DNA of 64,000 nt, from contig NZ_CP101988.1 in the NCBI RefSeq assembly GCF_024508335.1, positions 62,001 through 126,000 of the forward strand. The letters run 5' to 3'. The notes under the pieces are model-generated. The model had not been told where the DNA came from. It worked only from the letters and a program-made list of their open reading frames with translations, and searched no databases. A program made the position numbers and the translations under genes. Of the stretch, positions 1 through 64,000 are shown one piece after another. The DNA is from Cellulomonas chengniuliangii (GTDB lineage Bacteria > Actinomycetota > Actinomycetes > Actinomycetales > Cellulomonadaceae). Position 1 is the stretch's first letter. Each line of letters starts with the position of its first letter.

Positions 1-854
1 GCGCGGGCCAGAGGGTCCTCGATCCCGGCGGACAGCGCCTGGCCTGCGGGCAGCCCTGTCAGCACCCCGCTCGCCAGGACGCCGTCCAGGACCACGAGCA
101 GCACCCCCACCGCCGCCCAGCGGCGCAGCCGTGGCCCGGGCAGCGCGGCGGCGACCAGGGCGGTCGAGAGGATGACGATCGCCGTGCTCGTGTGCTGGGC
201 CAGCGACTCGCCCCAGGGCTGGGTGGTCGCCCCCACGGCCCATGACCAGGCCATCGAGCCGCCGAGGACGAGCACCGTCGCCAACCCGGCGCGGAGCAGC
301 ACTGCACGGGGACAGGCGCGGGCGGTGGCCGCGTCCGGGGTGTGGCCAGGGCCAGCAGCCGCAGCGGCGGCGGCGGGCGCCGACGTCGCGATCCCGATCA
401 GCAGCGGGGCCGCCCACCACGGCAGGGGGCCGCCCGACGGGTCGTCGGCGCCCGGGAGGACGACCGCGCCCAGGAGCGGCCAGCCGGCGACCAGCGGCAC
501 GATGTTGAGCAGCACGGGCGCCAGGAGCCCCCACAGCCGGTGCCCCGCGGCGACGAGCGCGACGCCCAGCAGGGCGACGGCGGCCACGGTCAGGCCGTCG
601 GACACGCCGATCACGGTCGAGGCCCAGACGCCGGGCGGCCGCGGGGCGAGCGACGCGTCGAGCAGCGGCAGGCCGAGCTCGGCGCCCCGCGCCCGCATCG
701 TGGAGAACACCTCGGCGTCCGCGTGGTGCTCCCGCCACAGGAAGGAGTGCCACCGGGTGGCCGACAGCACGGAGGTCCCCACGGCCAGCACGGCAGTCCA
801 GGCGAACGCCGCCACCAGGGACGCACTGCTCGTGCCTGGCGCTGGTGCGGACAT
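1..854 (-). CDS. Hypothetical multi-pass membrane protein (3' part missing, off the window)
   Basis: An open frame reads leftward from an ATG at 854 (MSAPAPGTSS...) and is still open at base 1, so the C-terminus lies outside the window. About 284 residues are visible. The sequence alternates hydrophobic stretches rich in Ala, Val and Leu (near residues 10-30, 85-105, 110-135, 140-160, 195-215 and 225-260) with short polar loops, so it is an integral membrane protein. A segment with the residues RWHSFLWREHHAD follows the first membrane helix. I do not recognise the family. It is divergent from the glycine cleavage operon, and the space between them holds the glycine riboswitch. The frame shows strong third-position GC bias, unlike the opposite-strand frames across the same bases, which supports it as the real gene. 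Confidence 0.6.
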   Translation of the reverse strand, partial: MSAPAPGTSSASLVAAFAWTAVLAVGTSVLSATRWHSFLWREHHADAEVFSTMRARGAELGLPLLDASLAPRPPGVWASTVIGVSDGLTVAAVALLGVALVAAGHRLWGLLAPVLLNIVPLVAGWPLLGAVVLPGADDPSGGPLPWWAAPLLIGIATSAPAAAAAAAGPGHTPDAATARACPRAVLLRAGLATVLVLGGSMAWSWAVGATTQPWGESLAQHTSTAIVILSTALVAAALPGPRLRRWAAVGVLLVVLDGVLASGVLTGLPAGQALSAGIEDPLAR

Positions 855-983
855 GCGGGGACATCGGCGGTTGGACAGCCCGACTTGAGAGGTATGGGCG
901 TCCTCTGCCGAGATGAGATGGGTGCGTGACCGGCGCCACATGCCCGTAGGCTGACGCCAGAGACACAACTGAACACGCTGCTC

Positions 984-1253
984 GAACCGTGGCGGGAGAG
1001 TCCTCCCGCGCCAGCGTCGAGGCGCCGAAGGAGCAAGCCCTCCCCGGGAAACTCTCAGGCCCCCGTACCGCCGCGGCGAGGCAACTCTGGAAAGCAGCCG
1101 CCCACGTGGGCGGCTCACCGACGGTGCAAGTCGGCGCGCCCCGGGGTCGGGCCACTGCGGTGGCGGCGACCCGCTGGCGGACCGGCAAAACTCTCAGGTC
1201 GGCGGCCCCACTCTCGGGTGGCGCCCGCCGGATGACAGAGCGGGGAGGCCAAC
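984..1253 (+). promoter_or_regulatory. Tandem glycine riboswitch (two aptamers) upstream of gcvP
   Basis: Two consecutive glycine-aptamer signatures are readable. The first (about 984-1100) has GGGAGAGTCC, then CGCCGAAGGAGCAA, then AACTCTCAGG, and closes with GGCAACTCTGGAAAG. After a short linker the second (about 1110-1253) has CACCGACGGTGCAAGTCGG, AAAACTCTCAGGT and GATGACAGAGCGGGGA. This order matches the known cooperative tandem glycine riboswitch (gcvT class), which in other bacteria turns on glycine cleavage genes when glycine is abundant. It ends about 40 bases before the gcvP start, leaving room for an expression platform that acts on transcription or on the ribosome site. The aptamer edges are approximate. 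Confidence 0.93.
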
Positions 1254-1294
1254 CGCCCGTCCCGGCGTCGCCGGGCGCCACCGGAGGAGCCACC

Positions 1295-4332
<3,038 letters not shown>

Positions 4333-4333
<1 letters not shown>

Positions 4334-5475
4334 TGGCCGACGACGTCCTGTCCCCCCTGCACGACGAGCACGTCGCCCTCGGCGCCGCCCTCACCTCGTT
4401 CGCGGGGTGGCAGATGCCCCTGCGCTACACCTCCGACCTGGCCGAGCACCAGGCGGTTCGCGCCGCCGCCGGGCTGTTCGACCTGTCCCACATGGGCGAG
4501 CTCGCGGTGACCGGGTCACAGGCCGCGGCCGCGCTCGACTACGCGCTGGTGGGCGACCTGACGGCGCTCGCGGTGGGCCGCGCCAGGTACACGATGCTCA
4601 CGGCCGACGACGGCAGCGTGCTCGACGACCTGGTCGTGTACCGGCTGGCGCCGGAGGAGTTCCTGGTGGTCGCGAACGCCTCGAACGTCGCCGTGGTGCG
4701 CGACGCCCTGGTCGAGCGGTTCGGCGGGTTCGAGGCTCGGCTCGAGGACCGCTCGCTCGCGACGGCGCTCGTGGCGGTGCAAGGGCCGGTGGCGGAGAAG
4801 ATCGTCAGCGGGCTCACCGCGCCGCAGGACGCGGACGCGGTGACCGGCCTCAAGTACTACGCCTCGGTCGAGGCCACCGTGGCCGGCCTGCCCGCGCTCG
4901 TGGCGCGCACCGGGTACACCGGGGAGGACGGCTTCGAGCTGTTCGTGCCGGCGGCTGACGCGCCGACGCTGTGGCGCGCGCTGCTCGACGCGGGCGCCCC
5001 GCACGGGCTCGTCCCCGCGGGCCTCTCAGCGCGTGACAGCCTCCGCCTCGAGGCGGGGATGCCGCTGTACGGCAACGAGCTGGACCGGACCACCACCCCG
5101 TACGAGGCCGGGCTCGGCCGCGTGGTGCGGCTCGACAAGGCCTCGCCCGACGGGACGCCGCTGCCGTTCGTCGGCCGTGCGGCGCTGGCCGCCCGCAAGG
5201 CATCCCCGCCCGCGCGCGTCTTGGTGGGGCTCGTGTCCGAAGGGCGCCGTGCCGCGCGTCACGGCTACGACGTGCTCGCGGGTCCCGATCCGGACAGCCC
5301 GGTGGTGGGAACGGTGACCTCCGGCGCCCCCTCGCCGACGCTGGGCCACGCCATCGCGATGGCCTACGTGACACCTGAGCTCAGCGCCGAGGGCACGGCG
5401 CTGGCCGTCGACGTGCGCGGCCGCCGCGAGCCGGTGCGCGTGGTCGCCCTTCCCTTCTACCGGCGCGCACGGTAG
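4333..5475 (+). CDS. gcvT: Aminomethyltransferase, glycine cleavage T-protein
   Basis: The T-protein moves the aminomethyl carbon from GcvH to tetrahydrofolate and releases ammonia. The 380-residue product starts MADDVLSPLHDEHVALGAALTSF and contains family blocks such as FAGWQMPLRYTS, LFDLSHMGEL, ARYTMLTADDGSVLDDLVVYR, ARTGYTGEDGFELFVP and the basic C-terminal domain that ends VVALPFYRR. The start at 4333 overlaps the gcvP stop (TGATG), and the length fits the family. The frame remains open far upstream inside gcvP, but that part reads as an Arg-rich shadow frame. The gene lies in the gcvPTH operon controlled by the upstream glycine riboswitch. The downstream gap of 99 bases to gcvH holds a short direct repeat. 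Confidence 0.95.
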
Positions 5476-5487
5476 ACCGAGCCTGAC

Positions 5488-5515
5488 CGACACCCCGCAT
5501 CCGACACCCCGCATC
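5488..5515. repeat. Two tandem copies of a 14-bp unit between gcvT and gcvH
   Basis: The unit CGACACCCCGCATC occurs twice back to back (5488-5501 and 5502-5515) in the untranslated gap between gcvT and gcvH. I assign no function. It may be a slippage product. Confidence 0.8.
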
Positions 5516-5574
5516 CGGCCCCACCGCACCGCCCGCCCGGGCGTCGTGCGATCCGAACGACCCAGGAGAGACCC

Positions 5575-5946
5575 ATGTCGAGCATCCCCGAGAACCTCAT
5601 GTACACCGCCGAGCACGAGTGGGTGCTGCAGGGCGAGCCCTCCACGGTCGGTGTCACCGCCACGGCGGCGGACGCGCTGGGCGACGTGGTGTACCTGGAG
5701 CTGCCCGCCGTGGGCGACGTGCTCACCGCCGGCAGCGTCGTCGGGGAGATCGAGTCGACGAAGTCCGTGTCCGAGCTGTACTCGCCGGTGTCGGGAACGG
5801 TCGTCGCGGTCAACGACGGCGCCGTCGCCGACCCGTCGGTGGTGAACTCCGACCCCTACGGCGAGGGCTGGCTGCTCAAGGTCGAGGTCACCGGTTCTGG
5901 GCCGCTGCTGACCGCGGCCGAGTACCAGGCGTTCACCCAGGCCTGA
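5575..5946 (+). CDS. gcvH: Glycine cleavage system H protein
   Basis: GcvH is the lipoyl carrier that shuttles the aminomethyl group between the P-, T- and L-proteins. The product has 123 residues, as usual for the family. The lipoylation motif [17 protein letters not shown] is present with the acceptor lysine at residue 63. Other family blocks are EHEWV near the N-terminus, [14 protein letters not shown], and [13 protein letters not shown] near the C-terminus. The ATG at 5575 follows the purine-rich ribosome site CAGGAGAGACCC. No lipoate ligase or L-protein gene is in the window, so those functions must be encoded elsewhere. Confidence 0.96.
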
Positions 5947-6193
5947 CGGGCTCTGGCCGTTAGGCCGTAAGGGTGACCACGTTCGGATGAAAAGGACTGG
6001 CCGCGCGTTCCTGTGATAAGCGCCTGACCTGCGCTTTTGCTCGGATTGGAGGAAATCGGCGCACCGCTCGCGGCGGCGCGGGTGATTGATGGGTGATTTC
6101 TGCGTCATATCGGCGCCGGCTGCCGATCTCATCAGTGACAGCCGCACCACCCCATCCGCGGGGCCGGGCGTCGCAGTACACCAGGAGGACACC

Positions 6194-6427
6194 ATGAGCA
6201 CGATCGAGATCTCCCGTCCCGGAGCGCAGCTCGCGGAGCCGCTGACTCGCCGTGAGCGGGTCGTGCTGGGCGAGCTGGCGGAGGACGTCACGCTCGAGGA
6301 GATCGCGACGCGCCTCTTCGTGACCCGCAACACCGTGAAGTCTCAGGTGCGCTCGGTGTACCGCAAGATCGGCGTCTCGACACGTGCCGAGGCGGTCGCC
6401 TGGGCTGAGGCCGCGGGCCTGCGCTGA
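6194..6427 (+). CDS. Small stand-alone LuxR-type HTH protein
   Basis: The product has 77 residues and consists almost entirely of a LuxR/GerE-type DNA-binding domain: LTRRERVVLGELAEDVTLEEIATRLFVTRNTVKSQVRSVYRKIGV. The recognition helix (TRNTVKSQVRSVYRKI) is intact. There is no receiver or ligand domain, so any signal must act on expression or through a partner. The start at 6194 is preceded by CAGGAGGACACC, a strong ribosome site; the frame is open to 6086 without a comparable site. Its 3' end overlaps the convergent LysR gene by 85 bases. The 247-base gap before it shows no gene that I can support. Confidence 0.85.
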   Translation: MSTIEISRPGAQLAEPLTRRERVVLGELAEDVTLEEIATRLFVTRNTVKSQVRSVYRKIGVSTRAEAVAWAEAAGLR

Positions 6428-7347
6428 CGCTGCTCCCTGGTCGCCGCGACGACCGTGGCGGCGAACTCGCGAGCCACGGCGGCGGGCTCCCGTCCTCGCG
6501 ACCAGACCATGCGCAGCTCGCGGTGCAGGTCGACGCCCGCGACTCGCACCGTGCGGAGCGTGCCGCGCGTGAGCTCGTCCTGCACGGTCAGCGCCGACAG
6601 CACCGCAGCGGTCTGCCCGCCGTGCACCACGTTCTTCACCGCTGCCGTCGAGCCGAGCTGCGCGGGCGCGCTCGCGAGCGGCGCCCCGGCGGCCCGCAAG
6701 GCGAGTTCGAGCGTCGCCCGCGTCCCTGAGCCCTCCTCCCGCAGCGCGAGCGGCCCGGCGGCGAGCTCGGCCGCGGTGACGGGCCGCCGTGACTTCGCCC
6801 ACGGGTGGCCGGGCGCCACGACCGTGAGCAGCTCGTCATGGCCGATGGTGCGCGCATGCAGGCCCGGGTCGACGTCGGGGCCCTCGATGAACCCCAGGTC
6901 GGCCCGCCCGTGGAGCACCGCCTGCATGACGTCGCGCGAGTTCGCCACCTGGAGGTCCACCACGGCGGCCCCCGCGGGCCGGGCGGAAAGCCAGCCGGGC
7001 ACCAGGTACTCCGCGATGGTGAGGCTGGCGGCGACCGACAGCCTGCCTCCGCGCTCGGCGCGCATCGCGGCGACCTCGTGCTCGAAGGCGTCCGAGGCGG
7101 CGAGCACGTCGCGGGCGCGTCCGACCAGGGCGCGGCCCGCCTCGGTGAGCACGGTGCCGCCGTGCGAGCGCACCACCAGGCCGAGCCCGGTCTGCCGCTC
7201 GAGGCGGCGCAGGCCGGCGCTCACCGACGGCTGGGCCAGGGCGAGCGCGCGCGCCGCAGCGGAGATGGACCCCTGCTCGTCCACCGCCACGAGCAGCTCG
7301 AGCGGGCCGAGGGGGGTCCGTGGGCTGCCGATCAGGTCCGGGGCCAT
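6343..7347 (-). CDS. LysR-family transcriptional regulator, divergent from a YeiH-type exporter
   Basis: The protein has 334 residues. The N-terminal winged HTH is seen in LGPLELLVAVDEQGSISAAA and LAQPSVSAGLRRLERQTGL (about residues 12-57), followed by the LysR linker and a substrate-binding domain (VANSRDVMQAVLHGRADLGF, VVAPGHPWAK, REEGSGTRATLE). The last block resembles CysB/CbbR-type regulators. The gene starts at 7347, only tens of bases from the divergent yeiH-like gene, the classic arrangement of a LysR regulator and its target. The C-terminal 25-30 residues (QRQRRPAASAQ...) are low-complexity and are encoded antisense to the end of the small LuxR-type gene. They may be a read-through tail without domain function. 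Confidence 0.88.
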   Translation of the reverse strand: MAPDLIGSPRTPLGPLELLVAVDEQGSISAAARALALAQPSVSAGLRRLERQTGLGLVVRSHGGTVLTEAGRALVGRARDVLAASDAFEHEVAAMRAERGGRLSVAASLTIAEYLVPGWLSARPAGAAVVDLQVANSRDVMQAVLHGRADLGFIEGPDVDPGLHARTIGHDELLTVVAPGHPWAKSRRPVTAAELAAGPLALREEGSGTRATLELALRAAGAPLASAPAQLGSTAAVKNVVHGGQTAAVLSALTVQDELTRGTLRTVRVAGVDLHRELRMVWSRGREPAAVAREFAATVVAATREQRQRRPAASAQATASARVETPILRYTERT

Positions 7348-7405
7348 AGCCTCAGGCTAGATCGTGCGAGGCAAGGCAGCCTTCTGGGACACGCGCCGGC
7401 ACGGC

Positions 7406-8467
7406 ATGGTGGGGGCCGTGATCCACGAGAGCGTCCGCCCAGACAGGACGCCCCCCGCGCCCTTGATCCCTGCCGCTCCGCCGACGGGGGCCGGGCGCGC
7501 GGCCGTGCTGCCCGGAGTCTTGGCCGCAGGAGGTGTGGCTGCCGTCTGCGTGGCCGTCAGCGCCGCCCTGCCGACCTTCCCGGTGCTGCTCGCGGCCATC
7601 GGCGCCGGCCTCGCCGCACGGGTGCTCCGCCTGGTGCGGCCCGCGCTGGAGCCTGGCCTGGCCTGGACCTCTCGGCATGTGCTGCGCGCGGGCGTCGTCC
7701 TGCTGGGGCTGCAGGTCTCCGCGGCCGAGGTGCTGTCGCTCGGTGCGGCCGAGCTCGCGGTGCTGGGCGTGACCGTGGCCGTCACGTTCTGCGCGACCCG
7801 GTGGCTGGGTCCGCGCCTGGGGGTGGGCCGAGGGCTCAGCCTGCTTGTCGCCACCGGGTCCTCCATCTGCGGCGCTGCTGCGGTGGCCGCGATGAGCCCG
7901 GTGGCCGACGCGGACGAGGACGACGTCGCGACCGCGGTGGCCACCGTGACCCTCTACGGCAGTATCGCGATCCTCGTCGTGCCCCTGCTCGCCTCGGCCG
8001 CCGGCCTGGACGACCGCACGGCCGGCTTGTGGGCGGGCATGTCCGTGCACGAGGTCGCCCAGGTCGTCGCGGCCGCCGGCGCCGTCTCCGCAACGGCCCT
8101 CGCCGTGTCGGTCGTCGCCAAGCTGGCCCGGGTGGTGCTGCTGGCGCCCCTCGTCGCCGTGGTGGGCCTGCGGCGGCGACGCAGCCGCGGAGCCCAGCCG
8201 GGGGCGCGGCCGCCGATGGTCCCCCTGTTCGTGGTCGGTTTCCTGGTGGCGGTCGCCGTGCGATCCAGCGGCCTGGCGCCTGGCGCGGTGACCTCGACGG
8301 CTCGCGTCGCCACCACCCTCGCGCTGGGCGCCGCGATGGTGGCGCTCGGCAGCCAGGTCCACGTCGGACGGCTGGTGCGCAGCGGCGGGCGGGCGTTGCG
8401 CCTCGGCGCCGCGGCCACGGCAATCGCCATGTCCGTGAGCCTGGGTGGGCTGCTGCTCACCGCCTGA
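7406..8467 (+). CDS. YeiH/UPF0324-family membrane protein (putative sulfate-type exporter)
   Basis: This integral membrane protein has about ten hydrophobic helices and matches the YeiH (UPF0324) family. Family blocks are LRAGVVLLGLQVSAAEV, the motif ATGSSICGAAAVAAMSPV and GMSVHEVAQVVAAAG. Members are described as putative sulfate or oxyanion exporters; the substrate here is not proven. I chose the ATG at 7406 (353 residues), which leaves a 58-base promoter space to the divergent LysR gene. A GTG at 7364 in the same frame would add 14 residues but leave only 16 bases, and a GTG at 7418 is also possible. Regulation by the adjacent LysR protein is likely. Confidence 0.8.
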   Translation: MVGAVIHESVRPDRTPPAPLIPAAPPTGAGRAAVLPGVLAAGGVAAVCVAVSAALPTFPVLLAAIGAGLAARVLRLVRPALEPGLAWTSRHVLRAGVVLLGLQVSAAEVLSLGAAELAVLGVTVAVTFCATRWLGPRLGVGRGLSLLVATGSSICGAAAVAAMSPVADADEDDVATAVATVTLYGSIAILVVPLLASAAGLDDRTAGLWAGMSVHEVAQVVAAAGAVSATALAVSVVAKLARVVLLAPLVAVVGLRRRRSRGAQPGARPPMVPLFVVGFLVAVAVRSSGLAPGAVTSTARVATTLALGAAMVALGSQVHVGRLVRSGGRALRLGAAATAIAMSVSLGGLLLTA

Positions 8468-8539
8468 GGCCCCGAGGAGCACAGTCCCGACGAGGTTCTC
8501 AGTGCGCGGACACGCAGGAGCGGCTGGCAGAATTCCCGC

Positions 8540-8962
8540 ATGCAGCCACCCGTGCTCGTCGTCGCCGCCGCCATTGTGGACGACCTCGCCTCGCCGCGCA
8601 GCCTCCTCGCCGCGCGTCGCTCGGCGCCGACGAGCCTCGCTGGCCGCTGGGAGTTCCCCGGCGGCAAGGTGGAGCCCGGGGAGGCGCCCGAGGACGGCCT
8701 GCACCGCGAGCTGCGCGAGGAGCTCGGGATCCGCGTGACGCTCGGGTCCGAGGTGCCAGGGCCGGACGACGGGCTGTGGACCCTGTCGCCCACCTATGTG
8801 ATGCGGCTGTGGCTGGCCGAGGTGGCGCACGGCGCCCCCGAGCCGTTGGTCGAGCACGACGAGCTGCGATGGCTGGCCACGGGCCAGTGGCTCTCCGTCC
8901 CGTGGCTGGACGCCGACGTCCACATCGTGCGGTCCCTGATGTCCGTGGTCAGCAGCGTCTGA
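8540..8962 (+). CDS. Nudix hydrolase, MutT-like (probable 8-oxo-dGTP/CTP diphosphatase)
   Basis: The product is a 140-residue single-domain Nudix protein. The Nudix box is complete: GGKVEPGEAPEDGLHRELRE followed directly by ELGI, which fits GX5EX7REUXEEXGU. The N-terminal strand VLVVAAAIVDD and LAARRSAPTSLAGRWEFPGG are typical of the MutT branch that cleans oxidised nucleotides. Substrate assignment is inference from this similarity. The gene stands alone, between the YeiH-type exporter and hsp20, with 72 bases upstream and about 190 bases downstream. Confidence 0.87.
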   Translation: MQPPVLVVAAAIVDDLASPRSLLAARRSAPTSLAGRWEFPGGKVEPGEAPEDGLHRELREELGIRVTLGSEVPGPDDGLWTLSPTYVMRLWLAEVAHGAPEPLVEHDELRWLATGQWLSVPWLDADVHIVRSLMSVVSSV

Positions 8963-9128
8963 GCCCTCGCCGCCCTCGCGCGGCGGCCCTCACGGCGCGT
9001 TACTCCCTGCGCGAACCCCGCCCTCTCCCGTGGCGCGCCGCGGCGGTCGGGGTCACTGTCGAAGTGTGCCTCCGCCGCTCCACCCCGGTGGGCGCGGCGG
9101 CGGGCGCCAGGCTCCGGGGGGTCCAGAG

Positions 9129-9141
9129 CCTTGTGACAAGG
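9129..9141. promoter_or_regulatory. Inverted repeat overlapping the hsp20 leader
   Basis: CCTTGT (9129-9134) and ACAAGG (9136-9141) form a perfect 6-bp inverted repeat around one central base. It lies just before and partly over the AAGGGGG ribosome site of hsp20. It could be a repressor operator or a small RNA hairpin that masks the ribosome site. It matches neither CIRCE nor the HspR (HAIR) consensus. Confidence 0.35.
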
Positions 9142-9153
9142 GGGTGTTCGGCT

Positions 9154-9756
9154 GTGGTGACTGCATACGACCCGTTCCAGGAAATGGACAGGCTCGTCGG
9201 CCAGATGTTCGGCAGCGCCCGGGCAGCGGCGACGATGCCGATGGATCTCTACCGATCCGGCGACCACTACGTGCTGCTCGTCGACCTGCCGGGCGCCGAC
9301 CCGGGCACCATCGACGTCAGCGTGGAGGACCGGACCCTGACCATCCACGCGCAGCGGACGCCTCGCACGGAGACGGACGTGCAGTGGCTCGCTCGTGAGC
9401 GTCCGAGTGGCACCTATGCGCGGCAGCTGACGGTCAGCCGAGGCCTGGACCTGCAGGACATCACCGCGACGTACGCCGATGGCGTGCTCGCCCTCACCAT
9501 CCCGGTCGCGGAGTCGTCCAAGCCGCGGCGGGTCGAGGTGCAGCGTGGTGTCCGGGAGGCCCACCCGACGATCGAGACGTCGAGCAGCGGAAGCAGCAGC
9601 GGCGGCAGCTCGCTCGGCTCTGACGAGCCGGAGCCCGTCGCGGGCGTGTCGACCTCGACGGGGAGCCACTACCCCTCGTCCACCGAGTCGTACCCGTCCA
9701 GCAGTGAGGCGCCCGGCTCCGGCGGTGTGCAGGGATCGGGCCCGTCCACCGAGTGA
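9154..9756 (+). CDS. Hsp20/alpha-crystallin family small heat-shock protein
   Basis: This is a small ATP-independent chaperone of 200 residues. The N-terminal arm (AYDPFQEMDRLVGQMF) leads into an alpha-crystallin domain with MPMDLYRSGDHYVLLVDLPG, DVSVEDRTLTIHAQR, ERPSGTYARQLTVSRGLD and the end motif ATYADGVLALTIPV. The final 50 residues or so are a Ser/Gly-rich tail (SSSGSSSGGSSLGS...), longer and more polar than usual. I chose GTG at 9154 because AAGGGGG lies about ten bases upstream; the next codon is also GTG. The frame stays open far upstream, but that part is a shadow of other genes. A strong hairpin follows the stop. Confidence 0.9.
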   Translation: MVTAYDPFQEMDRLVGQMFGSARAAATMPMDLYRSGDHYVLLVDLPGADPGTIDVSVEDRTLTIHAQRTPRTETDVQWLARERPSGTYARQLTVSRGLDLQDITATYADGVLALTIPVAESSKPRRVEVQRGVREAHPTIETSSSGSSSGGSSLGSDEPEPVAGVSTSTGSHYPSSTESYPSSSEAPGSGGVQGSGPSTE

Positions 9757-9762
9757 CCGATC

Positions 9763-9801
9763 GACGTGTGGGCCCTGGCCGTCGGCCAGGGCCCACACGT
9801 C
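9763..9801. terminator. Bidirectional terminator hairpin between hsp20 and metE
   Basis: A perfect 18-bp inverted repeat (9763-9780 and 9784-9801) has a three-base loop. It sits between the convergent ends of hsp20 (stop at 9756) and metE (stop at 9836). There is no long T-run, as is common for terminators in high-GC actinobacteria. Confidence 0.85.
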
Positions 9802-9835
9802 TGCCACCACTCAGCGGCGGCTGCGGTCCTCCGTG

Positions 9836-12187
9836 TCAGAGCGTCGCGCGCACCGCACGGGTCGCGGCGAGGATGCTCTCGAGCGAGGGCGTGACCTCCT
9901 CGTACCGGCGGGTCTTGAGTCCGCAGTCCGGGTTGACCCAGAGCTGGTCGACGGCGATCGACTTCACCGCGGACTCGAGCAGCTCGGTGACCTCGGCCTC
10001 GCTGGGCACCCGCGGGGAGTGGATGTCGTAGACGCCGGGGCCCACCGCGCGGGGGTAGCCGGCATCGGCGATGTCGCCCAGGATCTCCATCTTGGAGCGC
10101 GCGGCCTCGATGGACGTCACATCGGCGTCCAGGCCGTCGATCGCGCCGATGACCTCGCCGAACTCGGAGTAGCACAGGTGGGTGTGGATCTGCGTGTCCG
10201 CCCGCACCCCGGAGGTCGCCAGCCGGAACGAGCGCACCGACCAGTCGAGGTACGCCGCGTGGTCGGCCGCGCGCAACGGCAGCAGCTCGCGCAGCGCCGG
10301 CTCGTCGACCTGCACGATGGCGATGCCCGCCGCCTCCAGGTCCGTGATCTCGTCCCGGAGCGCGAGCGCGACCTGGTTGGCCGTGTCGCCCAGCGGCTGG
10401 TCGTCGCGCACGAACGACCACGCCAGGATCGTCACCGGTCCGGTCAGCATGCCCTTGACGGGCTTGGAGGTCAGCGACTGCGTGTACTGCGTCCAGCCCA
10501 CCGTGATGGGCGCCGGGCGCGACACGTCGCCCCACAGGATCGACGGGCGCGTGCAGCGCGAGCCGTAGGACTGCACCCACCCGTTCTGCGTCACGGCGAA
10601 CCCGTCGAGGTTCTCCGCGAAGTACTGCACCATGTCGTTGCGCTCCGGCTCGCCGTGCACCAGCACGTCCAGCCCGATCGACTCCTGCAGCTCGACGACG
10701 CGGCGGATCTCCGCGCGCATCTCGTCCTCGTACTGCGCGGTGCTGAGGTCCCCGCGGTCGTGGGCGGCGCGGGCCTTGCGGATGTCGGGGGTCTGCGGGA
10801 ACGAGCCGATGGTCGTGGTCGGCAGCGGCGGCAGCTGCAGGCGCTGCGCCTGGGCGGCCTTGCGGTCGGCGAAGTCGCCGCGCTGGAACGCGTCCTCGCC
10901 CAGGGCCGCCAGCCGCTCGCGGACCTCGGGCCGGACGACGCCGGGGGCGTTGCGCCGGGTGGCGAGCGCGGCGTCGGCGGCCAGGATCTGCTCCTTGACG
11001 GCGAGCCCGCCCTCGGCCAGCCCGGTGGCGAGCGCGGCGACCTCGGCGACCTTCTGGTCGGCGAAAGCCAGCCACGAGCGCAGCGTGGGGTCGAGCGCAG
11101 GCTCGTCCTCGACGTCGTGCGGCACGTGGAACAGCGACGTGGACGTGCCGGCGGCGACGGTCGCCTCGGCGCCCGCGATACCGCGCAGGGACTCGAGGCG
11201 GTCGAGGGCGCGGCCCAGGTCGGCCCGCCAGACGTTGTGGCCGTCGATCACGCCGCCGACCACGACCTTGCCGGCCAGGCCGGGCACGGGCTCAGCGGGC
11301 AGGGCGCCCCGCACCAGGTCGAGCGCGATGCCCTCGATGTCCGTGGCGGCCAGCAGTGGCAGGGCCTCCCCGAGGTCACCGTAGGGCGCGGCGACGAGGA
11401 TCGCGGGGCGCTCGTCGGCCGGGATCTGGGTGGCGAGCGCGCGGTAGGCCTCCGCGACGGCGGCGTGCAGTTGCTCGGGAGTGGCGTCGACGGAGTCGGA
11501 GACCAGGGCGGGCTCGTCGAGCTGCACCCAGGTGGCTCCCGCGGCGCGCAGGTCGCGCAGCAGCTCCGCGTACACGGGCAGCACGTCCGCGAGCCGGTCG
11601 ATCGGGGAGAAGCCCTCCGGAGCGCCCTCGGTCGGCTTGGCCAGGGCCAGGTACGTCACCGGGCCGACGATCACGGGCCGGGTCAGCACGCCGTCGGCCA
11701 GGCCCTCGGCGAACTCGCGCACCGGGCGGTCGCTCGCGTAGCGGAACTCGGTCTCGGGGCCGATCTCCGGCACCAGGTAGTGGTAGTTCGTGTCGAACCA
11801 CTTGGTCATCTCGAGCGGCAGGTCCTCGCCGCGGCCGCGGGCGACCGTGGAGTACCCGGCCAGGTCCAGGCGTCCGTCGTCGCCCACCAGGTCGGCGAAC
11901 CGCGCGGGCACGGCGCCCAGCAGCGCCGTCGCGTCGAGCACCTGGTCGTAGAACGAGAAGGCGGACGGGATGGCGGGCAGGTCGGTGCGCAGCCCCAGCT
12001 CGGCGAGGCGGGTGCGGGTGCGACGGCGCAGGTCGGCCGCGACGGCCTCGACCTCGGCGGCGTCGGTGCGCCCGGCCCAGAAGGCCTCGATGGCCTTCTT
12101 GAGCTCGCGGCGCGGCCCGATGCGGGGGTAGCCGAGGACGGTGCCGGCCGGGAACTCCGGCGTGGCGGTCGTGTCGTTCGTGGTCAT
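9836..12187 (-). CDS. metE: Cobalamin-independent methionine synthase
   Basis: MetE transfers a methyl group from 5-methyltetrahydropteroyl-triglutamate to homocysteine. The protein has 783 residues. The N-terminal half holds [16 protein letters not shown] and [20 protein letters not shown]; the catalytic C-terminal half holds [45 protein letters not shown] and the zinc ligands His670 and Cys672 in HTHLCYSEF plus Cys755 in [10 protein letters not shown] chose the ATG at 12187, whose ATGA overlaps the metF stop. The frame remains open to 13105, but that is a shadow of metF. It is co-transcribed with metF behind the SAM riboswitch, so both genes should fall when S-adenosylmethionine is plentiful. 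Confidence 0.96.
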
Positions 12188-13239
12188 GCTGAGCCCCTCG
12201 AGGTCTGGTGATCGGCCTGGGTGGTGGTGGCCTGCGGCCCGTCGGCAGCAGGCCGGGCGCCGGGGCCGGTGGCCCCTCCGCCGAGATGTGCGCCCTCGAG
12301 CAGGTCGAGCGCGGCATGGTGGGTGTTGAAGGTGTAGATGTGGACGCCGGGCGCCCCGCCGTCCAGGACGGCGTTGACCAGGTCGACGCCCGCCCGGATG
12401 CCGATCCGGTGGCGTGCCACCTCGTCGTCCACCGACTCGAGGCGGGCCAGGAGGTCGCGGGGGACCTGCACGCCGGTGAGCGCCTCGAGCCGGAGCAGCC
12501 GGCCCGGGTCCGTGGTGGGGATGATGCCCGGGATGATCGGGATGGTGACCCCCGCCCGCCGGGCCTCCGCGACCATGCCGAGGTACGACGCCGGGTCGTA
12601 GAACACCTGCGAGATGGCGAAGTCGGCCCCCGCGCACTGCTTGTCGAGCAGCGCGGCGATGTCCTGCTCCCGGGTGCTGCCGACGGGCGCGTTGCCGCGG
12701 GGGAAGGCCGCGACGGCCACCGACAAGGGGCGGACCGTGGCCCGCACCGCCTGCGCCGGGCTCTGGGCCCGCCGCCGGGCCTCGATCTGCCGGAGCAGGG
12801 CGACAAGCTCCGCGGCAGTGCGCAGGCCGTCCGGGTGCGGGCTCCAGTCCGACTGGTGGGGCGGCGGGTCCCCGCGCAGGGCGAGGAACGAGCGGACGCC
12901 CTCGTCGAGGAACTCCTCGACGACCTCGATGACCTCCGCGCGGGAGGTCCCCACGCAGGTCAGGTGCGCGATCGGGTTGAGCGCCGTCTCCCGCAGCAGG
13001 CGGCGCACCAGGCGGCGGGTGGTGTCCCGGGTCTTGCCCTCGACGCCGTAGGTCACCGAGACGAAGTCGGGGCGCGCCGAGCTCAGCGCCTGGATCGTCT
13101 CCCACAGTCGCGGCGCCGCGTCCGGGTTGCGCGGCGGGTAGAGCTCGAACGACACCGTCGGGCGGTCCACCACCGCGAGGTGGTCACGAGTGGCGGCCTC
13201 GACCGGGTCGTCGGGCCACGCCTCGGGCGCCGCGCTCAC
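12184..13239 (-). CDS. metF: 5,10-methylenetetrahydrofolate reductase
   Basis: MetF is a flavoprotein that makes the 5-methyltetrahydrofolate used by MetE encoded just downstream. Family blocks are [10 protein letters not shown] (start of the TIM barrel, with its catalytic Glu), [39 protein letters not shown] and [11 protein letters not shown]. The GTG at 13239 gives 351 residues. No ATG lies in this frame near the domain start and the ribosome site is weak, so the start is uncertain by tens of codons. The C-terminal 30 residues are Gly/Ala/Pro-rich and extend past the barrel. The stop overlaps the metE ATG (ATGA). The reading frame continues upstream through the riboswitch, which is not coding. 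Confidence 0.92.
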
Positions 13240-13294
13240 CGCGCGCCTCGGTGGCTCGGGCGCGGCACAGCCACGGGACGACAACGATCCATGC

Positions 13295-13408
13295 AGGTCA
13301 TGGTCAGCTCCATCGACCCTGGCGGAAGCACCCACACCCGCGATGAACGAGGGGGGTTGCTGCGGCGTCGTCGAGCCAGGTCTCTCGGCCGCTCTGGATG
13401 GTGACGCA
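13295..13408 (-). promoter_or_regulatory. SAM riboswitch (S-box / SAM-I-IV-variant type) in the metF-metE leader
   Basis: Read on the minus strand, the leader carries ATCCAGAGCGGCCGAGAGAC, then a GACGACGCCG segment followed by CAGCAACC, then a short hairpin and GGTGCTTCCGCCAGGGTCGATGG. The order AGAG-GGnnGAGnGAC...GnnnCAACC...GGTGCT matches the conserved core of the SAM-I clan; the compact 3' part suggests the actinobacterial SAM-I/IV-variant subtype. A promoter with a 17-base spacer ends directly at its 5' edge, and metF begins about 55 bases after its 3' edge. Binding of S-adenosylmethionine would be expected to switch the operon off. Edges are approximate. Confidence 0.8.
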
Positions 13409-13437
13409 ATGATAGGGCGATATCGCCATGTGGGCAA
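13409..13437 (-). promoter_or_regulatory. Promoter of metF-metE with a palindromic spacer
   Basis: On the minus strand, TTGCCC (13437-13432) and TATCAT (13414-13409) are separated by 17 bases, a sigma-A-like promoter. Initiation would fall near 13402, at the very 5' edge of the SAM riboswitch. The spacer contains the perfect 12-bp palindrome GGCGATATCGCC (13416-13427), a possible repressor operator on top of the riboswitch control. Confidence 0.65.
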
Positions 13438-13511
13438 CGCTTCTCACGGGCCGAGATATTGCGGATCCCAGCACGACCGCTTCGGAACGGTCCTCCCGCT
13501 ACCTCCTGATT

Positions 13512-14138
13512 TTATCGCGTCGGAGCGGTCGGACCGGGCGCCCTCGACGCCACGACGACCGGGCATCCCGCGAGGTGGTCGTCCACCAGGCCGCACGCCT
13601 GCATCGCGGCGTACGCGGTGGTCGGGCCTATGAACCGGAAGCCCAGCGACTTGAGCTCGCGGGCCAGGGCGCGCGACTCCGCGGTCACGGGCGGCACGTC
13701 CTCCCAGGCCTGCGGGCGCACGTGCGCGGAGCGGTCCGGGGCGTGGGACCAGAAGACCTCGTCGAGCGAGCGGCCGGACTCCGCCAGCGCCAGCACCGCG
13801 CGGGCGTTGGCGATCGTCGCCTCGATCTTGGCCCGGTTGCGGATGATCCCCGCGTCCGCCAGCAGCCGGGCGACGTCCGCCTCGCCGTAGCGGGCGACGA
13901 CACCCGCGTCGAAGTCGGCGAAGGCCTCCCGGAACGCCGGCCGCTTGCGCAGCACGGTGATCCACGCCAAGCCCGACTGGAAGCTCTCGAGCGCGACCCG
14001 CTCGAACAGGGCGCGGTCGCCGTGCACCGGACGGCCCCATTCCGTGTCGTGGTACTCCTCGTACAGCGGGTTGCCGTCGCCGAAGCAGCGCCGCGCGGCG
14101 AGGGGCGTCCCAGACGGCGGCGCGGTGTCGGAGGGCAT
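13512..14138 (-). CDS. tag: DNA-3-methyladenine glycosylase I
   Basis: This base-excision repair enzyme removes 3-methyladenine from alkylated DNA. The product has 208 residues, slightly longer than the usual 185-195. Family blocks are RRCFGDGNPLYEEYHDTEWG, SFQSGLAWITVLRKRPAFREAF, RNRAKIEATIANA and FRFIGPTTAYAAMQACGLVDDH. The four zinc ligands are present: Cys and His in the N-terminal block (RRCF..., EYHDTEWG) and His and Cys in the C-terminal DDHLAGC. I chose the ATG at 14138, just before the conserved domain; the frame is open to 14249 but the added segment is low-complexity. Confidence 0.93.
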   Translation of the reverse strand: MPSDTAPPSGTPLAARRCFGDGNPLYEEYHDTEWGRPVHGDRALFERVALESFQSGLAWITVLRKRPAFREAFADFDAGVVARYGEADVARLLADAGIIRNRAKIEATIANARAVLALAESGRSLDEVFWSHAPDRSAHVRPQAWEDVPPVTAESRALARELKSLGFRFIGPTTAYAAMQACGLVDDHLAGCPVVVASRAPGPTAPTR

Positions 14139-14179
14139 GGCGCCATTCTGCGGCGCCCCACTGACGAGCCGACCGGCGC

Positions 14180-14392
14180 TCAGGAGGTGCGGCGGCGTCC
14201 CATCTTGGGCGCGGCGGCGGAGGTGCGCTGCCGGGGCACCTCGAACCACGCATGCGGAGACCCGGCCGGCACCTTGGCTAGGCCGTCGTGCACGGCGATG
14301 AGGATCTCCTCGGTCGGCGGAGCAGGGCTCGACCCGGAGACGCCGTCAAGTGCCTCTCGGTCCGCGTCGTCGCGGTTCGGCCGGGTCGTCAT
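14180..14392 (-). CDS. Small hypothetical protein
   Basis: The ATG at 14392 gives a 70-residue product, MTTRPNRDDADREAL..., with a charged N-terminal part and the block EEILIAVHDGLAKVPAGS, then HAWFEVPRQR and a basic end (KMGRRRTS). No signal peptide or membrane helix is evident. It lies between tag and hrpA on the same strand, 41 bases upstream of the tag start. I do not recognise the family. Coding is supported by strand context and codon bias only. The frame is open to 14437, where another ATG lies. Confidence 0.5.
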   Translation of the reverse strand: MTTRPNRDDADREALDGVSGSSPAPPTEEILIAVHDGLAKVPAGSPHAWFEVPRQRTSAAAPKMGRRRTS

Positions 14393-14503
14393 GCGGGCAC
14401 TGTAGTGCGGAGGAAGAAGGTGTGGGAGCGTCGCCACGCAACCTCACCCGGAGGGCCGCCAAGTTTCGCCCGGTGGGCTCTGCCGGCTCCCAGCACGCGG
14501 CCG

Positions 14504-17500
14504 TCAGGCCTCGGCGAGGGCCTTGCGGATGCGCTTCTCGCTGACCGGCCCGTCCGTGCCGAGTTGCTGCGCGAACAGGGAGACCCGGAGCTCCTCGATC
14601 ATCCACCGCACCGCCTCGAGCGCCGCCCGCCGGTCAGGGTCGACGGCCTGCGCGTGGGCGGCCGTGGCCTCGGCCCGCGAGACGGCGGCCGCGTGCTCAC
14701 GGGTCAGCTCGGCGACGGTCCACGCCAGGGAGGCGTCGCGATCGGGATTGCCGGCCGCCTTGGCCAACCGGTGCCGGGCCGCGCGCAGGTACCGGGCCAG
14801 GTGTGGGAGCCGCGCGGCGCCCACCTCGGCGACGAACCCGACGTGCACCAGGCGGGCCGCCTGCTCGCGGACGTCCTGCAACGTGGCCAGCAGGGCCAGG
14901 CTGCTCGAGCCGCGCACCTCAGCGTCGAGCTCCCGCGCCGCGCCGAGCACCGCCACCAGGTCGGTGACGATGCGGTGCACCGTGTCCTCGATCTGCTCCC
15001 GCACGGCAGCCCGCAGAGTGGCGTAGGCGTCGGCCGTGCGGACCTCGGTGGCCGGCCGCCCGGCCAGGTGCTCGGCCAGCAGGTGGTCCACCGCGGCGAG
15101 CTGCACGTCGGCCACCAGCGCGTCGGTGCTCGGGTACGGGCTCGCGGCCAGGGTGAGCGCCTGCTGCCCCGACCAGCGGGTGGTCACGCGGGGCGTCGCC
15201 AGGGCCGTCTCGCGCAGCAGCAGCCGGCGCAGGCCGCGGCGGTGCTCGACGACCTGGGTCGCCGGATCTGCCATCACTCGCAGCGCGACGGTCCCGTCCG
15301 GCTCCTCGACCAGCGCCGGGTAGCCGCGCACCCGCAGGCCGCCAGGGCCAGACGTCTCGACGGTCAGAGGCAGGGCGCCGTCGGGCAGCGTGTCCGGCCA
15401 GGTGGTCAGGCCGGTGCGCTCGGGGATGCCGGGGGACGGTGGGGCGGCCGAGGGCGCCGAGCCCGGGGCAGGCGTCACGGCGCGTGAGGCGTCGGGGCTC
15501 GCGGAGGCGGGATCGGCGGCGGCAGGGCTCTTCGCGCCGCGGCCGCGCCCGACCTCGCGCATGGCGTCCCGCACGGCGGTGCGGACGGCGGTGCTCACCG
15601 CGTCCTGCGTGCGGTGCGCCAGCCGGCGCTGGAGCCCGATGAGGTCCTTGCCCTCCTCGACCACCTGCCCGGCGGTCTCGACGCGGAACGTCATGCGCAG
15701 GTGGGCCGGCAGCCGCTCGTCGTCGAACGCGTCCTCGGGCACCTCGACGTCGCGCATCGTGCGGACCGCCTGAGCGAACGCCTGGTGGAAGGACGGCGCG
15801 AGCTCGCCCGCGCGCACCGTGTCCTCCCAGCTCGCCAGGTGCTCGTCGAACCACGCGACGACGCCGCGGGCCACGTCCGGCGCGGGGACCAGCTGCACGC
15901 GCACCGGCTTGGGCAGCGCCCGGATGGTGGCCGTGACCAGCTCCTCGCGCAGCCCGGGGACCATCCAGCCGAAACCGTCCGGCCGCACGCGGGCCAGCAG
16001 CACGAGCGGGATGTGGACGGTGACGCCGTCCGCGTCCGTGCCCGGCTCGAACTGGTAGGTCAGCGGCAGCTCCAGGTCGCCCTGCGGCCACGTCGTGGGG
16101 AAGTCGGACTCGTCGACCGCGGCGCCGTCGTCCGCGACGAGCAGCTCGCGGGTGAAGCTCAGCAGCTCCGGGTCCGCGCGCCGCGCCGTCTTCCACCAGG
16201 TGTCGAAATGCCGGGCGGAGACCACGTCGGCGGGGATCCGCTCGTCGTAGAAGGCGAACAGGACCTCGTCGTCCACGACCAGGTCACGGCGGCGGGCACG
16301 GGCCTCGAGGCTCTCGGCCTCCCGGAGCAGGCGGCGGTTCTCGTGGAAGAACTCGTGGTGCGTGGTCCACTCGCCCTCGACCAGGGCGTGCCGGATGAAC
16401 AGCTCGCGGGCGTGCTCCGGGTCGTGCTTGGCGTAGAGCACCCGACGCTGGGCGACGATCGGCACGCCGTAGAGCAGCACGCGCTCCATCGCCATCGCGG
16501 CGCCCTGCTTGGTGGACCACGACGGCTCGGAGTAGGTGCGCTTCACCAGGTGCTGGGCGAGCTCCTCGGCCCACTCGGGCTGGATGCGCGCCGCGTCACG
16601 GGCCCACAGCCGCGACGTCTCGACGAGCTCGCCGGCCATGATCCACGCCGGCGGCCGCTTGGCCAGGGCTGATCCAGGGAAGATGGCGAACCGCGCGCCA
16701 CGGGCGCCGACGTACTCGTTGCGGCCCCGGCGGTCCGGTCGGCCTGGCGGTCGCTTGCCGCGTTGCGCGGCGGGCGGGGTGACCTCGGTGGCCTCCTGCA
16801 TGCCGATCTGGCTGAGCAGGCCCGCGAGCAGGCTCAGGTGGATGCGGTCCGCGTCCCAGTCGAGCCGCAGCGTTCCGGGGCCGTCGGCGGTGTCGGAGTC
16901 GAGGACTGTCTGGGCTGCGCCGGGGGCGGTGCGCCGGCGGGGACCGGCGGGGGCGGCGGCCTTGCCCGACGGCGCCGCGTCGGGGGCCTTCCGCTGCGGC
17001 GGCGGGTTCACCACGATGCCCAGCGGCTTCGCCAGCTCGCGCAGCTGCGTCACCACGTCCTGCCATTCGCGGATGCGCAGGTAGTTGAGGTGCTCCGCCT
17101 TGCACAGGCGGCGGAACGCCGAGCCGGACAGGTCCCGCTGCTGCTCCTTGAGGTACTGCCACAGGTTCAGGTACGTGAGGAAGTCCGACGTGGGGTCGGC
17201 GAACCGCGCGTGCGACTGGTCGGCCTGCGCGCGCTGCTCCATCGGGCGCTCGCGCGGGTCCTGGATGGACAGGGCGGCGGCGATGATCATCACCTCGCGG
17301 GCGACCCCGCGGCGGCCCGCCTCGACGATCATCCGGCCCAGGCGCGGGTCCATCGGCAGCTGGGCCAGGTCGCGGCCCACCCGGGTCAGGCCCGTGCCCG
17401 CCTCGTCGCCCGAGCCGAGGGCGCCCAGCTCAGTGAGCAGCTGCGTGCCGTCCCGCACCGAGCGGGTGTCCGGCGGGTCCACGAACGGGAACTTCGCGAT

Positions 17501-19027
17501 GTCGTCGGGCGTGGTCGCGACCCCCACCGCGATCATCTGCAGGATCACCGACGCGAGGGACGTGCGCAGGATCTCCGGCTCGGTGAACTCCGGCCGCGAG
17601 GCGAAGTCCTGCTCGGAGTAGAGGCGGATCGCGATGCCGTCCGCGACGCGCCCGCACCGGCCCGAGCGCTGGTTCGCGGACGCCTGCGAGATGGGCTCGA
17701 TGGGCAGCCGCTGCACCTTCGTGGCCTTCGAGTACCGCGAGATGCGCGCCGTGCCCGGGTCGATCACGTACCGGATGCCCGGCACGGTCAGGGACGTCTC
17801 GGCGACGTTGGTGGCCAGCACCACGCGGCGGTTGCCGTGCTGCTGGAACACCCGGTGCTGCTCCGCGGCCGACAGCCGCCCGTACAGCGGCAGGATCTCC
17901 ACGGCGTCCGGCCGGCGCAGGTCCGAGGCCCGCTCGCCGAGGTGGGAGCGCAACGCCTCCTCCGCGTCGCGGATCTCCCGCTCGCCCGAGAAGAACACCA
18001 GGATGTCGCCCGGACCCTCGGCCGCGAGCTCGTCGAACGCCTCGCAGATGGCCGTCAGCGGGTCGCGCTCCTCGACCTCGCGCGGCTTCTTCGCGCCGCG
18101 CGCCGCGGCCTTGGGCGCGCCCGGACCGCCGGCCTCGGGCTCGGGCTCCGGGTCGGGCGCCAGGGGGCGGTAGCGGACCTCGACCGGGTACGTGCGCCCG
18201 GTGACCTCGATGACCGGCGCAGGGACGCCGTCCGGGTGCTCGGCGGTGGGCGGGCCGGAGAAGTGCCGCGCGAACCGCTCGGAGTCGATCGTCGCCGAGG
18301 TGATGATCACCTTGAGCTCGGGTCGCTGGGGCAGCAGCCGGGTCAGGTACCCCAGCAGGAAGTCGATGTTGAGCGAGCGCTCGTGGGCCTCGTCGATGAT
18401 CAGGGTGTCGTAGCCGCGCAGCATGGGGTCCCGCTGGATCTGCGCCAGCAGGATGCCGTCGGTCATGACCTTCACGAGGGTGCGCTCGCTCGACTCGTCC
18501 GTGAAGCGCACCTGGTAGCCGACGAGCTCGCCGATGGACGTGCCGAGCTCGTCGGCGATGCGCTCCGCGACCGTGCGCGCGGCGATCCGGCGGGGCTGCG
18601 TGTGCCCGATCTGCCCCTCGCGGCCACGGCCCAGGTCGAGCGCGATCTTGGGCAGCTGCGTGGTCTTCCCGGAGCCGGTCTCGCCCGCGACGATCACCAC
18701 CTGGTGGTCGCGGATCGCCGCGGCGATGTCCTCGCGCCGCGCCGAGACCGGGAGCTGCTCGGGGTACGTGATGGGCGGGACGGCGGTGGCGCGGCGCACG
18801 GCGGCACGGCGCTCACGGCGGTGCTGGTCGTCCCCGCGGCCGGTGCGGCCCGGGTCATGGGGCCCGCGCTCGTTCTCCGCTCCACGCCCGGGGGCCCGGT
18901 CCGAGCGGCCTTCCGGACCCGCGGCGTCGCGGGCTGGCCGCCGGCGGGGAGGGCGGCGCCGCCGAGCCGGTCGGGAACCGGGATCGGTCCCCTCCGGGGT
19001 CGGCTGGTGCTCTCCAGGGCTGCTCAC
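14504..19027 (-). CDS. hrpA: ATP-dependent DEAH-box RNA helicase HrpA
   Basis: HrpA-type helicases unwind RNA and rescue stalled ribosomes. This one has about 1507 residues. In order there are a basic low-complexity leader of about 80 residues; the helicase core with Walker A GETGSGKTT (about 115-123), QPRRIAARTVA, DEAH (212-215) and TSATID; the second RecA lobe with the motif ASANQRSGRCGR; the HA2/OB region; and the large C-terminal DUF3418-type region. The GTG at 19027 is my choice of start. The frame is open to 19084 and an ATG in another frame nearby is not usable. The Arg/Pro-rich leader makes the true start uncertain. E. coli HrpA is about 1300 residues, so both ends are extended here. 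Confidence 0.93.
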   Translation of the reverse strand: MSSPGEHQPTPEGTDPGSRPARRRRPPRRRPARDAAGPEGRSDRAPGRGAENERGPHDPGRTGRGDDQHRRERRAAVRRATAVPPITYPEQLPVSARREDIAAAIRDHQVVIVAGETGSGKTTQLPKIALDLGRGREGQIGHTQPRRIAARTVAERIADELGTSIGELVGYQVRFTDESSERTLVKVMTDGILLAQIQRDPMLRGYDTLIIDEAHERSLNIDFLLGYLTRLLPQRPELKVIITSATIDSERFARHFSGPPTAEHPDGVPAPVIEVTGRTYPVEVRYRPLAPDPEPEPEAGGPGAPKAAARGAKKPREVEERDPLTAICEAFDELAAEGPGDILVFFSGEREIRDAEEALRSHLGERASDLRRPDAVEILPLYGRLSAAEQHRVFQQHGNRRVVLATNVAETSLTVPGIRYVIDPGTARISRYSKATKVQRLPIEPISQASANQRSGRCGRVADGIAIRLYSEQDFASRPEFTEPEILRTSLASVILQMIAVGVATTPDDIAKFPFVDPPDTRSVRDGTQLLTELGALGSGDEAGTGLTRVGRDLAQLPMDPRLGRMIVEAGRRGVAREVMIIAAALSIQDPRERPMEQRAQADQSHARFADPTSDFLTYLNLWQYLKEQQRDLSGSAFRRLCKAEHLNYLRIREWQDVVTQLRELAKPLGIVVNPPPQRKAPDAAPSGKAAAPAGPRRRTAPGAAQTVLDSDTADGPGTLRLDWDADRIHLSLLAGLLSQIGMQEATEVTPPAAQRGKRPPGRPDRRGRNEYVGARGARFAIFPGSALAKRPPAWIMAGELVETSRLWARDAARIQPEWAEELAQHLVKRTYSEPSWSTKQGAAMAMERVLLYGVPIVAQRRVLYAKHDPEHARELFIRHALVEGEWTTHHEFFHENRRLLREAESLEARARRRDLVVDDEVLFAFYDERIPADVVSARHFDTWWKTARRADPELLSFTRELLVADDGAAVDESDFPTTWPQGDLELPLTYQFEPGTDADGVTVHIPLVLLARVRPDGFGWMVPGLREELVTATIRALPKPVRVQLVPAPDVARGVVAWFDEHLASWEDTVRAGELAPSFHQAFAQAVRTMRDVEVPEDAFDDERLPAHLRMTFRVETAGQVVEEGKDLIGLQRRLAHRTQDAVSTAVRTAVRDAMREVGRGRGAKSPAAADPASASPDASRAVTPAPGSAPSAAPPSPGIPERTGLTTWPDTLPDGALPLTVETSGPGGLRVRGYPALVEEPDGTVALRVMADPATQVVEHRRGLRRLLLRETALATPRVTTRWSGQQALTLAASPYPSTDALVADVQLAAVDHLLAEHLAGRPATEVRTADAYATLRAAVREQIEDTVHRIVTDLVAVLGAARELDAEVRGSSSLALLATLQDVREQAARLVHVGFVAEVGAARLPHLARYLRAARHRLAKAAGNPDRDASLAWTVAELTREHAAAVSRAEATAAHAQAVDPDRRAALEAVRWMIEELRVSLFAQQLGTDGPVSEKRIRKALAEA

Positions 19028-19131
19028 GACCGCCCATTGTCCCTGGTGAACCTGCGAGCCGCCGCCCACAATCTCAGCCCACACGCGTGTCGTCGGGCGC
19101 CGGGGGCGAACGCGCAGCCCCTGGGTGTCTC

Positions 19132-19150
19132 ACCCCGCAAGATGCGGGGT
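19132..19150. promoter_or_regulatory. Inverted repeat between hrpA and the Mn catalase gene
   Basis: ACCCCGCA (19132-19139) and TGCGGGGT (19143-19150) form an 8-bp perfect stem with a three-base loop, 75 bases before the catalase start. It sits between divergent genes, so an operator is more likely than a terminator. The function is unknown. Confidence 0.35.
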
Positions 19151-19224
19151 CCGCCCTCCAGGGCCACAGTGGTCTTGCGCCCTCTCCTCCAGGGGGCCGA
19201 CGACTCAGCGCAGAGGAGACGGCC

Positions 19225-20196
19225 ATGTACCTGCACGTGCAGCGCCTCATCAACGAGATCGTTCCGGACGAGCCGGACCCGGCTGCCGCCAACGCGCTGC
19301 AAGAGGGGTTGGGCGGCCAATTCGGCGAGATGCGGACGATGATGCAGTACCTGTTCCAGAGCATCAACTTCCGTGGCCCGGCCGGGAAGCCCTACCGGGA
19401 CCTGCTGCAGGGCATCGGCACGGAGGAGATCAGCCACGTGGAGCTGATCGGGACCACGATCGCCCGTCTCTTGGACGGGTCGCCCCGGTACCAGGGCAGC
19501 CCCACCGACCCGCTGGACACGCCGGGGGCTGGGGGCGCCACACCGTTGGCCATCGCGCTGGACCAGAGCAACATCCACCACTACCTGGTCGCGGCCCAGG
19601 GCGCCCTGCCGGTGGACGCGGCGGGCAACCCGTGGAGCGGCTCCTACGTCTACAACTCCGGCAACCTGGTGCTCGACCTGCTGTACAACCTGATGCTCGA
19701 GTCCACCGGTCGGCTGCAGAAGTGCCGCATCTACGAGATGACCGCGAACAAGACGGCCCGCTCGACCATCGCGTACCTGATCGTCCGTGACCAGGCCCAT
19801 GAGAACGCGTACGCGCGGGCGTTGGAGACCCTGGGCGTGGACTGGGGCAAGGTCCTGCCGATCCCCAAGACCAACGCCGAGCAGTTCCCGGAGGTCAAGA
19901 AGCTGCTCGACCTCGGCCTGCAGAGCAAGCAGTACACGTTCGACCTGGCGGCGCAGTCGGAGGCTGGGAAGATCTACCAGGGGATGTCCCCGTCCCAGGA
20001 CGGCACCGTGCTCGACGCGAGCGAGCAGGCGCCCGAGGGTGTCCCGTCGACCATCGCGGCAGAGCGCTTCGAGGAGTTCGCGCCTGGGCTCGACCCCGAT
20101 CTGCTGGCGCTCATCCAGGCGACGGCCGACCTCGAGATGGCCGACGTCCAACCGCTCTACGGCCCGGTCGCCCCTGCGCCTGGAGCGACCACCTGA
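19225..20196 (+). CDS. Manganese (non-haem) catalase
   Basis: The product has 323 residues and belongs to the di-manganese catalase family, a ferritin-like four-helix bundle that turns hydrogen peroxide into water and oxygen. Ligand blocks are GQFGEMRTMMQYLFQSINF, GTEEISHVELIGTTIARLL (Glu and His) and RDQAHENAYARALETLG (His and Glu). The family segment YDLLYNLMLE is present as LVLDLLYNLMLESTGRLQ. The ATG at 19225 follows GAGGAG at 19213-19218. The gene is alone and divergent from hrpA. It would act in the cytosol against peroxide stress. Confidence 0.93.
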   Translation: MYLHVQRLINEIVPDEPDPAAANALQEGLGGQFGEMRTMMQYLFQSINFRGPAGKPYRDLLQGIGTEEISHVELIGTTIARLLDGSPRYQGSPTDPLDTPGAGGATPLAIALDQSNIHHYLVAAQGALPVDAAGNPWSGSYVYNSGNLVLDLLYNLMLESTGRLQKCRIYEMTANKTARSTIAYLIVRDQAHENAYARALETLGVDWGKVLPIPKTNAEQFPEVKKLLDLGLQSKQYTFDLAAQSEAGKIYQGMSPSQDGTVLDASEQAPEGVPSTIAAERFEEFAPGLDPDLLALIQATADLEMADVQPLYGPVAPAPGATT

Positions 20197-20307
20197 TCGA
20201 CGAGGGGAGAATCCGGCGGTAGGCGAGTGGCGCCTGGACAACAATGTGCTCCACGCCACATTTCGAGAGGTGGAAAAATAATCGTCTTCCGCGTCGGGCG
20301 TCAGTAT

Positions 20308-20324
20308 TGTTCACGGTGTGAACA
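20308..20324. promoter_or_regulatory. Perfect 7-bp inverted repeat overlapping a possible micro-gene start
   Basis: TGTTCAC (20308-20314), three bases, and GTGAACA (20318-20324) form a perfect inverted repeat. The second arm begins with the GTG that may start a 51-codon frame. The arm spacing fits a dimeric HTH repressor site, so autoregulation or repression is possible. Confidence 0.45.
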
Positions 20325-20473
20325 CCATCACCTCGCGAAAGTCGGACGCCACCCCTGTCCGCCGCGCACGCCGCCGTCATCTAGTCCCTTCGAGCCGGGC
20401 CCTCACTGCCGCACAGCGTCGTGACATGGCCCATCTGATCAGCCTCTCGGGGATGACGCCGCTGGTGCGCTGA
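20318..20473 (+). CDS. Possible 51-residue basic micro-protein
   Basis: A short frame from GTG at 20318 to TGA at 20473 encodes VNTITSRKSDATPVRRARR... and ends RDMAHLISLSGMTPLVR. It is strongly basic in its first half. It starts inside a perfect inverted repeat and ends 38 bases before a strong terminator hairpin, so the stretch looks like a small transcription unit. No ribosome site is seen, so translation would be leaderless or absent; the transcript could instead be a small RNA. I know no relatives. The stretch 20197-20669 otherwise holds only AT-richer DNA around 20270-20330 and 20560-20660 with no further gene I can support. Confidence 0.3.
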   Translation: MNTITSRKSDATPVRRARRRHLVPSSRALTAAQRRDMAHLISLSGMTPLVR

Positions 20474-20511
20474 CGCGCCGGGCCGCTGCGTGGCCCCACC
20501 AGTCGACACCG

Positions 20512-20542
20512 ATGCCCGGCAGTCCTCAGGACTGCCGGGCAT
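20512..20542. terminator. Terminator hairpin after the micro-gene
   Basis: The 15-base arms 20512-20526 and 20528-20542 (ATGCCCGGCAGTCCT and its reverse complement) form a near-continuous palindrome. It lies downstream of the possible micro-gene and beyond the end of the convergent hydrolase gene, and could serve as a terminator in either direction. Confidence 0.7.
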
Positions 20543-20669
20543 TGTGCTGCGCCAGCACTGAAGAATTGCCACAGAATGGACACCCCGGGTCATCGGAGAG
20601 AAAAGTCAGGGGATGAATATCATCCCGCTCGTCGGAGAGATTATTCGCCCCATGAAATTCGTCGAGGCG

Positions 20670-21515
20670 TCAGGCGCGCGCCACGAGCCACGCCATCGCG
20701 TCGGCGCACGCGTCGAGCACCGAGATGTGGCCGTCGTCAGGCCTGCGCCACACCTCGGCGCCGGGCAGCGACGCCGCCACGAGCTCGAGGTGCGCGGCGG
20801 GGACCACGCGGTCCCGCCCGCCCTGCACCAGTAGCGCGGGAGCCATGACCTGGGCGAGGTCGAATCCCCACGGCCGGGTGAACGCGACGTCGTCGTCCAC
20901 GAGCCCGCCGGGCCACGCCTCGCCCGCGTGCGCGGCGTCCTCGCCCAGCGACGCCCATGGCCCGGCCAGGGCGGCCCAGTCCGCCTCGGTGAACGACGAC
21001 GGGTCGAACTCCGCCTCCTCCTCGTGCCTCGCCCTCGCCTCCCGCCCGCCCGCCGCCGCGGCTCGCAGGCCCTCGGGGCTCGCCATGCCCGTGTACCAGT
21101 CGTCACGGCCGGTCGGCGGCGCGATCGCGGCGAGGCATGCGACCGCGACGACCCGGCCCGGCAGCAGCGCCGCGCAGGCCAACGCGTGCGGGCCCCCGCC
21201 CGAGGCGCCCATCACGGCGAGGGGGCCGAGGCCCAGCGCGTCGGCGAGCTGCGCCACGTCGTCGGCCGCCGCGGCGACGTCCCGGCCCGGAGCAGGGGTG
21301 GACCCGCCGTAGCCAGGACGGGCGTAGGAGACGAGCCGGACGTCGAGGGCCTCGGCGGCCGCGACCAAGGGCTCGATCAGGACGCCGCTCTGCGGCGAGC
21401 CGTGATGCCACACCACCGCCGTGCGTCCGGTCCGCGCGGGCGAGGCGTCGTAGGCGCGCAGGGTGCGCCCGTCCCGCAGGCGGATGTCGTGCGTGCTCCC
21501 GAGGTCGTCGGCCAT
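20670..21515 (-). CDS. Alpha/beta-fold hydrolase
   Basis: The product is a 281-residue single-domain alpha/beta hydrolase. The oxyanion motif HHGSPQSG and the block VRLVSYARPGYGGS precede the nucleophile elbow GASGGG (Ser near residue 113). A later acid lies in LLVQGGRDRVVP and the catalytic His in RPDDGHIS. The HGSP-type loop and the small cap resemble proline iminopeptidase and esterase-like members, but the substrate cannot be told. There is no signal peptide, so it is cytosolic. It is divergent from the repeat-protein/amidoligase operon; the 160 bases between them hold both promoters. Confidence 0.85.
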   Translation of the reverse strand: MADDLGSTHDIRLRDGRTLRAYDASPARTGRTAVVWHHGSPQSGVLIEPLVAAAEALDVRLVSYARPGYGGSTPAPGRDVAAAADDVAQLADALGLGPLAVMGASGGGPHALACAALLPGRVVAVACLAAIAPPTGRDDWYTGMASPEGLRAAAAGGREARARHEEEAEFDPSSFTEADWAALAGPWASLGEDAAHAGEAWPGGLVDDDVAFTRPWGFDLAQVMAPALLVQGGRDRVVPAAHLELVAASLPGAEVWRRPDDGHISVLDACADAMAWLVARA

Positions 21516-21675
21516 GTGGACACGCTATGCCCGGAGTGCCCCGACCTGGGGGACCCGGCCCGTACATTGGCCGATCGCACGAGAGGTGCGAATCGGACTG
21601 CGCACGGACTGCACACCTGGGCGTCGAGCCGCGTCTTCAGAGGGTCAGCAAGTTCGCGACACACCTGGAGGACCG

Positions 21676-22269
21676 ATGAACGACATCACCACGACCCCGA
21701 TGTCCACACTCGCGGACGGCGAGGCCCGCCCCCGCCGCCGGTGGATGACCGTCGGCCTGATCGCCGCGGGCCTGTCCCTCGCCGGTGGCGGAGTCGCGAT
21801 GGCCACCGGGCTCGGCTCGGGCGCCGACGGCGCAACGGCAGGCGGCCAGGAGGTCGCCGCGGCGCAGACGGTCAGCGACGCCGCCGCGGCGGCCGAGCCC
21901 ATCAGTGCCGACGTCTCCGCGGCCCTCGAGGCCTTCTGGGCCGCGGACTACTCCTTGGCTGACGTGACCAGGCTCGCCGACCTGTGGCAGGTCGAGGACG
22001 CGTACGAGGTCAAGGCCCGTGCGGGCCAGCTGATCCTGGACGGCAAGCAGGCGGAGCTGGGCGCCCCGACCCCGGAGGTCGTGGACCCGATCACCGAAGC
22101 CGCCACCGCGTTCTGGGACGCCGGCTACACCTACGAGGACGCCCAGCAGCTCGCCGCGCTGTGGAGCTCGGAGGACACCTACGAGGCCAAGATCGCCGCG
22201 GGCCAGAAGCTGCTCGCTGGCGAGACCCTGCCGGTGCCGCCGAGTGGGCAGGTCCCCGCGGCGGGCTGA
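21676..22269 (+). CDS. Membrane-anchored repeat protein A (paralogue of the protein at 24042)
   Basis: The product has 197 residues: a short polar N-terminus, one hydrophobic helix (about 24-43), an Ala-rich linker, and two outside repeats of about 40 residues (86-126 and 145-182). The repeat pattern is FWxxxY...D...LAxLWxxxDxYExKxxAGQxLLxG. The C-terminus is ETLPVPPSG... The repeat region and end are closely related to the protein encoded at 24042-24749, including 35 identical bases in a row (22021-22055 versus 24492-24526). The ATG at 21676 has TGGAGGACCG before it. It is the first gene of a four-gene operon (repeat protein A, amidoligase, sigma factor, repeat protein B). I do not recognise the repeat family. 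Confidence 0.85.
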   Translation: MNDITTTPMSTLADGEARPRRRWMTVGLIAAGLSLAGGGVAMATGLGSGADGATAGGQEVAAAQTVSDAAAAAEPISADVSAALEAFWAADYSLADVTRLADLWQVEDAYEVKARAGQLILDGKQAELGAPTPEVVDPITEAATAFWDAGYTYEDAQQLAALWSSEDTYEAKIAAGQKLLAGETLPVPPSGQVPAAG

Positions 22270-22327
22270 CGCCCGACGTGCGATCCGCCCGGCACCCCTG
22301 ACCCGCTTGCGAGGAGATGACATCGAC

Positions 22328-23416
22328 GTGGACGAGCTGCTGTTGCGCACAGGCTTCGAGATCGAGCTGCTGGCGCCCGCCGGGTCCGACCGGCAGATGC
22401 TGGCAGACGAGCTCGCGGCGCGGTGCGCCGGGAGGGTGCGGCGGTCGTTCCACGTCGACAGCGAGCCGTCAGCGGTGCCGGGCGTGGGGGTGTTCCGGCA
22501 CCTGTCCCCAGCGTTCGACGTGGTCGACGAGCATGGCCGGCCCGTCGCTCGCCTGATGGACGACATCACCATCCAGCGGGACCTGTCTCCGGCGCCCGGG
22601 AACCTGGGGGGGCCCGGGCGCCGGGACTGGTACCGCGTCCTGTGCGACGAGGGGCGCCTGCTGCGCCTGATCGAGCGGCACACCGACCCGAACGCGTCGC
22701 TGGCCACGGTGCTGGACCCGGTGGCCGAGCTGTTCGGCTCCAGGGTCGACCTGCTCCCCGGCGCGGCGCGGGTGAACGACTCCGCGGGCGCCACCGTGGC
22801 GGTGGCCATGACCCTGCCCCCGGGGCGGGAGCGCCCCTGCGAGATCGTCACGCCGCCGATCGAGCGCCACCACGCCCTGGCGCTCGAGCGCCTGCTGGGC
22901 CCCGCCCGTGAGCTCGGCTTCACTGTCCCTCGCGAGGCCGCGGTGCACCTGCATCTGGACGGCGCACCGTTCCGCCGCCCCGAGTCGTTCGCCAACGTGG
23001 TTCGGCTGTTCGGGCACTGGCGGGAGGAGCTTTGGGCGGCACTCGACGCCAACCCCGACTGCCAGCGGCTGGCGCCGCTGCCCCAGGAGCTCGTGGACCT
23101 CGTCGAGCTCCCTTGGCAGGAGGCCGGCGACCGCAGCGCCTGGACGCTGATGCGGGACGCGGCGCAGGGCGCCGGCGTGACGAAGTTCGCCGACGTGAAC
23201 CTCAAGCAGCTGCTGACCGACCGCCCTGTGCGGGACACCTTGGAGGTGCGCATTTTGCCCGGAGACCTTGACACCAGCGCGATCGTGCGGCGCGCCGCCC
23301 TGGTCGAGGCGCTCCTCGCCCGATGCCTCGACCCTCGCCCGATACCCCGCCCCGACCGCTCGGCGGCACGCGACCCGCGGGGCGCGCTCGACGACCTGCT
23401 CGGGGTGCGCCGATGA
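22328..23416 (+). CDS. Amidoligase-like enzyme (COOH-NH2 ligase of the GCS fold, Amidoligase_2 type)
   Basis: The product has about 362 residues. It carries the marks of the amidoligase family related to glutamate-cysteine ligase: TGFEIELLAP at the N-terminus (residues 8-17), HVDSEPS (42-48), the motif CEIVTPPI (171-178), HLHLDG (207-212), and the end block KFADVNLKQLLTDRPVRDTLEVRILPG (about 286-312). Such enzymes use ATP to join a carboxylate to an amine and are known from peptide and protein modification systems. I chose GTG at 22328 because GAGGAG lies 11 bases upstream; an in-frame TTG lies at 22307. Its stop overlaps the sigma factor start (ATGA). Sitting between two paralogous repeat proteins, it may modify them or their cell-wall partner; that is inference. 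Confidence 0.8.
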   Translation: MDELLLRTGFEIELLAPAGSDRQMLADELAARCAGRVRRSFHVDSEPSAVPGVGVFRHLSPAFDVVDEHGRPVARLMDDITIQRDLSPAPGNLGGPGRRDWYRVLCDEGRLLRLIERHTDPNASLATVLDPVAELFGSRVDLLPGAARVNDSAGATVAVAMTLPPGRERPCEIVTPPIERHHALALERLLGPARELGFTVPREAAVHLHLDGAPFRRPESFANVVRLFGHWREELWAALDANPDCQRLAPLPQELVDLVELPWQEAGDRSAWTLMRDAAQGAGVTKFADVNLKQLLTDRPVRDTLEVRILPGDLDTSAIVRRAALVEALLARCLDPRPIPRPDRSAARDPRGALDDLLGVRR

Positions 23417-24045
23417 GCACGTGGACCCACGCGCCCCGGCCGGACAGCGCGGCGATCCCGCGCGTGCGGCCGTGGCGGGAGATCGTCGATTTCAACGTGG
23501 TCTCCGGCGAGAGTCGGGCGGCGTCCGGAGCCACGCCCCCGCAGCAACGGCTCGACGACGTGGTACGCGCCTATCTGCCCGGGCTGCTGCGGTACGCGAC
23601 CGTGCTGACCGGCGACGGGCACACCGCCGCCGACCTGGTCCAAGAGGTGCTGCTCCGCGCCCATGTGCGGTGGAACCGCATCGCGATCATGGACCGGCCC
23701 GACCTGTACCTGCGGCGGATGGTGACCAACGAGCACCTGTCCTGGCGGCGTCGCTGGCATGTGCGCACGATCCAGGCCGCAGCCGATGATGTCCTCGCCG
23801 CCCATGCCGACCCGGAGCAGGACCACGCCCGGAGGGTTGTCGAGGATGACGCGATGTGGCAGGCCTTGGCGACGTTGCCGCCCCGGCAACGGGCGGTCCT
23901 TGTGCTCCGCTTCTACGAGGGCCTGTCCGACCTCGAGATCGCCAAGGTCCTGAACACCTCCGGGGCCACCGTCCGCTCCCACGCCTCCCGGGCGTTGGCC
24001 AGCCTTCGCGCCACCCACATCTCGACCACCACGGAGCAGCCATGA
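23413..24045 (+). CDS. SigE-family (ECF-type) RNA polymerase sigma factor
   Basis: The product has 210 residues. Region 2 is seen in VVRAYLPGLLRYATVLTGDG and AADLVQEVLLRAHVRW (about residues 47-88), with RRMVTNEHLSWRRR following. Region 4 is LATLPPRQRAVLVLRFYEGL with the HTH LSDLEIAKVLNTSGATVRSH (about 155-195). The layout fits the SigE family of short actinobacterial sigma factors. The first 40 residues are an extra leader. The ATG at 23413 overlaps the amidoligase stop, and the stop overlaps the next gene start; both are ATGA. The gene is thus tightly coupled to the membrane repeat protein, the usual place for an anti-sigma factor. Confidence 0.92.
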   Translation: MSTWTHAPRPDSAAIPRVRPWREIVDFNVVSGESRAASGATPPQQRLDDVVRAYLPGLLRYATVLTGDGHTAADLVQEVLLRAHVRWNRIAIMDRPDLYLRRMVTNEHLSWRRRWHVRTIQAAADDVLAAHADPEQDHARRVVEDDAMWQALATLPPRQRAVLVLRFYEGLSDLEIAKVLNTSGATVRSHASRALASLRATHISTTTEQP

Positions 24046-24749
24046 GCACCCACTTGCGAGCCATCAACGGCTCGGGCGAAGACCCGCACTCGGACGCCGA
24101 GCTGATGGACCGGATCGACCGCGCCCTGCGATCACGCGAGGCCGCCGCGCCGGATGCCTCCGTCGTGGCCGAGCGCATCGAGGACAGGCTCGCCGAGCTG
24201 CCCACCGGCACGGCTGCCCGTCGCGGCACGAAGATCCTCGTCGCGGGCGTCGTGACCTCGACCCTCGCCGTGGTGGGCGCGGGCGCCGCGGCTGCTGCCG
24301 ATCCGTACTCGAACGTCGCGCGGGCGGTCGAGAACGCCGTTCAGGCGGTGGGCGTCGATTGGTCGCCGATGCCGGACGGGTACACGCGCGCCCAGTACGA
24401 CGCGTTCTGGGGTACTGGCTACTCCTCGGTGGACATCGCCAGGCTCGGTGAACTGTGGCAGCTCGATGACGCGCTCGAGATCAAGGCTCGGGCGGGCCAG
24501 CTGATCCTGGACGGCAAGCAGGCGGACCTCGGGAATGCCACCCCCGAGGTGACGGACCAGGAGAGTGACGCCGCTATCGCCTTCTGGGACGCGGGCTACA
24601 GCGGCGAGGACATCGCCAAGCTCGGCCAGCTGTGGAACGTGGAAGACACCTACGAGGTCAAGATCACCGCTGGCGAGAAGCTCCTCGCGGGGGAGGCCCT
24701 GCCGATCCCTCCGAGCGGCACGCCGGCGAGCGCGACCCCGAGGCCCTGA
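24042..24749 (+). CDS. Membrane-anchored repeat protein B, candidate anti-sigma partner
   Basis: The product has 235 residues: a charged cytosolic segment of about 60 residues (SDAELMDRIDRALRSREAAA, DASVVAERIEDRLAEL), one membrane helix (about 64-86), then outside repeats at 119-159 and 179-217 with the same FW..GY...D...L..LW...D.YE.K pattern as the protein at 21676. It ends ALPIPPSGTP. Its place directly after the sigma gene (ATGA overlap), with one membrane helix and an inside N-terminus, is what is expected of a membrane anti-sigma factor. I see no ZAS zinc motif (HxxxCxxC), so the sigma-binding part would be of another type. The frame is open upstream, but that is a shadow of the sigma gene. 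Confidence 0.85.
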   Translation: MSTHLRAINGSGEDPHSDAELMDRIDRALRSREAAAPDASVVAERIEDRLAELPTGTAARRGTKILVAGVVTSTLAVVGAGAAAAADPYSNVARAVENAVQAVGVDWSPMPDGYTRAQYDAFWGTGYSSVDIARLGELWQLDDALEIKARAGQLILDGKQADLGNATPEVTDQESDAAIAFWDAGYSGEDIAKLGQLWNVEDTYEVKITAGEKLLAGEALPIPPSGTPASATPRP

Positions 24750-24811
24750 GGCCCTGGCCCGGCAGGGATGAGGCGCCATCGGGGGGATGGCGTCACGGTT
24801 CGGTCGAGCGG

Positions 24812-25612
24812 TCAGACGAGTGCCAGCAGCCCGGTCGCCAGGACGAGGCTGGCCACGACCTCGCCGAGGCCGATCCAGCGGGCTGCCAGGCCGGGCCACA
24901 GCTGCGGGACCACGGCGGCCCGCACGGTGAGGAGTGCGAACACCGCGCCGAGCCACGGCTGCGCGAGCGCCGCCAGCACGGTCACCAGTGCGTGGTAGCC
25001 GATCGACGCGGCGTGGACGGCCCGGTTGCCGCGATCGCGGATCAGGGACTTCACGTACAGCACCGTGCCGCCGAAGTAGGCGAGCAGCAGCCCCGCGAGC
25101 AGCCACACCTCCGGCAGGTCGGACCCTGGCAGCCAGACGTCGCCCCGCTGCGCCTGTGACCCGACACCGGCCGCGACCACGGTCATCAGGCACGCCGCGA
25201 CGAGCGTGACGCCGTCGTTGAGGTACGAGCGGTCCGCCCTCCGCCACGAGCACCACAGGCTGACGGCCAGCAGGGGCAGGTACACCGGTACCCAGCGCGC
25301 CAGCTCTCCGGCCACCGCCAGCACCACGAGCGCCAGCACCGCCGTCGCGATGCCGTAGGCCCGCACCGGGGGCAGGTAGCGGGCCTTGAGCCGAGACCGC
25401 AACCAGAGCCCGGCCGCGAAGAACGCGAAGTACCCGACGAGCCAGACGGCCAGCAGCGGGACGTGCCGCCACGACGGCCCCGCGTGCAGCGCCCCGACGG
25501 CGAAGGGCACGACCAGCATCGCCCACGCGCCGTGCTGGTTCGGCGCCCACCCCGGCGAGCGGCGACGGCGCGGCCGGGGCGCGGTTTGCCGCGTGGGGGT
25601 GGTGGTGGGCAC
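24812..25612 (-). CDS. YwiC-like integral membrane protein
   Basis: The product has about 266 residues and several membrane helices. After a short basic leader (TPRPRRRRSPG-type) comes the family motif WAPNQHGAWAMLVVPFAVGA, then hydrophobic helices with SWRRADRSYLNDG and GTVLYVKSLIRDRGN in the loops. These are marks of the YwiC-like family, whose function is unknown. I chose GTG at 25612, where the leader begins VPTTTPTRQ. The frame is open to 25762, but the extra part runs through an 18-bp tandem repeat and looks non-coding. Confidence 0.82.
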   Translation of the reverse strand: MPTTTPTRQTAPRPRRRRSPGWAPNQHGAWAMLVVPFAVGALHAGPSWRHVPLLAVWLVGYFAFFAAGLWLRSRLKARYLPPVRAYGIATAVLALVVLAVAGELARWVPVYLPLLAVSLWCSWRRADRSYLNDGVTLVAACLMTVVAAGVGSQAQRGDVWLPGSDLPEVWLLAGLLLAYFGGTVLYVKSLIRDRGNRAVHAASIGYHALVTVLAALAQPWLGAVFALLTVRAAVVPQLWPGLAARWIGLGEVVASLVLATGLLALV

Positions 25613-25629
25613 GGCTCGACCGTAGCGGC

Positions 25630-25665
25630 GAGTCACGATGCCGCGGTGAGTCACGATGCCGCGGT
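25630..25665. repeat. Tandem 18-bp direct repeat
   Basis: The unit GAGTCACGATGCCGCGGT occurs twice in a row (25630-25647 and 25648-25665) in the gap between the divergent YwiC-like gene and the DUF2975-like gene. It may be a recent slippage duplication in the promoter region. Confidence 0.85.
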
Positions 25666-25728
25666 GAGGGACGAGCTCAAGTCGCGCATCTCGATTGTCG
25701 ATATGCCAGGTGAGGAAGTGGCACCCCG

Positions 25729-26475
25729 ATGATCGAGACGGAGCACGTCGTGACTTCAGCACCAGAGGCGCCGCGCAGGACGCCCGCTCTCACCTCGGCT
25801 GCCCCGGTGGGCGCCCTGACGGTGATCGCGTGGCTGGCCGTCGCCGTGGGTGTCCTCCTCGGGATCATGTCGCTGGACGGCCCTCTGACCGGGGCCGTGC
25901 CGGTGCGGCTCACCACGGCGGCGCCCGCCTCCCAGGACGTGGTCCTGCCCTGCGTCGAGGGGTGGTCGCTCGACGGCGGCAGCTGCGCTCCGGCGGCGCC
26001 GTCCGCGCAGTGGCACGGTGGCGCCGCCCTCCCCGTCCGGAACGCAGGCGGCATGGTCGCCGAGGCGCACGCGCTCGGCGCGGTGTCCCTGCTCGCCGCC
26101 TCTCCCCTGTGGGTGGGACTCATCGCCGGGGGCGGGGCGGGTCTCGCCCTGATCCCGGTGCTGCGTGCGACCGCCGACGGCCGCCCCTTCGCTCGCGGGA
26201 ACGCCCGCGGACTGGCCGTCGCCTCCGCGCTCGCCCTGATGGGCGGCGCGCTGGCCACCGCCGGGCCGATGCTGGCGGCGCCGAGCGTCATCGCCTCGAT
26301 CGAGGCCATGACCATCCACTCCGCCAACGGCGCATTCGACATGCCCGACGGCTGGATCGAGCCAGCGCTCCAGATCGTCTGGTGGCCCGTGGTCGTCGCC
26401 GCGCTCCTCGCCGCCCTGGCGGCGGTCACCCACAGGGGCGCGCGCCTCGCCGCCGACGTCGAGGGCCTCGTGTGA
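25729..26475 (+). CDS. DUF2975-like membrane protein
   Basis: The product has 248 residues with about four hydrophobic helices (near 30-48, 112-142, 158-182 and 212-238). A cysteine pair lies in the first outside loop (LPCVEGWSLDGGSC). The block DGRPFARGNARGLAVASAL between helices is typical of DUF2975 proteins. It overlaps the next gene, an HTH protein, by four bases (GTGA); this pairing of a DUF2975 membrane protein with a YozG-like HTH regulator is a recurring one. The function is not known. ATG at 25729 begins MIETEHVV; a GTG eight codons in could also start it. Confidence 0.78.
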   Translation: MIETEHVVTSAPEAPRRTPALTSAAPVGALTVIAWLAVAVGVLLGIMSLDGPLTGAVPVRLTTAAPASQDVVLPCVEGWSLDGGSCAPAAPSAQWHGGAALPVRNAGGMVAEAHALGAVSLLAASPLWVGLIAGGGAGLALIPVLRATADGRPFARGNARGLAVASALALMGGALATAGPMLAAPSVIASIEAMTIHSANGAFDMPDGWIEPALQIVWWPVVVAALLAALAAVTHRGARLAADVEGLV

Positions 26476-26729
26476 CCGACGACGACGCCGCGGCCCACCG
26501 CGTCACCTGCCGCCTCGGCGCCCTGCTCGACGCTCGCGGCCTCACCCTGGTCCAGCTCGCGGCCCTGACCGGCGTGACCGTGGCGAACCTCTCGGTGCTC
26601 AAGAACGACCGGGCGCGAGCGGTGCGGTTCTCCACCCTCACCGTGATCTGCGACGCGCTCGACTGCCAGCCCGGCGACCTGTTCCAGGTCGCGCCGGAGC
26701 GGTGGCCTGCCTCGGGCCGCTCGGCGTGA
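26472..26729 (+). CDS. Cro/C1-type HTH regulator (YozG-like)
   Basis: The product has 85 residues and is a single Xre-type HTH domain: RLGALLDARGLTLVQLAALT, then GVTVANLSVLKNDRARAVRF and STLTVICDALDCQPGDLF. It lacks any sensor domain. The GTG at 26472 overlaps the stop of the DUF2975-like gene, so the two are made together. It probably controls its own operon, with the membrane protein as the partner. Confidence 0.88.
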   Translation: MTDDDAAAHRVTCRLGALLDARGLTLVQLAALTGVTVANLSVLKNDRARAVRFSTLTVICDALDCQPGDLFQVAPERWPASGRSA

Positions 26730-26754
26730 AAACGCTGGTGGGAGAGCCGCGCCA

Positions 26755-27315
26755 GTGGATAGCGTCCGGCCCGTGAGCGGATCGCGGCTGCTGGTGATCG
26801 GCGGGCGCTCGGGCGTCGGCAAGTCGACGGTGGCGTTCGCGCTGCACGACCTGCTGGCCGCGGAGCGCGTCCGGCACGCCGTGATCGAGGGGGACGCGCT
26901 GGACCTGGCGTGGCCGGCGCCCTGGGACCACCACCTCGCCGAGCGCAACCTCACCGCGATGTGGTCGAACTACCGGGCCCTCGGATACCAGCGGCTCGTC
27001 TACACGAACACCGTGAGCGTGCTGCACGCGGACGCGCTCGCGGCGGCCATGGGCGATGACCCGATCGTGACCGCGGTGCTGCTCACCGCGGCGGACTCGA
27101 CCGCTCGCGCGCGGCTGGCCGGACGCGAGCACGGTGACGCGCTCGCGGCGCACGTCGAGCGGTCCGACGCGGCCGCCCGCGCGCTCGACGAGGGCGCCGC
27201 GGGGCACGTGCACCGGGTGGCGACGGACGGCCGCGACGTGGTCGACGTCGCACGGGAGGTCCGCGGCCTGTGGCTCGGCGACCGGTCCGACCGGTGTGTG
27301 ACGCTGGCCCCATGA
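26755..27315 (+). CDS. P-loop NTPase / kinase-like protein
   Basis: The product has 186 residues with a clear Walker A motif GGRSGVGKST (about 16-25). The following helix and HAVIEGDALDLAWPAPWDHH resemble small-molecule kinases of the adenylylsulfate or gluconate kinase fold, but no substrate motif is certain. Later comes MWSNYRALGYQRLVYTN and the segment LTAADSTARARLAGREHGD, the lid-like arginine region. I used the GTG at 26755; GGGAG lies about ten bases upstream. The stop overlaps the next gene start (ATGA). Confidence 0.75.
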   Translation: MDSVRPVSGSRLLVIGGRSGVGKSTVAFALHDLLAAERVRHAVIEGDALDLAWPAPWDHHLAERNLTAMWSNYRALGYQRLVYTNTVSVLHADALAAAMGDDPIVTAVLLTAADSTARARLAGREHGDALAAHVERSDAAARALDEGAAGHVHRVATDGRDVVDVAREVRGLWLGDRSDRCVTLAP

Positions 27316-27821
27316 GCGAGCCAGAGGCGCAGCCAGGAGTCGCGACACCCGGGGAGCAGCGTGCCGCCCGCGCGCTCGCCGCGTCCGGGATCGCCCACGT
27401 CATCGTGCGGCACGGGCGCGTGTCGACCCTGGCCGAGGCCGCCGCCGCGCTGGGGGTCGATCCCGGGGCCCTGATCAAGACGATCGTGGTGCGGCGCGGG
27501 GAGGGCGACTACCTGTTCGTGCTGGTCCCCGGCGGCCGCGCCATCTCCTGGCCCAAGCTGCGCGCCCTGCTGGGGGTGAGCCGGCTGTCGATGCCGGACG
27601 CGGCGACCGCGAAGGAGGCGACCGGTTATGAGCGGGGGACGATCACGCCGTTCGGCTCGTCGCACGCCTGGCCAGTGGTCGCGGATGAGCGCGTGTTGGG
27701 GCGCGAGGTCTCGATCGGCGGCGGTGGCCACGGGGTGGGGGCGACGGTGGACGGAGACGCCCTGGTCAGCGTGCTGGGGGCGCAGATCGCCGACGTGACC
27801 GACCCCGAGCCGGGAGCCTGA
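27312..27821 (+). CDS. YbaK/EbsC-type aminoacyl-tRNA deacylase
   Basis: The product has 169 residues and matches the YbaK/ProX editing domain, which frees tRNA charged with the wrong amino acid. Marks are HVIVRHGRVSTLAEAAAALG, the block PGALIKTIVVR with the conserved active-site lysine, YLFVLVPGGRAISWPKLRALLG, and GTITPFGSS. The ATG at 27312 overlaps the stop of the P-loop gene. YbaK proteins usually act on Cys-tRNA(Pro); which tRNA this one edits is not clear from sequence alone. Confidence 0.88.
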   Translation: MSEPEAQPGVATPGEQRAARALAASGIAHVIVRHGRVSTLAEAAAALGVDPGALIKTIVVRRGEGDYLFVLVPGGRAISWPKLRALLGVSRLSMPDAATAKEATGYERGTITPFGSSHAWPVVADERVLGREVSIGGGGHGVGATVDGDALVSVLGAQIADVTDPEPGA

Positions 27822-27959
27822 GGATCCGCTCTGGGCGGACGTGCTCGCCGCCCCCGCGGCGGGCGGACGTCTGAGCCGCTCGGTAGTGTCGGGTACCGGT
27901 CCGTGCGGGCCCACAGACCTCCGGCACTCCGGAGGCGGGCGAGAACAGGCTGGGGAGAG

Positions 27960-28307
27960 ATGCATCTGATCGAGAAGACCGACGCCGCTGGCGGGATCGA
28001 GGTCGACGACGCTGAAGGCGTCGTGACCGTCCGCATGTGGGGCGAGGTCGACGCCGCTCTGCGCGAGCAGGCGAGCCAGACGATGGCCCACGCGTTGACG
28101 TCCACGGCCCGGGTCGTGGTCGACGCCACCGAGGTGACGTTCATCGACTCGACGGGGCTGGCCTTCATCCTGCAGCTCCACCTCGCGGCGGCTGAGCAGG
28201 GCCGGCGCGTCACGTTGCGGGACCCGAACCGCACCGTCGTGGGCTTGCTGGACATGATCGGCATGGGCGGAGAGCTCGACCTGGAGGACGAGCCGGTCAC
28301 CGCCTGA
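27960..28307 (+). CDS. STAS-domain protein (anti-sigma factor antagonist type)
   Basis: The product has 115 residues and is a single STAS domain. The strand VVTVRMWGEVDAA leads to the conserved loop VTFIDSTGLAFILQL, in which Ser64 is the position phosphorylated in SpoIIAA-like antagonists. The end GLLDMIGMGGELDLEDE is also typical. The ATG at 27960 follows GGGAGAG. No kinase or sigma partner is adjacent; a link to the SigE-type gene 4 kb away cannot be shown. It may belong to a partner-switching circuit encoded elsewhere. Confidence 0.87.
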   Translation: MHLIEKTDAAGGIEVDDAEGVVTVRMWGEVDAALREQASQTMAHALTSTARVVVDATEVTFIDSTGLAFILQLHLAAAEQGRRVTLRDPNRTVVGLLDMIGMGGELDLEDEPVTA

Positions 28308-28377
28308 CCCCAGGCCGCGGACCCTGCCGAGACGACCTGGCTCCGCACTCGTCAGATCTCTCGGCTAGGTTCGCGAC

Positions 28378-29628
28378 ATGCGGCTCCTGCACACCTCTGA
28401 CTGGCATCTGGGCCGCACCTTGCACGGGGTAGACCTGCTCGAGCACCAGGCCGCCCACCTCGACCACCTCGTCGAGCTCGCCCGCGACGAGCAGGTCGAC
28501 GCGGTGCTCGTCGCCGGTGACGTGTACGACCGCGCGGTGCCGCCGGTCGAAGCGGTGACGCTCCTGTCGGAGACCCTGGCGCGGCTGGCCGAGCACACCA
28601 CCGTGGTGCTGACCCCCGGCAACCACGACTCCGCGGCGCGACTCGGATTCGGCGCCTCGCTCATGCAGGAGCGGGTGCGGGTGCGCAGCCGCGTCTCGGG
28701 CCTCGCGGAGCCGGTGGTGCTCCCCGCGGAGCAGGGCGATGTGCTGGTCTACGCGCTGCCCTACCTGGACCCGGACGTGGTGCGCCGCGACCTGGCCGAC
28801 GAGGGCGCCGAGCCGCTGGCCCGCTCCCACGAGGCCGTGATGGGCGCGGCCATGGCCCGTGTGCGGGCGGACCTCGCCCGCAGGGTCGCCGACGCCGCGC
28901 ACACCGGCGCGCAGCGGCCGCGCTCCGTGGTCGTCGCGCACGCCTTCGTGGTCGGCGGGCTGCCGAGTGACTCCGAGCGGGACATCCGGGTGGGCGGCGT
29001 CGACGTGGCGCCGTCCGGGGTCTTCGACGGCGTCGACTACGTCGCGCTCGGGCACCTGCACGGCGCCCAGCGAGTGGGCGCCGACACCCCCGAGGGGCCG
29101 CTGCTGCGGTACTCCGGCTCCCCGCTGGCGTACTCGTTCTCCGAGCTGCGGCAGATGAAGTCCACGGTGCTTCTCGACATGGACGCGCTGACCGGGGTCC
29201 ACACCGATCCCGACGCCCTCGCCAGCCCGGACGCGGCGAATGGCCCCGGGCCCGGGGTGCGGCTGATCCCCGCCCCAGTGCCTCGTCGGCTCGCCGAGCT
29301 CACGGGCCCGCTCGAGGATCTGCTCGGGGCGGCCGGCGAGGGGCACGCCGACGACTGGCTGCGGGTCACCGTGACCGACGCGCACCGTCCCGAGGACCTG
29401 TACCACCGGGTCAAGGAGCGGTTCCCGCACGCCCTGGTGATCCAGCACCGGCCACCCGAGCGGGTGGGCGCGACCGTGCGGGCAGGCGCCGTCACGTCGG
29501 CGCACGACGTCCTGGAGGTCGCGGCCGAGTTCGTCGAGCATGTCAGCGGGTCCGCGCCGACGGCGGCCGAGGCCGCGGTTCTGCAGCGCGCGTACGAGCA
29601 GGTCACCGCTGCCGAGCGGAGCGCCTGA
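28378..29628 (+). CDS. sbcD: Exonuclease SbcCD, nuclease subunit D
   Basis: SbcD is the Mre11-like metallo-phosphoesterase of the SbcCD nuclease that cuts DNA hairpins and protein-blocked ends. The product has 416 residues. The phosphoesterase motifs are in order: LHTSDWHLGRTL, LVAGDVYDRAV, TPGNHDSAARLG, VVAHAFVVGG and ALGHLHGAQ. The ATG at 28378 fits the conserved N-terminus MRLLHTSDWH. The stop overlaps the sbcC start by one base (TGATG). Confidence 0.96.
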   Translation: MRLLHTSDWHLGRTLHGVDLLEHQAAHLDHLVELARDEQVDAVLVAGDVYDRAVPPVEAVTLLSETLARLAEHTTVVLTPGNHDSAARLGFGASLMQERVRVRSRVSGLAEPVVLPAEQGDVLVYALPYLDPDVVRRDLADEGAEPLARSHEAVMGAAMARVRADLARRVADAAHTGAQRPRSVVVAHAFVVGGLPSDSERDIRVGGVDVAPSGVFDGVDYVALGHLHGAQRVGADTPEGPLLRYSGSPLAYSFSELRQMKSTVLLDMDALTGVHTDPDALASPDAANGPGPGVRLIPAPVPRRLAELTGPLEDLLGAAGEGHADDWLRVTVTDAHRPEDLYHRVKERFPHALVIQHRPPERVGATVRAGAVTSAHDVLEVAAEFVEHVSGSAPTAAEAAVLQRAYEQVTAAERSA

Positions 29629-32600
29629 TGTACCTGCGCACGCTCGAGTTGCAGGCCATAGGGCCGTTCGCAGACCGTTTCACCATCGACTTCACCGCCG
29701 TGGGTGCCTCCGGGCTGTTCTTGCTGGAGGGCCCCACCGGCGCGGGGAAGTCCACGATCATCGACGCCGTCGTCTTCGCGCTGTACGGCAAGGTCGCCTC
29801 GCCCGCCGCGAGCGAGGAGCGGCTGCGATCCGCCTTCGCGTCCGAGGACGTCGAGAGCGTGGTCGACCTGGTCTTCGAGACCGGGGCGGGCGTGTTCCGG
29901 GTGCGCCGCACCCCGGCGTACGACAGGCCCAAGAAGCGGGGGACGGGCACCGCGCGGCAGCAGTCGACGGTGAGGTTGTGGCGGCTGCCGGTCGAGGCGG
30001 TCGACGACGCGGACGCCACCGAGGGCGAGATCCTCTCGACGCGCCTCGACGAGGCCGGGGCCGAGCTGCAGCGCATCATCGGCCTGGACCGGGCGCAGTT
30101 CGTCCAGACCATCGTGCTGCCGCAGGGCGAGTTCGCGAGCTTCCTGCGCGCCGACCCCGAGCATCGGCGAGGCCTGCTGCAGAAGATCTTCGGCACCGAG
30201 GTGTACGAGCGCGTGCAGCAGCGACTCGAGGAGATGCGGCGGGAGGCCCAGCGCACCGTCGCCGACGCCCGCGGCGTGCTGCGCAGCGCCGTCGCGCACT
30301 TCGCCGGCGCCGCGGCCCTCGACGACGCCGCGGCGGCCGAGCTCGAGTCGGCTGCCGCCGAGGAGCCGCGTCACGCCGTCGAGCTGGCCCAGGCCCACGT
30401 CGAGCGGCTCACCGAGCACGCGGCACACAGCGGCGCCGCGCAGGCCTCGGGGGAGCACGCCGCCGCCGAGGCCCGCACAGCGCTCGACGCCCTGACCGCG
30501 ACAGCCACGGCTCTCGCCCGCCGCGAGCGGCTGCGCACGGAGTGGGACGAGCTCGAGGCCCGGTCCGGCGCGCACGCGAAGGACGTGCTGCGCCGCGACC
30601 GGGGCCGTCGGGCCCTCGCGGTGCGCTCGCTCATGACCGGCCTGGACACCGCCGTGCACGCGCAGGCCACGGCCGAGGCCGCTGTGCGCGCCGCCGTGGC
30701 CGAGGCGCCCGCTGGGCTGCTGCCCCCGACGCCGCGGGCGTTCGGCCTGCTCGGGCGCCAGGTGCAGGAGCTGCCCGGGGACGAGGCCGTCGACCCCACC
30801 CACCTGGTCGCGCAGCTCACCGCCTCCCTCAGCGAGGCGCGACGCCGTGACGAGCGCACCTCGGCGACCCTGAGCCGCCTGGTGACCCTCGAGGGCGAGC
30901 TGCCCGATCGCCGCCGTGCGGTGCGGGACCTGCGCGCCTCGGTGCTCACCGCCCGCAGCGAGGCCGACCGGCTGGCCGTCGAGCTCACCACCCGCCCCGC
31001 GGAGCGCGCGGAGATCGTGTCCGCCCTGGCCACCGCCACCGAGCTGATGAGCGAGCTCAGCGGCCGCCGCGCTGAGGAGAAGGCCGCCGACGCCCTGCTG
31101 GCCGCCGCGGGCGCGGCCGAGCGCACAGCCGAGGAGCTCGCGGCCGCGACCCGGGCCCGGGACGCCGCCGCCGTCGCAGCCCACCGCGCCGTGGAACGCG
31201 AGGCGCAGGCCCGTGACGCGCGGATCGCCGGGATCGCCGGAGAGCTCGCGGGGGGCCTCGCGCCGGGCGACCCGTGCCCCGTGTGCGGCGCCCGCGAGCA
31301 CCCGGCCAAGGCGCCGGCGGACGCGGGCGGCGTGAGCCCCGAGGACGTCGACCGCGCCTCCGAGGATCGTGCCCGCGCCGAGGAGTCCCTCGCCGAGCAG
31401 GCCGCCGAGGTGGCCGCGCTGACCGAGCGGCTCGCCGCTGCGCAGGAGGCCGCTGAGGGCCTGACGCTCGAGCAGGCCAAGGGGCGGCTCGCCGAGGCGC
31501 GGATGCTGGTGAGCATCGCCGAGTCGGGGGAGAGGGACCGGGATGCGGCGCAGGCGGCGCTCGCGGCCCACGACGAGGAGACCCAGATCGCGCAGGGCCG
31601 CCGCGGAGAGCTCGAGCGGCTGTGCGCCTCCGAGCAGGCCCGGCTCGTCGCGCTCGAGGAGTCCCTGGCGCGCGACGAGCGGGAGGTCGAGGAGGCGCGC
31701 GGCGACCATCACACCGTGCAGGCCCGGCACGACGGGCTGCGGGCGCGGATCGCCTCGTCGACGGCGGTGCTGGACGCCCTCGCGGAGGTCGACCGCGCCA
31801 CACGGGACCGGATCGTGCGCACCACCGAGCTCGAGGAGTGCCTCGCGGAGAACGGGTTCCTTGACGCGGAGGACGCGCGCGCCTCGCTGCTCGCCCCGAC
31901 GGCGCTCACCGAGCTCGAGTCGACGGTGCGACGTCATGAGGCGGCTGTCGAGCGGGTGCGCGCAGGGCTCGCGGACCCGGCCCTGGCCCCCCTGCCCGAG
32001 GACGGGCCCGACGCGGCCGAGCTCGAGGCCCGGGTCGCCGCGGCCCGCGCCGAGCACACGGCCCGGGCGGCGGAGGCGAGCCGCCTGGCCGGGGCGGCCG
32101 CCCTCGCGGCGGAGCGGGCCGCGGTGGCCCAGGCCTCGCTCGAGCAGGTCGCCGGCGCGTCGGCGGCGCTCGAGGCCGCGCTGGCCGAGGCGGCGCCGGT
32201 GACCCGGGTGGCCGGCCTCGCGGCCGCCTCGGGCGCAGACAACGCGCGCGCCCTGACGCTCGCGACGTTCGTGCTGGTCCGCCGGTTCGAGGACGTGGTC
32301 GCCGCCGCGAACGACCGCCTCGCGGTGATGTCGGACGGCCGGTTCGAGCTGGTGCGCAGCGAGGAGCGGGAGGACGTGCGCACGCGGCGCACCGGCCTGT
32401 CGATGCGCGTGATCGACCACCGCACCGAGACGGCCCGCGATCCGCGCACCCTGTCCGGCGGCGAAACGTTCTACGTGTCGCTCTGCCTGGCCCTGGGCAT
32501 GGCCGACGTGGTCACCGCCGAGGCGGGCGGCATCGACCTGGGGACGCTGTTCGTCGACGAGGGCTTCGGCTCGCTGGACCCGCACACCCTCGACGCGGTG

Positions 32601-32747
32601 CTGGCGGAGCTGGGCCGGTTGCGGGCCGGTGGCCGGGTGGTCGGGGTCGTCTCCCACGTGGAGGCGCTCAAGGCGTCCATCGCCGAGCGGATCGAGGTGC
32701 GCCGCCTGCCCGACGGCGCCAGCACCCTCACGGTGCGCGCGGGCTGA
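29628..32747 (+). CDS. sbcC: Exonuclease SbcCD, ATPase subunit C
   Basis: SbcC is the Rad50-like SMC-family ATPase that works with SbcD. The product has 1039 residues. Walker A GPTGAGKST is at 35-43. Long coiled-coil arms rich in Ala, Glu and Arg flank the zinc hook CPVCG (Cys550 and Cys553). The ABC signature LSGGE begins near residue 942 and Walker B LFVDEGFGSLD near 974. The arms have unusually high Ala/Arg content, as expected at this GC level. The pair sbcDC forms its own unit and ends in a hairpin. Confidence 0.96.
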   Translation: MYLRTLELQAIGPFADRFTIDFTAVGASGLFLLEGPTGAGKSTIIDAVVFALYGKVASPAASEERLRSAFASEDVESVVDLVFETGAGVFRVRRTPAYDRPKKRGTGTARQQSTVRLWRLPVEAVDDADATEGEILSTRLDEAGAELQRIIGLDRAQFVQTIVLPQGEFASFLRADPEHRRGLLQKIFGTEVYERVQQRLEEMRREAQRTVADARGVLRSAVAHFAGAAALDDAAAAELESAAAEEPRHAVELAQAHVERLTEHAAHSGAAQASGEHAAAEARTALDALTATATALARRERLRTEWDELEARSGAHAKDVLRRDRGRRALAVRSLMTGLDTAVHAQATAEAAVRAAVAEAPAGLLPPTPRAFGLLGRQVQELPGDEAVDPTHLVAQLTASLSEARRRDERTSATLSRLVTLEGELPDRRRAVRDLRASVLTARSEADRLAVELTTRPAERAEIVSALATATELMSELSGRRAEEKAADALLAAAGAAERTAEELAAATRARDAAAVAAHRAVEREAQARDARIAGIAGELAGGLAPGDPCPVCGAREHPAKAPADAGGVSPEDVDRASEDRARAEESLAEQAAEVAALTERLAAAQEAAEGLTLEQAKGRLAEARMLVSIAESGERDRDAAQAALAAHDEETQIAQGRRGELERLCASEQARLVALEESLARDEREVEEARGDHHTVQARHDGLRARIASSTAVLDALAEVDRATRDRIVRTTELEECLAENGFLDAEDARASLLAPTALTELESTVRRHEAAVERVRAGLADPALAPLPEDGPDAAELEARVAAARAEHTARAAEASRLAGAAALAAERAAVAQASLEQVAGASAALEAALAEAAPVTRVAGLAAASGADNARALTLATFVLVRRFEDVVAAANDRLAVMSDGRFELVRSEEREDVRTRRTGLSMRVIDHRTETARDPRTLSGGETFYVSLCLALGMADVVTAEAGGIDLGTLFVDEGFGSLDPHTLDAVLAELGRLRAGGRVVGVVSHVEALKASIAERIEVRRLPDGASTLTVRAG

Positions 32748-32752
32748 GCGGG

Positions 32753-32789
32753 GCCGGGCCGCCACCTGCGCGACAGGCGGCGGCCCGGC
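32753..32789. terminator. Terminator hairpin between sbcC and the nucleoside operon
   Basis: Arms 32753-32768 and 32774-32789 pair over 16 positions with one mismatch and a five-base loop. It sits between the convergent ends of sbcC (32747) and the PfkB kinase gene (32818) and can serve both. Confidence 0.8.
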
Positions 32790-32817
32790 ACTCACGACCC
32801 GGGGCCCGGGCTCTGGA

Positions 32818-33756
32818 TCAGGCGCCTGGGTCGGTTGCCGACGGCCGGGCGCCCATCTTGGCGACGGCCTCCCGGGCCACCCGCGCGCCGGCCCGGGCCG
32901 CTGCCACTGGCTCCTGCTCGCGGGACCAGTGGTCCAGGAACCCGGCGCAGAACGCGTCGCCGGCGCCGGTGGTGTCCACCGCGGGGACCCGGTCCGCCGG
33001 GACGTGCACCGGGTCGGACCCGGCGCTCGCCACGACGCACCCGTCGCCGTCGAGGGTGACCACCGCCGTCCCGTAGTGCTCGGTCAGCCGGGCCGCGCCC
33101 AGCATCGGGTCGGACGTCCCGGTGAGGGCCTCCGCCTCGTCCCGGTTCGGGAAGCAGAGCTGTGCGCCCGCGGTCCACCGCAGGAACTGGTCCGGCCCCA
33201 CCTCCCGCAGGAACGCCACCGAGCTGGGGTCCACCGACACCGGGGTGCCGAGGGCACGGGCACGGTCCGTGAGGGTCATCGCGGCGCCGCGGACACCGAG
33301 CTCGAAGTACGAGTACCCGGTGAGGTGCAGCATCGAGGCGGCGCCGATCAGCTCGGCGGGCACGTCGTCCGCGGTGAGGTTGAGGTTCGCCGCGCGGTCC
33401 ACGAGCATCGTGCGCCGCCCCTCGGGGTCGACCATGACCACGATGGTGCCCGTCTCGGCGGACGGGTCCACCGTGAGCCGGGCGTGCACGCCGAACCCCG
33501 CGAGGAAGTCCGTGTGGAACGCGTGGTCGAAGGCCCCCACCCGCCCCACGAACGTGACCTGGTTCCCCAGGCGCCCGAGCCAGCACGCCTGGTTGGCGGC
33601 TGACCCGCCAGGGCTCCGGACGATCTCCGCACGCGTGTCGGAGTCGGCCGTCACCCCGGCGAGCGGGCGGACCAGGATGTCGTTGATGACGTCCCCGACG
33701 ACGAGGACCCCTCCCGGTCCGCCCGTCGGGCCGACGTCAGCGCTGCGCGGCGCCAC
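32818..33756 (-). CDS. PfkB-family carbohydrate kinase (possible pseudouridine kinase)
   Basis: This is a sugar/nucleoside kinase of the ribokinase fold with about 312 residues. Marks are GGVLVVGDVINDILVRPL, the motif SPGGSAANQACWLGRLG, and the catalytic block VDTTGAGDAFCAGFLDHW with its conserved Asp. It directly follows psuG and overlaps it, so phosphorylation of pseudouridine to feed PsuG is the likely role; another sugar cannot be excluded. The start is uncertain: GTG at 33756 (used) overlaps psuG by 20 bases, GTG at 33786 would overlap it by 50, and there is no ATG in reach. It is the last gene of the leftward nucleoside operon. Confidence 0.82.
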   Translation of the reverse strand: MAPRSADVGPTGGPGGVLVVGDVINDILVRPLAGVTADSDTRAEIVRSPGGSAANQACWLGRLGNQVTFVGRVGAFDHAFHTDFLAGFGVHARLTVDPSAETGTIVVMVDPEGRRTMLVDRAANLNLTADDVPAELIGAASMLHLTGYSYFELGVRGAAMTLTDRARALGTPVSVDPSSVAFLREVGPDQFLRWTAGAQLCFPNRDEAEALTGTSDPMLGAARLTEHYGTAVVTLDGDGCVVASAGSDPVHVPADRVPAVDTTGAGDAFCAGFLDHWSREQEPVAAARAGARVAREAVAKMGARPSATDPGA

Positions 33757-34666
33757 GACCGGCCCACGCGGTCGCGATCTGGCCACCGAGGGTGATGTTG
33801 TTGCTCGCGATGTCGATGTTGACGTCCAGGCTCTTCCCGTCGGTGTGCTGCACCAGGTACGCGAGCAGGAACGGCGTGACCTCCTTGCCGGCCACGCCCT
33901 GCGCGTCGGCGGCCTCGAACGCGGCGGCGAGCACGGTGTCGTGCAGCTCGGGGTCGAGCTGCTGGCTCACCGGCAGCGGGTTCGCGACGAGCACCGCGTG
34001 CGTCGAGCCCAGGGAGTCGTGCGCCGCCATGATGCCCGCGACCTCCTCGGGGGATTCGACGCGCCAGTCGATGTCGTGGCCCGAGTCGGTCAGGTAGAAG
34101 CCGGGGTAGCGCTTGGTGCGGTACCCGACGACGGTCACGCCGAGGGACTCGAGGCGCTCGAGCGTGGCGGGGATGTCGAGGATCGACTTGGCCCCGGCGG
34201 AGACCACGGTGATGGGCAGGCGCGAGAGCATCGTGAGGTCCGCGGACTCGTCGAAGGACTCCTGGGCGCCGCGGTGGACGCCGCCCAGCCCGCCTGTCGA
34301 GAAGACCCGGATGCCCGCGGCGTGCGCGAGCAGCGCGGTCGCGGCGACGGTCGTCGCGCCGGTGGTCTTGGTGACCATGGCGATGCCGAGGTCGCGGCTC
34401 GACACCTTGATGACCGACGTGTCCTCGGCGATGCGCACGATGTGCTCGTCCTCGAGCCCCACCCGCAGCACGCCGTCGATCACGGCGATGGTGGCGGGAG
34501 TCACGCCGTCGTCGACGAGCAGCTGCTCGAAGTGGCGGGCGGCCTCCAGGTTGCGGGGGCGCGGGAAGCCGTGGCTGATGATCGTCGACTCGAGGGCGAC
34601 GACAGGGCGGCCCTCGGCGAGGGCGTCGGCGACGGCTTCGGACAGGACGACAGGGGTGGTGCTCAT
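33737..34666 (-). CDS. psuG: Pseudouridine-5'-phosphate glycosidase
   Basis: PsuG splits the C-C bond of pseudouridine 5'-phosphate into uracil and ribose 5-phosphate. The product has 309 residues, as usual for the family. Conserved blocks are VALESTIISHGFPRP, the stretch TPATIAVIDGVLRVG, MVTKTTGATTVAAT, FSTGGLGGVHRG, VVSAGAKSILDIPATLE and the motif VANPLPVSQQLD. The ATG at 34666 has AAGGAG upstream and overlaps the MFS stop (ATGA). With the overlapping kinase downstream it forms a pseudouridine breakdown module. Confidence 0.96.
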   Translation of the reverse strand: MSTTPVVLSEAVADALAEGRPVVALESTIISHGFPRPRNLEAARHFEQLLVDDGVTPATIAVIDGVLRVGLEDEHIVRIAEDTSVIKVSSRDLGIAMVTKTTGATTVAATALLAHAAGIRVFSTGGLGGVHRGAQESFDESADLTMLSRLPITVVSAGAKSILDIPATLERLESLGVTVVGYRTKRYPGFYLTDSGHDIDWRVESPEEVAGIMAAHDSLGSTHAVLVANPLPVSQQLDPELHDTVLAAAFEAADAQGVAGKEVTPFLLAYLVQHTDGKSLDVNIDIASNNITLGGQIATAWAGRGAAQR

Positions 34667-35907
34667 GAAGTGGCTCCTTGGTAGCTCTTGTCTGACTGGT
34701 CGGAAGCCGCGACATCGGGTTTCGCGGTGGGCGCCGGTCCGGCGATCCGGATGGCGCCGAGCGCGAGCAGGGCCGTCACGGGGACGGCCATGAACGCGAG
34801 CTGGAGGCCCGCCGCGTCGGCGACGGCGCCGAGCAGCAACGGGAAGGCGATGGAGGTCGCCGAGGTGAGCAGGGACGCCCGCGCCACGGCCGCGTCCGGC
34901 CGCTGCGGGAAGCCGCTGACGACGAGCGCGATCGACGCGGGGTAGAGGTTGGCGGCGGCGAGCCCGCCCAGGCCGGCGGCGAGCACCGCGAGGACGGGAG
35001 TGCTCGCGACGGAGAGCAGTGCGACGGCGACGATGCCCACCAGCAGCGACGCCACGAGCACCCGTGGCGCGCCGAGCCGCCCGACGAGCCGGCTGCCGGC
35101 CACGCGGCCGGCCACGATGGCGGCCCACATCACGGACGCCGCCCCCGCGGCGGTGGGCGCGGAGAACCCGCCGACGTCCACCAGGTGCGTGGCGGTCCAG
35201 AAGATGAACGACCACTCGACGGCCACGCTCAGGCACATGGCCGCGTAGGCGGCCCGCGGCCGGCGCAAGGCGACCCTCGCCCGGCCCGCCGTCGGGCCGG
35301 TGGAGTCCGCGTCCACCGACGATCGACCGCGCAGCAGCAGGGGCAGCACCAGGACGATCAGCAGCGCCGCCTGCGCCGCGGGGAACCCGCGCCAGCCGAG
35401 GGCCGTGGCCGCCACCACCGGGAGGGCGGCGGCGGCGGCCACGGCCCCGACGCTGTAGGCGACGTTGAGCTCGCCGATCATCTGCGCGCCGTGGCGCCCG
35501 TGCAGCGCGACCAGCAGCGCTTGGCCCGCGATGAGGGTCGAGCTCATCGCGTACCCGACCAGCACCAGCGCGCCGATGCTCATGGCCGGCGACTGCGCCG
35601 TGGCGATGACCCCGGCCCCGATCGCGCCGAGGGCCGCCGAGCCGATCAGGATGGGCATCCGCCCGTGCCGCCGGCGGACCCGCTCGGCGACCGTCGCCGC
35701 CAGCAGGCCGCCGACCGCCAGCGCCGTGATGTGCAGGCTCCCCACGGTGTGGGACATGGGGATGTCGGCCTGCAGGAACGGCAGCAGTCCGCCGAGGCTG
35801 CCCTGCAGCAGCGCGCTGACCAGGACGAGCACGAAGACAGCGAGGGTCAGCCCGTCGCGCCGGGGTCCGGTGCGAGGGGCCGGCCGCACGCTGTCCACGT
35901 CGCTCAA
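34663..35907 (-). CDS. MFS transporter in the nucleoside/pseudouridine operon
   Basis: The product is a major facilitator protein of about 414 residues with some twelve hydrophobic helices. The block VAERVRRRHGRMPILIGSAA is the family loop between helices 2 and 3. It starts with a TTG at 35907 that overlaps the SDR stop (TTGA); a GTG three codons later (35898) is equally possible. The stop overlaps psuG (ATGA). Its place suggests uptake or export of a nucleoside, base or pseudouridine, but the substrate is inferred from context only. The C-terminus is polar (KPDVAASDQSDKSYQ). Confidence 0.83.
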   Translation of the reverse strand: MSDVDSVRPAPRTGPRRDGLTLAVFVLVLVSALLQGSLGGLLPFLQADIPMSHTVGSLHITALAVGGLLAATVAERVRRRHGRMPILIGSAALGAIGAGVIATAQSPAMSIGALVLVGYAMSSTLIAGQALLVALHGRHGAQMIGELNVAYSVGAVAAAAALPVVAATALGWRGFPAAQAALLIVLVLPLLLRGRSSVDADSTGPTAGRARVALRRPRAAYAAMCLSVAVEWSFIFWTATHLVDVGGFSAPTAAGAASVMWAAIVAGRVAGSRLVGRLGAPRVLVASLLVGIVAVALLSVASTPVLAVLAAGLGGLAAANLYPASIALVVSGFPQRPDAAVARASLLTSATSIAFPLLLGAVADAAGLQLAFMAVPVTALLALGAIRIAGPAPTAKPDVAASDQSDKSYQGATS

Positions 35908-36713
35908 CGCAGCGTCGCGCCGGCGTCCAGCACCAGTTCGGCGCCGGTCATGTACCTGGCCTCGGAGGAGCACAGCCACCGGACGGCGTGGGCCACGTCG
36001 ACGGCCTCCATGCGGTGGATGGGCAGCGGCAGCTCGAGGGCCCCGCCGACTCCTGTGGCCGTGGCCTGCCAGTGCTCGGCCGCCGGGTTCTGGGTCATGT
36101 CGGTGCCGGTGCCACCGGGGTGGACGGCGTTGACCCGGATGCTGTCGCCCGCCAGCTCGAGCGCGAGGCTCTTCAGCAGGCCCACCGTCCCGTACTTCGC
36201 CGCGGCGTAGTGGCCGATGGTGGGCAGCGGCTTGACGGCCGCGGTGGAGCCGACGAAGACGATCGACCCGCCCCGCCCGCCGGCGATGATGGCGGGGATG
36301 GCCGCTCGCGCGGTGTTCCACGTGCCGGTGAGGACGACGTCGATCATCGTCTGCCACTGATCCGGGGTGGCCTTCCAGGTGAGCTCGGGCCAGCTGGCGA
36401 TGCCGGCGTTGGCGACCACGAGGTCGAGGCGCCCGTAGGAGTCGGTCGCCGTGCGGACAGCCGCCTCGAGCGCCGTGTGGTCGCGGACGTCGGCGTAGGC
36501 GCTCTCCGCCCTGCCGCCGGCGTCACGGATCAGGCGGACAGTCTCGGCCAGGTCGTCGTTCGACGCGAGGGTGTACGTGAGGCCCTCGACGGGCCGCCCG
36601 AGGTCGGTCACCACCACGGCCGCCCCCGCCTCGGCGAGGCTCACAGCGACGGCTCGTCCGATGCCGCGGGCGGCTCCGGTGACGAGCGCCACCTGGTCTG
36701 TCAGATCGATCAC
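35904..36713 (-). CDS. Short-chain dehydrogenase/reductase, mycofactocin-type insert
   Basis: The product is an SDR oxidoreductase of 269 residues. The cofactor motif TGAARGIG (about 12-19), NAGIASW and the catalytic YAAAK (Tyr-x3-Lys) are intact. Between the second strand and the next Asp-rich strand lies an insert (GLTYTLASNDDLAETVRLIR) ending in ADVRD. Such an insert is known from the mycofactocin-coupled SDRs that hold NAD tightly. The GTG at 36713 overlaps the stop of the preceding nucleoside hydrolase and has AAGGAG upstream. In this operon it may oxidise a ribose or nucleoside-derived alcohol; that is inference. Confidence 0.83.
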   Translation of the reverse strand: MIDLTDQVALVTGAARGIGRAVAVSLAEAGAAVVVTDLGRPVEGLTYTLASNDDLAETVRLIRDAGGRAESAYADVRDHTALEAAVRTATDSYGRLDLVVANAGIASWPELTWKATPDQWQTMIDVVLTGTWNTARAAIPAIIAGGRGGSIVFVGSTAAVKPLPTIGHYAAAKYGTVGLLKSLALELAGDSIRVNAVHPGGTGTDMTQNPAAEHWQATATGVGGALELPLPIHRMEAVDVAHAVRWLCSSEARYMTGAELVLDAGATLR

Positions 36714-37699
36714 TGGGAGGTCTCCTTGTCGAGCGGGATGGCGGAGTCGCCGGCGGAGGCGATGAGGTCCACGACCTGGTCGCCGAACCGGGGGTCGGTC
36801 TGGAGGACCACCCGGCAGTGCGCGCCCTCCTGGGCGGGGAAGCCCATGTACTTGCCCCGGGTGTCGCACACCGTCTGGCCGCGGGTGGGGCCGTCACCGG
36901 TGACGACGTACGCGTTGACGGTGGGGGCGAGGTCCGGGACGAGCGTGCCCGCGGCGACGGCCACGGCCAGGGCGTCGTGCATGCAGCTGCGGCGCTCGCC
37001 GAACGCGGCCGCCGCGAAGAAGTCGAAGTAGAAGTCGAGGATCCGCGAGACGTACTGGCCGATGGAGCCGCCGGCGTCGAGCCGGGCGCGGTGGGCGTCG
37101 TCGAGCGTGGTGCGCATGGTCACGTCCAGGCCGACCATGGTCAGGCGCCACGGGGCGTTGAACACCGCGGCCGCGGCCTCGGGGTCGCACCAGATGTTCG
37201 CCTCGGCCACCTCGGTGACGTTGCCGGGGGCGTCGGCGGCGCCGCCCATGATCGTGACGCCCCGCACCAGGCTCGGCAGGTCCGGGCACAGGCCCAGCGC
37301 GATCGCCAGGTTGGTGAGCGGGCCCACCGCGACGATCTCCACCTCGCCCGGGTGGGCCGTCACCAGGCGGATGATCTGCTCGGCGGCGCTGCCCGGGACC
37401 ACGGCCCTCACCTGCCGCCCCGAGCCGGCGTTCCCCTGCCCGTCGTCGCCGTGCACGTGGTACGCGAACACGGCCTCGCCGCCCGCGATGGGCCCCGCCG
37501 CGCCCGCGGCCACGGGGACGTCGGGGCGGCCCGCCATGTGCACGGTGTGCAGGCAGTTGCGCGTCGCGGTCGCCACATCGACGTTGCCCCACACCGATCC
37601 CAGGCCGATGAGGTCGATGTCGGGGTGCAGCGCCGCGTAGAGGATCGCGAGGGTGTCGTCGACCCCGGTGTCGCAGTCGAGGATCATCTTCAGTGCCAT
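36710..37699 (-). CDS. Nucleoside hydrolase (paralogue 1)
   Basis: The product is an inosine-uridine-type nucleoside hydrolase of 329 residues that splits the N-glycosidic bond to give base and ribose. The N-terminal metal motif DCDTGVDD, the blocks VGPLTNLAIAL and GNVTEVAEANIWCDPEAAA, and the C-terminal CMHDALAVA (His-Asp) are all present. The ATG at 37699 follows AGGAG. Its stop overlaps the SDR start (GTGA). It shares more with paralogue 3 (both DCDTGVDD and NIWxDPEAA) than with the others. Confidence 0.92.
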   Translation of the reverse strand: MALKMILDCDTGVDDTLAILYAALHPDIDLIGLGSVWGNVDVATATRNCLHTVHMAGRPDVPVAAGAAGPIAGGEAVFAYHVHGDDGQGNAGSGRQVRAVVPGSAAEQIIRLVTAHPGEVEIVAVGPLTNLAIALGLCPDLPSLVRGVTIMGGAADAPGNVTEVAEANIWCDPEAAAAVFNAPWRLTMVGLDVTMRTTLDDAHRARLDAGGSIGQYVSRILDFYFDFFAAAAFGERRSCMHDALAVAVAAGTLVPDLAPTVNAYVVTGDGPTRGQTVCDTRGKYMGFPAQEGAHCRVVLQTDPRFGDQVVDLIASAGDSAIPLDKETSQ

Positions 37700-37736
37700 G
37701 GGGTGCTCTCCTGTTCCTGGTCGTCCGGTCCCGGCG

Positions 37737-38684
37737 TCAGCGCAGCCGGGCGTCGAGCGCCGTGACGCGCGAGACCAGCAGCCGGTTGAAGGCGTCGGCG
37801 TCCACCGCGAGGGCGACATCGGCGTTGGGCGCGGCCTTGGCGACGTCGTCGACGTCCACCACCGTCATGCCGCGGGTCAGGGCGCCGGCGCACTCCACGT
37901 CGACGTGGAGGCTCCGGGTGGTCACCAGGCCCGGCTGGAGGACGGCCGCCACGGCCAGCGAGTCGTGCTGGGCGGTGGACGCGGTGCCCGCCACGGCCAG
38001 GTAGTACGCGGTGTAGAACTCGACCATCGCGAGCACGGCCTCGGCCACCGGCCCGCCGCCACGCAGGCCGTCCCAGTCCTCGGGCGCGGTGAGCGCCTGG
38101 TGGGTCACGTCCAGGCCGACCATCGTCACGGGGACGCCCGCGGCGAAGACCCGGGCCGCGGCCTCGGGGTCGTACCAGATGTTGAACTCCGCGGCCGGGG
38201 TCATGTTGCCGATCACCCGGGCCCCGCCGCCCATCAGCACGATGCGCTCGAGCCTCGCGGCGACGTCCGGGAACGCGGCGACGAGCACCGCGACGTTCGT
38301 CAGCGGGCCCAGCGCGATGAGCGTCACCGGCTCCGCCGAGCCCTCGATCACGTCGACCATGACCTGCACGGCCGATCGGGGGTCCGCTCCGCGCGGCGCC
38401 GGGTCGAGCCGCACGCCCCCGAACCCGTCCTCGCCATGGGTGCTCGGGTCGGGAGCGGAGTCCCGGCGCACGAGCGGCACATCGGCGCCCGCCGCCACCG
38501 GCACGTCGTCCCGGCCGAGCAGGTGCAGGAGGCGCAACGCGTTCTCGGTGGTGTGCGCCAGCCCGGTGTTGCCGCCCACCGTGGTGACGGCCCGCAGGTC
38601 CAGCTCGGGGCTCGCGATGGCGAGCATGAGCGCCAGGGCGTCGTCGATGCCCGGGTCGGTGTCGATGATGACGGGGATGGCCAT
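37737..38684 (-). CDS. Nucleoside hydrolase (paralogue 2)
   Basis: The product has 315 residues. The calcium motif is DTDPGIDD, the classic form; other blocks are AVTTVGGNTGLAHTTENA, LGPLTNVAVL, VLMGGGARVIGNMTPAAEFN and TAQHDSLAVAA with the His-Asp pair. I chose ATG at 38684, with GAGGAG six bases upstream; the GTG two codons before it lacks room for a ribosome site. This is the member closest to well-known inosine-uridine hydrolases, so it is the safest guess for a broad ribonucleoside hydrolase. Confidence 0.93.
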   Translation of the reverse strand: MAIPVIIDTDPGIDDALALMLAIASPELDLRAVTTVGGNTGLAHTTENALRLLHLLGRDDVPVAAGADVPLVRRDSAPDPSTHGEDGFGGVRLDPAPRGADPRSAVQVMVDVIEGSAEPVTLIALGPLTNVAVLVAAFPDVAARLERIVLMGGGARVIGNMTPAAEFNIWYDPEAAARVFAAGVPVTMVGLDVTHQALTAPEDWDGLRGGGPVAEAVLAMVEFYTAYYLAVAGTASTAQHDSLAVAAVLQPGLVTTRSLHVDVECAGALTRGMTVVDVDDVAKAAPNADVALAVDADAFNRLLVSRVTALDARLR

Positions 38685-38716
38685 GGTCACTCCTCGGTCT
38701 CGGCGTTGAGACGGTC

Positions 38717-38744
38717 GGTCAGGCGGTCAGGCGGTCAGGCGGTC
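38717..38744. repeat. Short tandem repeat (8-bp unit) between two nucleoside hydrolase genes
   Basis: The unit GGTCAGGC occurs three times in a row (38717-38740), followed by a partial fourth copy. It lies in the untranslated gap between paralogues 2 and 3. Slippage there would not alter a protein. Confidence 0.8.
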
Positions 38745-38758
38745 GCGCGATCGGGCGG

Positions 38759-39703
38759 TCACGCGCCGAGGGCGCGCAGGAACTTCTCATGGAAGGCCTC
38801 GACGTCCAGCGTGTCGACCAGGCGCACCACCCCGGGCTCGAGCGGGTCGGTGGGGTCCGGCTCGAAGCCGCGCAGGTCCGCGACGACCTGGCCGCGGGTC
38901 CGCTCCCCGCGCAGCTCGACGCCAGCCCGCGCCAGGCGGTAGGTGGCCAGGTCCGGGTCCAGCGCCAGGGCCATCGCCAGCGGGTCGTGCAGCACGCAGG
39001 TGCGCATGCCGACCAGCGGCTCGTACACGTCGATGTAGTGCTGCATCGACTGCCACAGCATCCGGCCGTGCGGCGTCTCGACGGCCTCGAGCCTCGCCAC
39101 GACCTCGGCCGGCATGGCCGTGCTCATGGTGATCTCCAAGCCCACCAGCACCAGGTCCCAGGGCGCGTCCAGCACGAGCTGCGCGGCCTCGGGGTCGTGC
39201 CAGATGTTCGCCTCGCCGGTCTCCGAGGCGTTGCCGGGGACGCCGGCCGCGCCGCCCATCACCACCACCCGGCGGATCAGGCGCGGCAGCTCGGGCTCGA
39301 GCAGCAGCGCCAGCCCGATGTTGGTGAGCGGTCCCACCGCGACGAGCGTCAGCTCGCCGGGGCGGCTGCGGGCCAGCCGGACGATCTCCGCGGCGGCCAG
39401 CGTGCCCGCGAGGCTGCGCTGCGACGGGGCGTGCCCGGCGTCGCCGAGCCCGTCGTGGCCGTGCACGAACTCGGCGGTCAGCAGCGGCTGGGCCATCGGC
39501 CGCGCGGCGCCCTGGTGCACCGGCACGTCGGTGAGCCCCACGGCGTCGAGGATGGTCAGCGTGTTGCGGGCGCCCACGTGCACCGGCACGTTGCCGTGCG
39601 TGACGGTGCACGCCACGAACCGCGCCCCGTTCCCGGCGCCGTACATGATCGCCATGGCGTCGTCGACGCCGGTGTCGCAGTCGAAGATGATCTCGGTGGC
39701 CAT
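38759..39703 (-). CDS. Nucleoside hydrolase (paralogue 3)
   Basis: The product has 314 residues with metal motif DCDTGVDD, then THGNVPVHVGARNTLTILD, VGPLTNIGLALL, MGGAAGVPGNASETGEANIW and the C-terminal CVLHDPLAMALAL with His-Asp intact. The ATG at 39703 lies one base after the stop of paralogue 4, so translation is coupled. Close likeness to paralogue 1 suggests an older duplication inside the operon. Confidence 0.92.
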   Translation of the reverse strand: MATEIIFDCDTGVDDAMAIMYGAGNGARFVACTVTHGNVPVHVGARNTLTILDAVGLTDVPVHQGAARPMAQPLLTAEFVHGHDGLGDAGHAPSQRSLAGTLAAAEIVRLARSRPGELTLVAVGPLTNIGLALLLEPELPRLIRRVVVMGGAAGVPGNASETGEANIWHDPEAAQLVLDAPWDLVLVGLEITMSTAMPAEVVARLEAVETPHGRMLWQSMQHYIDVYEPLVGMRTCVLHDPLAMALALDPDLATYRLARAGVELRGERTRGQVVADLRGFEPDPTDPLEPGVVRLVDTLDVEAFHEKFLRALGA

Positions 39704-39704
39704 A

Positions 39705-40652
39705 TCAGCCGGCCTTCCGTGCGGAGAGCGCGGCGATCGCCTCGACGGTCATGTCCCACAGCAGCGGCTTGTCGAGCCGGACGGCGACGTCCGTGTTGTG
39801 CGGCTGGCCCAGCAGGTCCTCGAAGTCGGTCACCGTCATGCCCGTGGTCCACGTGCCCGTGAGCTCCACGGCGACGAAGGCGCTGCGGGTGGTGAACACG
39901 TCCGGGTCCACGAGCCAGGCCACGCAGCACAGGTCGTGCACGGGCGGGGCGTCGAAGCCCTGGTGCTCGCGGTAGGTCTTCCCGAAGAACTTCAGGATCT
40001 CCACCACGAACTCGGACAGCGGCGAGTCGATGGCCGCGATCCGGGCCACCACGTCCGCGTCGGCGGTCGCCTGGTGGGTGAGGTCCAGCCCCACCATGAC
40101 CACCTTCCACGCGCCCGCGAACACCGCCTGCGCGGCCTCGGGGTCGGCGATGATGTTGAACTCCGCCGCCGGGGTCCGGTTGCCGCGGGTGTAGCCGCCG
40201 CCCATCAGGACGACCTGCTTGACCCGCTCGACGATGCGGGGCTCCTTGCTCATCGCCAGGGCGATGTTGGTGAGCGGGCCCGTGGGGACCAGCGTGAGGG
40301 TGCCGGGCTCGGCGGCCATCACCTCGTCGATGATGAGGTCCACGGCGTGCCGGGGGTCCAGCTCCCGCACCGGCGCCGGCAGCACGGGGCCGTCGAGCCC
40401 CGACTCGCCGTGGATGTCGGGCGCCACCATCTGGGGGCGGACCAGCGGTCCCCGGCACCCGGCGGCGACGGGCACGTCGATCCCCGCGATCGCGCACACC
40501 GACAGCGCGTTGCGGGTCACCTTCTCGAGAGTCTGGTTCCCGGCGCAGGTCGTCACGGCGACCAGCTCGATGCCGGGGTTGCCGGCGGCCAGGATCATCG
40601 CCAGGGCGTCGTCGTGGCCCGGGTCGCAGTCGAGGATGATGCGTTCGGTCAT
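39705..40652 (-). CDS. Nucleoside hydrolase (paralogue 4)
   Basis: The product has 315 residues. The metal motif is DCDPGHDD, followed by AVTTCAGNQTLEKVTRNAL, PTGPLTNIALAMSKEP, VLMGGGYTRGNRTPAAEFN and VHDLCCVAWLVDPDVF (His-Asp). The DPGHDD form and TCAGNQT block are those of pyrimidine-type hydrolases such as RihA/RihB, so a preference for uridine and cytidine is reasonable but unproven. The ATG at 40652 follows AAGGAG. Confidence 0.93.
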   Translation of the reverse strand: MTERIILDCDPGHDDALAMILAAGNPGIELVAVTTCAGNQTLEKVTRNALSVCAIAGIDVPVAAGCRGPLVRPQMVAPDIHGESGLDGPVLPAPVRELDPRHAVDLIIDEVMAAEPGTLTLVPTGPLTNIALAMSKEPRIVERVKQVVLMGGGYTRGNRTPAAEFNIIADPEAAQAVFAGAWKVVMVGLDLTHQATADADVVARIAAIDSPLSEFVVEILKFFGKTYREHQGFDAPPVHDLCCVAWLVDPDVFTTRSAFVAVELTGTWTTGMTVTDFEDLLGQPHNTDVAVRLDKPLLWDMTVEAIAALSARKAG

Positions 40653-40742
40653 GGTGGTGCTCCTTGCCGGATGAGGGCGCGCCTGCCCGCAGCGACGGCG
40701 TGCGCCGTGCCGTCGCCGGGGTCGAGCGGTCCGAGGGGGAGG

Positions 40743-41687
40743 TCAGGCTGTCTGTGGGGCCGGCGTCGCTGACGGCGCCTTGCTGCGGATCTTGTGGAAG
40801 CGGATGCCCACCAGGACCAGCGCGATGATCGTGATGATGTAGGGGGTCATGAGCGCCAGGTTCGAGTTGAACCCGGCGATGCCGAGCTGATCGGCGATCG
40901 CGTCCGCGGCGCCGAAGATGAACGCCGCGACCATCGTCCGCACCGGCTTGGCCAGCCCGAACGTGAGCGCCGCGACGGCGATGAAGCCGCGCCCCGAGGT
41001 CATGTTCGCGGTGAAGCTGCCGAGAGTGGCCATGGCCAGCTGCGCCCCGGCGACCCCGCACAGCACCCCGGAGATCAGGATGCTCTGGAACTTGACCCTG
41101 CGGACGCCGATGCCCGCGGCCTCGGCGGCGGCCTCGTCCTCGCCCACGGCGCGCAGGTGCACGCCGTAGCGGGTCCGGTACAGCACGATCGAGGCCACCG
41201 GCACGGCCAGGAGCGCGAGCCACACGAGCGCCGTCTGGTTGTGCAGGGCCGGGCCGATCACCGGGACCTCGGCGAGCGGGCCCAGCGAGATGCGCGGCAG
41301 CCGGATGCTCGCGCTGGGCGGCGTGACGCCCGGGTTGCCGTAGAAGACCTGCAGCAAGAACACCGACAGCCCCGCGGCCAGCAGGTTCACACCGATGCCG
41401 ACCACGATGAAGTCGGCCTTGAGCCACAGCGTCGCGAACGCGTAGATCAGGGCCAGGACCAGCGCGGCCGCCACCGCGGCGCCCACGCCGACGAGGGCGC
41501 TGCCGGTGGCCGAGCCGACGGCGATCGAGGTGAACGCCCCGATCAGCATCATGCCCTCGAGCCCGATGTTGAGGATGTTGCCCTGCTGGGTGAACGCGCC
41601 GCCGATGGCGGCCAGCAGCAGCGGCGCCACCTTCATCAGGATGACGAAGAGCATGCTGGCGGTGAAGATCTGCTCCAGGACGCCCAT
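40743..41687 (-). CDS. ABC transporter permease 2, nucleoside (BMP) type
   Basis: The product has 314 residues and is the second membrane subunit of a BMP-type nucleoside importer (YufQ/RnsD-like). Marks are QGNILNIGLEGMMLIGAFTS, the motif ADFIVVGIGVNLLAAGLSVF, the loop GEDEAAAEAAGIGVRRVKFQ (cytosolic coupling region) and RGFIAVAALTFG. About eight to nine helices are visible. The ATG at 41687 overlaps the stop of the ATPase-permease fusion by one base (TGATG). Confidence 0.92.
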   Translation of the reverse strand: MGVLEQIFTASMLFVILMKVAPLLLAAIGGAFTQQGNILNIGLEGMMLIGAFTSIAVGSATGSALVGVGAAVAAALVLALIYAFATLWLKADFIVVGIGVNLLAAGLSVFLLQVFYGNPGVTPPSASIRLPRISLGPLAEVPVIGPALHNQTALVWLALLAVPVASIVLYRTRYGVHLRAVGEDEAAAEAAGIGVRRVKFQSILISGVLCGVAGAQLAMATLGSFTANMTSGRGFIAVAALTFGLAKPVRTMVAAFIFGAADAIADQLGIAGFNSNLALMTPYIITIIALVLVGIRFHKIRSKAPSATPAPQTA

Positions 41688-44596
41688 CAGAGGTCTCCTC
41701 GGTTCTCGGCGTCGGCGCCGCGGTCCGGCGTCCGGGGTGTGCCACCAGGTGGCGGTGCGGCCGCTGCGCCAGGACGCTCAGCGGCCAGGACGGGCTCGTG
41801 GTCGAGGGGCGCGTCGGCGGCGGGTCCCGCCGTGGCGCCCGCGGCGGCGGCAGCGGGGGCCGCCGTCGTGCGCCGGCGGCTGGGCAGCATCGCCAGGAGC
41901 TTGTCGCGGGTGCGGCGGTCCACCAGGAACACCGCGGTGATGGACAGGATGATCAGGCCCTGGAGGACGTTGACCAGCGGGAACGGCACCGAGGTGTTGA
42001 GCTGCATCGCGTTCGAGCCGGCCATCATGTTGGCGTAGAACGCCGCCGCGACGATCGCCGCCCACGGGTTCAGCCGGGCCAGCAGCGCCACGGTGATGCC
42101 GAGGAACCCGTAGCCGGGGGAGAACGTCTGCAGGAACCGGCCGCCGTTGGGGCCGAGCACGAACAGCGTCCCGGCGAGCCCGGCGACGGCGCCGGAGATC
42201 GCCATGACCTGGATGCTCATCATCTTCGGGTTGACGCCGGTGTACTCCGCGAAGCGGTTCATCTCGCCGAGCTGGCGGACCCGCAGGCCCCACACCGAGC
42301 GCGTCAGCACCAGGCCCAGGGCGATCACGATGAGCAGGGCCACCACCAGGTCCATGCCGAACCCGTACGGCGCGCTGAACACGGGCAGCCGCGCCTCAGG
42401 GAGGATCTTCGGCGACGCCGCGAGCCCGGCGCCGGGGTCCCGGAACGGGCCGGTCACCAGGTAGGCGGTGAGCAGGGTCGCGATGGTGCTCATCATGAGC
42501 GTGGTGACGATGATGTCCACCCGCCAGAACGCGAGCAGCGCCCCGGGGATCGCGCCCCAGATCATCGCCCCGAGCATGCCGCACAGCATCATCACCACGG
42601 TGAGCAGCGGCGCCGGCAGGTCGGTGAAGGTGAAGCCCGCCCACGCGCCGCAGAACGCGCCGATGAAGAGCTGGCCCTCGCCGCCGATGTTGAAGAACCC
42701 GGCGCGGAAGGAGATGATCACCGCCGCCGAGAGCACGGCGAGCGGGATGAACTGCGAGATCAGCGCCGCCATGCCGAACGGGGCGCGGAAGTTCGAGAAG
42801 AACAGCTCGGTGTACGCCGCGAGGGGGTTCTCCCCGAGCGCGAGGATCACGATCGCCCCGATGACCAGTGACAGCGCGATGGCCATCACGGGCTGCGCCG
42901 AGCCGCGCAGCGCGGCGAGGCACGATCTGCCCAGGCGTTGCGGGATGCCCTCCCGCTCCTGCGGGACGGGTGTCGCCTCGCGCGGGGCGGCGGGCGCGTC
43001 CGAGCCGCTTGCCGCTGCCGCTGCCGCGGCGCGCTCGGCGACCACGGCGTCATGCGACGCCTGGGCCCGGGCGAGGTCCTCGGCCTGCGGCGGGATGCCC
43101 GCCATGGCCAGGCCGACCGCGGCCTCGCTCATGTTCTCCTGCGTGAACTCCGCGACGATCTGCCCGCGGAACATCACGAGCAGCCGGTCGGACAGCGACA
43201 TGACCTCGTTGAGGTCGGCGGACAGCAGCAGCACGCCGGCGCCCTGGTCCCGCTGGGACACGATCGCGTTGTGCACGAACTCCATCGCGCCGACGTCGAC
43301 GCCGCGCGTGGGCTGGCTGACCATGAGGACCTTGGGCGAGCTCTCGAACTCGCGCGCGATGACGACCTTCTGGATGTTCCCGCCGGACAGCGTGCTGATC
43401 GTCGTGGACGGCTGGGCGCCGCGCACGTCGAAGCCGGCGATGAGCCGGCGGGCGAACGCCTCGGCGCTGCTGCCGCTGATCCAGCCGCGCCTCGCCACCG
43501 GCGCCGTCAGGTGGGTGGGGATGAGGTTCTCGGTGACCGACATCCCCGGGCCGGTGCCCACCGCGTGACGGTCCTCGGGGATGTACGCGAGGCCCGCGGC
43601 GCGCCGGGCGGCGACGCTCGCCCCGCTGACGTCCGCACCGGCCAGGGTGATGCGGCCGGCGTCGACGCCCTGCATTCCGGCGACCGCGGCGGCGAGCTCG
43701 GACTGCCCGTTGCCCTCCACGCCGGCGATGCCGACGATCTCCCCGGCGCGCACCTGCAGCGCGAGGTCGTCGATGACGGTCACGCCCCGCTCGTCCACGA
43801 CCGTGAGGCCGTCGACCTCCAGCACCGGGGCGCCGGGCTTCGCGGGGGTGTGGGCGATGCGCAGCAGCACCTCGCGGCCGACCATCATCTGCGCGATGTC
43901 GGCCTGGGAGAGGCCCGCCGCGGGGCGCGTGTCGATGGAGCGGCCGTCGCGGATCACCGTGATGGCGTCGGCGATCTCGAGGACCTCGCCGAGCTTGTGC
44001 GAGATGAACAGCACGGCGCACCCCTTGGCCGCGAGCGACCGGATGACCTCGAACAGCTCGTCGGACTCGCCGGGGGTGAGCACGGCCGTGGGCTCGTCGA
44101 GGATCAGCAGCCGGGTGTCGTGACTGAGGGCCTTGAGGACCTCGACGCGCTGGCGCAGCCCGACGGAGAGCGTCGAGACCTTCGCCTGGGGGTCGATCTC
44201 GAGGCCGAAGCGCTCGCTGAGCGCGGAGACCTCCGCCTCCATGCGCTTCGCGTCGAGGGTGCCCCGCTGGGTGCGCAGCTCCCGGCCGAGGAAGACGTTG
44301 GCGGCGACCGTGAGGGACGGCACGAGCTTGAAGTGCTGGTGCACCATGCCGATGCCCAGGGCTGACGCCTTCTGGGGGCTGGTGATCCGCACCTCCCGGC
44401 CGTCGAAGAGGATGGCGCCGGAATCGGGCTGGGCCGTGCCGGCGATCATCGTCATGAGGGTCGTCTTGCCGGCGCCGTTCTCGCCGACGAGGGCGTGGAT
44501 CCGCCCGGGGAGCACGGACAAGGAGATGTCGTCGTTCGCCACCTTGGGCCCGAAGGCCTTGGTGATGTGGCGGAGCTCCAGCAGGGGTGTGGCCAT
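41687..44596 (-). CDS. Fused ABC transporter: tandem ATPase domains plus permease 1, nucleoside type
   Basis: A single open frame encodes 969 residues. Residues 1-510 are a double ATPase of the sugar/nucleoside type: first half with Walker A GENGAGKTT (38-46), signature LSVGLRQRVEV and Walker B LLILDEPTAVL; second half with a degenerate Walker A (GVEGNGQSEL), signature LSGGNIQKVV and MVSQPTRGVD. After a linker (VVAERAAAAAAASGS...) residues from about 570 on are a permease with VIISFRAGFFNIGGEGQLFIG and the coupling loop GEMNRFAEYTGVNPKMMSIQ. In other bacteria (YufO, YufP) these are separate genes. No ribosome site or ATG lies at the junction; a sequence error that removed a stop cannot be excluded. 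I chose the ATG at 44596. Confidence 0.9.
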   Translation of the reverse strand: MATPLLELRHITKAFGPKVANDDISLSVLPGRIHALVGENGAGKTTLMTMIAGTAQPDSGAILFDGREVRITSPQKASALGIGMVHQHFKLVPSLTVAANVFLGRELRTQRGTLDAKRMEAEVSALSERFGLEIDPQAKVSTLSVGLRQRVEVLKALSHDTRLLILDEPTAVLTPGESDELFEVIRSLAAKGCAVLFISHKLGEVLEIADAITVIRDGRSIDTRPAAGLSQADIAQMMVGREVLLRIAHTPAKPGAPVLEVDGLTVVDERGVTVIDDLALQVRAGEIVGIAGVEGNGQSELAAAVAGMQGVDAGRITLAGADVSGASVAARRAAGLAYIPEDRHAVGTGPGMSVTENLIPTHLTAPVARRGWISGSSAEAFARRLIAGFDVRGAQPSTTISTLSGGNIQKVVIAREFESSPKVLMVSQPTRGVDVGAMEFVHNAIVSQRDQGAGVLLLSADLNEVMSLSDRLLVMFRGQIVAEFTQENMSEAAVGLAMAGIPPQAEDLARAQASHDAVVAERAAAAAAASGSDAPAAPREATPVPQEREGIPQRLGRSCLAALRGSAQPVMAIALSLVIGAIVILALGENPLAAYTELFFSNFRAPFGMAALISQFIPLAVLSAAVIISFRAGFFNIGGEGQLFIGAFCGAWAGFTFTDLPAPLLTVVMMLCGMLGAMIWGAIPGALLAFWRVDIIVTTLMMSTIATLLTAYLVTGPFRDPGAGLAASPKILPEARLPVFSAPYGFGMDLVVALLIVIALGLVLTRSVWGLRVRQLGEMNRFAEYTGVNPKMMSIQVMAISGAVAGLAGTLFVLGPNGGRFLQTFSPGYGFLGITVALLARLNPWAAIVAAAFYANMMAGSNAMQLNTSVPFPLVNVLQGLIILSITAVFLVDRRTRDKLLAMLPSRRRTTAAPAAAAAGATAGPAADAPLDHEPVLAAERPGAAAAPPPGGTPRTPDRGADAENRGDL

Positions 44597-44640
44597 GAGT
44601 GGACGTCTCTCTTCGGTCGTGGCCTTCAAGGGGGTGTGCG

Positions 44641-44680
44641 GTGGCCGCTGCCCGCCGGGGGGACAGCCGGCAGCGGCCAC
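44641..44680 (-). terminator. Intercistronic hairpin after the BMP lipoprotein gene
   Basis: Arms GTGGCCGCTGCC (44641-44652) and its reverse complement (44669-44680) form a 12-bp stem right after the binding-protein stop (44693) and before the ABC gene. Such hairpins often reduce read-through or protect the upstream RNA so that binding protein is made in excess over membrane parts. I infer that role here. Confidence 0.65.
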
Positions 44681-44692
44681 GCGCGAGGGGCG

Positions 44693-45739
44693 TCAGTACG
44701 CCGTCGGGACCTTGATCTCGCCGTCGACGACCTTCTTCGAGTACGTCGCGATCTCGTCCTGGATCTCCTTCGGGACGATGTCGCCGTTGTCCTCGAAGGT
44801 GAGGCTCACGCCGTTGTTGTGCAGGCCGTACTCGGTGGTCTCGCCGAACTTGAGCGTGCCCGCGGCGTGCGCGTCGACGGCCGACTTGAGCGAGACGCCG
44901 ATGTTCTTGAGCATCGAGCCGAGGATGTGCCCCTTGTGCAGCGGGTTCTGGTTCGAGTCGACGCCGATCGCGTACCGGTTGCTGTCCTCGGCGGCGCGCA
45001 GCACGCCGATGCCGGCGCCTCCCGCGACCTGGAAGACGACGTCCGCGCCCTGCTCGTACATGGCGGTGGCCTGGTCGAACCCGCGGTTCGAGTCGACGAA
45101 GTCGCCGACGTAGGAGACGAGGACCTCGATCGACGGGTCGACGGACTCCACGCCCTTCTTGTAGCCGACCACGAAGTCGTTGATCACGGGGATGTCCATG
45201 CCGCCGACGATCCCGACCTTCTTGCTGCCGGTGGCCAGCGGGAACGTGTCCTTGTTGATGGTCGCCTGCGCGGCGAGCACGCCAGCCAGGAACGAGCCCT
45301 CGTTCTGGCGGTAGACGATGGACGCGACGTTGGGCTGCTCGACGACGGAGTCGTAGATCAGGTAGTTCTGCTTCGGGTACTTCGGGGCGGTCTCGTCGAG
45401 GATGTCGATGAACTGCGAGGTGCCGACGATCACGACGTCCCAGTCGCCGCCGGAGACGGACTCCAGGTTCGAGCGCCACTGCGCCGGGTTCTCGGCGTCG
45501 CTCTGGATGTTCTGGATCTTGCTGCCGGCCTTCTCCATCTCGGCCATGCCGCGTGCCGCGTCGTCGAAGAACCCCTGGTCGCCCAGCGGGCCGTTGACGA
45601 CGTTCACCACGGACAGCGCGCCGTCCTTGGCGCCCTCCGTGCTGCCGGCGGTCTCCGTGGCGTCGCCGCCACCGCACGCCGCGAGTGTGAGGGTGGCAGC
45701 CGCGGCGATCGCGACACCGCCTATCAGTCGCTGCTTCAT
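44693..45739 (-). CDS. BMP-family nucleoside-binding lipoprotein
   Basis: This is the substrate-binding protein of the nucleoside importer, with 348 residues. The N-terminus MKQRLIGGVAIAAAATLTLA runs into a lipobox (LTLAAC, lipidated Cys22). The mature part has the BMP/Med fold marks VVNGPLGDQGFFDDAARGM, WDVVIVGTSQF, QNEGSFLAGVLAAQ, VGIVGGMDIPVINDFV and GADVVFQVAGGAGIGVL. The ATG at 45739 follows AAAGGAG. It would capture nucleosides at the outer face of the membrane. Confidence 0.94.
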   Translation of the reverse strand: MKQRLIGGVAIAAAATLTLAACGGGDATETAGSTEGAKDGALSVVNVVNGPLGDQGFFDDAARGMAEMEKAGSKIQNIQSDAENPAQWRSNLESVSGGDWDVVIVGTSQFIDILDETAPKYPKQNYLIYDSVVEQPNVASIVYRQNEGSFLAGVLAAQATINKDTFPLATGSKKVGIVGGMDIPVINDFVVGYKKGVESVDPSIEVLVSYVGDFVDSNRGFDQATAMYEQGADVVFQVAGGAGIGVLRAAEDSNRYAIGVDSNQNPLHKGHILGSMLKNIGVSLKSAVDAHAAGTLKFGETTEYGLHNNGVSLTFEDNGDIVPKEIQDEIATYSKKVVDGEIKVPTAY

Positions 45740-45790
45740 TGTCGTGCTCCTTTGCACTGGTGAACTCATTGCGGGGGTTGGACAGGTCGT

Positions 45791-46729
45791 TCAGGGCCCC
45801 GGGGGCGGGGAGCCCAGCGGCTCCGCGGCCCGGGCGAGGGAGGCGCGCACGGCCTCCGGACGCGGCATCCCGGTGGTGGCTCCGAGGGAGCCCACCGAGA
45901 CGGCTCCGGCGTGGGCGGCCCAGCGGGCCGAGGCGACGAGGTCCTCGCCGCGGCTGAGCGCGTCGGCGAGGGCCCCGATGAAGGTGTCGCCGGCGCCGGT
46001 CGTGTCGACGACCGCGACCCGGGGGGCGGTGACGTGGGACAGCTCGGCGCCGTCCCACACGAAGGCCCCACGCTCCCCGACAGTCACCACCACCGAGCCG
46101 CTGATGGCGGTGTCGGCGGCGAGCTCGGCGGCGAGCGTCGCGGGGTCGGGGGGCAGGGGCCGCCCGGTGACGGCCTCGTACTCGATCTCGTTGACCACGA
46201 GAACGTCGACGAGGTCGAGGATCTCCGCGGGCAGGGCTTGGGCGGGGGCGGGGTTGAGGACGAACGAGCCGCGGGCGGCGCGCGCCGCGGCGAGCACGGC
46301 GTCGAGGGGCACCTCGAGCTGCGCGACGACGACGGCGGCCTCGGCGACGGTCGGCCCGGCGGCCTCGACGTGGCGGGCGGAGAGGCAGCCGTTGGCGCCG
46401 GCGACGACGACGATGCTGTTCTCGGCGGCGGAGTCGACCTGGACCATGGCGCGGCCGGTGGGGGTCTGCGGCTGGGCGCCGAGGTGGCGGAGGTCGATGC
46501 CCTCGCCGCGCATCGCGGCACGGACCTCGGCGGCGTCGGGGTCGTCCCCGGTGAGGCCGACGAACGCGACGCGGCGGCCGAGCCGTGCGGCGGCGATGGC
46601 CTGGTTGCTGCCCTTGCCGCCGAGGAACTCGGCGTAGCCGGTCGCGGACACGGTCTCGCCCGGACGGGGAAGCTCGTCGACAGAGGCGACGAGATCGATG
46701 TTGACGCTTCCCACCACGGTCACGTCCAT
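45791..46729 (-). CDS. rbsK: Ribokinase
   Basis: The product is a PfkB-family sugar kinase of 312 residues and a good match to ribokinase: VVGSVNIDLVASVDELPRPG, then GGKGSNQAIAAARLG, the block LNPAPAQALP, VNEIEYEAVTG and the catalytic motif VDTTGAGDTFIGALADAL. It would phosphorylate the ribose released by the nucleoside hydrolases. I used ATG at 46729 (GGAG nine bases upstream); ATG at 46744 would add five residues. It is the first gene of the leftward operon, behind a promoter and operator at 46770-46830. Confidence 0.92.
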   Translation of the reverse strand: MDVTVVGSVNIDLVASVDELPRPGETVSATGYAEFLGGKGSNQAIAAARLGRRVAFVGLTGDDPDAAEVRAAMRGEGIDLRHLGAQPQTPTGRAMVQVDSAAENSIVVVAGANGCLSARHVEAAGPTVAEAAVVVAQLEVPLDAVLAAARAARGSFVLNPAPAQALPAEILDLVDVLVVNEIEYEAVTGRPLPPDPATLAAELAADTAISGSVVVTVGERGAFVWDGAELSHVTAPRVAVVDTTGAGDTFIGALADALSRGEDLVASARWAAHAGAVSVGSLGATTGMPRPEAVRASLARAAEPLGSPPPGP

Positions 46730-46769
46730 GCGCTCAGGCTCCATTGCCCGACCCTTTGATCGCAGTCTG

Positions 46770-46789
46770 CTCAGAGATCGTTCTCTGAG
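46770..46789. promoter_or_regulatory. Palindromic operator of the nucleoside operon
   Basis: CTCAGAGA (46770-46777) and TCTCTGAG (46782-46789) form perfect 8-bp arms around TCGT, with a CG in the centre as in LacI-family operators. It lies a few bases downstream of the predicted start of rbsK transcription, where a bound repressor would block RNA polymerase. The divergent LacI protein at 47119 is the natural candidate. Confidence 0.7.
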
Positions 46790-46800
46790 CCGTGGCCCTG

Positions 46801-46830
46801 ATCAAACGGCCTGCGATGTGTGATTGTCAA
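46801..46830 (-). promoter_or_regulatory. Promoter of the leftward nucleoside operon
   Basis: On the minus strand a full-consensus -35 TTGACA (46830-46825) and a -10-like TTTGAT (46806-46801) are 18 bases apart. Initiation near 46794 would place the palindrome at 46770-46789 in the early transcribed region. The rest of the 46730-47118 gap shows no further gene; it carries the LacI gene's upstream region. Confidence 0.6.
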
Positions 46831-47118
46831 GGCCCTGCACGGGCGACCTTCGGCCCATTGTGGGGAAGTGCTCCTCTGGTTACAGTTCGGTCTCGGTAAT
46901 GGATTACTCACGCTGCCGGATCCGGCGCGCGTGTCCCGGGCGGACGATCGAGGGGGGCCCATGGGGACGACCACCGCAGAGGCTGGGGCCGCCATCGTCC
47001 CCAGCCCGGCAGGAAGTGGCAGGAATGCGGCGCGGGTAGCATCTCCGGCGCCGGCGCAGCCCGGCGCCTCCCGAACCGGCCAGCCGCCGGGGCCGGGCCA
47101 CGCGCGGAACGGGGATCG

Positions 47119-48132
47119 ATGATGGGGCGCAAGGTCACCGTGCGGGATGTCGCCGCCGCGGCCGGCGTCTCGACCGCCACCGCCTCCCGGGTGCTCACGC
47201 ACAGCACCTCGGTGAACCCCGAGATGGCCCGCCGCGTGCTGAAGGCCAGCAGCGAGCTGGGCTACACCGCCAACGTCTTCGCGCGCGCGCTCCGCACCCA
47301 GCGCACCGACACCGTCGGCATGGTGGTGCCGTCCATCAGCAACGCGTACTTCATCGCCGCCGTCGAGGCCGTCGAGAGGGAGCTCGCCGACAGCGGCCGC
47401 TCGCTCATCCTGTGCGACGCCCGCGAGTCGGTCGAGACCGAGGCCCAGCGCATCGAGCTGCTCGTCCAGCGCATGGTCGACGGGCTCATCGTGGTGCCCG
47501 TGACCGCGTTCGACTCCGTGCCGGCCATCGAGGCCGCCGCACGCCAAGGGCCGGTGGTGCTGTTCGACCGGTGGGCGGACGCGGCGAGCACCGACTACGT
47601 CGGCAGCGACAACGCCGACGGGCTGCGGCTCTGCGTGGACCATCTGCGCGCGCGCGGCTGCCGCTCGATCGTCTACGTCGGGGCCAAGCCCCGCACGAGC
47701 ACGGCGTACGAGCGGCACAAGGCCTTCCGCGAGCTCATGGGGCCCGCAGACGGCGCCGACGGCGCGGACGGCTCCACCCTGCTCGGCGAGTTCAGCATCG
47801 AGTGGGGCGTCGACGCGGCACGCCAGCTCCTGGGCCGCGACGAGCTGCCCGACGCGATCGTGTGCGGCGCCGACATCATCGCGGTCGCCCTGCTCGGCAC
47901 GCTGCGCGAGGCGGGGGTGGCCGTCCCCGAGCAGGTGAAGGTCGTCAGCTACGACGACCTGCTGCTGGGGCAGCTCACCGTGCCGCGGCTCACCTCGGTG
48001 CGCCAGCCCATCGACGCGATGGCCGCCGAGGCGGTGCGGCTGCTCGACGAGCGGGCCGGGCGCCCCGACGCGCCCGTGCACAAGAGCATCTTCCGGCCCA
48101 CGCTCGTGGTGCGGGAGTCGACCGGTCGCTGA
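47119..48132 (+). CDS. LacI-family transcriptional regulator (nucleoside operon)
   Basis: The product has 337 residues. The LacI HTH and hinge are VTVRDVAAAAGVSTATASRVLTH and MARRVLKASSELGYTANVFA; the sensor domain has TDTVGMVVPSISNAYFIAAV, LIVVPVTAFDS, PDAIVCGADIIAVALL and TSVRQPIDAMAAEA. It is divergent from the large nucleoside operon and convergent with the fifth nucleoside hydrolase. A ribosome site is weak for both ATG codons (47119 and 47122). A ribose or nucleoside inducer is likely from context. Confidence 0.92.
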   Translation: MMGRKVTVRDVAAAAGVSTATASRVLTHSTSVNPEMARRVLKASSELGYTANVFARALRTQRTDTVGMVVPSISNAYFIAAVEAVERELADSGRSLILCDARESVETEAQRIELLVQRMVDGLIVVPVTAFDSVPAIEAAARQGPVVLFDRWADAASTDYVGSDNADGLRLCVDHLRARGCRSIVYVGAKPRTSTAYERHKAFRELMGPADGADGADGSTLLGEFSIEWGVDAARQLLGRDELPDAIVCGADIIAVALLGTLREAGVAVPEQVKVVSYDDLLLGQLTVPRLTSVRQPIDAMAAEAVRLLDERAGRPDAPVHKSIFRPTLVVRESTGR

Positions 48133-48139
48133 CGCCCCA

Positions 48140-48169
48140 GGCTCCGGACCGCCGCGGCGGCCCGGAGCC
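48140..48169. terminator. Hairpin between the LacI gene and the fifth nucleoside hydrolase
   Basis: Arms 48140-48153 and 48156-48169 (GGCTCCGGACCGCC and its near reverse complement) pair with one mismatch between two convergent genes, probably a shared terminator. Confidence 0.7.
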
Positions 48170-48178
48170 CGGCGCGGG

Positions 48179-49108
48179 TCAGCCGGCGCAGGCCGTGAGC
48201 AGCATGTCCACAAAGCGCTCGCGGTCGGCCGCCAGCACCACCCGGGTGTTCGGCGGCTTCTGGGTGACGCCCAGGTGGTCGACCACCGTCATGCCCAGCG
48301 TCTGCGTGCCCGCGGTCTCGACGCGGACGTAGGCGTCGATGCCCCGGAGCGCGATCGACGGGTCGATGGCCACGGCCATGGTGACCGGGTCCGGCAGGTC
48401 GAACCCGTCGATGTGCGTCACCTCGCGGCAGAACTCGACGAGCTGGCGCTGGATGCGGGTGCAGAACTCGCCGAGCGGCCCGGTGGCCGCGAGACGCACG
48501 GAGTCCGCGGGGGTGATCGTGGCGTCGTTGCGCGAGACGTCCCACCCGACCATCTCGAGCGGCAGCCCCGAGGTGAACACGATGTCGGCGGCCTCGGGGT
48601 CCACGTAGACGTTGAACTCGGCGGTGGGGGTGACGTTCCCGGTGTGGTCGCCCGTCCCCGCCATCATGACCACCCGGGCGAACAGGCCGGCGATGTCCGG
48701 GGCCTTGCGCAGGGCCAGGGCCAGGTTGGTCAGCGGGCCGAGGGTCACCAGGGTGATCTCGCCCGGGTGGGCGCGCGCGAGCTCGATGATGCGGTCCACG
48801 GCGTGCCCCTCGACCGGCTCGCGGCCGGTCAGCGGGAGCCCGATGTCGCCCATGCCGTCGGCGCCGTGGACGTCGTGCGCGAACACGTGCTCGCGGACCA
48901 GCGGGCGGTCGGCGCCAGCGAGCACGGGGACCGTCGAGCCGCACTGCTCGAGGGTGTAGAGGGCGTTCTGCACGCCCATGCTGAGCGGGACGTTGCCCGA
49001 GACGACGGTGACCGCCAGGACGTCCACGCGCGCGTCGGTGAGCGCGAGGACGAGGGCGACGGCGTCGTCGGAGGCGGTGTCCGTGTCGATGATCATCTTC
49101 TGTGCCAT
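48179..49108 (-). CDS. Nucleoside hydrolase-like protein (paralogue 5, catalytic His missing)
   Basis: The product has 309 residues. It has the fold marks IDTDTASDDAVALVLAL, the motif SGNVPLSMGVQNALYTLE, LGPLTNLALAL and GNVTPTAEFNVYVDPEAAD. At the C-terminal active-site motif, where the four other paralogues read HD, it reads LPDPVTMAVAID, so the His that helps the leaving group is a Pro, while the Asp is kept. The metal motif is DTDTASDD instead of DTDPGxDD. It may use another base-protonation residue, another substrate, or be a sensor. I used ATG at 49108; ATG at 49135 in frame lies inside the shared regulatory space. Confidence 0.88.
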   Translation of the reverse strand: MAQKMIIDTDTASDDAVALVLALTDARVDVLAVTVVSGNVPLSMGVQNALYTLEQCGSTVPVLAGADRPLVREHVFAHDVHGADGMGDIGLPLTGREPVEGHAVDRIIELARAHPGEITLVTLGPLTNLALALRKAPDIAGLFARVVMMAGTGDHTGNVTPTAEFNVYVDPEAADIVFTSGLPLEMVGWDVSRNDATITPADSVRLAATGPLGEFCTRIQRQLVEFCREVTHIDGFDLPDPVTMAVAIDPSIALRGIDAYVRVETAGTQTLGMTVVDHLGVTQKPPNTRVVLAADRERFVDMLLTACAG

Positions 49109-49161
49109 GTGCAGTTCGTAGGGATGTAACGCCATGTACGCAACGCGCCGCTCCGTGCGCG

Positions 49162-49191
49162 TTGACCTGGGCTTTCGAACCCTGCTAAGAA
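49162..49191 (+). promoter_or_regulatory. Promoter of the second LacI operon
   Basis: TTGACC (49162-49167) and TAAGAA (49186-49191) are 18 bases apart. The 26-bp palindrome begins seven bases after the -10 box, so it spans the start of transcription. Promoter class inferred from hexamer match and spacing. Confidence 0.55.
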
Positions 49192-49198
49192 CTGCCCC

Positions 49199-49224
49199 GT
49201 GGGATGTAAACCTTTACATCCCAC
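49199..49224. promoter_or_regulatory. Perfect 26-bp palindromic operator in front of the second LacI gene
   Basis: Twelve-base arms GTGGGATGTAAA (49199-49210) and TTTACATCCCAC (49213-49224) flank a central CC. The half-site GGGATGTAA recurs at 49119-49128, just upstream of the divergent nucleoside hydrolase. The site lies over the start of transcription of the LacI gene and about 20 bases before its start codon, which fits autorepression. Confidence 0.82.
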
Positions 49225-49244
49225 GGCGACGAGGAGGTCGCACC

Positions 49245-50273
49245 ATGGCAGGACGGGTGACCGTCGAGGACGTGGCCCGGCGCGCAGGCGTCTCCACGGC
49301 GACCGTCTCGCGTGCCGTGAACGGCACCGCGCGGGTCGCCCAGGAGACCCTCGACCGGGTGCGGGCCGCGATCGACGAGCTCGGCTTCCACCCCACGCCC
49401 GCGGCGCAGAACCTCCGCCAGCAGCGCACCCGCAACATCGCGCTCGTGGTGCCCACCATCACCAACCCGTTCTTCCCCGAGCTCGTGGCCGGCGTCACCC
49501 CGGAGATCGCCCGGCGCGGCTGCTCGCTGCTGCTCATCAGCACCGGCGACCCCGAGGTCGAGGCGGTCCGTGTGGCCGGCTCGCGCCTGGTGGACGGCGT
49601 CCTGCTGGTGGGCTCGATGGAGCGGACGGGGGCCACGCCGCGGGCCCGGCACGTGGAGGTCCCGGTGGTCGCCTTCGACCGCGCGCCCTCGACGATCCGC
49701 ACCACCGTGGTGCAGTGCGACAACGTCGCGGGCGCCCGGGACGTCGTCGCGCACCTGGCGGAGCTGGGGCACCGCGACATCGCGCACCTGCGCGGGCCAC
49801 GCGGGCTCGACGTCGCCGACCAGCGTGCCCGCGGGCACCGGCGCGCACTCCTGGAACGAGGCCTCGACCCGCGGTCGGGCGGCGAGCTCGAGGGCGACTT
49901 CAGCGAGGAGTCCGGGTACGCCGCCGCCCTCCGCCTGCTCGACGGCCGGAGCCGGCCCACGGCGCTCTTCGCGGCCAACGACATGATGGCCATCGGCGCC
50001 CTCGCCGCGCTGCGCGCCCGGGGTGTGCGCGTGCCCGAGGACATCGCCGTCGCCGGCTTCGACGGCATCCGCCTGGGCCGCTACCTGCACCCCACCCTGA
50101 CGACGTACGCGCAGCCGATCGCCGCGATCGCCCAGCGCGCCGTCGGCCTCGTCCTCGACGCCGTGGACGCCCAGACGACCTCGACCCCCGGCCCCGGCCG
50201 CCGGGCGCCCCAGGTCCTGACCCTGCCCGGTGACCTCGTGGTCGGCGGGTCGACATCCCCCGCCCCGTCCTGA
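49245..50273 (+). CDS. LacI-family transcriptional regulator 2
   Basis: The product has 342 residues. The HTH and hinge are VTVEDVARRAGVSTATVSRAVNG and LDRVRAAIDELGFHPTPAAQNL; the sensor part includes RTRNIALVVPTITNPFFPEL, VPVVAFDRAPS, ELGHRDIAHLRGP, PTALFAANDMMAIGALAAL and VAGFDGIRLGRYLHPTLTTY. The ATG at 49245 follows GAGGAGG. It heads an operon with the glutamine-amidotransferase-like and deaminase genes and probably also controls the divergent hydrolase through the shared GGGATGTAA element. Confidence 0.93.
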   Translation: MAGRVTVEDVARRAGVSTATVSRAVNGTARVAQETLDRVRAAIDELGFHPTPAAQNLRQQRTRNIALVVPTITNPFFPELVAGVTPEIARRGCSLLLISTGDPEVEAVRVAGSRLVDGVLLVGSMERTGATPRARHVEVPVVAFDRAPSTIRTTVVQCDNVAGARDVVAHLAELGHRDIAHLRGPRGLDVADQRARGHRRALLERGLDPRSGGELEGDFSEESGYAAALRLLDGRSRPTALFAANDMMAIGALAALRARGVRVPEDIAVAGFDGIRLGRYLHPTLTTYAQPIAAIAQRAVGLVLDAVDAQTTSTPGPGRRAPQVLTLPGDLVVGGSTSPAPS

Positions 50274-50283
50274 AGGAGATCCC

Positions 50284-51024
50284 GTGCCGCACGTCCTCGT
50301 CGTCGGAGAGTCCTGGTTCATCCACTCGATCCACCAGAAGGGCTTCGACTCCTTCACCACCTCCGAGTACCAGGAAGGCGGGGCGGCGTTCCTCGCGGCC
50401 CTGCGCGCTCGCGGCCACGAGGTGACGTACGTGCCCTCGCACACCATCCATGAGCGGCTGCCCACCACCGTCGAGGGGTACGCGCCCTACGACGTGGTGG
50501 TGGTCTCCGATGTCGGGGCGAACAGCTTCCAGCTCCCGCCGCAGACGTTCTCCGGCTCCGTCCCCGCGCCGGACAAGTCCGAGCTGCTGCGCGCCCACGT
50601 CGAGCGCGGCGGCGGGCTGCTCATGGTGGGCGGGTATCTGACGTTCAGCGGGATCGACGCCAAGGGCCGGTGGGGTCGGGCCCCGCTGGGGGAGGCCCTC
50701 CCCGTGCGGGTGCTGGACCGCGACGATCGCGTCGAGCTGCCCGTCGGCGCCCAGCCCCACGTCTCCGCCGATCACGAAGTGGTGGCCGGGCTCGCGCCGG
50801 TGTGGCCCGCGCTCCTCGGCCTCAACGAGGTCGTCGCCAAGGACGACGCCCAGGTCCTCGCGACCTGCGCCGGCCACCCGTTGCTCGTCGTGGGCGGCTA
50901 CGGCGCCGGCCGCACGGGCGCCTTCACCTCGGACATCGCGCCGCACTGGGCGCCGCCGGAGTTCCTGGACTGGGACGGGTACGTCGACCTCTGGGACCGC
51001 CTCGTCACCTGGCTCGCCGGATGA
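50284..51024 (+). CDS. Glutamine-amidotransferase-like protein (DUF1355/STM3548 type)
   Basis: The product has 246 residues with a flavodoxin-like/class-I amidotransferase-like layout: VLVVGESWFIHSIHQKGFDS, the strand YDVVVVSDVGANSFQLP, ERGGGLLMVGGYLTFSG and HPLLVVGGYGAGRTGAFTSD, then APHWAPPEFLDWDGYVDLW. I see no clear Cys-His-Glu triad of true glutaminases, so it may act as a binding or other hydrolase domain. The GTG at 50284 follows AAGGAG. It overlaps the deaminase gene (ATGA). The role beside nucleoside genes is unknown. Confidence 0.75.
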   Translation: MPHVLVVGESWFIHSIHQKGFDSFTTSEYQEGGAAFLAALRARGHEVTYVPSHTIHERLPTTVEGYAPYDVVVVSDVGANSFQLPPQTFSGSVPAPDKSELLRAHVERGGGLLMVGGYLTFSGIDAKGRWGRAPLGEALPVRVLDRDDRVELPVGAQPHVSADHEVVAGLAPVWPALLGLNEVVAKDDAQVLATCAGHPLLVVGGYGAGRTGAFTSDIAPHWAPPEFLDWDGYVDLWDRLVTWLAG

Positions 51025-52019
51025 GCGCCGAGCCCAACCTCTCGCTGGCCCAGCAGCTGCGGGACATGCCCAAGGTGGAGCTGCACTGCCACCTGGAGGG
51101 CTGCGTCCGCCCCGAGACCTTCATCGACCTGGCCAGGCGCCACGGTGTGGCACTGCCCTCCGACGACCCCGCCCAGGTGTACGCGTACCACGACATGGCC
51201 AGCTTCATGGAGGTCTTCGAGCGGCTCAGCGCGGCGGTGGTCACCCGCGAGGACGTCGCCCGGATCACCTACGAAGCGCTCGTCGACGCGTCGCGCGGCT
51301 CGAACGTCGTCTACCGGGAGATGTTCGTCAACCCGACGCTGCACCCCACGCTCGCCTACCCCGAGCTGCTCGACGGCCTGACCGCGGGCGTGCGCCAAGC
51401 CCGCGCGGACACCGGGATCGTCGCGCGCCTCATCCCGTCGGTGTACCGGGCGCACAGCCCGGCGCGGGCTGCGGCGATGGCGCGGGACGTGGTGGCGGGT
51501 CCACGCGACCTCGTCGTCGGGCTGGGCATGGACGGTGACGAGCTGGCGGGGCCGCCGGCGGACTTCGTCGAGGCCTACGTCATCGCGCGGGACGGCGGGC
51601 TGCCCGTCACGGCACACGCGGGGGAGCGGTTCGTCGCCCAGGAGGTCGCCGACTGCCTCGACCTGCTGGGCTGCACGCGGCTGGACCACGGGTACGCGCT
51701 CGCGCGGGACCCGGCGCTCGCAGCGCGGGTCCGGGCGGAGGGCATCCACGTGACCTACGCGTGGCTGTCCACCACATACAACTTCCATGGGCCGATGGCC
51801 GAGCACCCGTTCCGGCTGCTGCGCGACGCCGGGCTGTCCATGTCGATGGGCAGCGACGACCCGGCGATGGGCGGCACGGACCTGGCCGGCGACTACGCGG
51901 CGGTCGCCGAGGCTCTCGGGTTCACCGTGGCGGACTTCGTCGCCCAGAACCGCGCGGCCCTGGCGGCGTCGTGGCTCACCGGCCCCGACCTGGAGGCCGT
52001 CCGCGACCGGCTCTGGTGA
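51021..52019 (+). CDS. Adenosine/adenine deaminase family protein
   Basis: This is a zinc hydrolase of 332 residues that removes the amino group from a purine nucleoside or base. Metal and active-site motifs are present: VELHCHLEGCVRPETF (His-x-His), VTAHAGERF (His and Glu), CTRLDHGYAL (His) and MGSDDPAMGGTDLAGDY (Asp-Asp). HLEG and SDDP are nearer to the adenine deaminase or ADA-like branch than to classic adenosine deaminase (HLDG, NTDDP), so the substrate is open. It starts at 51021, overlapping the previous stop. Confidence 0.87.
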   Translation: MSAEPNLSLAQQLRDMPKVELHCHLEGCVRPETFIDLARRHGVALPSDDPAQVYAYHDMASFMEVFERLSAAVVTREDVARITYEALVDASRGSNVVYREMFVNPTLHPTLAYPELLDGLTAGVRQARADTGIVARLIPSVYRAHSPARAAAMARDVVAGPRDLVVGLGMDGDELAGPPADFVEAYVIARDGGLPVTAHAGERFVAQEVADCLDLLGCTRLDHGYALARDPALAARVRAEGIHVTYAWLSTTYNFHGPMAEHPFRLLRDAGLSMSMGSDDPAMGGTDLAGDYAAVAEALGFTVADFVAQNRAALAASWLTGPDLEAVRDRLW

Positions 52020-52041
52020 CGCGGGCGCCGTGGAGGTGGAC

Positions 52042-52089
52042 GGCTGGACCTGGTGATCCGGGGTGGGCGGCCCGTCACCAGGTCCAGCC
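52042..52089. terminator. Inverted repeat, shared terminator overlapping the end of a coding region
   Basis: GGCTGGACCTGGTGA (52042-52056) and its exact reverse complement (52075-52089) form a 15-bp stem with an 18-base loop. The right arm is also the last codons and stop of the leftward gene at 52075 (Gly-Trp-Thr-Trp-stop). It sits between convergent genes, so it can end both transcripts. Confidence 0.7.
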
Positions 52090-52545
52090 GCGCTCGGCGA
52101 GCTCGACCTCCTTGCGGAACCTCTCCTGCGGGTCCCCTTTCGCGCGGTTGCGCAGCTGCACCCCGGCGAGCTGGCAGGCCTCCGCGAGCAGGTCGTCGTA
52201 GGCGAGCTGGGTGGCGATGAGGCGTTCAGCCCGGGCCATCGAGCGCGGCTCGTCCTCGATGGTCCGCGCCAGCTCGGCGACCTTGCCGAGCCTGGTCTGC
52301 ACCCGCAGGGCCAGGAACGGATCGGGCACGGCGATCTTCCCGTCGCCGACCTTGTCCAGGCGGACCTCCGCCGCGAGGTCGCGCGCGCGTCGTCGCCGCG
52401 GGTGCAGCCGGTCCCAGAACCGGCCGATCGCGGCCCGCAGACGGCGCCTCCAGCGGGGCGGCTCGTCAGGGCTGGGGAACACCGCCCACAGCACGCAGAA
52501 GAACGCTGCGGGAACGAAGAGGACGATCAGAACTGACCACGGCAT
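52075..52545 (-). CDS. Membrane-anchored hypothetical protein
   Basis: The product has 156 residues: one N-terminal hydrophobic helix (SVLIVLFVPAAFFCVLWAVF, about 4-23), a very basic stretch (PRWRRRLRAAIGRFW, RLHPRRRRARD) and a charged helical C-terminal part with VQTRLGKVAELARTIEDEPR and FRKEVELAERGWTW. It is likely anchored in the membrane with a cytosolic tail. I do not recognise a family. It is convergent with the deaminase gene. Confidence 0.65.
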   Translation of the reverse strand: MPWSVLIVLFVPAAFFCVLWAVFPSPDEPPRWRRRLRAAIGRFWDRLHPRRRRARDLAAEVRLDKVGDGKIAVPDPFLALRVQTRLGKVAELARTIEDEPRSMARAERLIATQLAYDDLLAEACQLAGVQLRNRAKGDPQERFRKEVELAERGWTW

Positions 52546-52796
52546 GAGCGCAACCTCTTACCCGAGACCGGCGAATGGCACACCCTCGTGTCCCTCCAGG
52601 CTAGGCACGGTCGGCCGGATGGGCGAGGCCACACGGGCTCGGGCCGGCCAGGCGCCCCGCAGGGCATCGGGGGCACCCTGACCTGCGGATGAGGCCACTC
52701 GGGGTCTAATCAGGGCGTTAACTGATCGCTGGTCACGCCGGTGAACAGGCACGATGTCCTGGTCACCAGTCCGCATCACCACCGATGGGAAGTCTT

Positions 52797-53609
52797 ATGA
52801 GCACCGCCCCGATAGGTCCCGCCTCAGCCGTCACCTCGCCCGATCCCGCGACGCCGCCCATCGCGACCGCACGGGGACTGGTCAAGACATACGGCTCGGG
52901 CGAGACGGCGGTGCATGCGCTCGCGGGCGTCGACGTGGAGTTCGGGCGCGGCCAGCTCACCGCGATCATGGGCCCGTCGGGATCGGGCAAGTCGACCCTG
53001 ATGCACTGCATGGCAGGGCTGGACCGCCCCACCGAGGGCTCGATCGTGGTGGACGGCGACGAGGTCGGCAAGATGAACGAGCGCCAGCTCACCAAGCTGC
53101 GCCGCACCCGCCTGGGCTTCGTCTTCCAGGCGTTCAACCTGGTGCCCACGCTGACCGCTGCCGAGAACATCACGCTGCCGTTGGACATCGCGCGCCGTCC
53201 CGTGGACAAGGCGCACTTCGACGCCGTGGTGGCGGCCGTCGGGCTCGAGGACCGCCTGGGGCACAAGCCCAACGAGCTCTCCGGCGGCCAGCAGCAGCGG
53301 GTGGCGTGCGCGCGTGCGCTCGTCTCGCGCCCGGCGGTCGTCTTCGCCGACGAGCCCACCGGCAACCTGGACTCCACCTCCGCCGCGGAGGTCCTGGGCT
53401 TCCTGCGCCGCTCGGTCGACGACCTGGGCCAGTCCATCGTCATGGTCACGCACGACCCGACGGCCGCGTCCTACGCGCACCGGGTGCTGTTCCTGGCCGA
53501 CGGCCGCCTGGTCGGCGAACTGCTCGACCCCACCCCGGCGTCGGTGCTGGAGATGCTCGGCTCGGTCTCCTCCCGCGCGCGCCAGGCCGCGTCACCGGCA
53601 GCCGTCTGA
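52797..53609 (+). CDS. ABC transporter ATPase, MacB/LolD-like (copy 1)
   Basis: The product has 270 residues. Walker A GPSGSGKST, the Q-loop RLGFVFQAFNLVPTLTA, signature LSGGQQQRVACARAL, Walker B VVFADEPTGNLD and the H-loop VMVTHDP are all present. The type belongs with FtsX-like permeases that do mechanical work or export peptides and lipids. I chose ATG at 52797 (GGGAAG five bases upstream); ATG at 52785 would add four residues. It overlaps the permease by one base. Confidence 0.94.
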   Translation: MSTAPIGPASAVTSPDPATPPIATARGLVKTYGSGETAVHALAGVDVEFGRGQLTAIMGPSGSGKSTLMHCMAGLDRPTEGSIVVDGDEVGKMNERQLTKLRRTRLGFVFQAFNLVPTLTAAENITLPLDIARRPVDKAHFDAVVAAVGLEDRLGHKPNELSGGQQQRVACARALVSRPAVVFADEPTGNLDSTSAAEVLGFLRRSVDDLGQSIVMVTHDPTAASYAHRVLFLADGRLVGELLDPTPASVLEMLGSVSSRARQAASPAAV

Positions 53610-56182
53610 TGGGGCGCGTCGCGCTAAGGGGCATCCGCGCGCACCTAGTGCGCTTCCTGATGTCGCTCCTCGCTGTCGCGTTGGGCATCTCGTTCATCGC
53701 GGGCACGTTCTCGCTCAACGGCATGCTCTCGGCCACCTTCACGGGCATCGTCGACTCGACGATGCTGGGCGACGCGTACGTCCGCGGCGGTGACGAGTCG
53801 ATCCGCGCCTCCACGACCGGCACCGAGGTCGGCCCGACGCGCAACCGCATCCCGGTGGCGCTCGCCGACGAGCTCTCCAACGTCGACGGGGTCCACGCGG
53901 CCCTCCCCGAGATCTCCGGCCTCATGGTGCTGGTGGGCGCCGACGGCACCGCGGTGCAGTCGACCCAGGCCCCCAGCTTCTCGGTCAGCTACGACCCCCG
54001 GGACCGCACCAGCAAGGTCATCGCCGGCCGCGCGCCCCAGGGTTCTGGCGAGATCGCCCTGGAGACGGTGACCCTGGCCAGCTCGGGCCTGGAGGTCGGC
54101 GACACCACGCGCATGGTGGTCGGCGGGGATCTCCGTGACGTCGAGGTGGTCGGCGAGATCGACCCCGGCGGCCCGATGGCCGGCGCCACGATCGCCTACG
54201 TCGACCTCGAGACGGCCACGGCCGACTTCGCCGCCGACGGCATGGTCGCCACCATCGCGGTGTACGGCGAGGACGGGACCACCGAGCAGCAGATCGTCGA
54301 CGCCGTCAACGAGGCCGTCGCCGGCTTCGACACTCCCGTCGAGGTGGTGGGCGGCGACGCGATGCGCGTCGAGTCCCGCGACGACGTCGCCAGCCAGATC
54401 GGCTTCATCTCGACGTTCCTGCTGGTCTTCGCGGGGATCGCGCTGTTCGTGGGCGGCTTCATCATCGCCAACACGTTCGCCATGTCGGTGCGCCAGCGGA
54501 TGCGCGAGTTCGCGCTGCTGCGGGCCGTGGGCGCCTCGCCCACGCAGGTGCTGTCCTCGATCCTGCTCCAGGCCGCCGTGGTCGGCGTGGTCGGTTCGCT
54601 GATCGGCGTCGCCGGTGGCGTGGGGCTGGTGTCGCTGTTGAAGGTGGGCTTCGAGTCCATGGGCATGAGCCTGGTGGGCGACATCCCGCTCGACACGTCG
54701 ACCGTGGTCATGTCCGTGGTGATCGGCGCCGTGGTCAGCGTCGGCGCCGCGTTCCTCCCGGCGCGCCGTGCCGCGATGGTCCCGCCCGTCGAGGCGATGC
54801 GCGACGACGTCGCCACCACCGAGCGCTCGCTGCGGGTGCGGGCGATCGCCGGAGGCGTGATCGGCGGGCTTGGTGTCGTGGGCGTGGTGATCGCCGCGCT
54901 GCAGCCCGAGCTGGAGAGCGGCGAGACGCTGCTCGGCATCGGCGCCGCGGCCGTCGTGATCGGGATGCTGCTGCTGGCGCCCGTGCTCGCCCGGGGCGCC
55001 CTGGGCGTGCTGGCCGCGCCGTTCGTGGCGCTGGTCCGGCCCGTGGGGCGGCTGGCCCGCGGCAACGTGGTCCGCAACCCGCGCCGCACCGCCAACACCG
55101 CCGGCGCCCTGATGATCGGCATGGCCCTGGTCGGGGCGGCCACCGTGATCGCGGCCACCACGCAGGCGTCGCTGGGCACCGTGGTCAAGAAGGAGGCAGT
55201 GTCCGACTTCATCGTCTCCGCCGCCACGAACAGCGCCATCCCGGAGCAGGCCATCGACGAGATGCGCGACCTGCCCGAGGTGGGCTCGGTCGACGCGCTG
55301 TACTACGGCGTGTTCCTCGCCGACCGTGTGGGGGTGACCCCGGCCTCGGACAGCCTGGTCTCCACCTCGGGCATGGACCCCGCCGCGTTCGGGCGCAGCC
55401 TCGACGTCGACGAGGTCGAGGGCGACCTGCAGGCCGCGCTCAACGACGGGCAGATCGCGCTGCAGGAGTCCGTCGCCGAGGAGCACGGCTGGACGGTGGG
55501 CGACGAGCTGACCTTCCTGGGCAGCGCCGGCGCGCACGACGTGACGGTGGGGGCGATCTTCAGCTCCAACGCGCTGGGGGTCGGATCCGCGATGTCGCAG
55601 GACATGTACGACGAGATGATCGTGCCGGGCGAGCGCTATGCGGCGAACGTGTTCATCGCCAGCGCCGACGGCGTGGACCTCGAGGACACGCGCGCGGCGC
55701 TGAGCTCGACGCTCGAGCCGTACGTGGTGATCTCGCTGCTCGACAAGGACGAGTTCGTCGCCGGTATCGCCGACCAGGTGAACCAGGTGCTGGTGATCCT
55801 GTACGCGCTGCTCGGGTTGTCGATCATCATCGCCGTGCTGGGCATCGTGAACACGCTGGCCTTGTCGGTGATCGAGCGGACCCGCGAGATCGGCCTGCTC
55901 CGGGCCGTGGGCCTGGGCCGGCTGCAGCTCTCCGGGACGGTGACCATCGAGTCGGTGCTCACCGCCCTGTTCGGCACGGTCGTGGGCCTCGCGGTCGGCG
56001 TGGGCCTGGCCATGGCGCTGCAGAAGGTGTTCACCGACGACGGGCTCGGCACACTGTCCATCCCGTGGGCCAGCCTCGGCTCGATGCTGGTGCTGGCGCT
56101 GGTGGTCGGGGTGCTGGCCGCCCTCTGGCCCGCGTTGCGGGCCGCGCGGATGCCGGTGCTTGACGCCGTCAGCTACGAGTAG
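53609..56182 (+). CDS. FtsX-like ABC permease (copy 1, 857 residues)
   Basis: The product is a two-module FtsX/MacB-type permease. The N-terminal helix (HLVRFLMSLLAVALGISFIA) is followed by a large outside domain (to about residue 260), three helices with [20 protein letters not shown] and [20 protein letters not shown], then a fused second unit that starts [20 protein letters not shown], another outside domain, and helices with [20 protein letters not shown]. It starts at 53609, overlapping the ATPase stop (TGATG). The copy at 57169 has the same length and layout. Confidence 0.93.
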   Translation: MGRVALRGIRAHLVRFLMSLLAVALGISFIAGTFSLNGMLSATFTGIVDSTMLGDAYVRGGDESIRASTTGTEVGPTRNRIPVALADELSNVDGVHAALPEISGLMVLVGADGTAVQSTQAPSFSVSYDPRDRTSKVIAGRAPQGSGEIALETVTLASSGLEVGDTTRMVVGGDLRDVEVVGEIDPGGPMAGATIAYVDLETATADFAADGMVATIAVYGEDGTTEQQIVDAVNEAVAGFDTPVEVVGGDAMRVESRDDVASQIGFISTFLLVFAGIALFVGGFIIANTFAMSVRQRMREFALLRAVGASPTQVLSSILLQAAVVGVVGSLIGVAGGVGLVSLLKVGFESMGMSLVGDIPLDTSTVVMSVVIGAVVSVGAAFLPARRAAMVPPVEAMRDDVATTERSLRVRAIAGGVIGGLGVVGVVIAALQPELESGETLLGIGAAAVVIGMLLLAPVLARGALGVLAAPFVALVRPVGRLARGNVVRNPRRTANTAGALMIGMALVGAATVIAATTQASLGTVVKKEAVSDFIVSAATNSAIPEQAIDEMRDLPEVGSVDALYYGVFLADRVGVTPASDSLVSTSGMDPAAFGRSLDVDEVEGDLQAALNDGQIALQESVAEEHGWTVGDELTFLGSAGAHDVTVGAIFSSNALGVGSAMSQDMYDEMIVPGERYAANVFIASADGVDLEDTRAALSSTLEPYVVISLLDKDEFVAGIADQVNQVLVILYALLGLSIIIAVLGIVNTLALSVIERTREIGLLRAVGLGRLQLSGTVTIESVLTALFGTVVGLAVGVGLAMALQKVFTDDGLGTLSIPWASLGSMLVLALVVGVLAALWPALRAARMPVLDAVSYE

Positions 56183-56227
56183 CCCGGCGCCGGCCTGGCG
56201 GTCTCCCGCCCAGGCCGTGGCCTGACC

Positions 56228-56258
56228 CCGCCGGGGCGCGCACGTCGCGCCCCGGCGG
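56228..56258 (+). terminator. Terminator hairpin after ABC pair 1
   Basis: CCGCCGGGGCGCG (56228-56240) and its reverse complement (56246-56258) form a 13-bp stem with a five-base loop, 46 bases after the permease stop. It separates the two ABC pairs into two transcripts. Confidence 0.8.
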
Positions 56259-56335
56259 CGTCATGTCCGGGGTTCTCCTACGCTGGCCGGGGGATCTCGC
56301 CGGCATGGGCCGCGAGCACCCGCGGGAGGTCAGCC

Positions 56336-57169
56336 ATGACGCATGCCTCACCCGGTGGAACGGCGCAGCCGGTCGTGGCCGGCGGCCCGATCGCTCGGGC
56401 CCGCGGCCTGGTCAAGACGTACGGCTCGGGGGACACGGCGGTCCGCGCGCTCGACGGCGTCGACGTGGACTTCGGTCGCGGCGAGCTGACCGCGATCATG
56501 GGGCCGTCCGGATCGGGCAAGTCGACGCTCATGCACTGCATGGCGGGGCTCGACCGGCCCACCGAGGGATCGGCCGAGGTCGACGGCGACGACGTCAGCC
56601 GGATGAGCGAGCGCCGGCTCACCAAGCTGCGCCGCACCCGGCTCGGGTTCGTGTTCCAGGCCTACAACCTGGTGCCGACGCTGACCGCCGGGGAGAACAT
56701 CACGCTGCCCCTGGACATCGCGCGCCAGCCTGTGGACCGCGACTTCTTCGACACGGTGGTCGACGCCGTCCGGCTCCGCGACCGCCTGCACCACAAGCCC
56801 TCAGAGCTGTCCGGCGGCCAGCAGCAGCGCGTCGCGTGCGCTCGGGCGCTGATGTCGCGGCCCGCCGTCGTCTTCGCGGACGAGCCCACCGGCAACCTGG
56901 ACTCCGAGTCCTCTGCGGAGGTGCTGGGGTTCCTGCGCCGGTCGGTGGACGACCTGGGCCAGTCGGTGGTGATGGTCACCCACGAGCCGACCGCGGCCGC
57001 GTACGCGCACCGGGTGCTCTTCCTCGCGGACGGGCGCCTGGTCGGGGAGCTGGTGGACCCCACCCCGGCCACGGTGCTCGAGGCCCTGGGCTCGATGAGC
57101 GGGCTCCCGCCCGAGGGCCTGGACGGCTCCGGGGACCCCGGCCGCCCCGCCCGACACCAGGCGCCCTGA
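56336..57169 (+). CDS. ABC transporter ATPase, MacB/LolD-like (copy 2)
   Basis: The product has 277 residues and closely follows copy 1: ARGLVKTYGSGDTAVRALDG, Walker A GPSGSGKST, RLGFVFQAYNLVPTLTAGEN, signature LSGGQQQRVACARAL and VVFADEPTGNLDSESSAEVL. Differences cluster in the ends. The ATG at 56336 has GGGAGG upstream. The end overlaps permease 2 (TGATG). Confidence 0.94.
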   Translation: MTHASPGGTAQPVVAGGPIARARGLVKTYGSGDTAVRALDGVDVDFGRGELTAIMGPSGSGKSTLMHCMAGLDRPTEGSAEVDGDDVSRMSERRLTKLRRTRLGFVFQAYNLVPTLTAGENITLPLDIARQPVDRDFFDTVVDAVRLRDRLHHKPSELSGGQQQRVACARALMSRPAVVFADEPTGNLDSESSAEVLGFLRRSVDDLGQSVVMVTHEPTAAAYAHRVLFLADGRLVGELVDPTPATVLEALGSMSGLPPEGLDGSGDPGRPARHQAP

Positions 57170-59742
57170 TGCTCCGGGTCGCGCTGCGGGGCATCGGCGC
57201 CCACCCCGTGCGCTTCCTGCTCACCATGCTCGCGGTGGCGCTGGGCATCGCGTTCGTGGCGGGCACCTTCGCCCTGCGCACCATGCTCTCCTCGACGTTC
57301 ACCGACATCGTCGAGACGTCGATGCTCGGCGACGCGTACGTGCGCGGCGCTGATCGCGCCCCCGGGGAGTCCACCGTCGGCGGCGAGACCTCGGATGCCC
57401 GCAACCAGGTGCCCATCGGGCTGGCCGACGTGGTGGCGGGCGTCGACGGCGTCACCGCGGCGCTGCCCGACCTGAGCGGGCCGGTGGTGCTGGTGGGCGC
57501 CGACGGCACCGCCGTGCAGAGCACGCAGGCGCCCAGCTTCGCCGTGGTGCTGTACCCGCAGTCGCGGGGCGTGGACGTGGTCGCGGGGCGCCTCCCGGAG
57601 CAGCCGGGCGAGGTGGCCCTCGAGCACTCGACCCTCGAGGCGTCCGGGCTGGCGGTGGGGGACACCACCACCGTGGTGCTGGGCGGCGCGCTGCAGAGCG
57701 TCCAGGTGGTCGGCGACGTGGACGCCGTGAGCTCCGCCGCGGGCGCCACGCTCGTGTACCTCGACCCGGCGACCGGCCGCGCGCTGTTCGCCCCCGACGG
57801 CATGGTGTCCACGATCGCGGTGTACGGCGAGCGCGACCTGAGCGAGGCGGCGCTGACGGACAGGCTCGCGCCGGTGGTGCGGGACGCGGCGCCGGCGGAC
57901 GCCCCCGCGCAGGCCGTCACCGGCGACGACGCGCGCGCCGAGTCGCGCGCGGCCGTCGAGGCGATCCTCGGCTTCGTGCTGACATTCCTGCTCGTGTTCG
58001 CCGCGATCTCGCTGTTCGTCGGGGCGTTCATCATCGCCAACACGTTCGCGATGTCCGTGCGCCAGCGCACCCGCGAGTTCGCCCTGCTGCGCGCTGTGGG
58101 CGCCTCGCCCACACAGGTGCTCGTCTCGATCCTGCTGCAGGCCGCGGTCATCGGCGTGATCGGCGCCGCGCTGGGCATCGCGGGCGGACTCGCGCTGGTC
58201 GAGGTGCTGCGCCGCGTCCTGGAGTCGATGGGGATGACGCTCACGGGCAGCATCCCGCTCAACGCCTCCACGGTGGCGATCTCCCTGGGCGTCGGCACGC
58301 TGGTCAGCCTCGTCGCGGCGTTCGTGCCGGCACGTCGGGCCGCCGTGGTGCCGCCCGTGGAGGCGATGCGCGACGAGTCGACCGCCCCGGAGCGGCCCCT
58401 GCGCCTCAGGGCTGTCGTGGGGGCCGTGCTGGCCCTGCTGGGAGCGGCCGGGGTGCTGGCCGCGGTGTGGCGCCCCGAGGCCGACGGCGCGCCGCAGCTG
58501 CTCGGCTACGGGGCCGCCGGGGTGGTGCTCGGCATGCTCCTGCTGGCCCCGGTGATCGCCCGGGCGAGCATCGGGACCCTGGCCACGCCGTTCGTCGCGT
58601 GGATCAAGCCGGTGGGGCGCCTAGCCCGGGGCAACGTGGTGCGCAACCCGCGGCGCACCGCGAACACCGCCGGCGCGCTGATGATCGGCATGGCCCTGGT
58701 CGGGGCGGCCGCCGTGATCGCGGCCTCCACCACCGCGTCGACCCAGGCGATCGTGGCCCGCGAGGCCACCACCGACTACATCCTCAGCACGCCCGCGTCA
58801 GGGACCATCCCCACCGACGCCCTCACGGCGGTGCGCGCGCTGCCCGATGTCGCCGCCGCGGACGCCTTCTACGCCGGCCAGGCGCTGGTCCGCGGCCCCG
58901 AGGGTGACGAGTCGGGGGTGCTGCTCGCGGGGATCGACCCGGCCACCATCGGCCGCAGCCTCCAGGTCGAGGAGGTCGAGGGCAGCCTGCGGGACACCCT
59001 CGAGGACGACGAGGTCGCGGTGCAGCGCGGGGCCGCGAAGGACGAGGGCTGGCAGGTCGGCGATCGGATCACGCTCACCGGCGGCTCGGGCTCCCGGGAG
59101 CTGCGCGTCGGCGCGATCATCGACTCGTCGGCGATCCCCTCCCCGCTGGTCGTCTCGCCCGAGGTCTTCGACTCGCTCGTGCCCGCGGTCGAGCGCGCCA
59201 TCCCGACGGTGTTCGTCACCGCGGCCCCCGGGGCCGACGTGGACGGCCTGCGCGCGCAGCTCACCGAGGCCGTCCGGCCCTACCTGGTCGTCTCCGTGCT
59301 CGACACCGAGCAGTTCGTCGCCGGGCTCGCGGACCAGGTCAACCAGGTGCTGGTGATCCTGTACGCGCTGCTCGGGCTCTCGATCGTCATCGCGGTGCTG
59401 GGCATCGTCAACACGCTCGCGCTGTCGGTGATCGAGCGCACCCGCGAGATCGGCCTGCTGCGCGCCGTCGGGCTCGGGCGGCTCCAGCTCGCCGGCACCG
59501 TGACCATCGAGTCGATCCTCACCGCCGTGTTCGGCACCGTGGTCGGTCTCGCCGTGGGCGTCGCGCTCGCCTCCGCGATGCCCACGGTCTTCGCGGACGA
59601 CGGGCTCACCGACCTGGCCGTGCCGTGGGTGAGCCTGCTCGGCATGGTGCTGCTGGCCATCGTCGTCGGGGTGCTCGCCGCGCTGTGGCCGGGCCTGCGC
59701 GCCGCCCGGCTGCCGGTGCTCGACGCCGTCAGCTACGAGTAG
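57169..59742 (+). CDS. FtsX-like ABC permease (copy 2, 857 residues)
   Basis: The product has the same 857-residue length and module order as copy 1. It starts [20 protein letters not shown] and has [60 protein letters not shown] and [20 protein letters not shown]. The outside domains have drifted more than the helices, which suggests changed cargo or partners after duplication. It ends just before the convergent GH13 gene. Confidence 0.93.
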
Positions 59743-59751
59743 CCCGCCCGG

Positions 59752-61425
59752 TCACACCAGCCGCCGCGCCCCCGGTGTCACCACGCGCAGCCACCGGTAG
59801 CCGTAGCCCTCCAGGGCCACCTCCACCGAGCCGCGCTCGTCGCACGCCAGCGACCCGTGGTCCAGCAGGTCCACCAGCTCGGTCTCCGCGTCGAGGTCCG
59901 GCAGCCGCAGCGGCACGGTCAACGGCTCCGGGCCCAGGTTGTGCACCGCGACGAGGGACCCGTCGTCCCAGGTGGCGCGGTGGGCGAACACCGCGGCGTG
60001 CGGCTGGTCCAGCACCTCCACGCCGCTCCAGCCCAGCTCGGGGGACTCCCGGTACCGGCGGATCAGCTGCTGGATGAACGAGAGCAGCGAGTCGGGGTCG
60101 TGGCGCTGCTCGGCCACGCTGATGTGCTCGGGCGCGAAGCCGCCCTCCACCACCGGCCCGGGCAGGCGCCGGCGGGCCGCCGTGGAGAACCCGCCGTTCT
60201 TGCCCGACGTCCACTGCATCGGCGTTCGCACGGCCATCCGCCCGGGGGCGGCCAGGTTCTCGCCCATGCCGATCTCCTCGCCGTAGAACAGCACCGGGGT
60301 GCCCGGCAGCGAGAACAGCAGCGAGTAGGCCATCCGGATCTGCCGGGGGTCGCCCGACAGCATCGGGGGCAGCCGGCGGCGCAGGCCACGGCCGAAGACT
60401 TGCATGTCCTCGTCCGGGCCGAACGCCGCGAACACCTCCTGGCGCTCGCCCTCGGTCAGCTTGTCGAGGGTCAGCTCGTCGTGGTTGCGCACGAACGTGG
60501 CCCACTGGGCGTCTCGGGGGATGGGCGGGCGGTCGCGCAGCGCCTTCTCGAGCGGGGCCGCGTCGTGCCGGGCCATCGACAGGTACAGGCTCTGCATGCC
60601 CACGAAGTCGAACATCATCGTCAGCTCGTCGCCGTCGCTGCTGCCGAAGTACTCCACCTGCTCGGCGTGCGGCAGGTTCACCTCGCCCAGCAGGATCGCG
60701 TCGCCGGCGCGGCGGCCCAGGAACGAGCGGAGGGCACGCAGGTAGGAGTGCGGGTCGCCGTCCTCAGAGCCCGGCTCCACCTCGGCGCCCTCGAGCAGGA
60801 ACGGCACCGCGTCCACCCGGAACCCGGACAGCCCCACCTCGAGCCAGAAGCCCATGACCTTCGCGATCTCGTCCCGCACCTTGGGGTTCGAGACGTTGAG
60901 GTCGGGCTGGTGCTTGTAGAACCGGTGCAGGTAGTACTCGCCGGTCTTCTCGTCGAGTTCCCAGATGGACGTCTCCTGGTCGGGGAAGACCACCTCGTGC
61001 TGCGTCGGCGGGGGCGGGTCGGAACGCCACACGTAGAAGTCGCGGTACGGGTTGTCCTTGCTGGACCGTGCTGCCTTGAACCAGGGGTGCTTGTCGGAGG
61101 TGTGGTTGACCACCAGGTCGGCGATCACGCGTATGCCGCGGTCCCGGGCGGTGCGGATCATCTCGACAAGGTCCCCATGGGAGCCCAGCCGGGGGTCCAC
61201 GCCGTAGAAGTCCGTGATGTCGTAGCCGTCGTCCTTCTCCGCCGTCGGATAGAACGGCATGAGCCACAGGCAGGTGACGCCGAGGTCGGCCAGGTGGTCC
61301 AGGCGCTGCGTCAGGCCGGCGAAGTCGCCTATCCCGTCGCCGTTCCAGTCCATGAAGGTCTCGACGTCCAGGCAGTAGACGACGGCGTTCTTCCACCACA
61401 GGTCGCCCGTGTCGGTGATCCTCAT
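59752..61425 (-). CDS. GH13 alpha-glucanase, trehalose-synthase-like
   Basis: The product has 557 residues with the GH13 barrel. Marks are DWNGDGIGDFAGLTQRLDHL, the beta-strand 3 block VIADLVVNHTSDKHPWF, the nucleophile region GFRVDAVPFL, the general acid GEVNLP and VRNHDELTLDK. The run GDGIGDFAGLTQRLDHLADL and EVVFPDQETSIWELDE fit trehalose synthase (maltose-trehalose isomerising) and its relatives. The C-terminal beta domain ends VALEGYGYRWLRVV. I used ATG at 61425, overlapping the stop of the flavin enzyme gene (ATGA). The frame is open upstream, but that is a shadow. Confidence 0.9.
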   Translation of the reverse strand: MRITDTGDLWWKNAVVYCLDVETFMDWNGDGIGDFAGLTQRLDHLADLGVTCLWLMPFYPTAEKDDGYDITDFYGVDPRLGSHGDLVEMIRTARDRGIRVIADLVVNHTSDKHPWFKAARSSKDNPYRDFYVWRSDPPPPTQHEVVFPDQETSIWELDEKTGEYYLHRFYKHQPDLNVSNPKVRDEIAKVMGFWLEVGLSGFRVDAVPFLLEGAEVEPGSEDGDPHSYLRALRSFLGRRAGDAILLGEVNLPHAEQVEYFGSSDGDELTMMFDFVGMQSLYLSMARHDAAPLEKALRDRPPIPRDAQWATFVRNHDELTLDKLTEGERQEVFAAFGPDEDMQVFGRGLRRRLPPMLSGDPRQIRMAYSLLFSLPGTPVLFYGEEIGMGENLAAPGRMAVRTPMQWTSGKNGGFSTAARRRLPGPVVEGGFAPEHISVAEQRHDPDSLLSFIQQLIRRYRESPELGWSGVEVLDQPHAAVFAHRATWDDGSLVAVHNLGPEPLTVPLRLPDLDAETELVDLLDHGSLACDERGSVEVALEGYGYRWLRVVTPGARRLV

Positions 61426-62396
61426 GCCGCCACCCCCGCGCCGCTGAGCCGCGGGACCACGTGCTCGCCGAACACGTCCACGAACTCCTCGAGGTGCTGG
61501 CCCACGTGGTGCAGGTACACCTGCTCGAAGCCGACGTCCGCGAGCTCGGCGATCTGGTCGGCCAGCCGGCCCACGTCGGAGCCCACCAGGACGGTGCCGC
61601 GCACCTGCGAGTCGGGCACGTGCTCGCCGATGATGTCGAAGGCCTCCGGGGAGTCGACGTCCCAGCACACCGGCGGCGCGAAGGTGTTCGTCCGCCACTG
61701 GTCGCGGGCGATGGCCATCGCCGCCTGCTCGTCCGGCGCCCAGGACAGGTGCACCTGCAGCGCCAGGTCGCCGCGGCCCCCCGCATCCCGGTAGGCCGCC
61801 GCGATCGCGCGCAGCTTCTCGATCGGCTGGTTCGTGGTGATCAGGCCGTCCGCCCAGGCGGCGTGCGCCCGCGCGGTCTCGACGGACACCGCGGGGCCGA
61901 TGAGCAGCGGGGGGACCTCCGGCAGCGTCCACACCCGTGCCCGGTCCACCGTGACCAGCCCGTGGTGGGTGACCTCCTCGCCGGCGTGCAGCGCGCGGAT
62001 GACCTCGACGCACTCGCGCAGGCGGGCGTCACGGGCCGCCTTGTCCGGCCACCGGTCGCCGGTGATGTGCTCGTTCGCGTTCTCGCCCGATCCGAGCGCC
62101 ACCCAGAACCGGCCGGGGAACATCGCCGCGAGCGTGGCCGAGGCCTGCGCGACGATCGCCGGGTGGTACCGCTGTCCCGGGGCGTTGACCACACCCATCG
62201 GCAGGTCCGTGGTGGCCAGCGCGGCGCCGAGCCACGACCAGGCGAACCCGGAGTGCCCCTGCCGCTCGCTCCACGGCGCGAAGTGGTCGGAGCACATCGC
62301 CGCCCCGAAACCCGCCTCCTGGGCGCGTTGGACCGCGCTGAGCAGCGCGGTCGGATGGACCTGCTCGTGCGAGGCATGCAGCCCGATGGTTGTCAT
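61422..62396 (-). CDS. LLM-class flavin-dependent oxidoreductase
   Basis: The product has 324 residues and a bacterial-luciferase-like barrel. Marks are TTIGLHASHEQVHPTALLSA, GFGAAMCSDHFAPW, GHSGFAWSWLGAALATT, FWVALGSGENANEHITG and PPLLIGPAVSVETARAHAAW. It resembles the subgroup of F420-like oxidoreductases thought to use flavin instead of F420. The ATG at 62396 fits the conserved start MTTIGLHASH; an ATG at 62417 is upstream. The stop overlaps the GH13 gene, so the two are made together. Confidence 0.87.
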   Translation of the reverse strand: MTTIGLHASHEQVHPTALLSAVQRAQEAGFGAAMCSDHFAPWSERQGHSGFAWSWLGAALATTDLPMGVVNAPGQRYHPAIVAQASATLAAMFPGRFWVALGSGENANEHITGDRWPDKAARDARLRECVEVIRALHAGEEVTHHGLVTVDRARVWTLPEVPPLLIGPAVSVETARAHAAWADGLITTNQPIEKLRAIAAAYRDAGGRGDLALQVHLSWAPDEQAAMAIARDQWRTNTFAPPVCWDVDSPEAFDIIGEHVPDSQVRGTVLVGSDVGRLADQIAELADVGFEQVYLHHVGQHLEEFVDVFGEHVVPRLSGAGVAA

Positions 62397-62442
62397 GCCC
62401 GACATTCCTACCGGCATCCCGCGCTGCCCGCGCGGCGAGGGG

Positions 62443-63744
62443 TCAGTCTGTGGCGAGCGGCACGCCGACCGAGGCGCGCCGCTGCATCGGCGCCTCGTCC
62501 GGTTCCACGACCATGCTCCGACCCTGCCGCCAGCCGCGGCGCACCAGCAGCAGGAGCAGCGCGGAGACGAGGATCGTGCCGCTCATGAACACGGCCATCA
62601 CCAGCGGGCTGGGAGGCCCGCCGATCCCGGTGAGCGGCGCGATGACGGCCCCCAGGCCGAACTGCAGGGCGCCGAGCAGGGCCGCGGCCGAGCCTGCGCG
62701 GTGCGGGTTCGACTCGAGCGCGATCGCCGGGGCCGAGGGCATCACCAGCCCCACGGTGCCGAGGGTCAGCATCATGAGAAGCGTCAGCGGCCAGAACGGC
62801 GCCCCCGCCACCGCGACGGCCACGAGCACCACCGAGACCGCCACCCCGGCCACCACGCCGCCCGCCAGGATCTGCTGCGGCCGGAACCGCCCGACCAGCG
62901 CGCCCGCGATCTGCGTGCCCGCGGTGATCGACACCGCGCCCCCCGCGAACACCCAGCCGAATTCCTGGGCGGTGAGCCCGTACCCGTCCTGGAAGACGAA
63001 CGTGGACGAGGAGACGTAGGTGAACATCGCCGCGAGGTAGAAGGCGGACAGCAGCGCCAGCCCCAGGAAGCCCCGGTCCATCAGCAGCTCGCGGTACGAG
63101 CGCAGCGCGGCGACTGTGCCGCCGGTGCGGCGGCGCTCGACCGGCAGGGTCTCCGTCAGCGCCGTCGCGGCGAGCACCAGCAGCGCGGCTCCGACCGCGG
63201 CCAGGAACCCGAAGATCAGCCGCCAGGACCCGAAGTGCAGCAGCTGGGCGCCGATGGTCGGCGCGAGCACGGGCGCCACGCCGACCACCAGCATCAGTCG
63301 GGCCATGACCTTCGACACCGCGTCGCCCTCGAAGCGGTCACGCACCATCGCCATCGAGAGCACCATGCCCGCGGCGGCGGTGAATCCCTGGACCACGCGC
63401 AGCGCGGTGAACACCTCGATGGACTGCACCAGCAGCATCGCGGCCGAGGCGACCGAGTACACGGCCAGCGCCACGAGCAGCGGGCGCCGCCGCCCGAAGG
63501 TGTCCGAGAGCGACCCGATCAGCAGCTGCCCCGCCGCCAGGCCCGCCAGGGACGCGGTCAGGGTGAGCTGCACGGCGGCCGATGTGGCGCCCAGGTCGGC
63601 CGTGATCTCAGGGAACGCCGCGAGGTAGGTGTCGAACGTGAACGGCCCGATGGCCGTCAGGGCGGAGAGCAGCAGCACCAGCCCGGCGCTGATGCGCGCG
63701 CGGGTGGGGGCAGGGGTGAGCCCCGGGTCACGAGCGATGTCCAT
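62443..63744 (-). CDS. MFS multidrug exporter, Bcr/CflA type
   Basis: The product has 433 residues and about twelve helices. Marks are ALTAIGPFTFDTYLAAFPEI, GQLLIGSLSDTFGRRRPLLV (the loop 2-3 signature), RVVQGFTAAAGMVLSMAMVR and PVLAPTIGAQLLHFGSWRLI, all typical of the Bcr/CflA drug-efflux group. The ATG at 63744 begins MDIARDPGLTP. Its substrate cannot be told. It is likely a separate unit. Confidence 0.92.
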   Translation of the reverse strand: MDIARDPGLTPAPTRARISAGLVLLLSALTAIGPFTFDTYLAAFPEITADLGATSAAVQLTLTASLAGLAAGQLLIGSLSDTFGRRRPLLVALAVYSVASAAMLLVQSIEVFTALRVVQGFTAAAGMVLSMAMVRDRFEGDAVSKVMARLMLVVGVAPVLAPTIGAQLLHFGSWRLIFGFLAAVGAALLVLAATALTETLPVERRRTGGTVAALRSYRELLMDRGFLGLALLSAFYLAAMFTYVSSSTFVFQDGYGLTAQEFGWVFAGGAVSITAGTQIAGALVGRFRPQQILAGGVVAGVAVSVVLVAVAVAGAPFWPLTLLMMLTLGTVGLVMPSAPAIALESNPHRAGSAAALLGALQFGLGAVIAPLTGIGGPPSPLVMAVFMSGTILVSALLLLLVRRGWRQGRSMVVEPDEAPMQRRASVGVPLATD

Positions 63745-63786
63745 GAAAGCGACAACCGCCGCGAGGCGGACGGTTCTTCCCAGTGC

Positions 63787-64000
63787 TCACATCGTGGACA
63801 ACGGTGGCGACCCGTGCTCGGGAGCCGTGCGCCCGGGCACAGCGCCGGGCGCCGGTGGGCGGGCCCCCAGACCGCGCGCGGGGAGGACGCGCCCCGAGAG
63901 GGCTGTGCCGAGCAGTGCGATCGCGGCGGCGACGGCGAACCCGGCGACGAACGCGGAGTCCGAGGACTCACCGCCCAGGGCGGTGAACAAGGACCCGGCC
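63787..64000 (-). CDS. C-terminal end of an MFS transporter (5' part off the window)
   Basis: The frame enters from the window edge and stops at 63787. About 70 residues are visible: GSLFTALGGESSDSAFVAGF, one hydrophobic helix (FAVAAAIALLGTALSGRVL) and a Pro-rich tail. The block before the last helix is like that of DHA2-type drug exporters. The gene is partial and the call is of moderate strength. Confidence 0.5.
   Translation of the reverse strand, partial: AGSLFTALGGESSDSAFVAGFAVAAAIALLGTALSGRVLPARGLGARPPAPGAVPGRTAPEHGSPPLSTM

Follow-up and report, generated by a model that had tools for sequence, protein, structure and literature searches.

The cassette described here is built around a protein carrying a 44-residue repeat (REP) and an amidoligase (AMD), which comparison of genomes shows to behave, at the level of sequence, as one evolutionary unit, while the sigma factor (SIG) encoded beside them is an exchangeable controller of this core. 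It lies on the forward strand of the window, i.e., the whole stretch of 64,000 nucleotides of Cellulomonas chengniuliangii DNA that was analysed, where the co-directional genes A, amidoligase, sigma factor and B follow one another within positions 21676-24749 (Table 1). By ORF positions, A and the amidoligase gene are separated by 58 nt, and both the amidoligase/sigma and the sigma/B junctions are 4-nt ATGA overlaps.

The original prediction had described four genes running in one direction with at most 58 nt between them and ATGA at the last two junctions, and the ORFs are found exactly there. It had also read an amidoligase in gene 2 and a repeat shared by the outer genes; gene 2 matches PF12224 (Amidoligase_2) with 50.9 bits at a gathering cut-off of 22, and a profile built from relatives finds the repeat twice in A and twice in B. 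The SigE-type label was right as to kind, the sigma factor reaching 38.2 bits for Sigma70_r2 (cut-off 24) and 59 bits for Sigma70_r4_2 (cut-off 25.7), but its best NCBIfam model, TIGR02983 (SigE-fam_strep), gives 140.7 bits and thus stays just below the cut-off of 141.55. We take this sigma factor to be of a common type.

Table 1. Features of the cassette, with positions in the window and contig coordinates in brackets where given
Feature	Position	Strand	Basis or remark
ECF-type promoter-like element, -35 CTGCACA, 16 nt, -10 CGTCTT	21609..21637	+	38 nt before gene A
Gene A (197 aa), exported or N-anchored two-repeat protein (predicted)	21676..22269	+	directly upstream of amidoligase
Repeat 1 of gene A, profile positions 1-39	21931..22050 (G000:C1:83931-84050)	+	E 4.6e-14
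Repeat 2 of gene A	22108..22242 (G000:C1:84108-84242)	+	E 5.8e-23
Amidoligase, 362 aa, GTG start	22328..23416	+	PF12224, E 2.6e-13
ECF-type (SigE-like) sigma factor, 210 aa	23413..24045	+	Sigma70_r2 and r4 over cut-off
Gene B, 235 aa, predicted membrane anti-sigma factor/sensor, two repeats outside	24042..24749	+	sequence, overlaps, N-domain
Cytosolic N-domain of B, about residues 18-53	24093..24200	+	related to N-domain of Actinoplanes-type REP proteins
Hydrophobic segment of B, about residues 64-86	24231..24299	+	read from sequence and alignment A3
Repeat 1 of gene B, profile positions 1-39	24402..24521 (G000:C1:86402-86521)	+	E 1.1e-12
Repeat 2 of gene B	24579..24713 (G000:C1:86579-86713)	+	E 4.2e-20

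Distribution of the repeat-amidoligase core

REP stands directly upstream of AMD in 77 of the 79 named loci, which are the best 79 of 160 relatives, with at most 159 nt between the two domains; of the two exceptions, one is a contig end and the other a second copy. Among the 221 genomes searched as the family, AMD was found in 52 and REP in 56, and REP is present in all 52 genomes with AMD vs 4 of the 169 others (Fisher p 2.5e-46, kinship ignored). The class sample of 394 genomes contains REP in five, which are the five with near-full-length AMD, and the PF12224 matches in a class sample of 335 genomes are again the five REP-linked ones. Fragment matches account for G013 in the family AMD search and G906 in the class sample, and the absences hold at the sensitivity of whole-genome searches that score limited first-look candidates. 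Extra REP genes unlinked to the cassette occur in genomes with AMD, and the upstream element of most of them differs from that of the cassette. The genetic unit points to a likely partner of AMD, namely a repeat protein that seldom occurs without it.

The gene neighbourhood, which the original prediction had proposed to compare in other actinobacteria, recurs widely, and since the gene order is found again in other genera, the cassette goes beyond chance. Its picture of a four-gene system held for the REP-AMD core, which is invariant, but not for the sigma factor, which some lineages lack or have exchanged for two-component regulators. Cultured genera with the cassette include Cellulomonas, Actinoplanes and Promicromonospora, and this compact module is probably a self-regulated one of many soil and plant actinobacteria, in which the REP and AMD halves are rarely apart.

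Within about 6 kb on either side, families beyond REP, AMD and SIG reach at most four genus labels among the 30 top clusters listed, most of which are unannotated. The comparison yielded no clean empty site: relatives of YwiC are found in G003 and G004, two genomes of the genus without the cassette, but the hydrolase was not found within their flanks of about 1.5 kb. A defence system was rejected as an explanation, as PADLOC gave no matches for A, AMD or B and the sigma factor matches only part of two CARF models. Phage or plasmid cargo was likewise rejected, since searches of viral contigs, phages and plasmids gave no relatives at the sensitivity used.

Sigma linkage, promoter element and gene B

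The sigma gene follows AMD in cellulomonads and precedes the repeat gene in Actinoplanes, and in Microbacteriaceae two-component regulators, i.e., a HisKA_3 kinase and a LuxR-type regulator, stand in its place. With the core kept and an ECF sigma factor next to it exchanged for a two-component system, this is an example of modular rewiring. The counts below start from 67 sigma-type loci, of which L129, L131 and L132 (contig ends) and L142 are without a sigma factor seen, leaving 63 with it. The sigma-less loci number 12; response regulators in L148, L151, L164 and L191 scored as weak sigma matches and these loci were treated as sigma-less, and L158, with little upstream DNA on its contig, cannot be judged.

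New with respect to the original prediction is the promoter-like element before gene A, which is present in all 27 family loci for which a gene A start was assigned. The set comprised 32 family-type loci, with L028 and L066 lacking a start and L030, L034 and L083 lacking gene A; in L005, L023 and L067 the assigned gene A start lies farther downstream than it should. The regular expression was drawn up once the sequences had been viewed, and the PWM scan and the motif count are later checks made partly on the same loci and close relatives. The PWM scores 54.5 in the window and has no match in 211 kb of shuffled control. It finds nothing in 19 of the 20 order- and class-level loci (L093-L112), and nothing in L050 and L065 either, and is thus specific to the family. 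The core T[GC][CA]ACA-N16-CGT[CT], sought up to 420 nt upstream, occurs in 46 of the named loci (best 79 of 160) vs 0.5 expected, and in 44 of the 63 loci with the sigma factor seen vs none of the 12 sigma-less ones, while in Actinoplanes-type operons this core also ranks first among gapped motifs upstream of the sigma gene (18 of 32). Comparison of the loci shows that this conserved, putative ECF-type promoter element upstream of the operon accompanies the linked sigma factor.

When up to three mismatches are allowed, the longer promoter pattern matches this genome at a single site, and the reversed control pattern has one match. Outside the cassette, the shorter core CTSCACA-N16-CGTYYT occurs once more in this genome and once each in G003 and G004; these extra sites are at the level of the reversed control and give no sign of a wider sigma regulon in the genus, as far as a strict pattern that may miss weaker targets can tell.

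B has the layout of an anti-sigma factor, i.e., a cytosolic N-domain and one membrane segment, by predicted topology, in a protein encoded together with the sigma factor. Its role as the membrane partner of the sigma factor, suggested in the original prediction, is backed by the overlapping genes (ATGA at the SIG/B junction in 27 of 30 loci) and by the N-domain, which is found in 60 of the 63 loci with the sigma factor seen vs none of the 12 sigma-less ones. The N-domain alignments A4 and A5 were built from 30 of these 63 loci, and the domain was found in 30 of the 33 outside model building; hhalign of the two domain alignments relates the N-domain of B to the Actinoplanes-type one (probability 90, E 1.5e-6). 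In the loci examined, the B-type N-domain is thus seen solely with the sigma factor, as expected of a membrane anti-sigma factor, which we predict B to be. Neither A nor B matched a Pfam family at E up to 5, which for B includes the known anti-sigma families there, and the single match of B in NCBIfam is weak and unrelated (E 0.092).

The occurrence of REP-AMD without a sigma factor in some lineages, and a sigma factor of presumably common type, would also suit an ordinary envelope-stress circuit of SIG and B that stands by chance beside an unrelated REP-AMD pair. We disfavour this reading as very improbable, because B itself contains the repeat, the sigma-type promoter element stands before gene A and AMD, the ends of the AMD and sigma genes overlap (ATGA in 21 and GTGA in 9 of 30 loci), and the sigma factor recurs with REP-AMD in two gene orders.

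Possible substrates of the amidoligase

PF12224 is, as we take its fold label, a family of predicted glutamine-synthetase/GCS-like amidoligases, and we infer that AMD is a cytosolic and ATP-dependent amide ligase. It carries no evident export signal, and no significant PDB relative was found by sequence or profile. In an alignment of 80 rows, 20 of 21 self-chosen positions show no change in any row that has a residue at the position, including E11, E13, H42, D44, E46, D78, D79, E172, H207, D211, N242, K286, D289, N291, E306 and R308; one row has gaps at E11 and E13, and three rows have a replacement at E168. In alignment A1, the rows L077 and L081 carry Asn in place of H209. The conserved positions are presumably active-site-like residues.

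The repeats of A and B are predicted to sit outside the membrane from one hydrophobic segment after basic residues, which is likewise present in relatives; A, B and the listed B orthologues are proteins of 189-292 aa with a membrane segment. For the 44-residue repeat, no relative was found in Pfam, NCBIfam or PDB, and membership of a known repeat family was rejected after Pfam, NCBIfam, PHROGs and PDB gave only weak matches; the repeat merits a Pfam entry of its own. Its conserved residues include aromatic ones, with Trp in all 262 aligned repeats, and Lys in 253 of the 262 as counted from the aligned column (a looser pattern, set aside, flagged 6 of 240). In the grouping of the repeat alignment, L148 is placed among the four-gene loci, though it was treated as sigma-less. 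Of 16 repeats without the acid, 15 retain Lys, and 8 of the 9 without Lys retain the acid; since the two are not lost together, an obligate Asp-Lys (D11-K27) cross-link within each repeat was rejected. All 9 Lys-less repeats belong to five Microbacteriaceae proteins, which stand beside AMD with intact residues, and thus Lys is not required in every repeat; it could be a structural residue. Tat export of pre-folded REP as a general rule was also rejected, as the A-type signal regions, judged by eye, have no twin-arginine motif common to all.

We tentatively propose a self-contained, self-amplifying envelope module, in which the B-sigma loop drives the operon and AMD forms amide bonds on the REP proteins. 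B would hold the sigma factor at the membrane until an outside change, felt through the repeats, freed it; the freed sigma factor would transcribe A-AMD-sigma-B from its own promoter, giving more REP and AMD, and newly made B would then shut the response off. The least certain step is that of the enzyme: AMD might form amide bonds on REP proteins before or during export, with the near-invariant Lys of each repeat as the simplest target, and this modification might set how the exported repeats bind or sense. As no export signal is evident in AMD and the repeats are predicted to be outside, modification would have to precede export. A single AMD would act on several REP proteins of the same genome, i.e., A, B and sometimes an unlinked third.

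The membrane lying between enzyme and repeats would pose no problem if AMD instead modified a cytosolic precursor of the wall or of a surface polymer, e.g., at the stem-peptide carboxyl of peptidoglycan, which the outside REP would then bind or report, the wall being sensed by sigma/B or the two-component system. The conserved aromatic residues of the repeat fit this reading, and ECF sigma factors with a membrane partner as well as HisKA_3/LuxR pairs, the controllers found here, are kinds that often sense the envelope. We nevertheless consider it possible rather than likely, given that no wall-biosynthesis gene stands out beside the module among the 30 top clusters listed (most unannotated), that the host lineages differ in peptidoglycan type, and that the near one-to-one pairing with an adjacent REP exceeds the need of a general wall enzyme. 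AMD could also make a small secreted or intracellular metabolite, gamma-glutamyl or amide-linked, with the repeats as its receptor in a self-sensing circuit; the survey of Iyer et al. (2009) reportedly predicted amidoligases of this fold in metabolite synthesis, and a loop that activates itself and includes a receptor-like B would be in keeping with autoinduction. This is improbable, however, as no biosynthetic gene or exporter stands out nearby among the clusters listed (most unannotated), and the repeat is present in A, B and unlinked proteins, in more copies than one receptor needs.

We favour covalent modification of the REP proteins by AMD, to which the conservation of the repeat Lys points, as does the occurrence of unlinked REP genes in genomes with AMD. 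Its specific form, in which AMD modifies the near-invariant Lys of each 44-residue repeat before export and the enzyme-made amide sets the envelope sensing of the anti-sigma factor, is possible rather than likely. If true, it would add to the known ways of post-translational modification a system of a new kind, in which the REP proteins are dedicated substrates and the controller is exchangeable, either an ECF sigma factor or a two-component system.

Relation to known systems

The literature searched contains no description of the module, though a mention in the Iyer 2009 survey or in the 2021 ECF re-classification is possible. The accessible parts of that literature give no demonstrated substrate for PF12224 members, and the Pfam label is that of a putative amidoligase. 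AMD resembles this family by its score over the cut-off and its conserved acidic, His, Lys, Asn and Arg positions, but differs in its genetic partners, which are a repeat protein of no named family and, for most of the lineages seen, also an ECF sigma factor.

Graspetides are RiPPs made by ATP-grasp ligases, and their ATP-dependent side-chain ligation on repeated motifs (PMC8939145) is the chemistry proposed here. In contrast to them, AMD is not an ATP-grasp enzyme by Pfam, instead of short precursors there are the long REP proteins with their membrane segment, and the term 'sigma factor' is absent from the text of that paper. Membership in RiPPs or graspetides was rejected, as gene 2 matches PF12224 alone and no ATP-grasp, and there is no short precursor peptide. 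The Rlo operon of Pseudomonas, which according to PMC12239564 encodes a secreted aspartic peptidase, the inactive transglutaminase membrane protein RloB and the cytosolic ATP-grasp protein RloC, is likewise an envelope operon joining a cytosolic ligase-type protein with secreted partners. Enzyme family, partner protein and regulator differ, and the four genes here are without peptidase, transglutaminase or ATP-grasp by Pfam.

Like the known pairs of ECF sigma factor and membrane anti-sigma factor, this cassette combines a sigma gene (regions 2 and 4) with a downstream gene that overlaps it and encodes a single-pass protein with a predicted cytosolic N-domain; a promoter element also stands before the sigma factor's own operon. 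The difference lies in B, which belongs to no Pfam anti-sigma family and whose outside part is the repeat of the co-encoded A.

The four-gene cassette in the window

An ORF check bore out the four-gene layout of the original prediction, with its coordinates and gene overlaps (see the table). The 362-aa product belongs to the Pfam family PF12224, Amidoligase_2 (E 2.6e-13), and is hereafter AMD. Pfam finds sigma-70 regions 2 and 4 in the 210-aa product (SIG), and its earlier SigE-type label agrees with the nearest NCBIfam family, TIGR02983 (SigE family), but the score lies 0.85 bits below the cut-off. For genes A and B, which encode proteins with an unnamed 44-residue repeat (REP), no Pfam family was found at E values up to 5. 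The source genome is a single contig of 3.57 Mb, and among the best 79 of 160 loci Cellulomonas timonensis has the amidoligase closest in identity (91% over 333 columns). When four genus neighbourhoods (L046-L049) were compared, G006 and G002 had the helicase, hydrolase and YwiC in common with the window, and G001 and G005 shared none of eight tested window neighbours.

Coordinates of the cassette, its surroundings and selected loci in other genomes
Feature	Stretch	Coordinates	Strand	Content
ECF-type promoter-like element	window	21609..21637	+	before gene A
Cassette	window	21676..24749	+	A (197 aa), AMD (362 aa), SIG (210 aa), B (235 aa)
Ordinary neighbours	window	14504-20196 and 24812-25762		manganese catalase, DUF3418 HrpA-type helicase, alpha/beta hydrolase, YwiC
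Single REP gene	L196 (G045)	~3050-3650		cassette promoter element, gene-A-like 5' part, B-like 3' part
REP-AMD pair and two further proteins	L154 (Kineosporia)	6857-10008		below-cut-off beta-propeller matches (DUF5122, Rax2) in the two proteins
Interrupted cassette	L195 (G037)	3600-10400		~6.9 kb between gene A (with promoter element) and AMD-SIG-B
Amidoligase in two frames	L106 (G354)	6002-6972		matches across two overlapping frames

Distribution of REP and the amidoligase

The recurring neighbourhood that had been proposed as a check is real and broader than could be seen from the window. Amidoligase relatives occur in 5/7 genomes of the genus, 52/221 of the family (8/25 genera), 22/396 of the order sample and 6/394 of the class sample, counts that include a few fragment matches. 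In 30 family loci, the sigma gene adjoins the amidoligase in 29 and repeat genes flank it on both sides in 27. The scan of named genomes yielded 160 relatives, and the best 79 loci span Cellulomonas, Actinotalea, Promicromonospora, Sanguibacter, Kineococcus, Kineosporia, Actinoplanes and relatives, Agreia, Frigoribacterium, Curtobacterium and Acidothermaceae. No amidoligase relative was found in the viral contigs, plasmids and phages searched. In the amidoligase tree, Kineococcus vitellinus, a species with the four-gene form, lies apart from other Kineococcus and inside a 36-row Cellulomonas-Promicromonospora clade (support 100/100), a position that fits horizontal transfer.

REP and AMD act as a single unit. 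With the repeat profile A2 (40 units, 44 positions), REP is detected in 56/221 family genomes, among them each of the 52 that have AMD (Fisher p = 2.5e-46, kinship ignored), and only G009, G045, G155 and G186 have REP without AMD. The G009 match sits on a 3.1-kb contig, G186 retains gene A with its promoter element, and G013 is weak for both AMD and REP. Over 184 nt of its 3' part, the single REP gene of G045 is 88% identical to a B gene, and neither amidoligase nor sigma was detected in the 7 kb fetched; it looks like a scar left when the flanking paralogues recombined and AMD-SIG was deleted. REP and near-full-length AMD occur in the same five genomes of the 394-genome class sample (G000, the source, and G632, G636, G652 and G684), the sixth AMD match (G906) being a 71-residue fragment, and PF12224 was found in those five within a 335-genome class sample. 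The whole-genome searches score limited candidates per genome, and the absences of REP, AMD and PF12224 hold at that sensitivity.

Gene orders, controllers and promoter element

Three main architectures and minor forms were counted over the best 79 of 160 loci. SIG-REP-AMD (32/79) is found in the Actinoplanes group, 3/4 Kineococcus and Acidothermaceae; REP-AMD-SIG-REP (28/79, with an extra REP in one) in cellulomonads and their kin and in K. vitellinus; and 12/79 loci are REP-AMD. Two loci are AMD-SIG-REP (one contig end, one second copy), and of the five REP-AMD-SIG loci, four proved on inspection to carry response regulators and the fifth is a contig end. Seven Microbacteriaceae loci have no sigma gene, and in six of them a single protein cluster follows AMD. 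In Pfam searches of three of these loci, the cluster member of L148 is a HisKA_3 kinase, L150 carries a LuxR-type response regulator, and L155, the seventh locus, an OmpR-type regulator with a HisKA kinase. Apart from REP, AMD and SIG, no family in the top 30 clusters of neighbours within ~6 kb carries more than four genus labels; the module thus lacks any other constant partner and sits in different surroundings.

The cassette element (CTcCACAcCnGGGcgtCGAGCCGCGTtcT over 27 loci) precedes gene A in every one of the 27 family-type loci for which a start was assigned; in 24 of these, its GCGT is 39-46 nt away from the start. Scanning 61 stretches with a PWM placed it solely before cassettes or their remnants, including loci outside the training set: its matches precede gene A or, in one case (L058), directly precede an amidoligase that lacks gene A. 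The PWM matched nothing in 211 kb of shuffled sequence, in 19/20 order- and class-level loci or before unlinked REP genes. In the source genome, the longer pattern with up to three mismatches has one site, as has a reversed control, and a shorter core adds one; other genus genomes have one or two non-cassette core sites each, and these further core sites are at control level. In Actinoplanes-type operons, which begin with sigma, TGCACA-N16-CGTC ranks first among gapped motifs upstream of sigma (18/32). At 46/79 loci, versus 0.5 expected from its density elsewhere, the core occurs in the 420 nt upstream of the cassette; it does so at 44/63 loci with sigma seen versus 0/12 without. Thus the element accompanies this sigma factor in two different gene orders, and its main predicted target is the cassette operon.

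By hhalign, the N-domain of cellulomonad B aligns with that of Actinoplanes-type REP (probability 90, E 1.5e-6). A domain search found the N-domain on REP proteins at 60/63 loci with sigma, including 30/33 that supplied no models, and at 0/12 sigma-less loci, where the upstream REP has a signal or anchor region and no N-domain wherever a start was assigned. Together with the ATGA overlap at 27/30 SIG/B junctions, this distribution means that B is best read as a predicted membrane anti-sigma factor with the repeat as sensor.

Several loci vary on this plan. The two proteins that follow the REP-AMD pair in L154, with their weak beta-propeller matches, are possible alternative partners. L142 (Cellulomonas) and L065 have a REP-AMD pair without sigma; by eye, the start of the L142 REP is similar to that of the unlinked third REP type, which may therefore derive from a second cassette whose amidoligase was later lost. 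Cellulomonas phragmiteti (L058, also L120; G060) has two cassettes ~7 kb apart, one without a REP gene upstream of the amidoligase and with the promoter element directly before it. The L195 insert encodes an EAD1/trypsin-like protein and an AAA ATPase and resembles a conflict or defence island inserted in the cassette. The L106 frame overlap is either a real break or a sequencing error.

The repeat and the enzyme

REP proteins have one to five detected copies of the repeat, with the consensus AFxxAGYxxxDAxxLAxLWxxxDxxEAKxxAGxxLLxGxxLPxxP, and searches of Pfam, NCBIfam, PHROGs and PDB sequences gave weak matches only. Every one of the 262 aligned units has Trp, 253/262 have Lys (counted from the aligned column) and 245/261 have an acid, Asp or Glu, at position 11. 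The nine units without Lys are first and last repeats of five Microbacteriaceae proteins (two Agreia, three Frigoribacterium). An obligate acid-Lys cross-link is disfavoured, since 15/16 acid-less units retain Lys and 8/9 Lys-less units retain the acid. Nine stretches from family genomes with the cassette (L192, L197-L202, L204, L206) carry a further, unlinked two-repeat gene. Upstream of these and of the linked L194, a TCTAGGGTGG-like stretch is common to 8/10 regions, preceded by CCGCGTGTCG in 5/10; these elements differ from the cassette element and may mark a second class of REP gene promoters.

In an alignment of 80 amidoligase rows, 20 of 21 hand-chosen positions show no substitution in any row (two of them have a gap in one row), and only position 168 is variable; in another alignment, H209 is replaced by Asn in L077 and L081. 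The REP proteins are the favoured candidate substrate, given their close pairing with AMD, direct adjacency, one AMD per several REP and a Lys that is almost invariant. In the chief alternative, AMD would modify a wall precursor which REP then binds, a reading with no need for modification ahead of export.

In the full-text literature searched, which did not extend to two key papers, no description of this REP-amidoligase module was found. Its distribution is wide but patchy, its controller is exchangeable, and in most lineages seen it appears to have its own promoter element.
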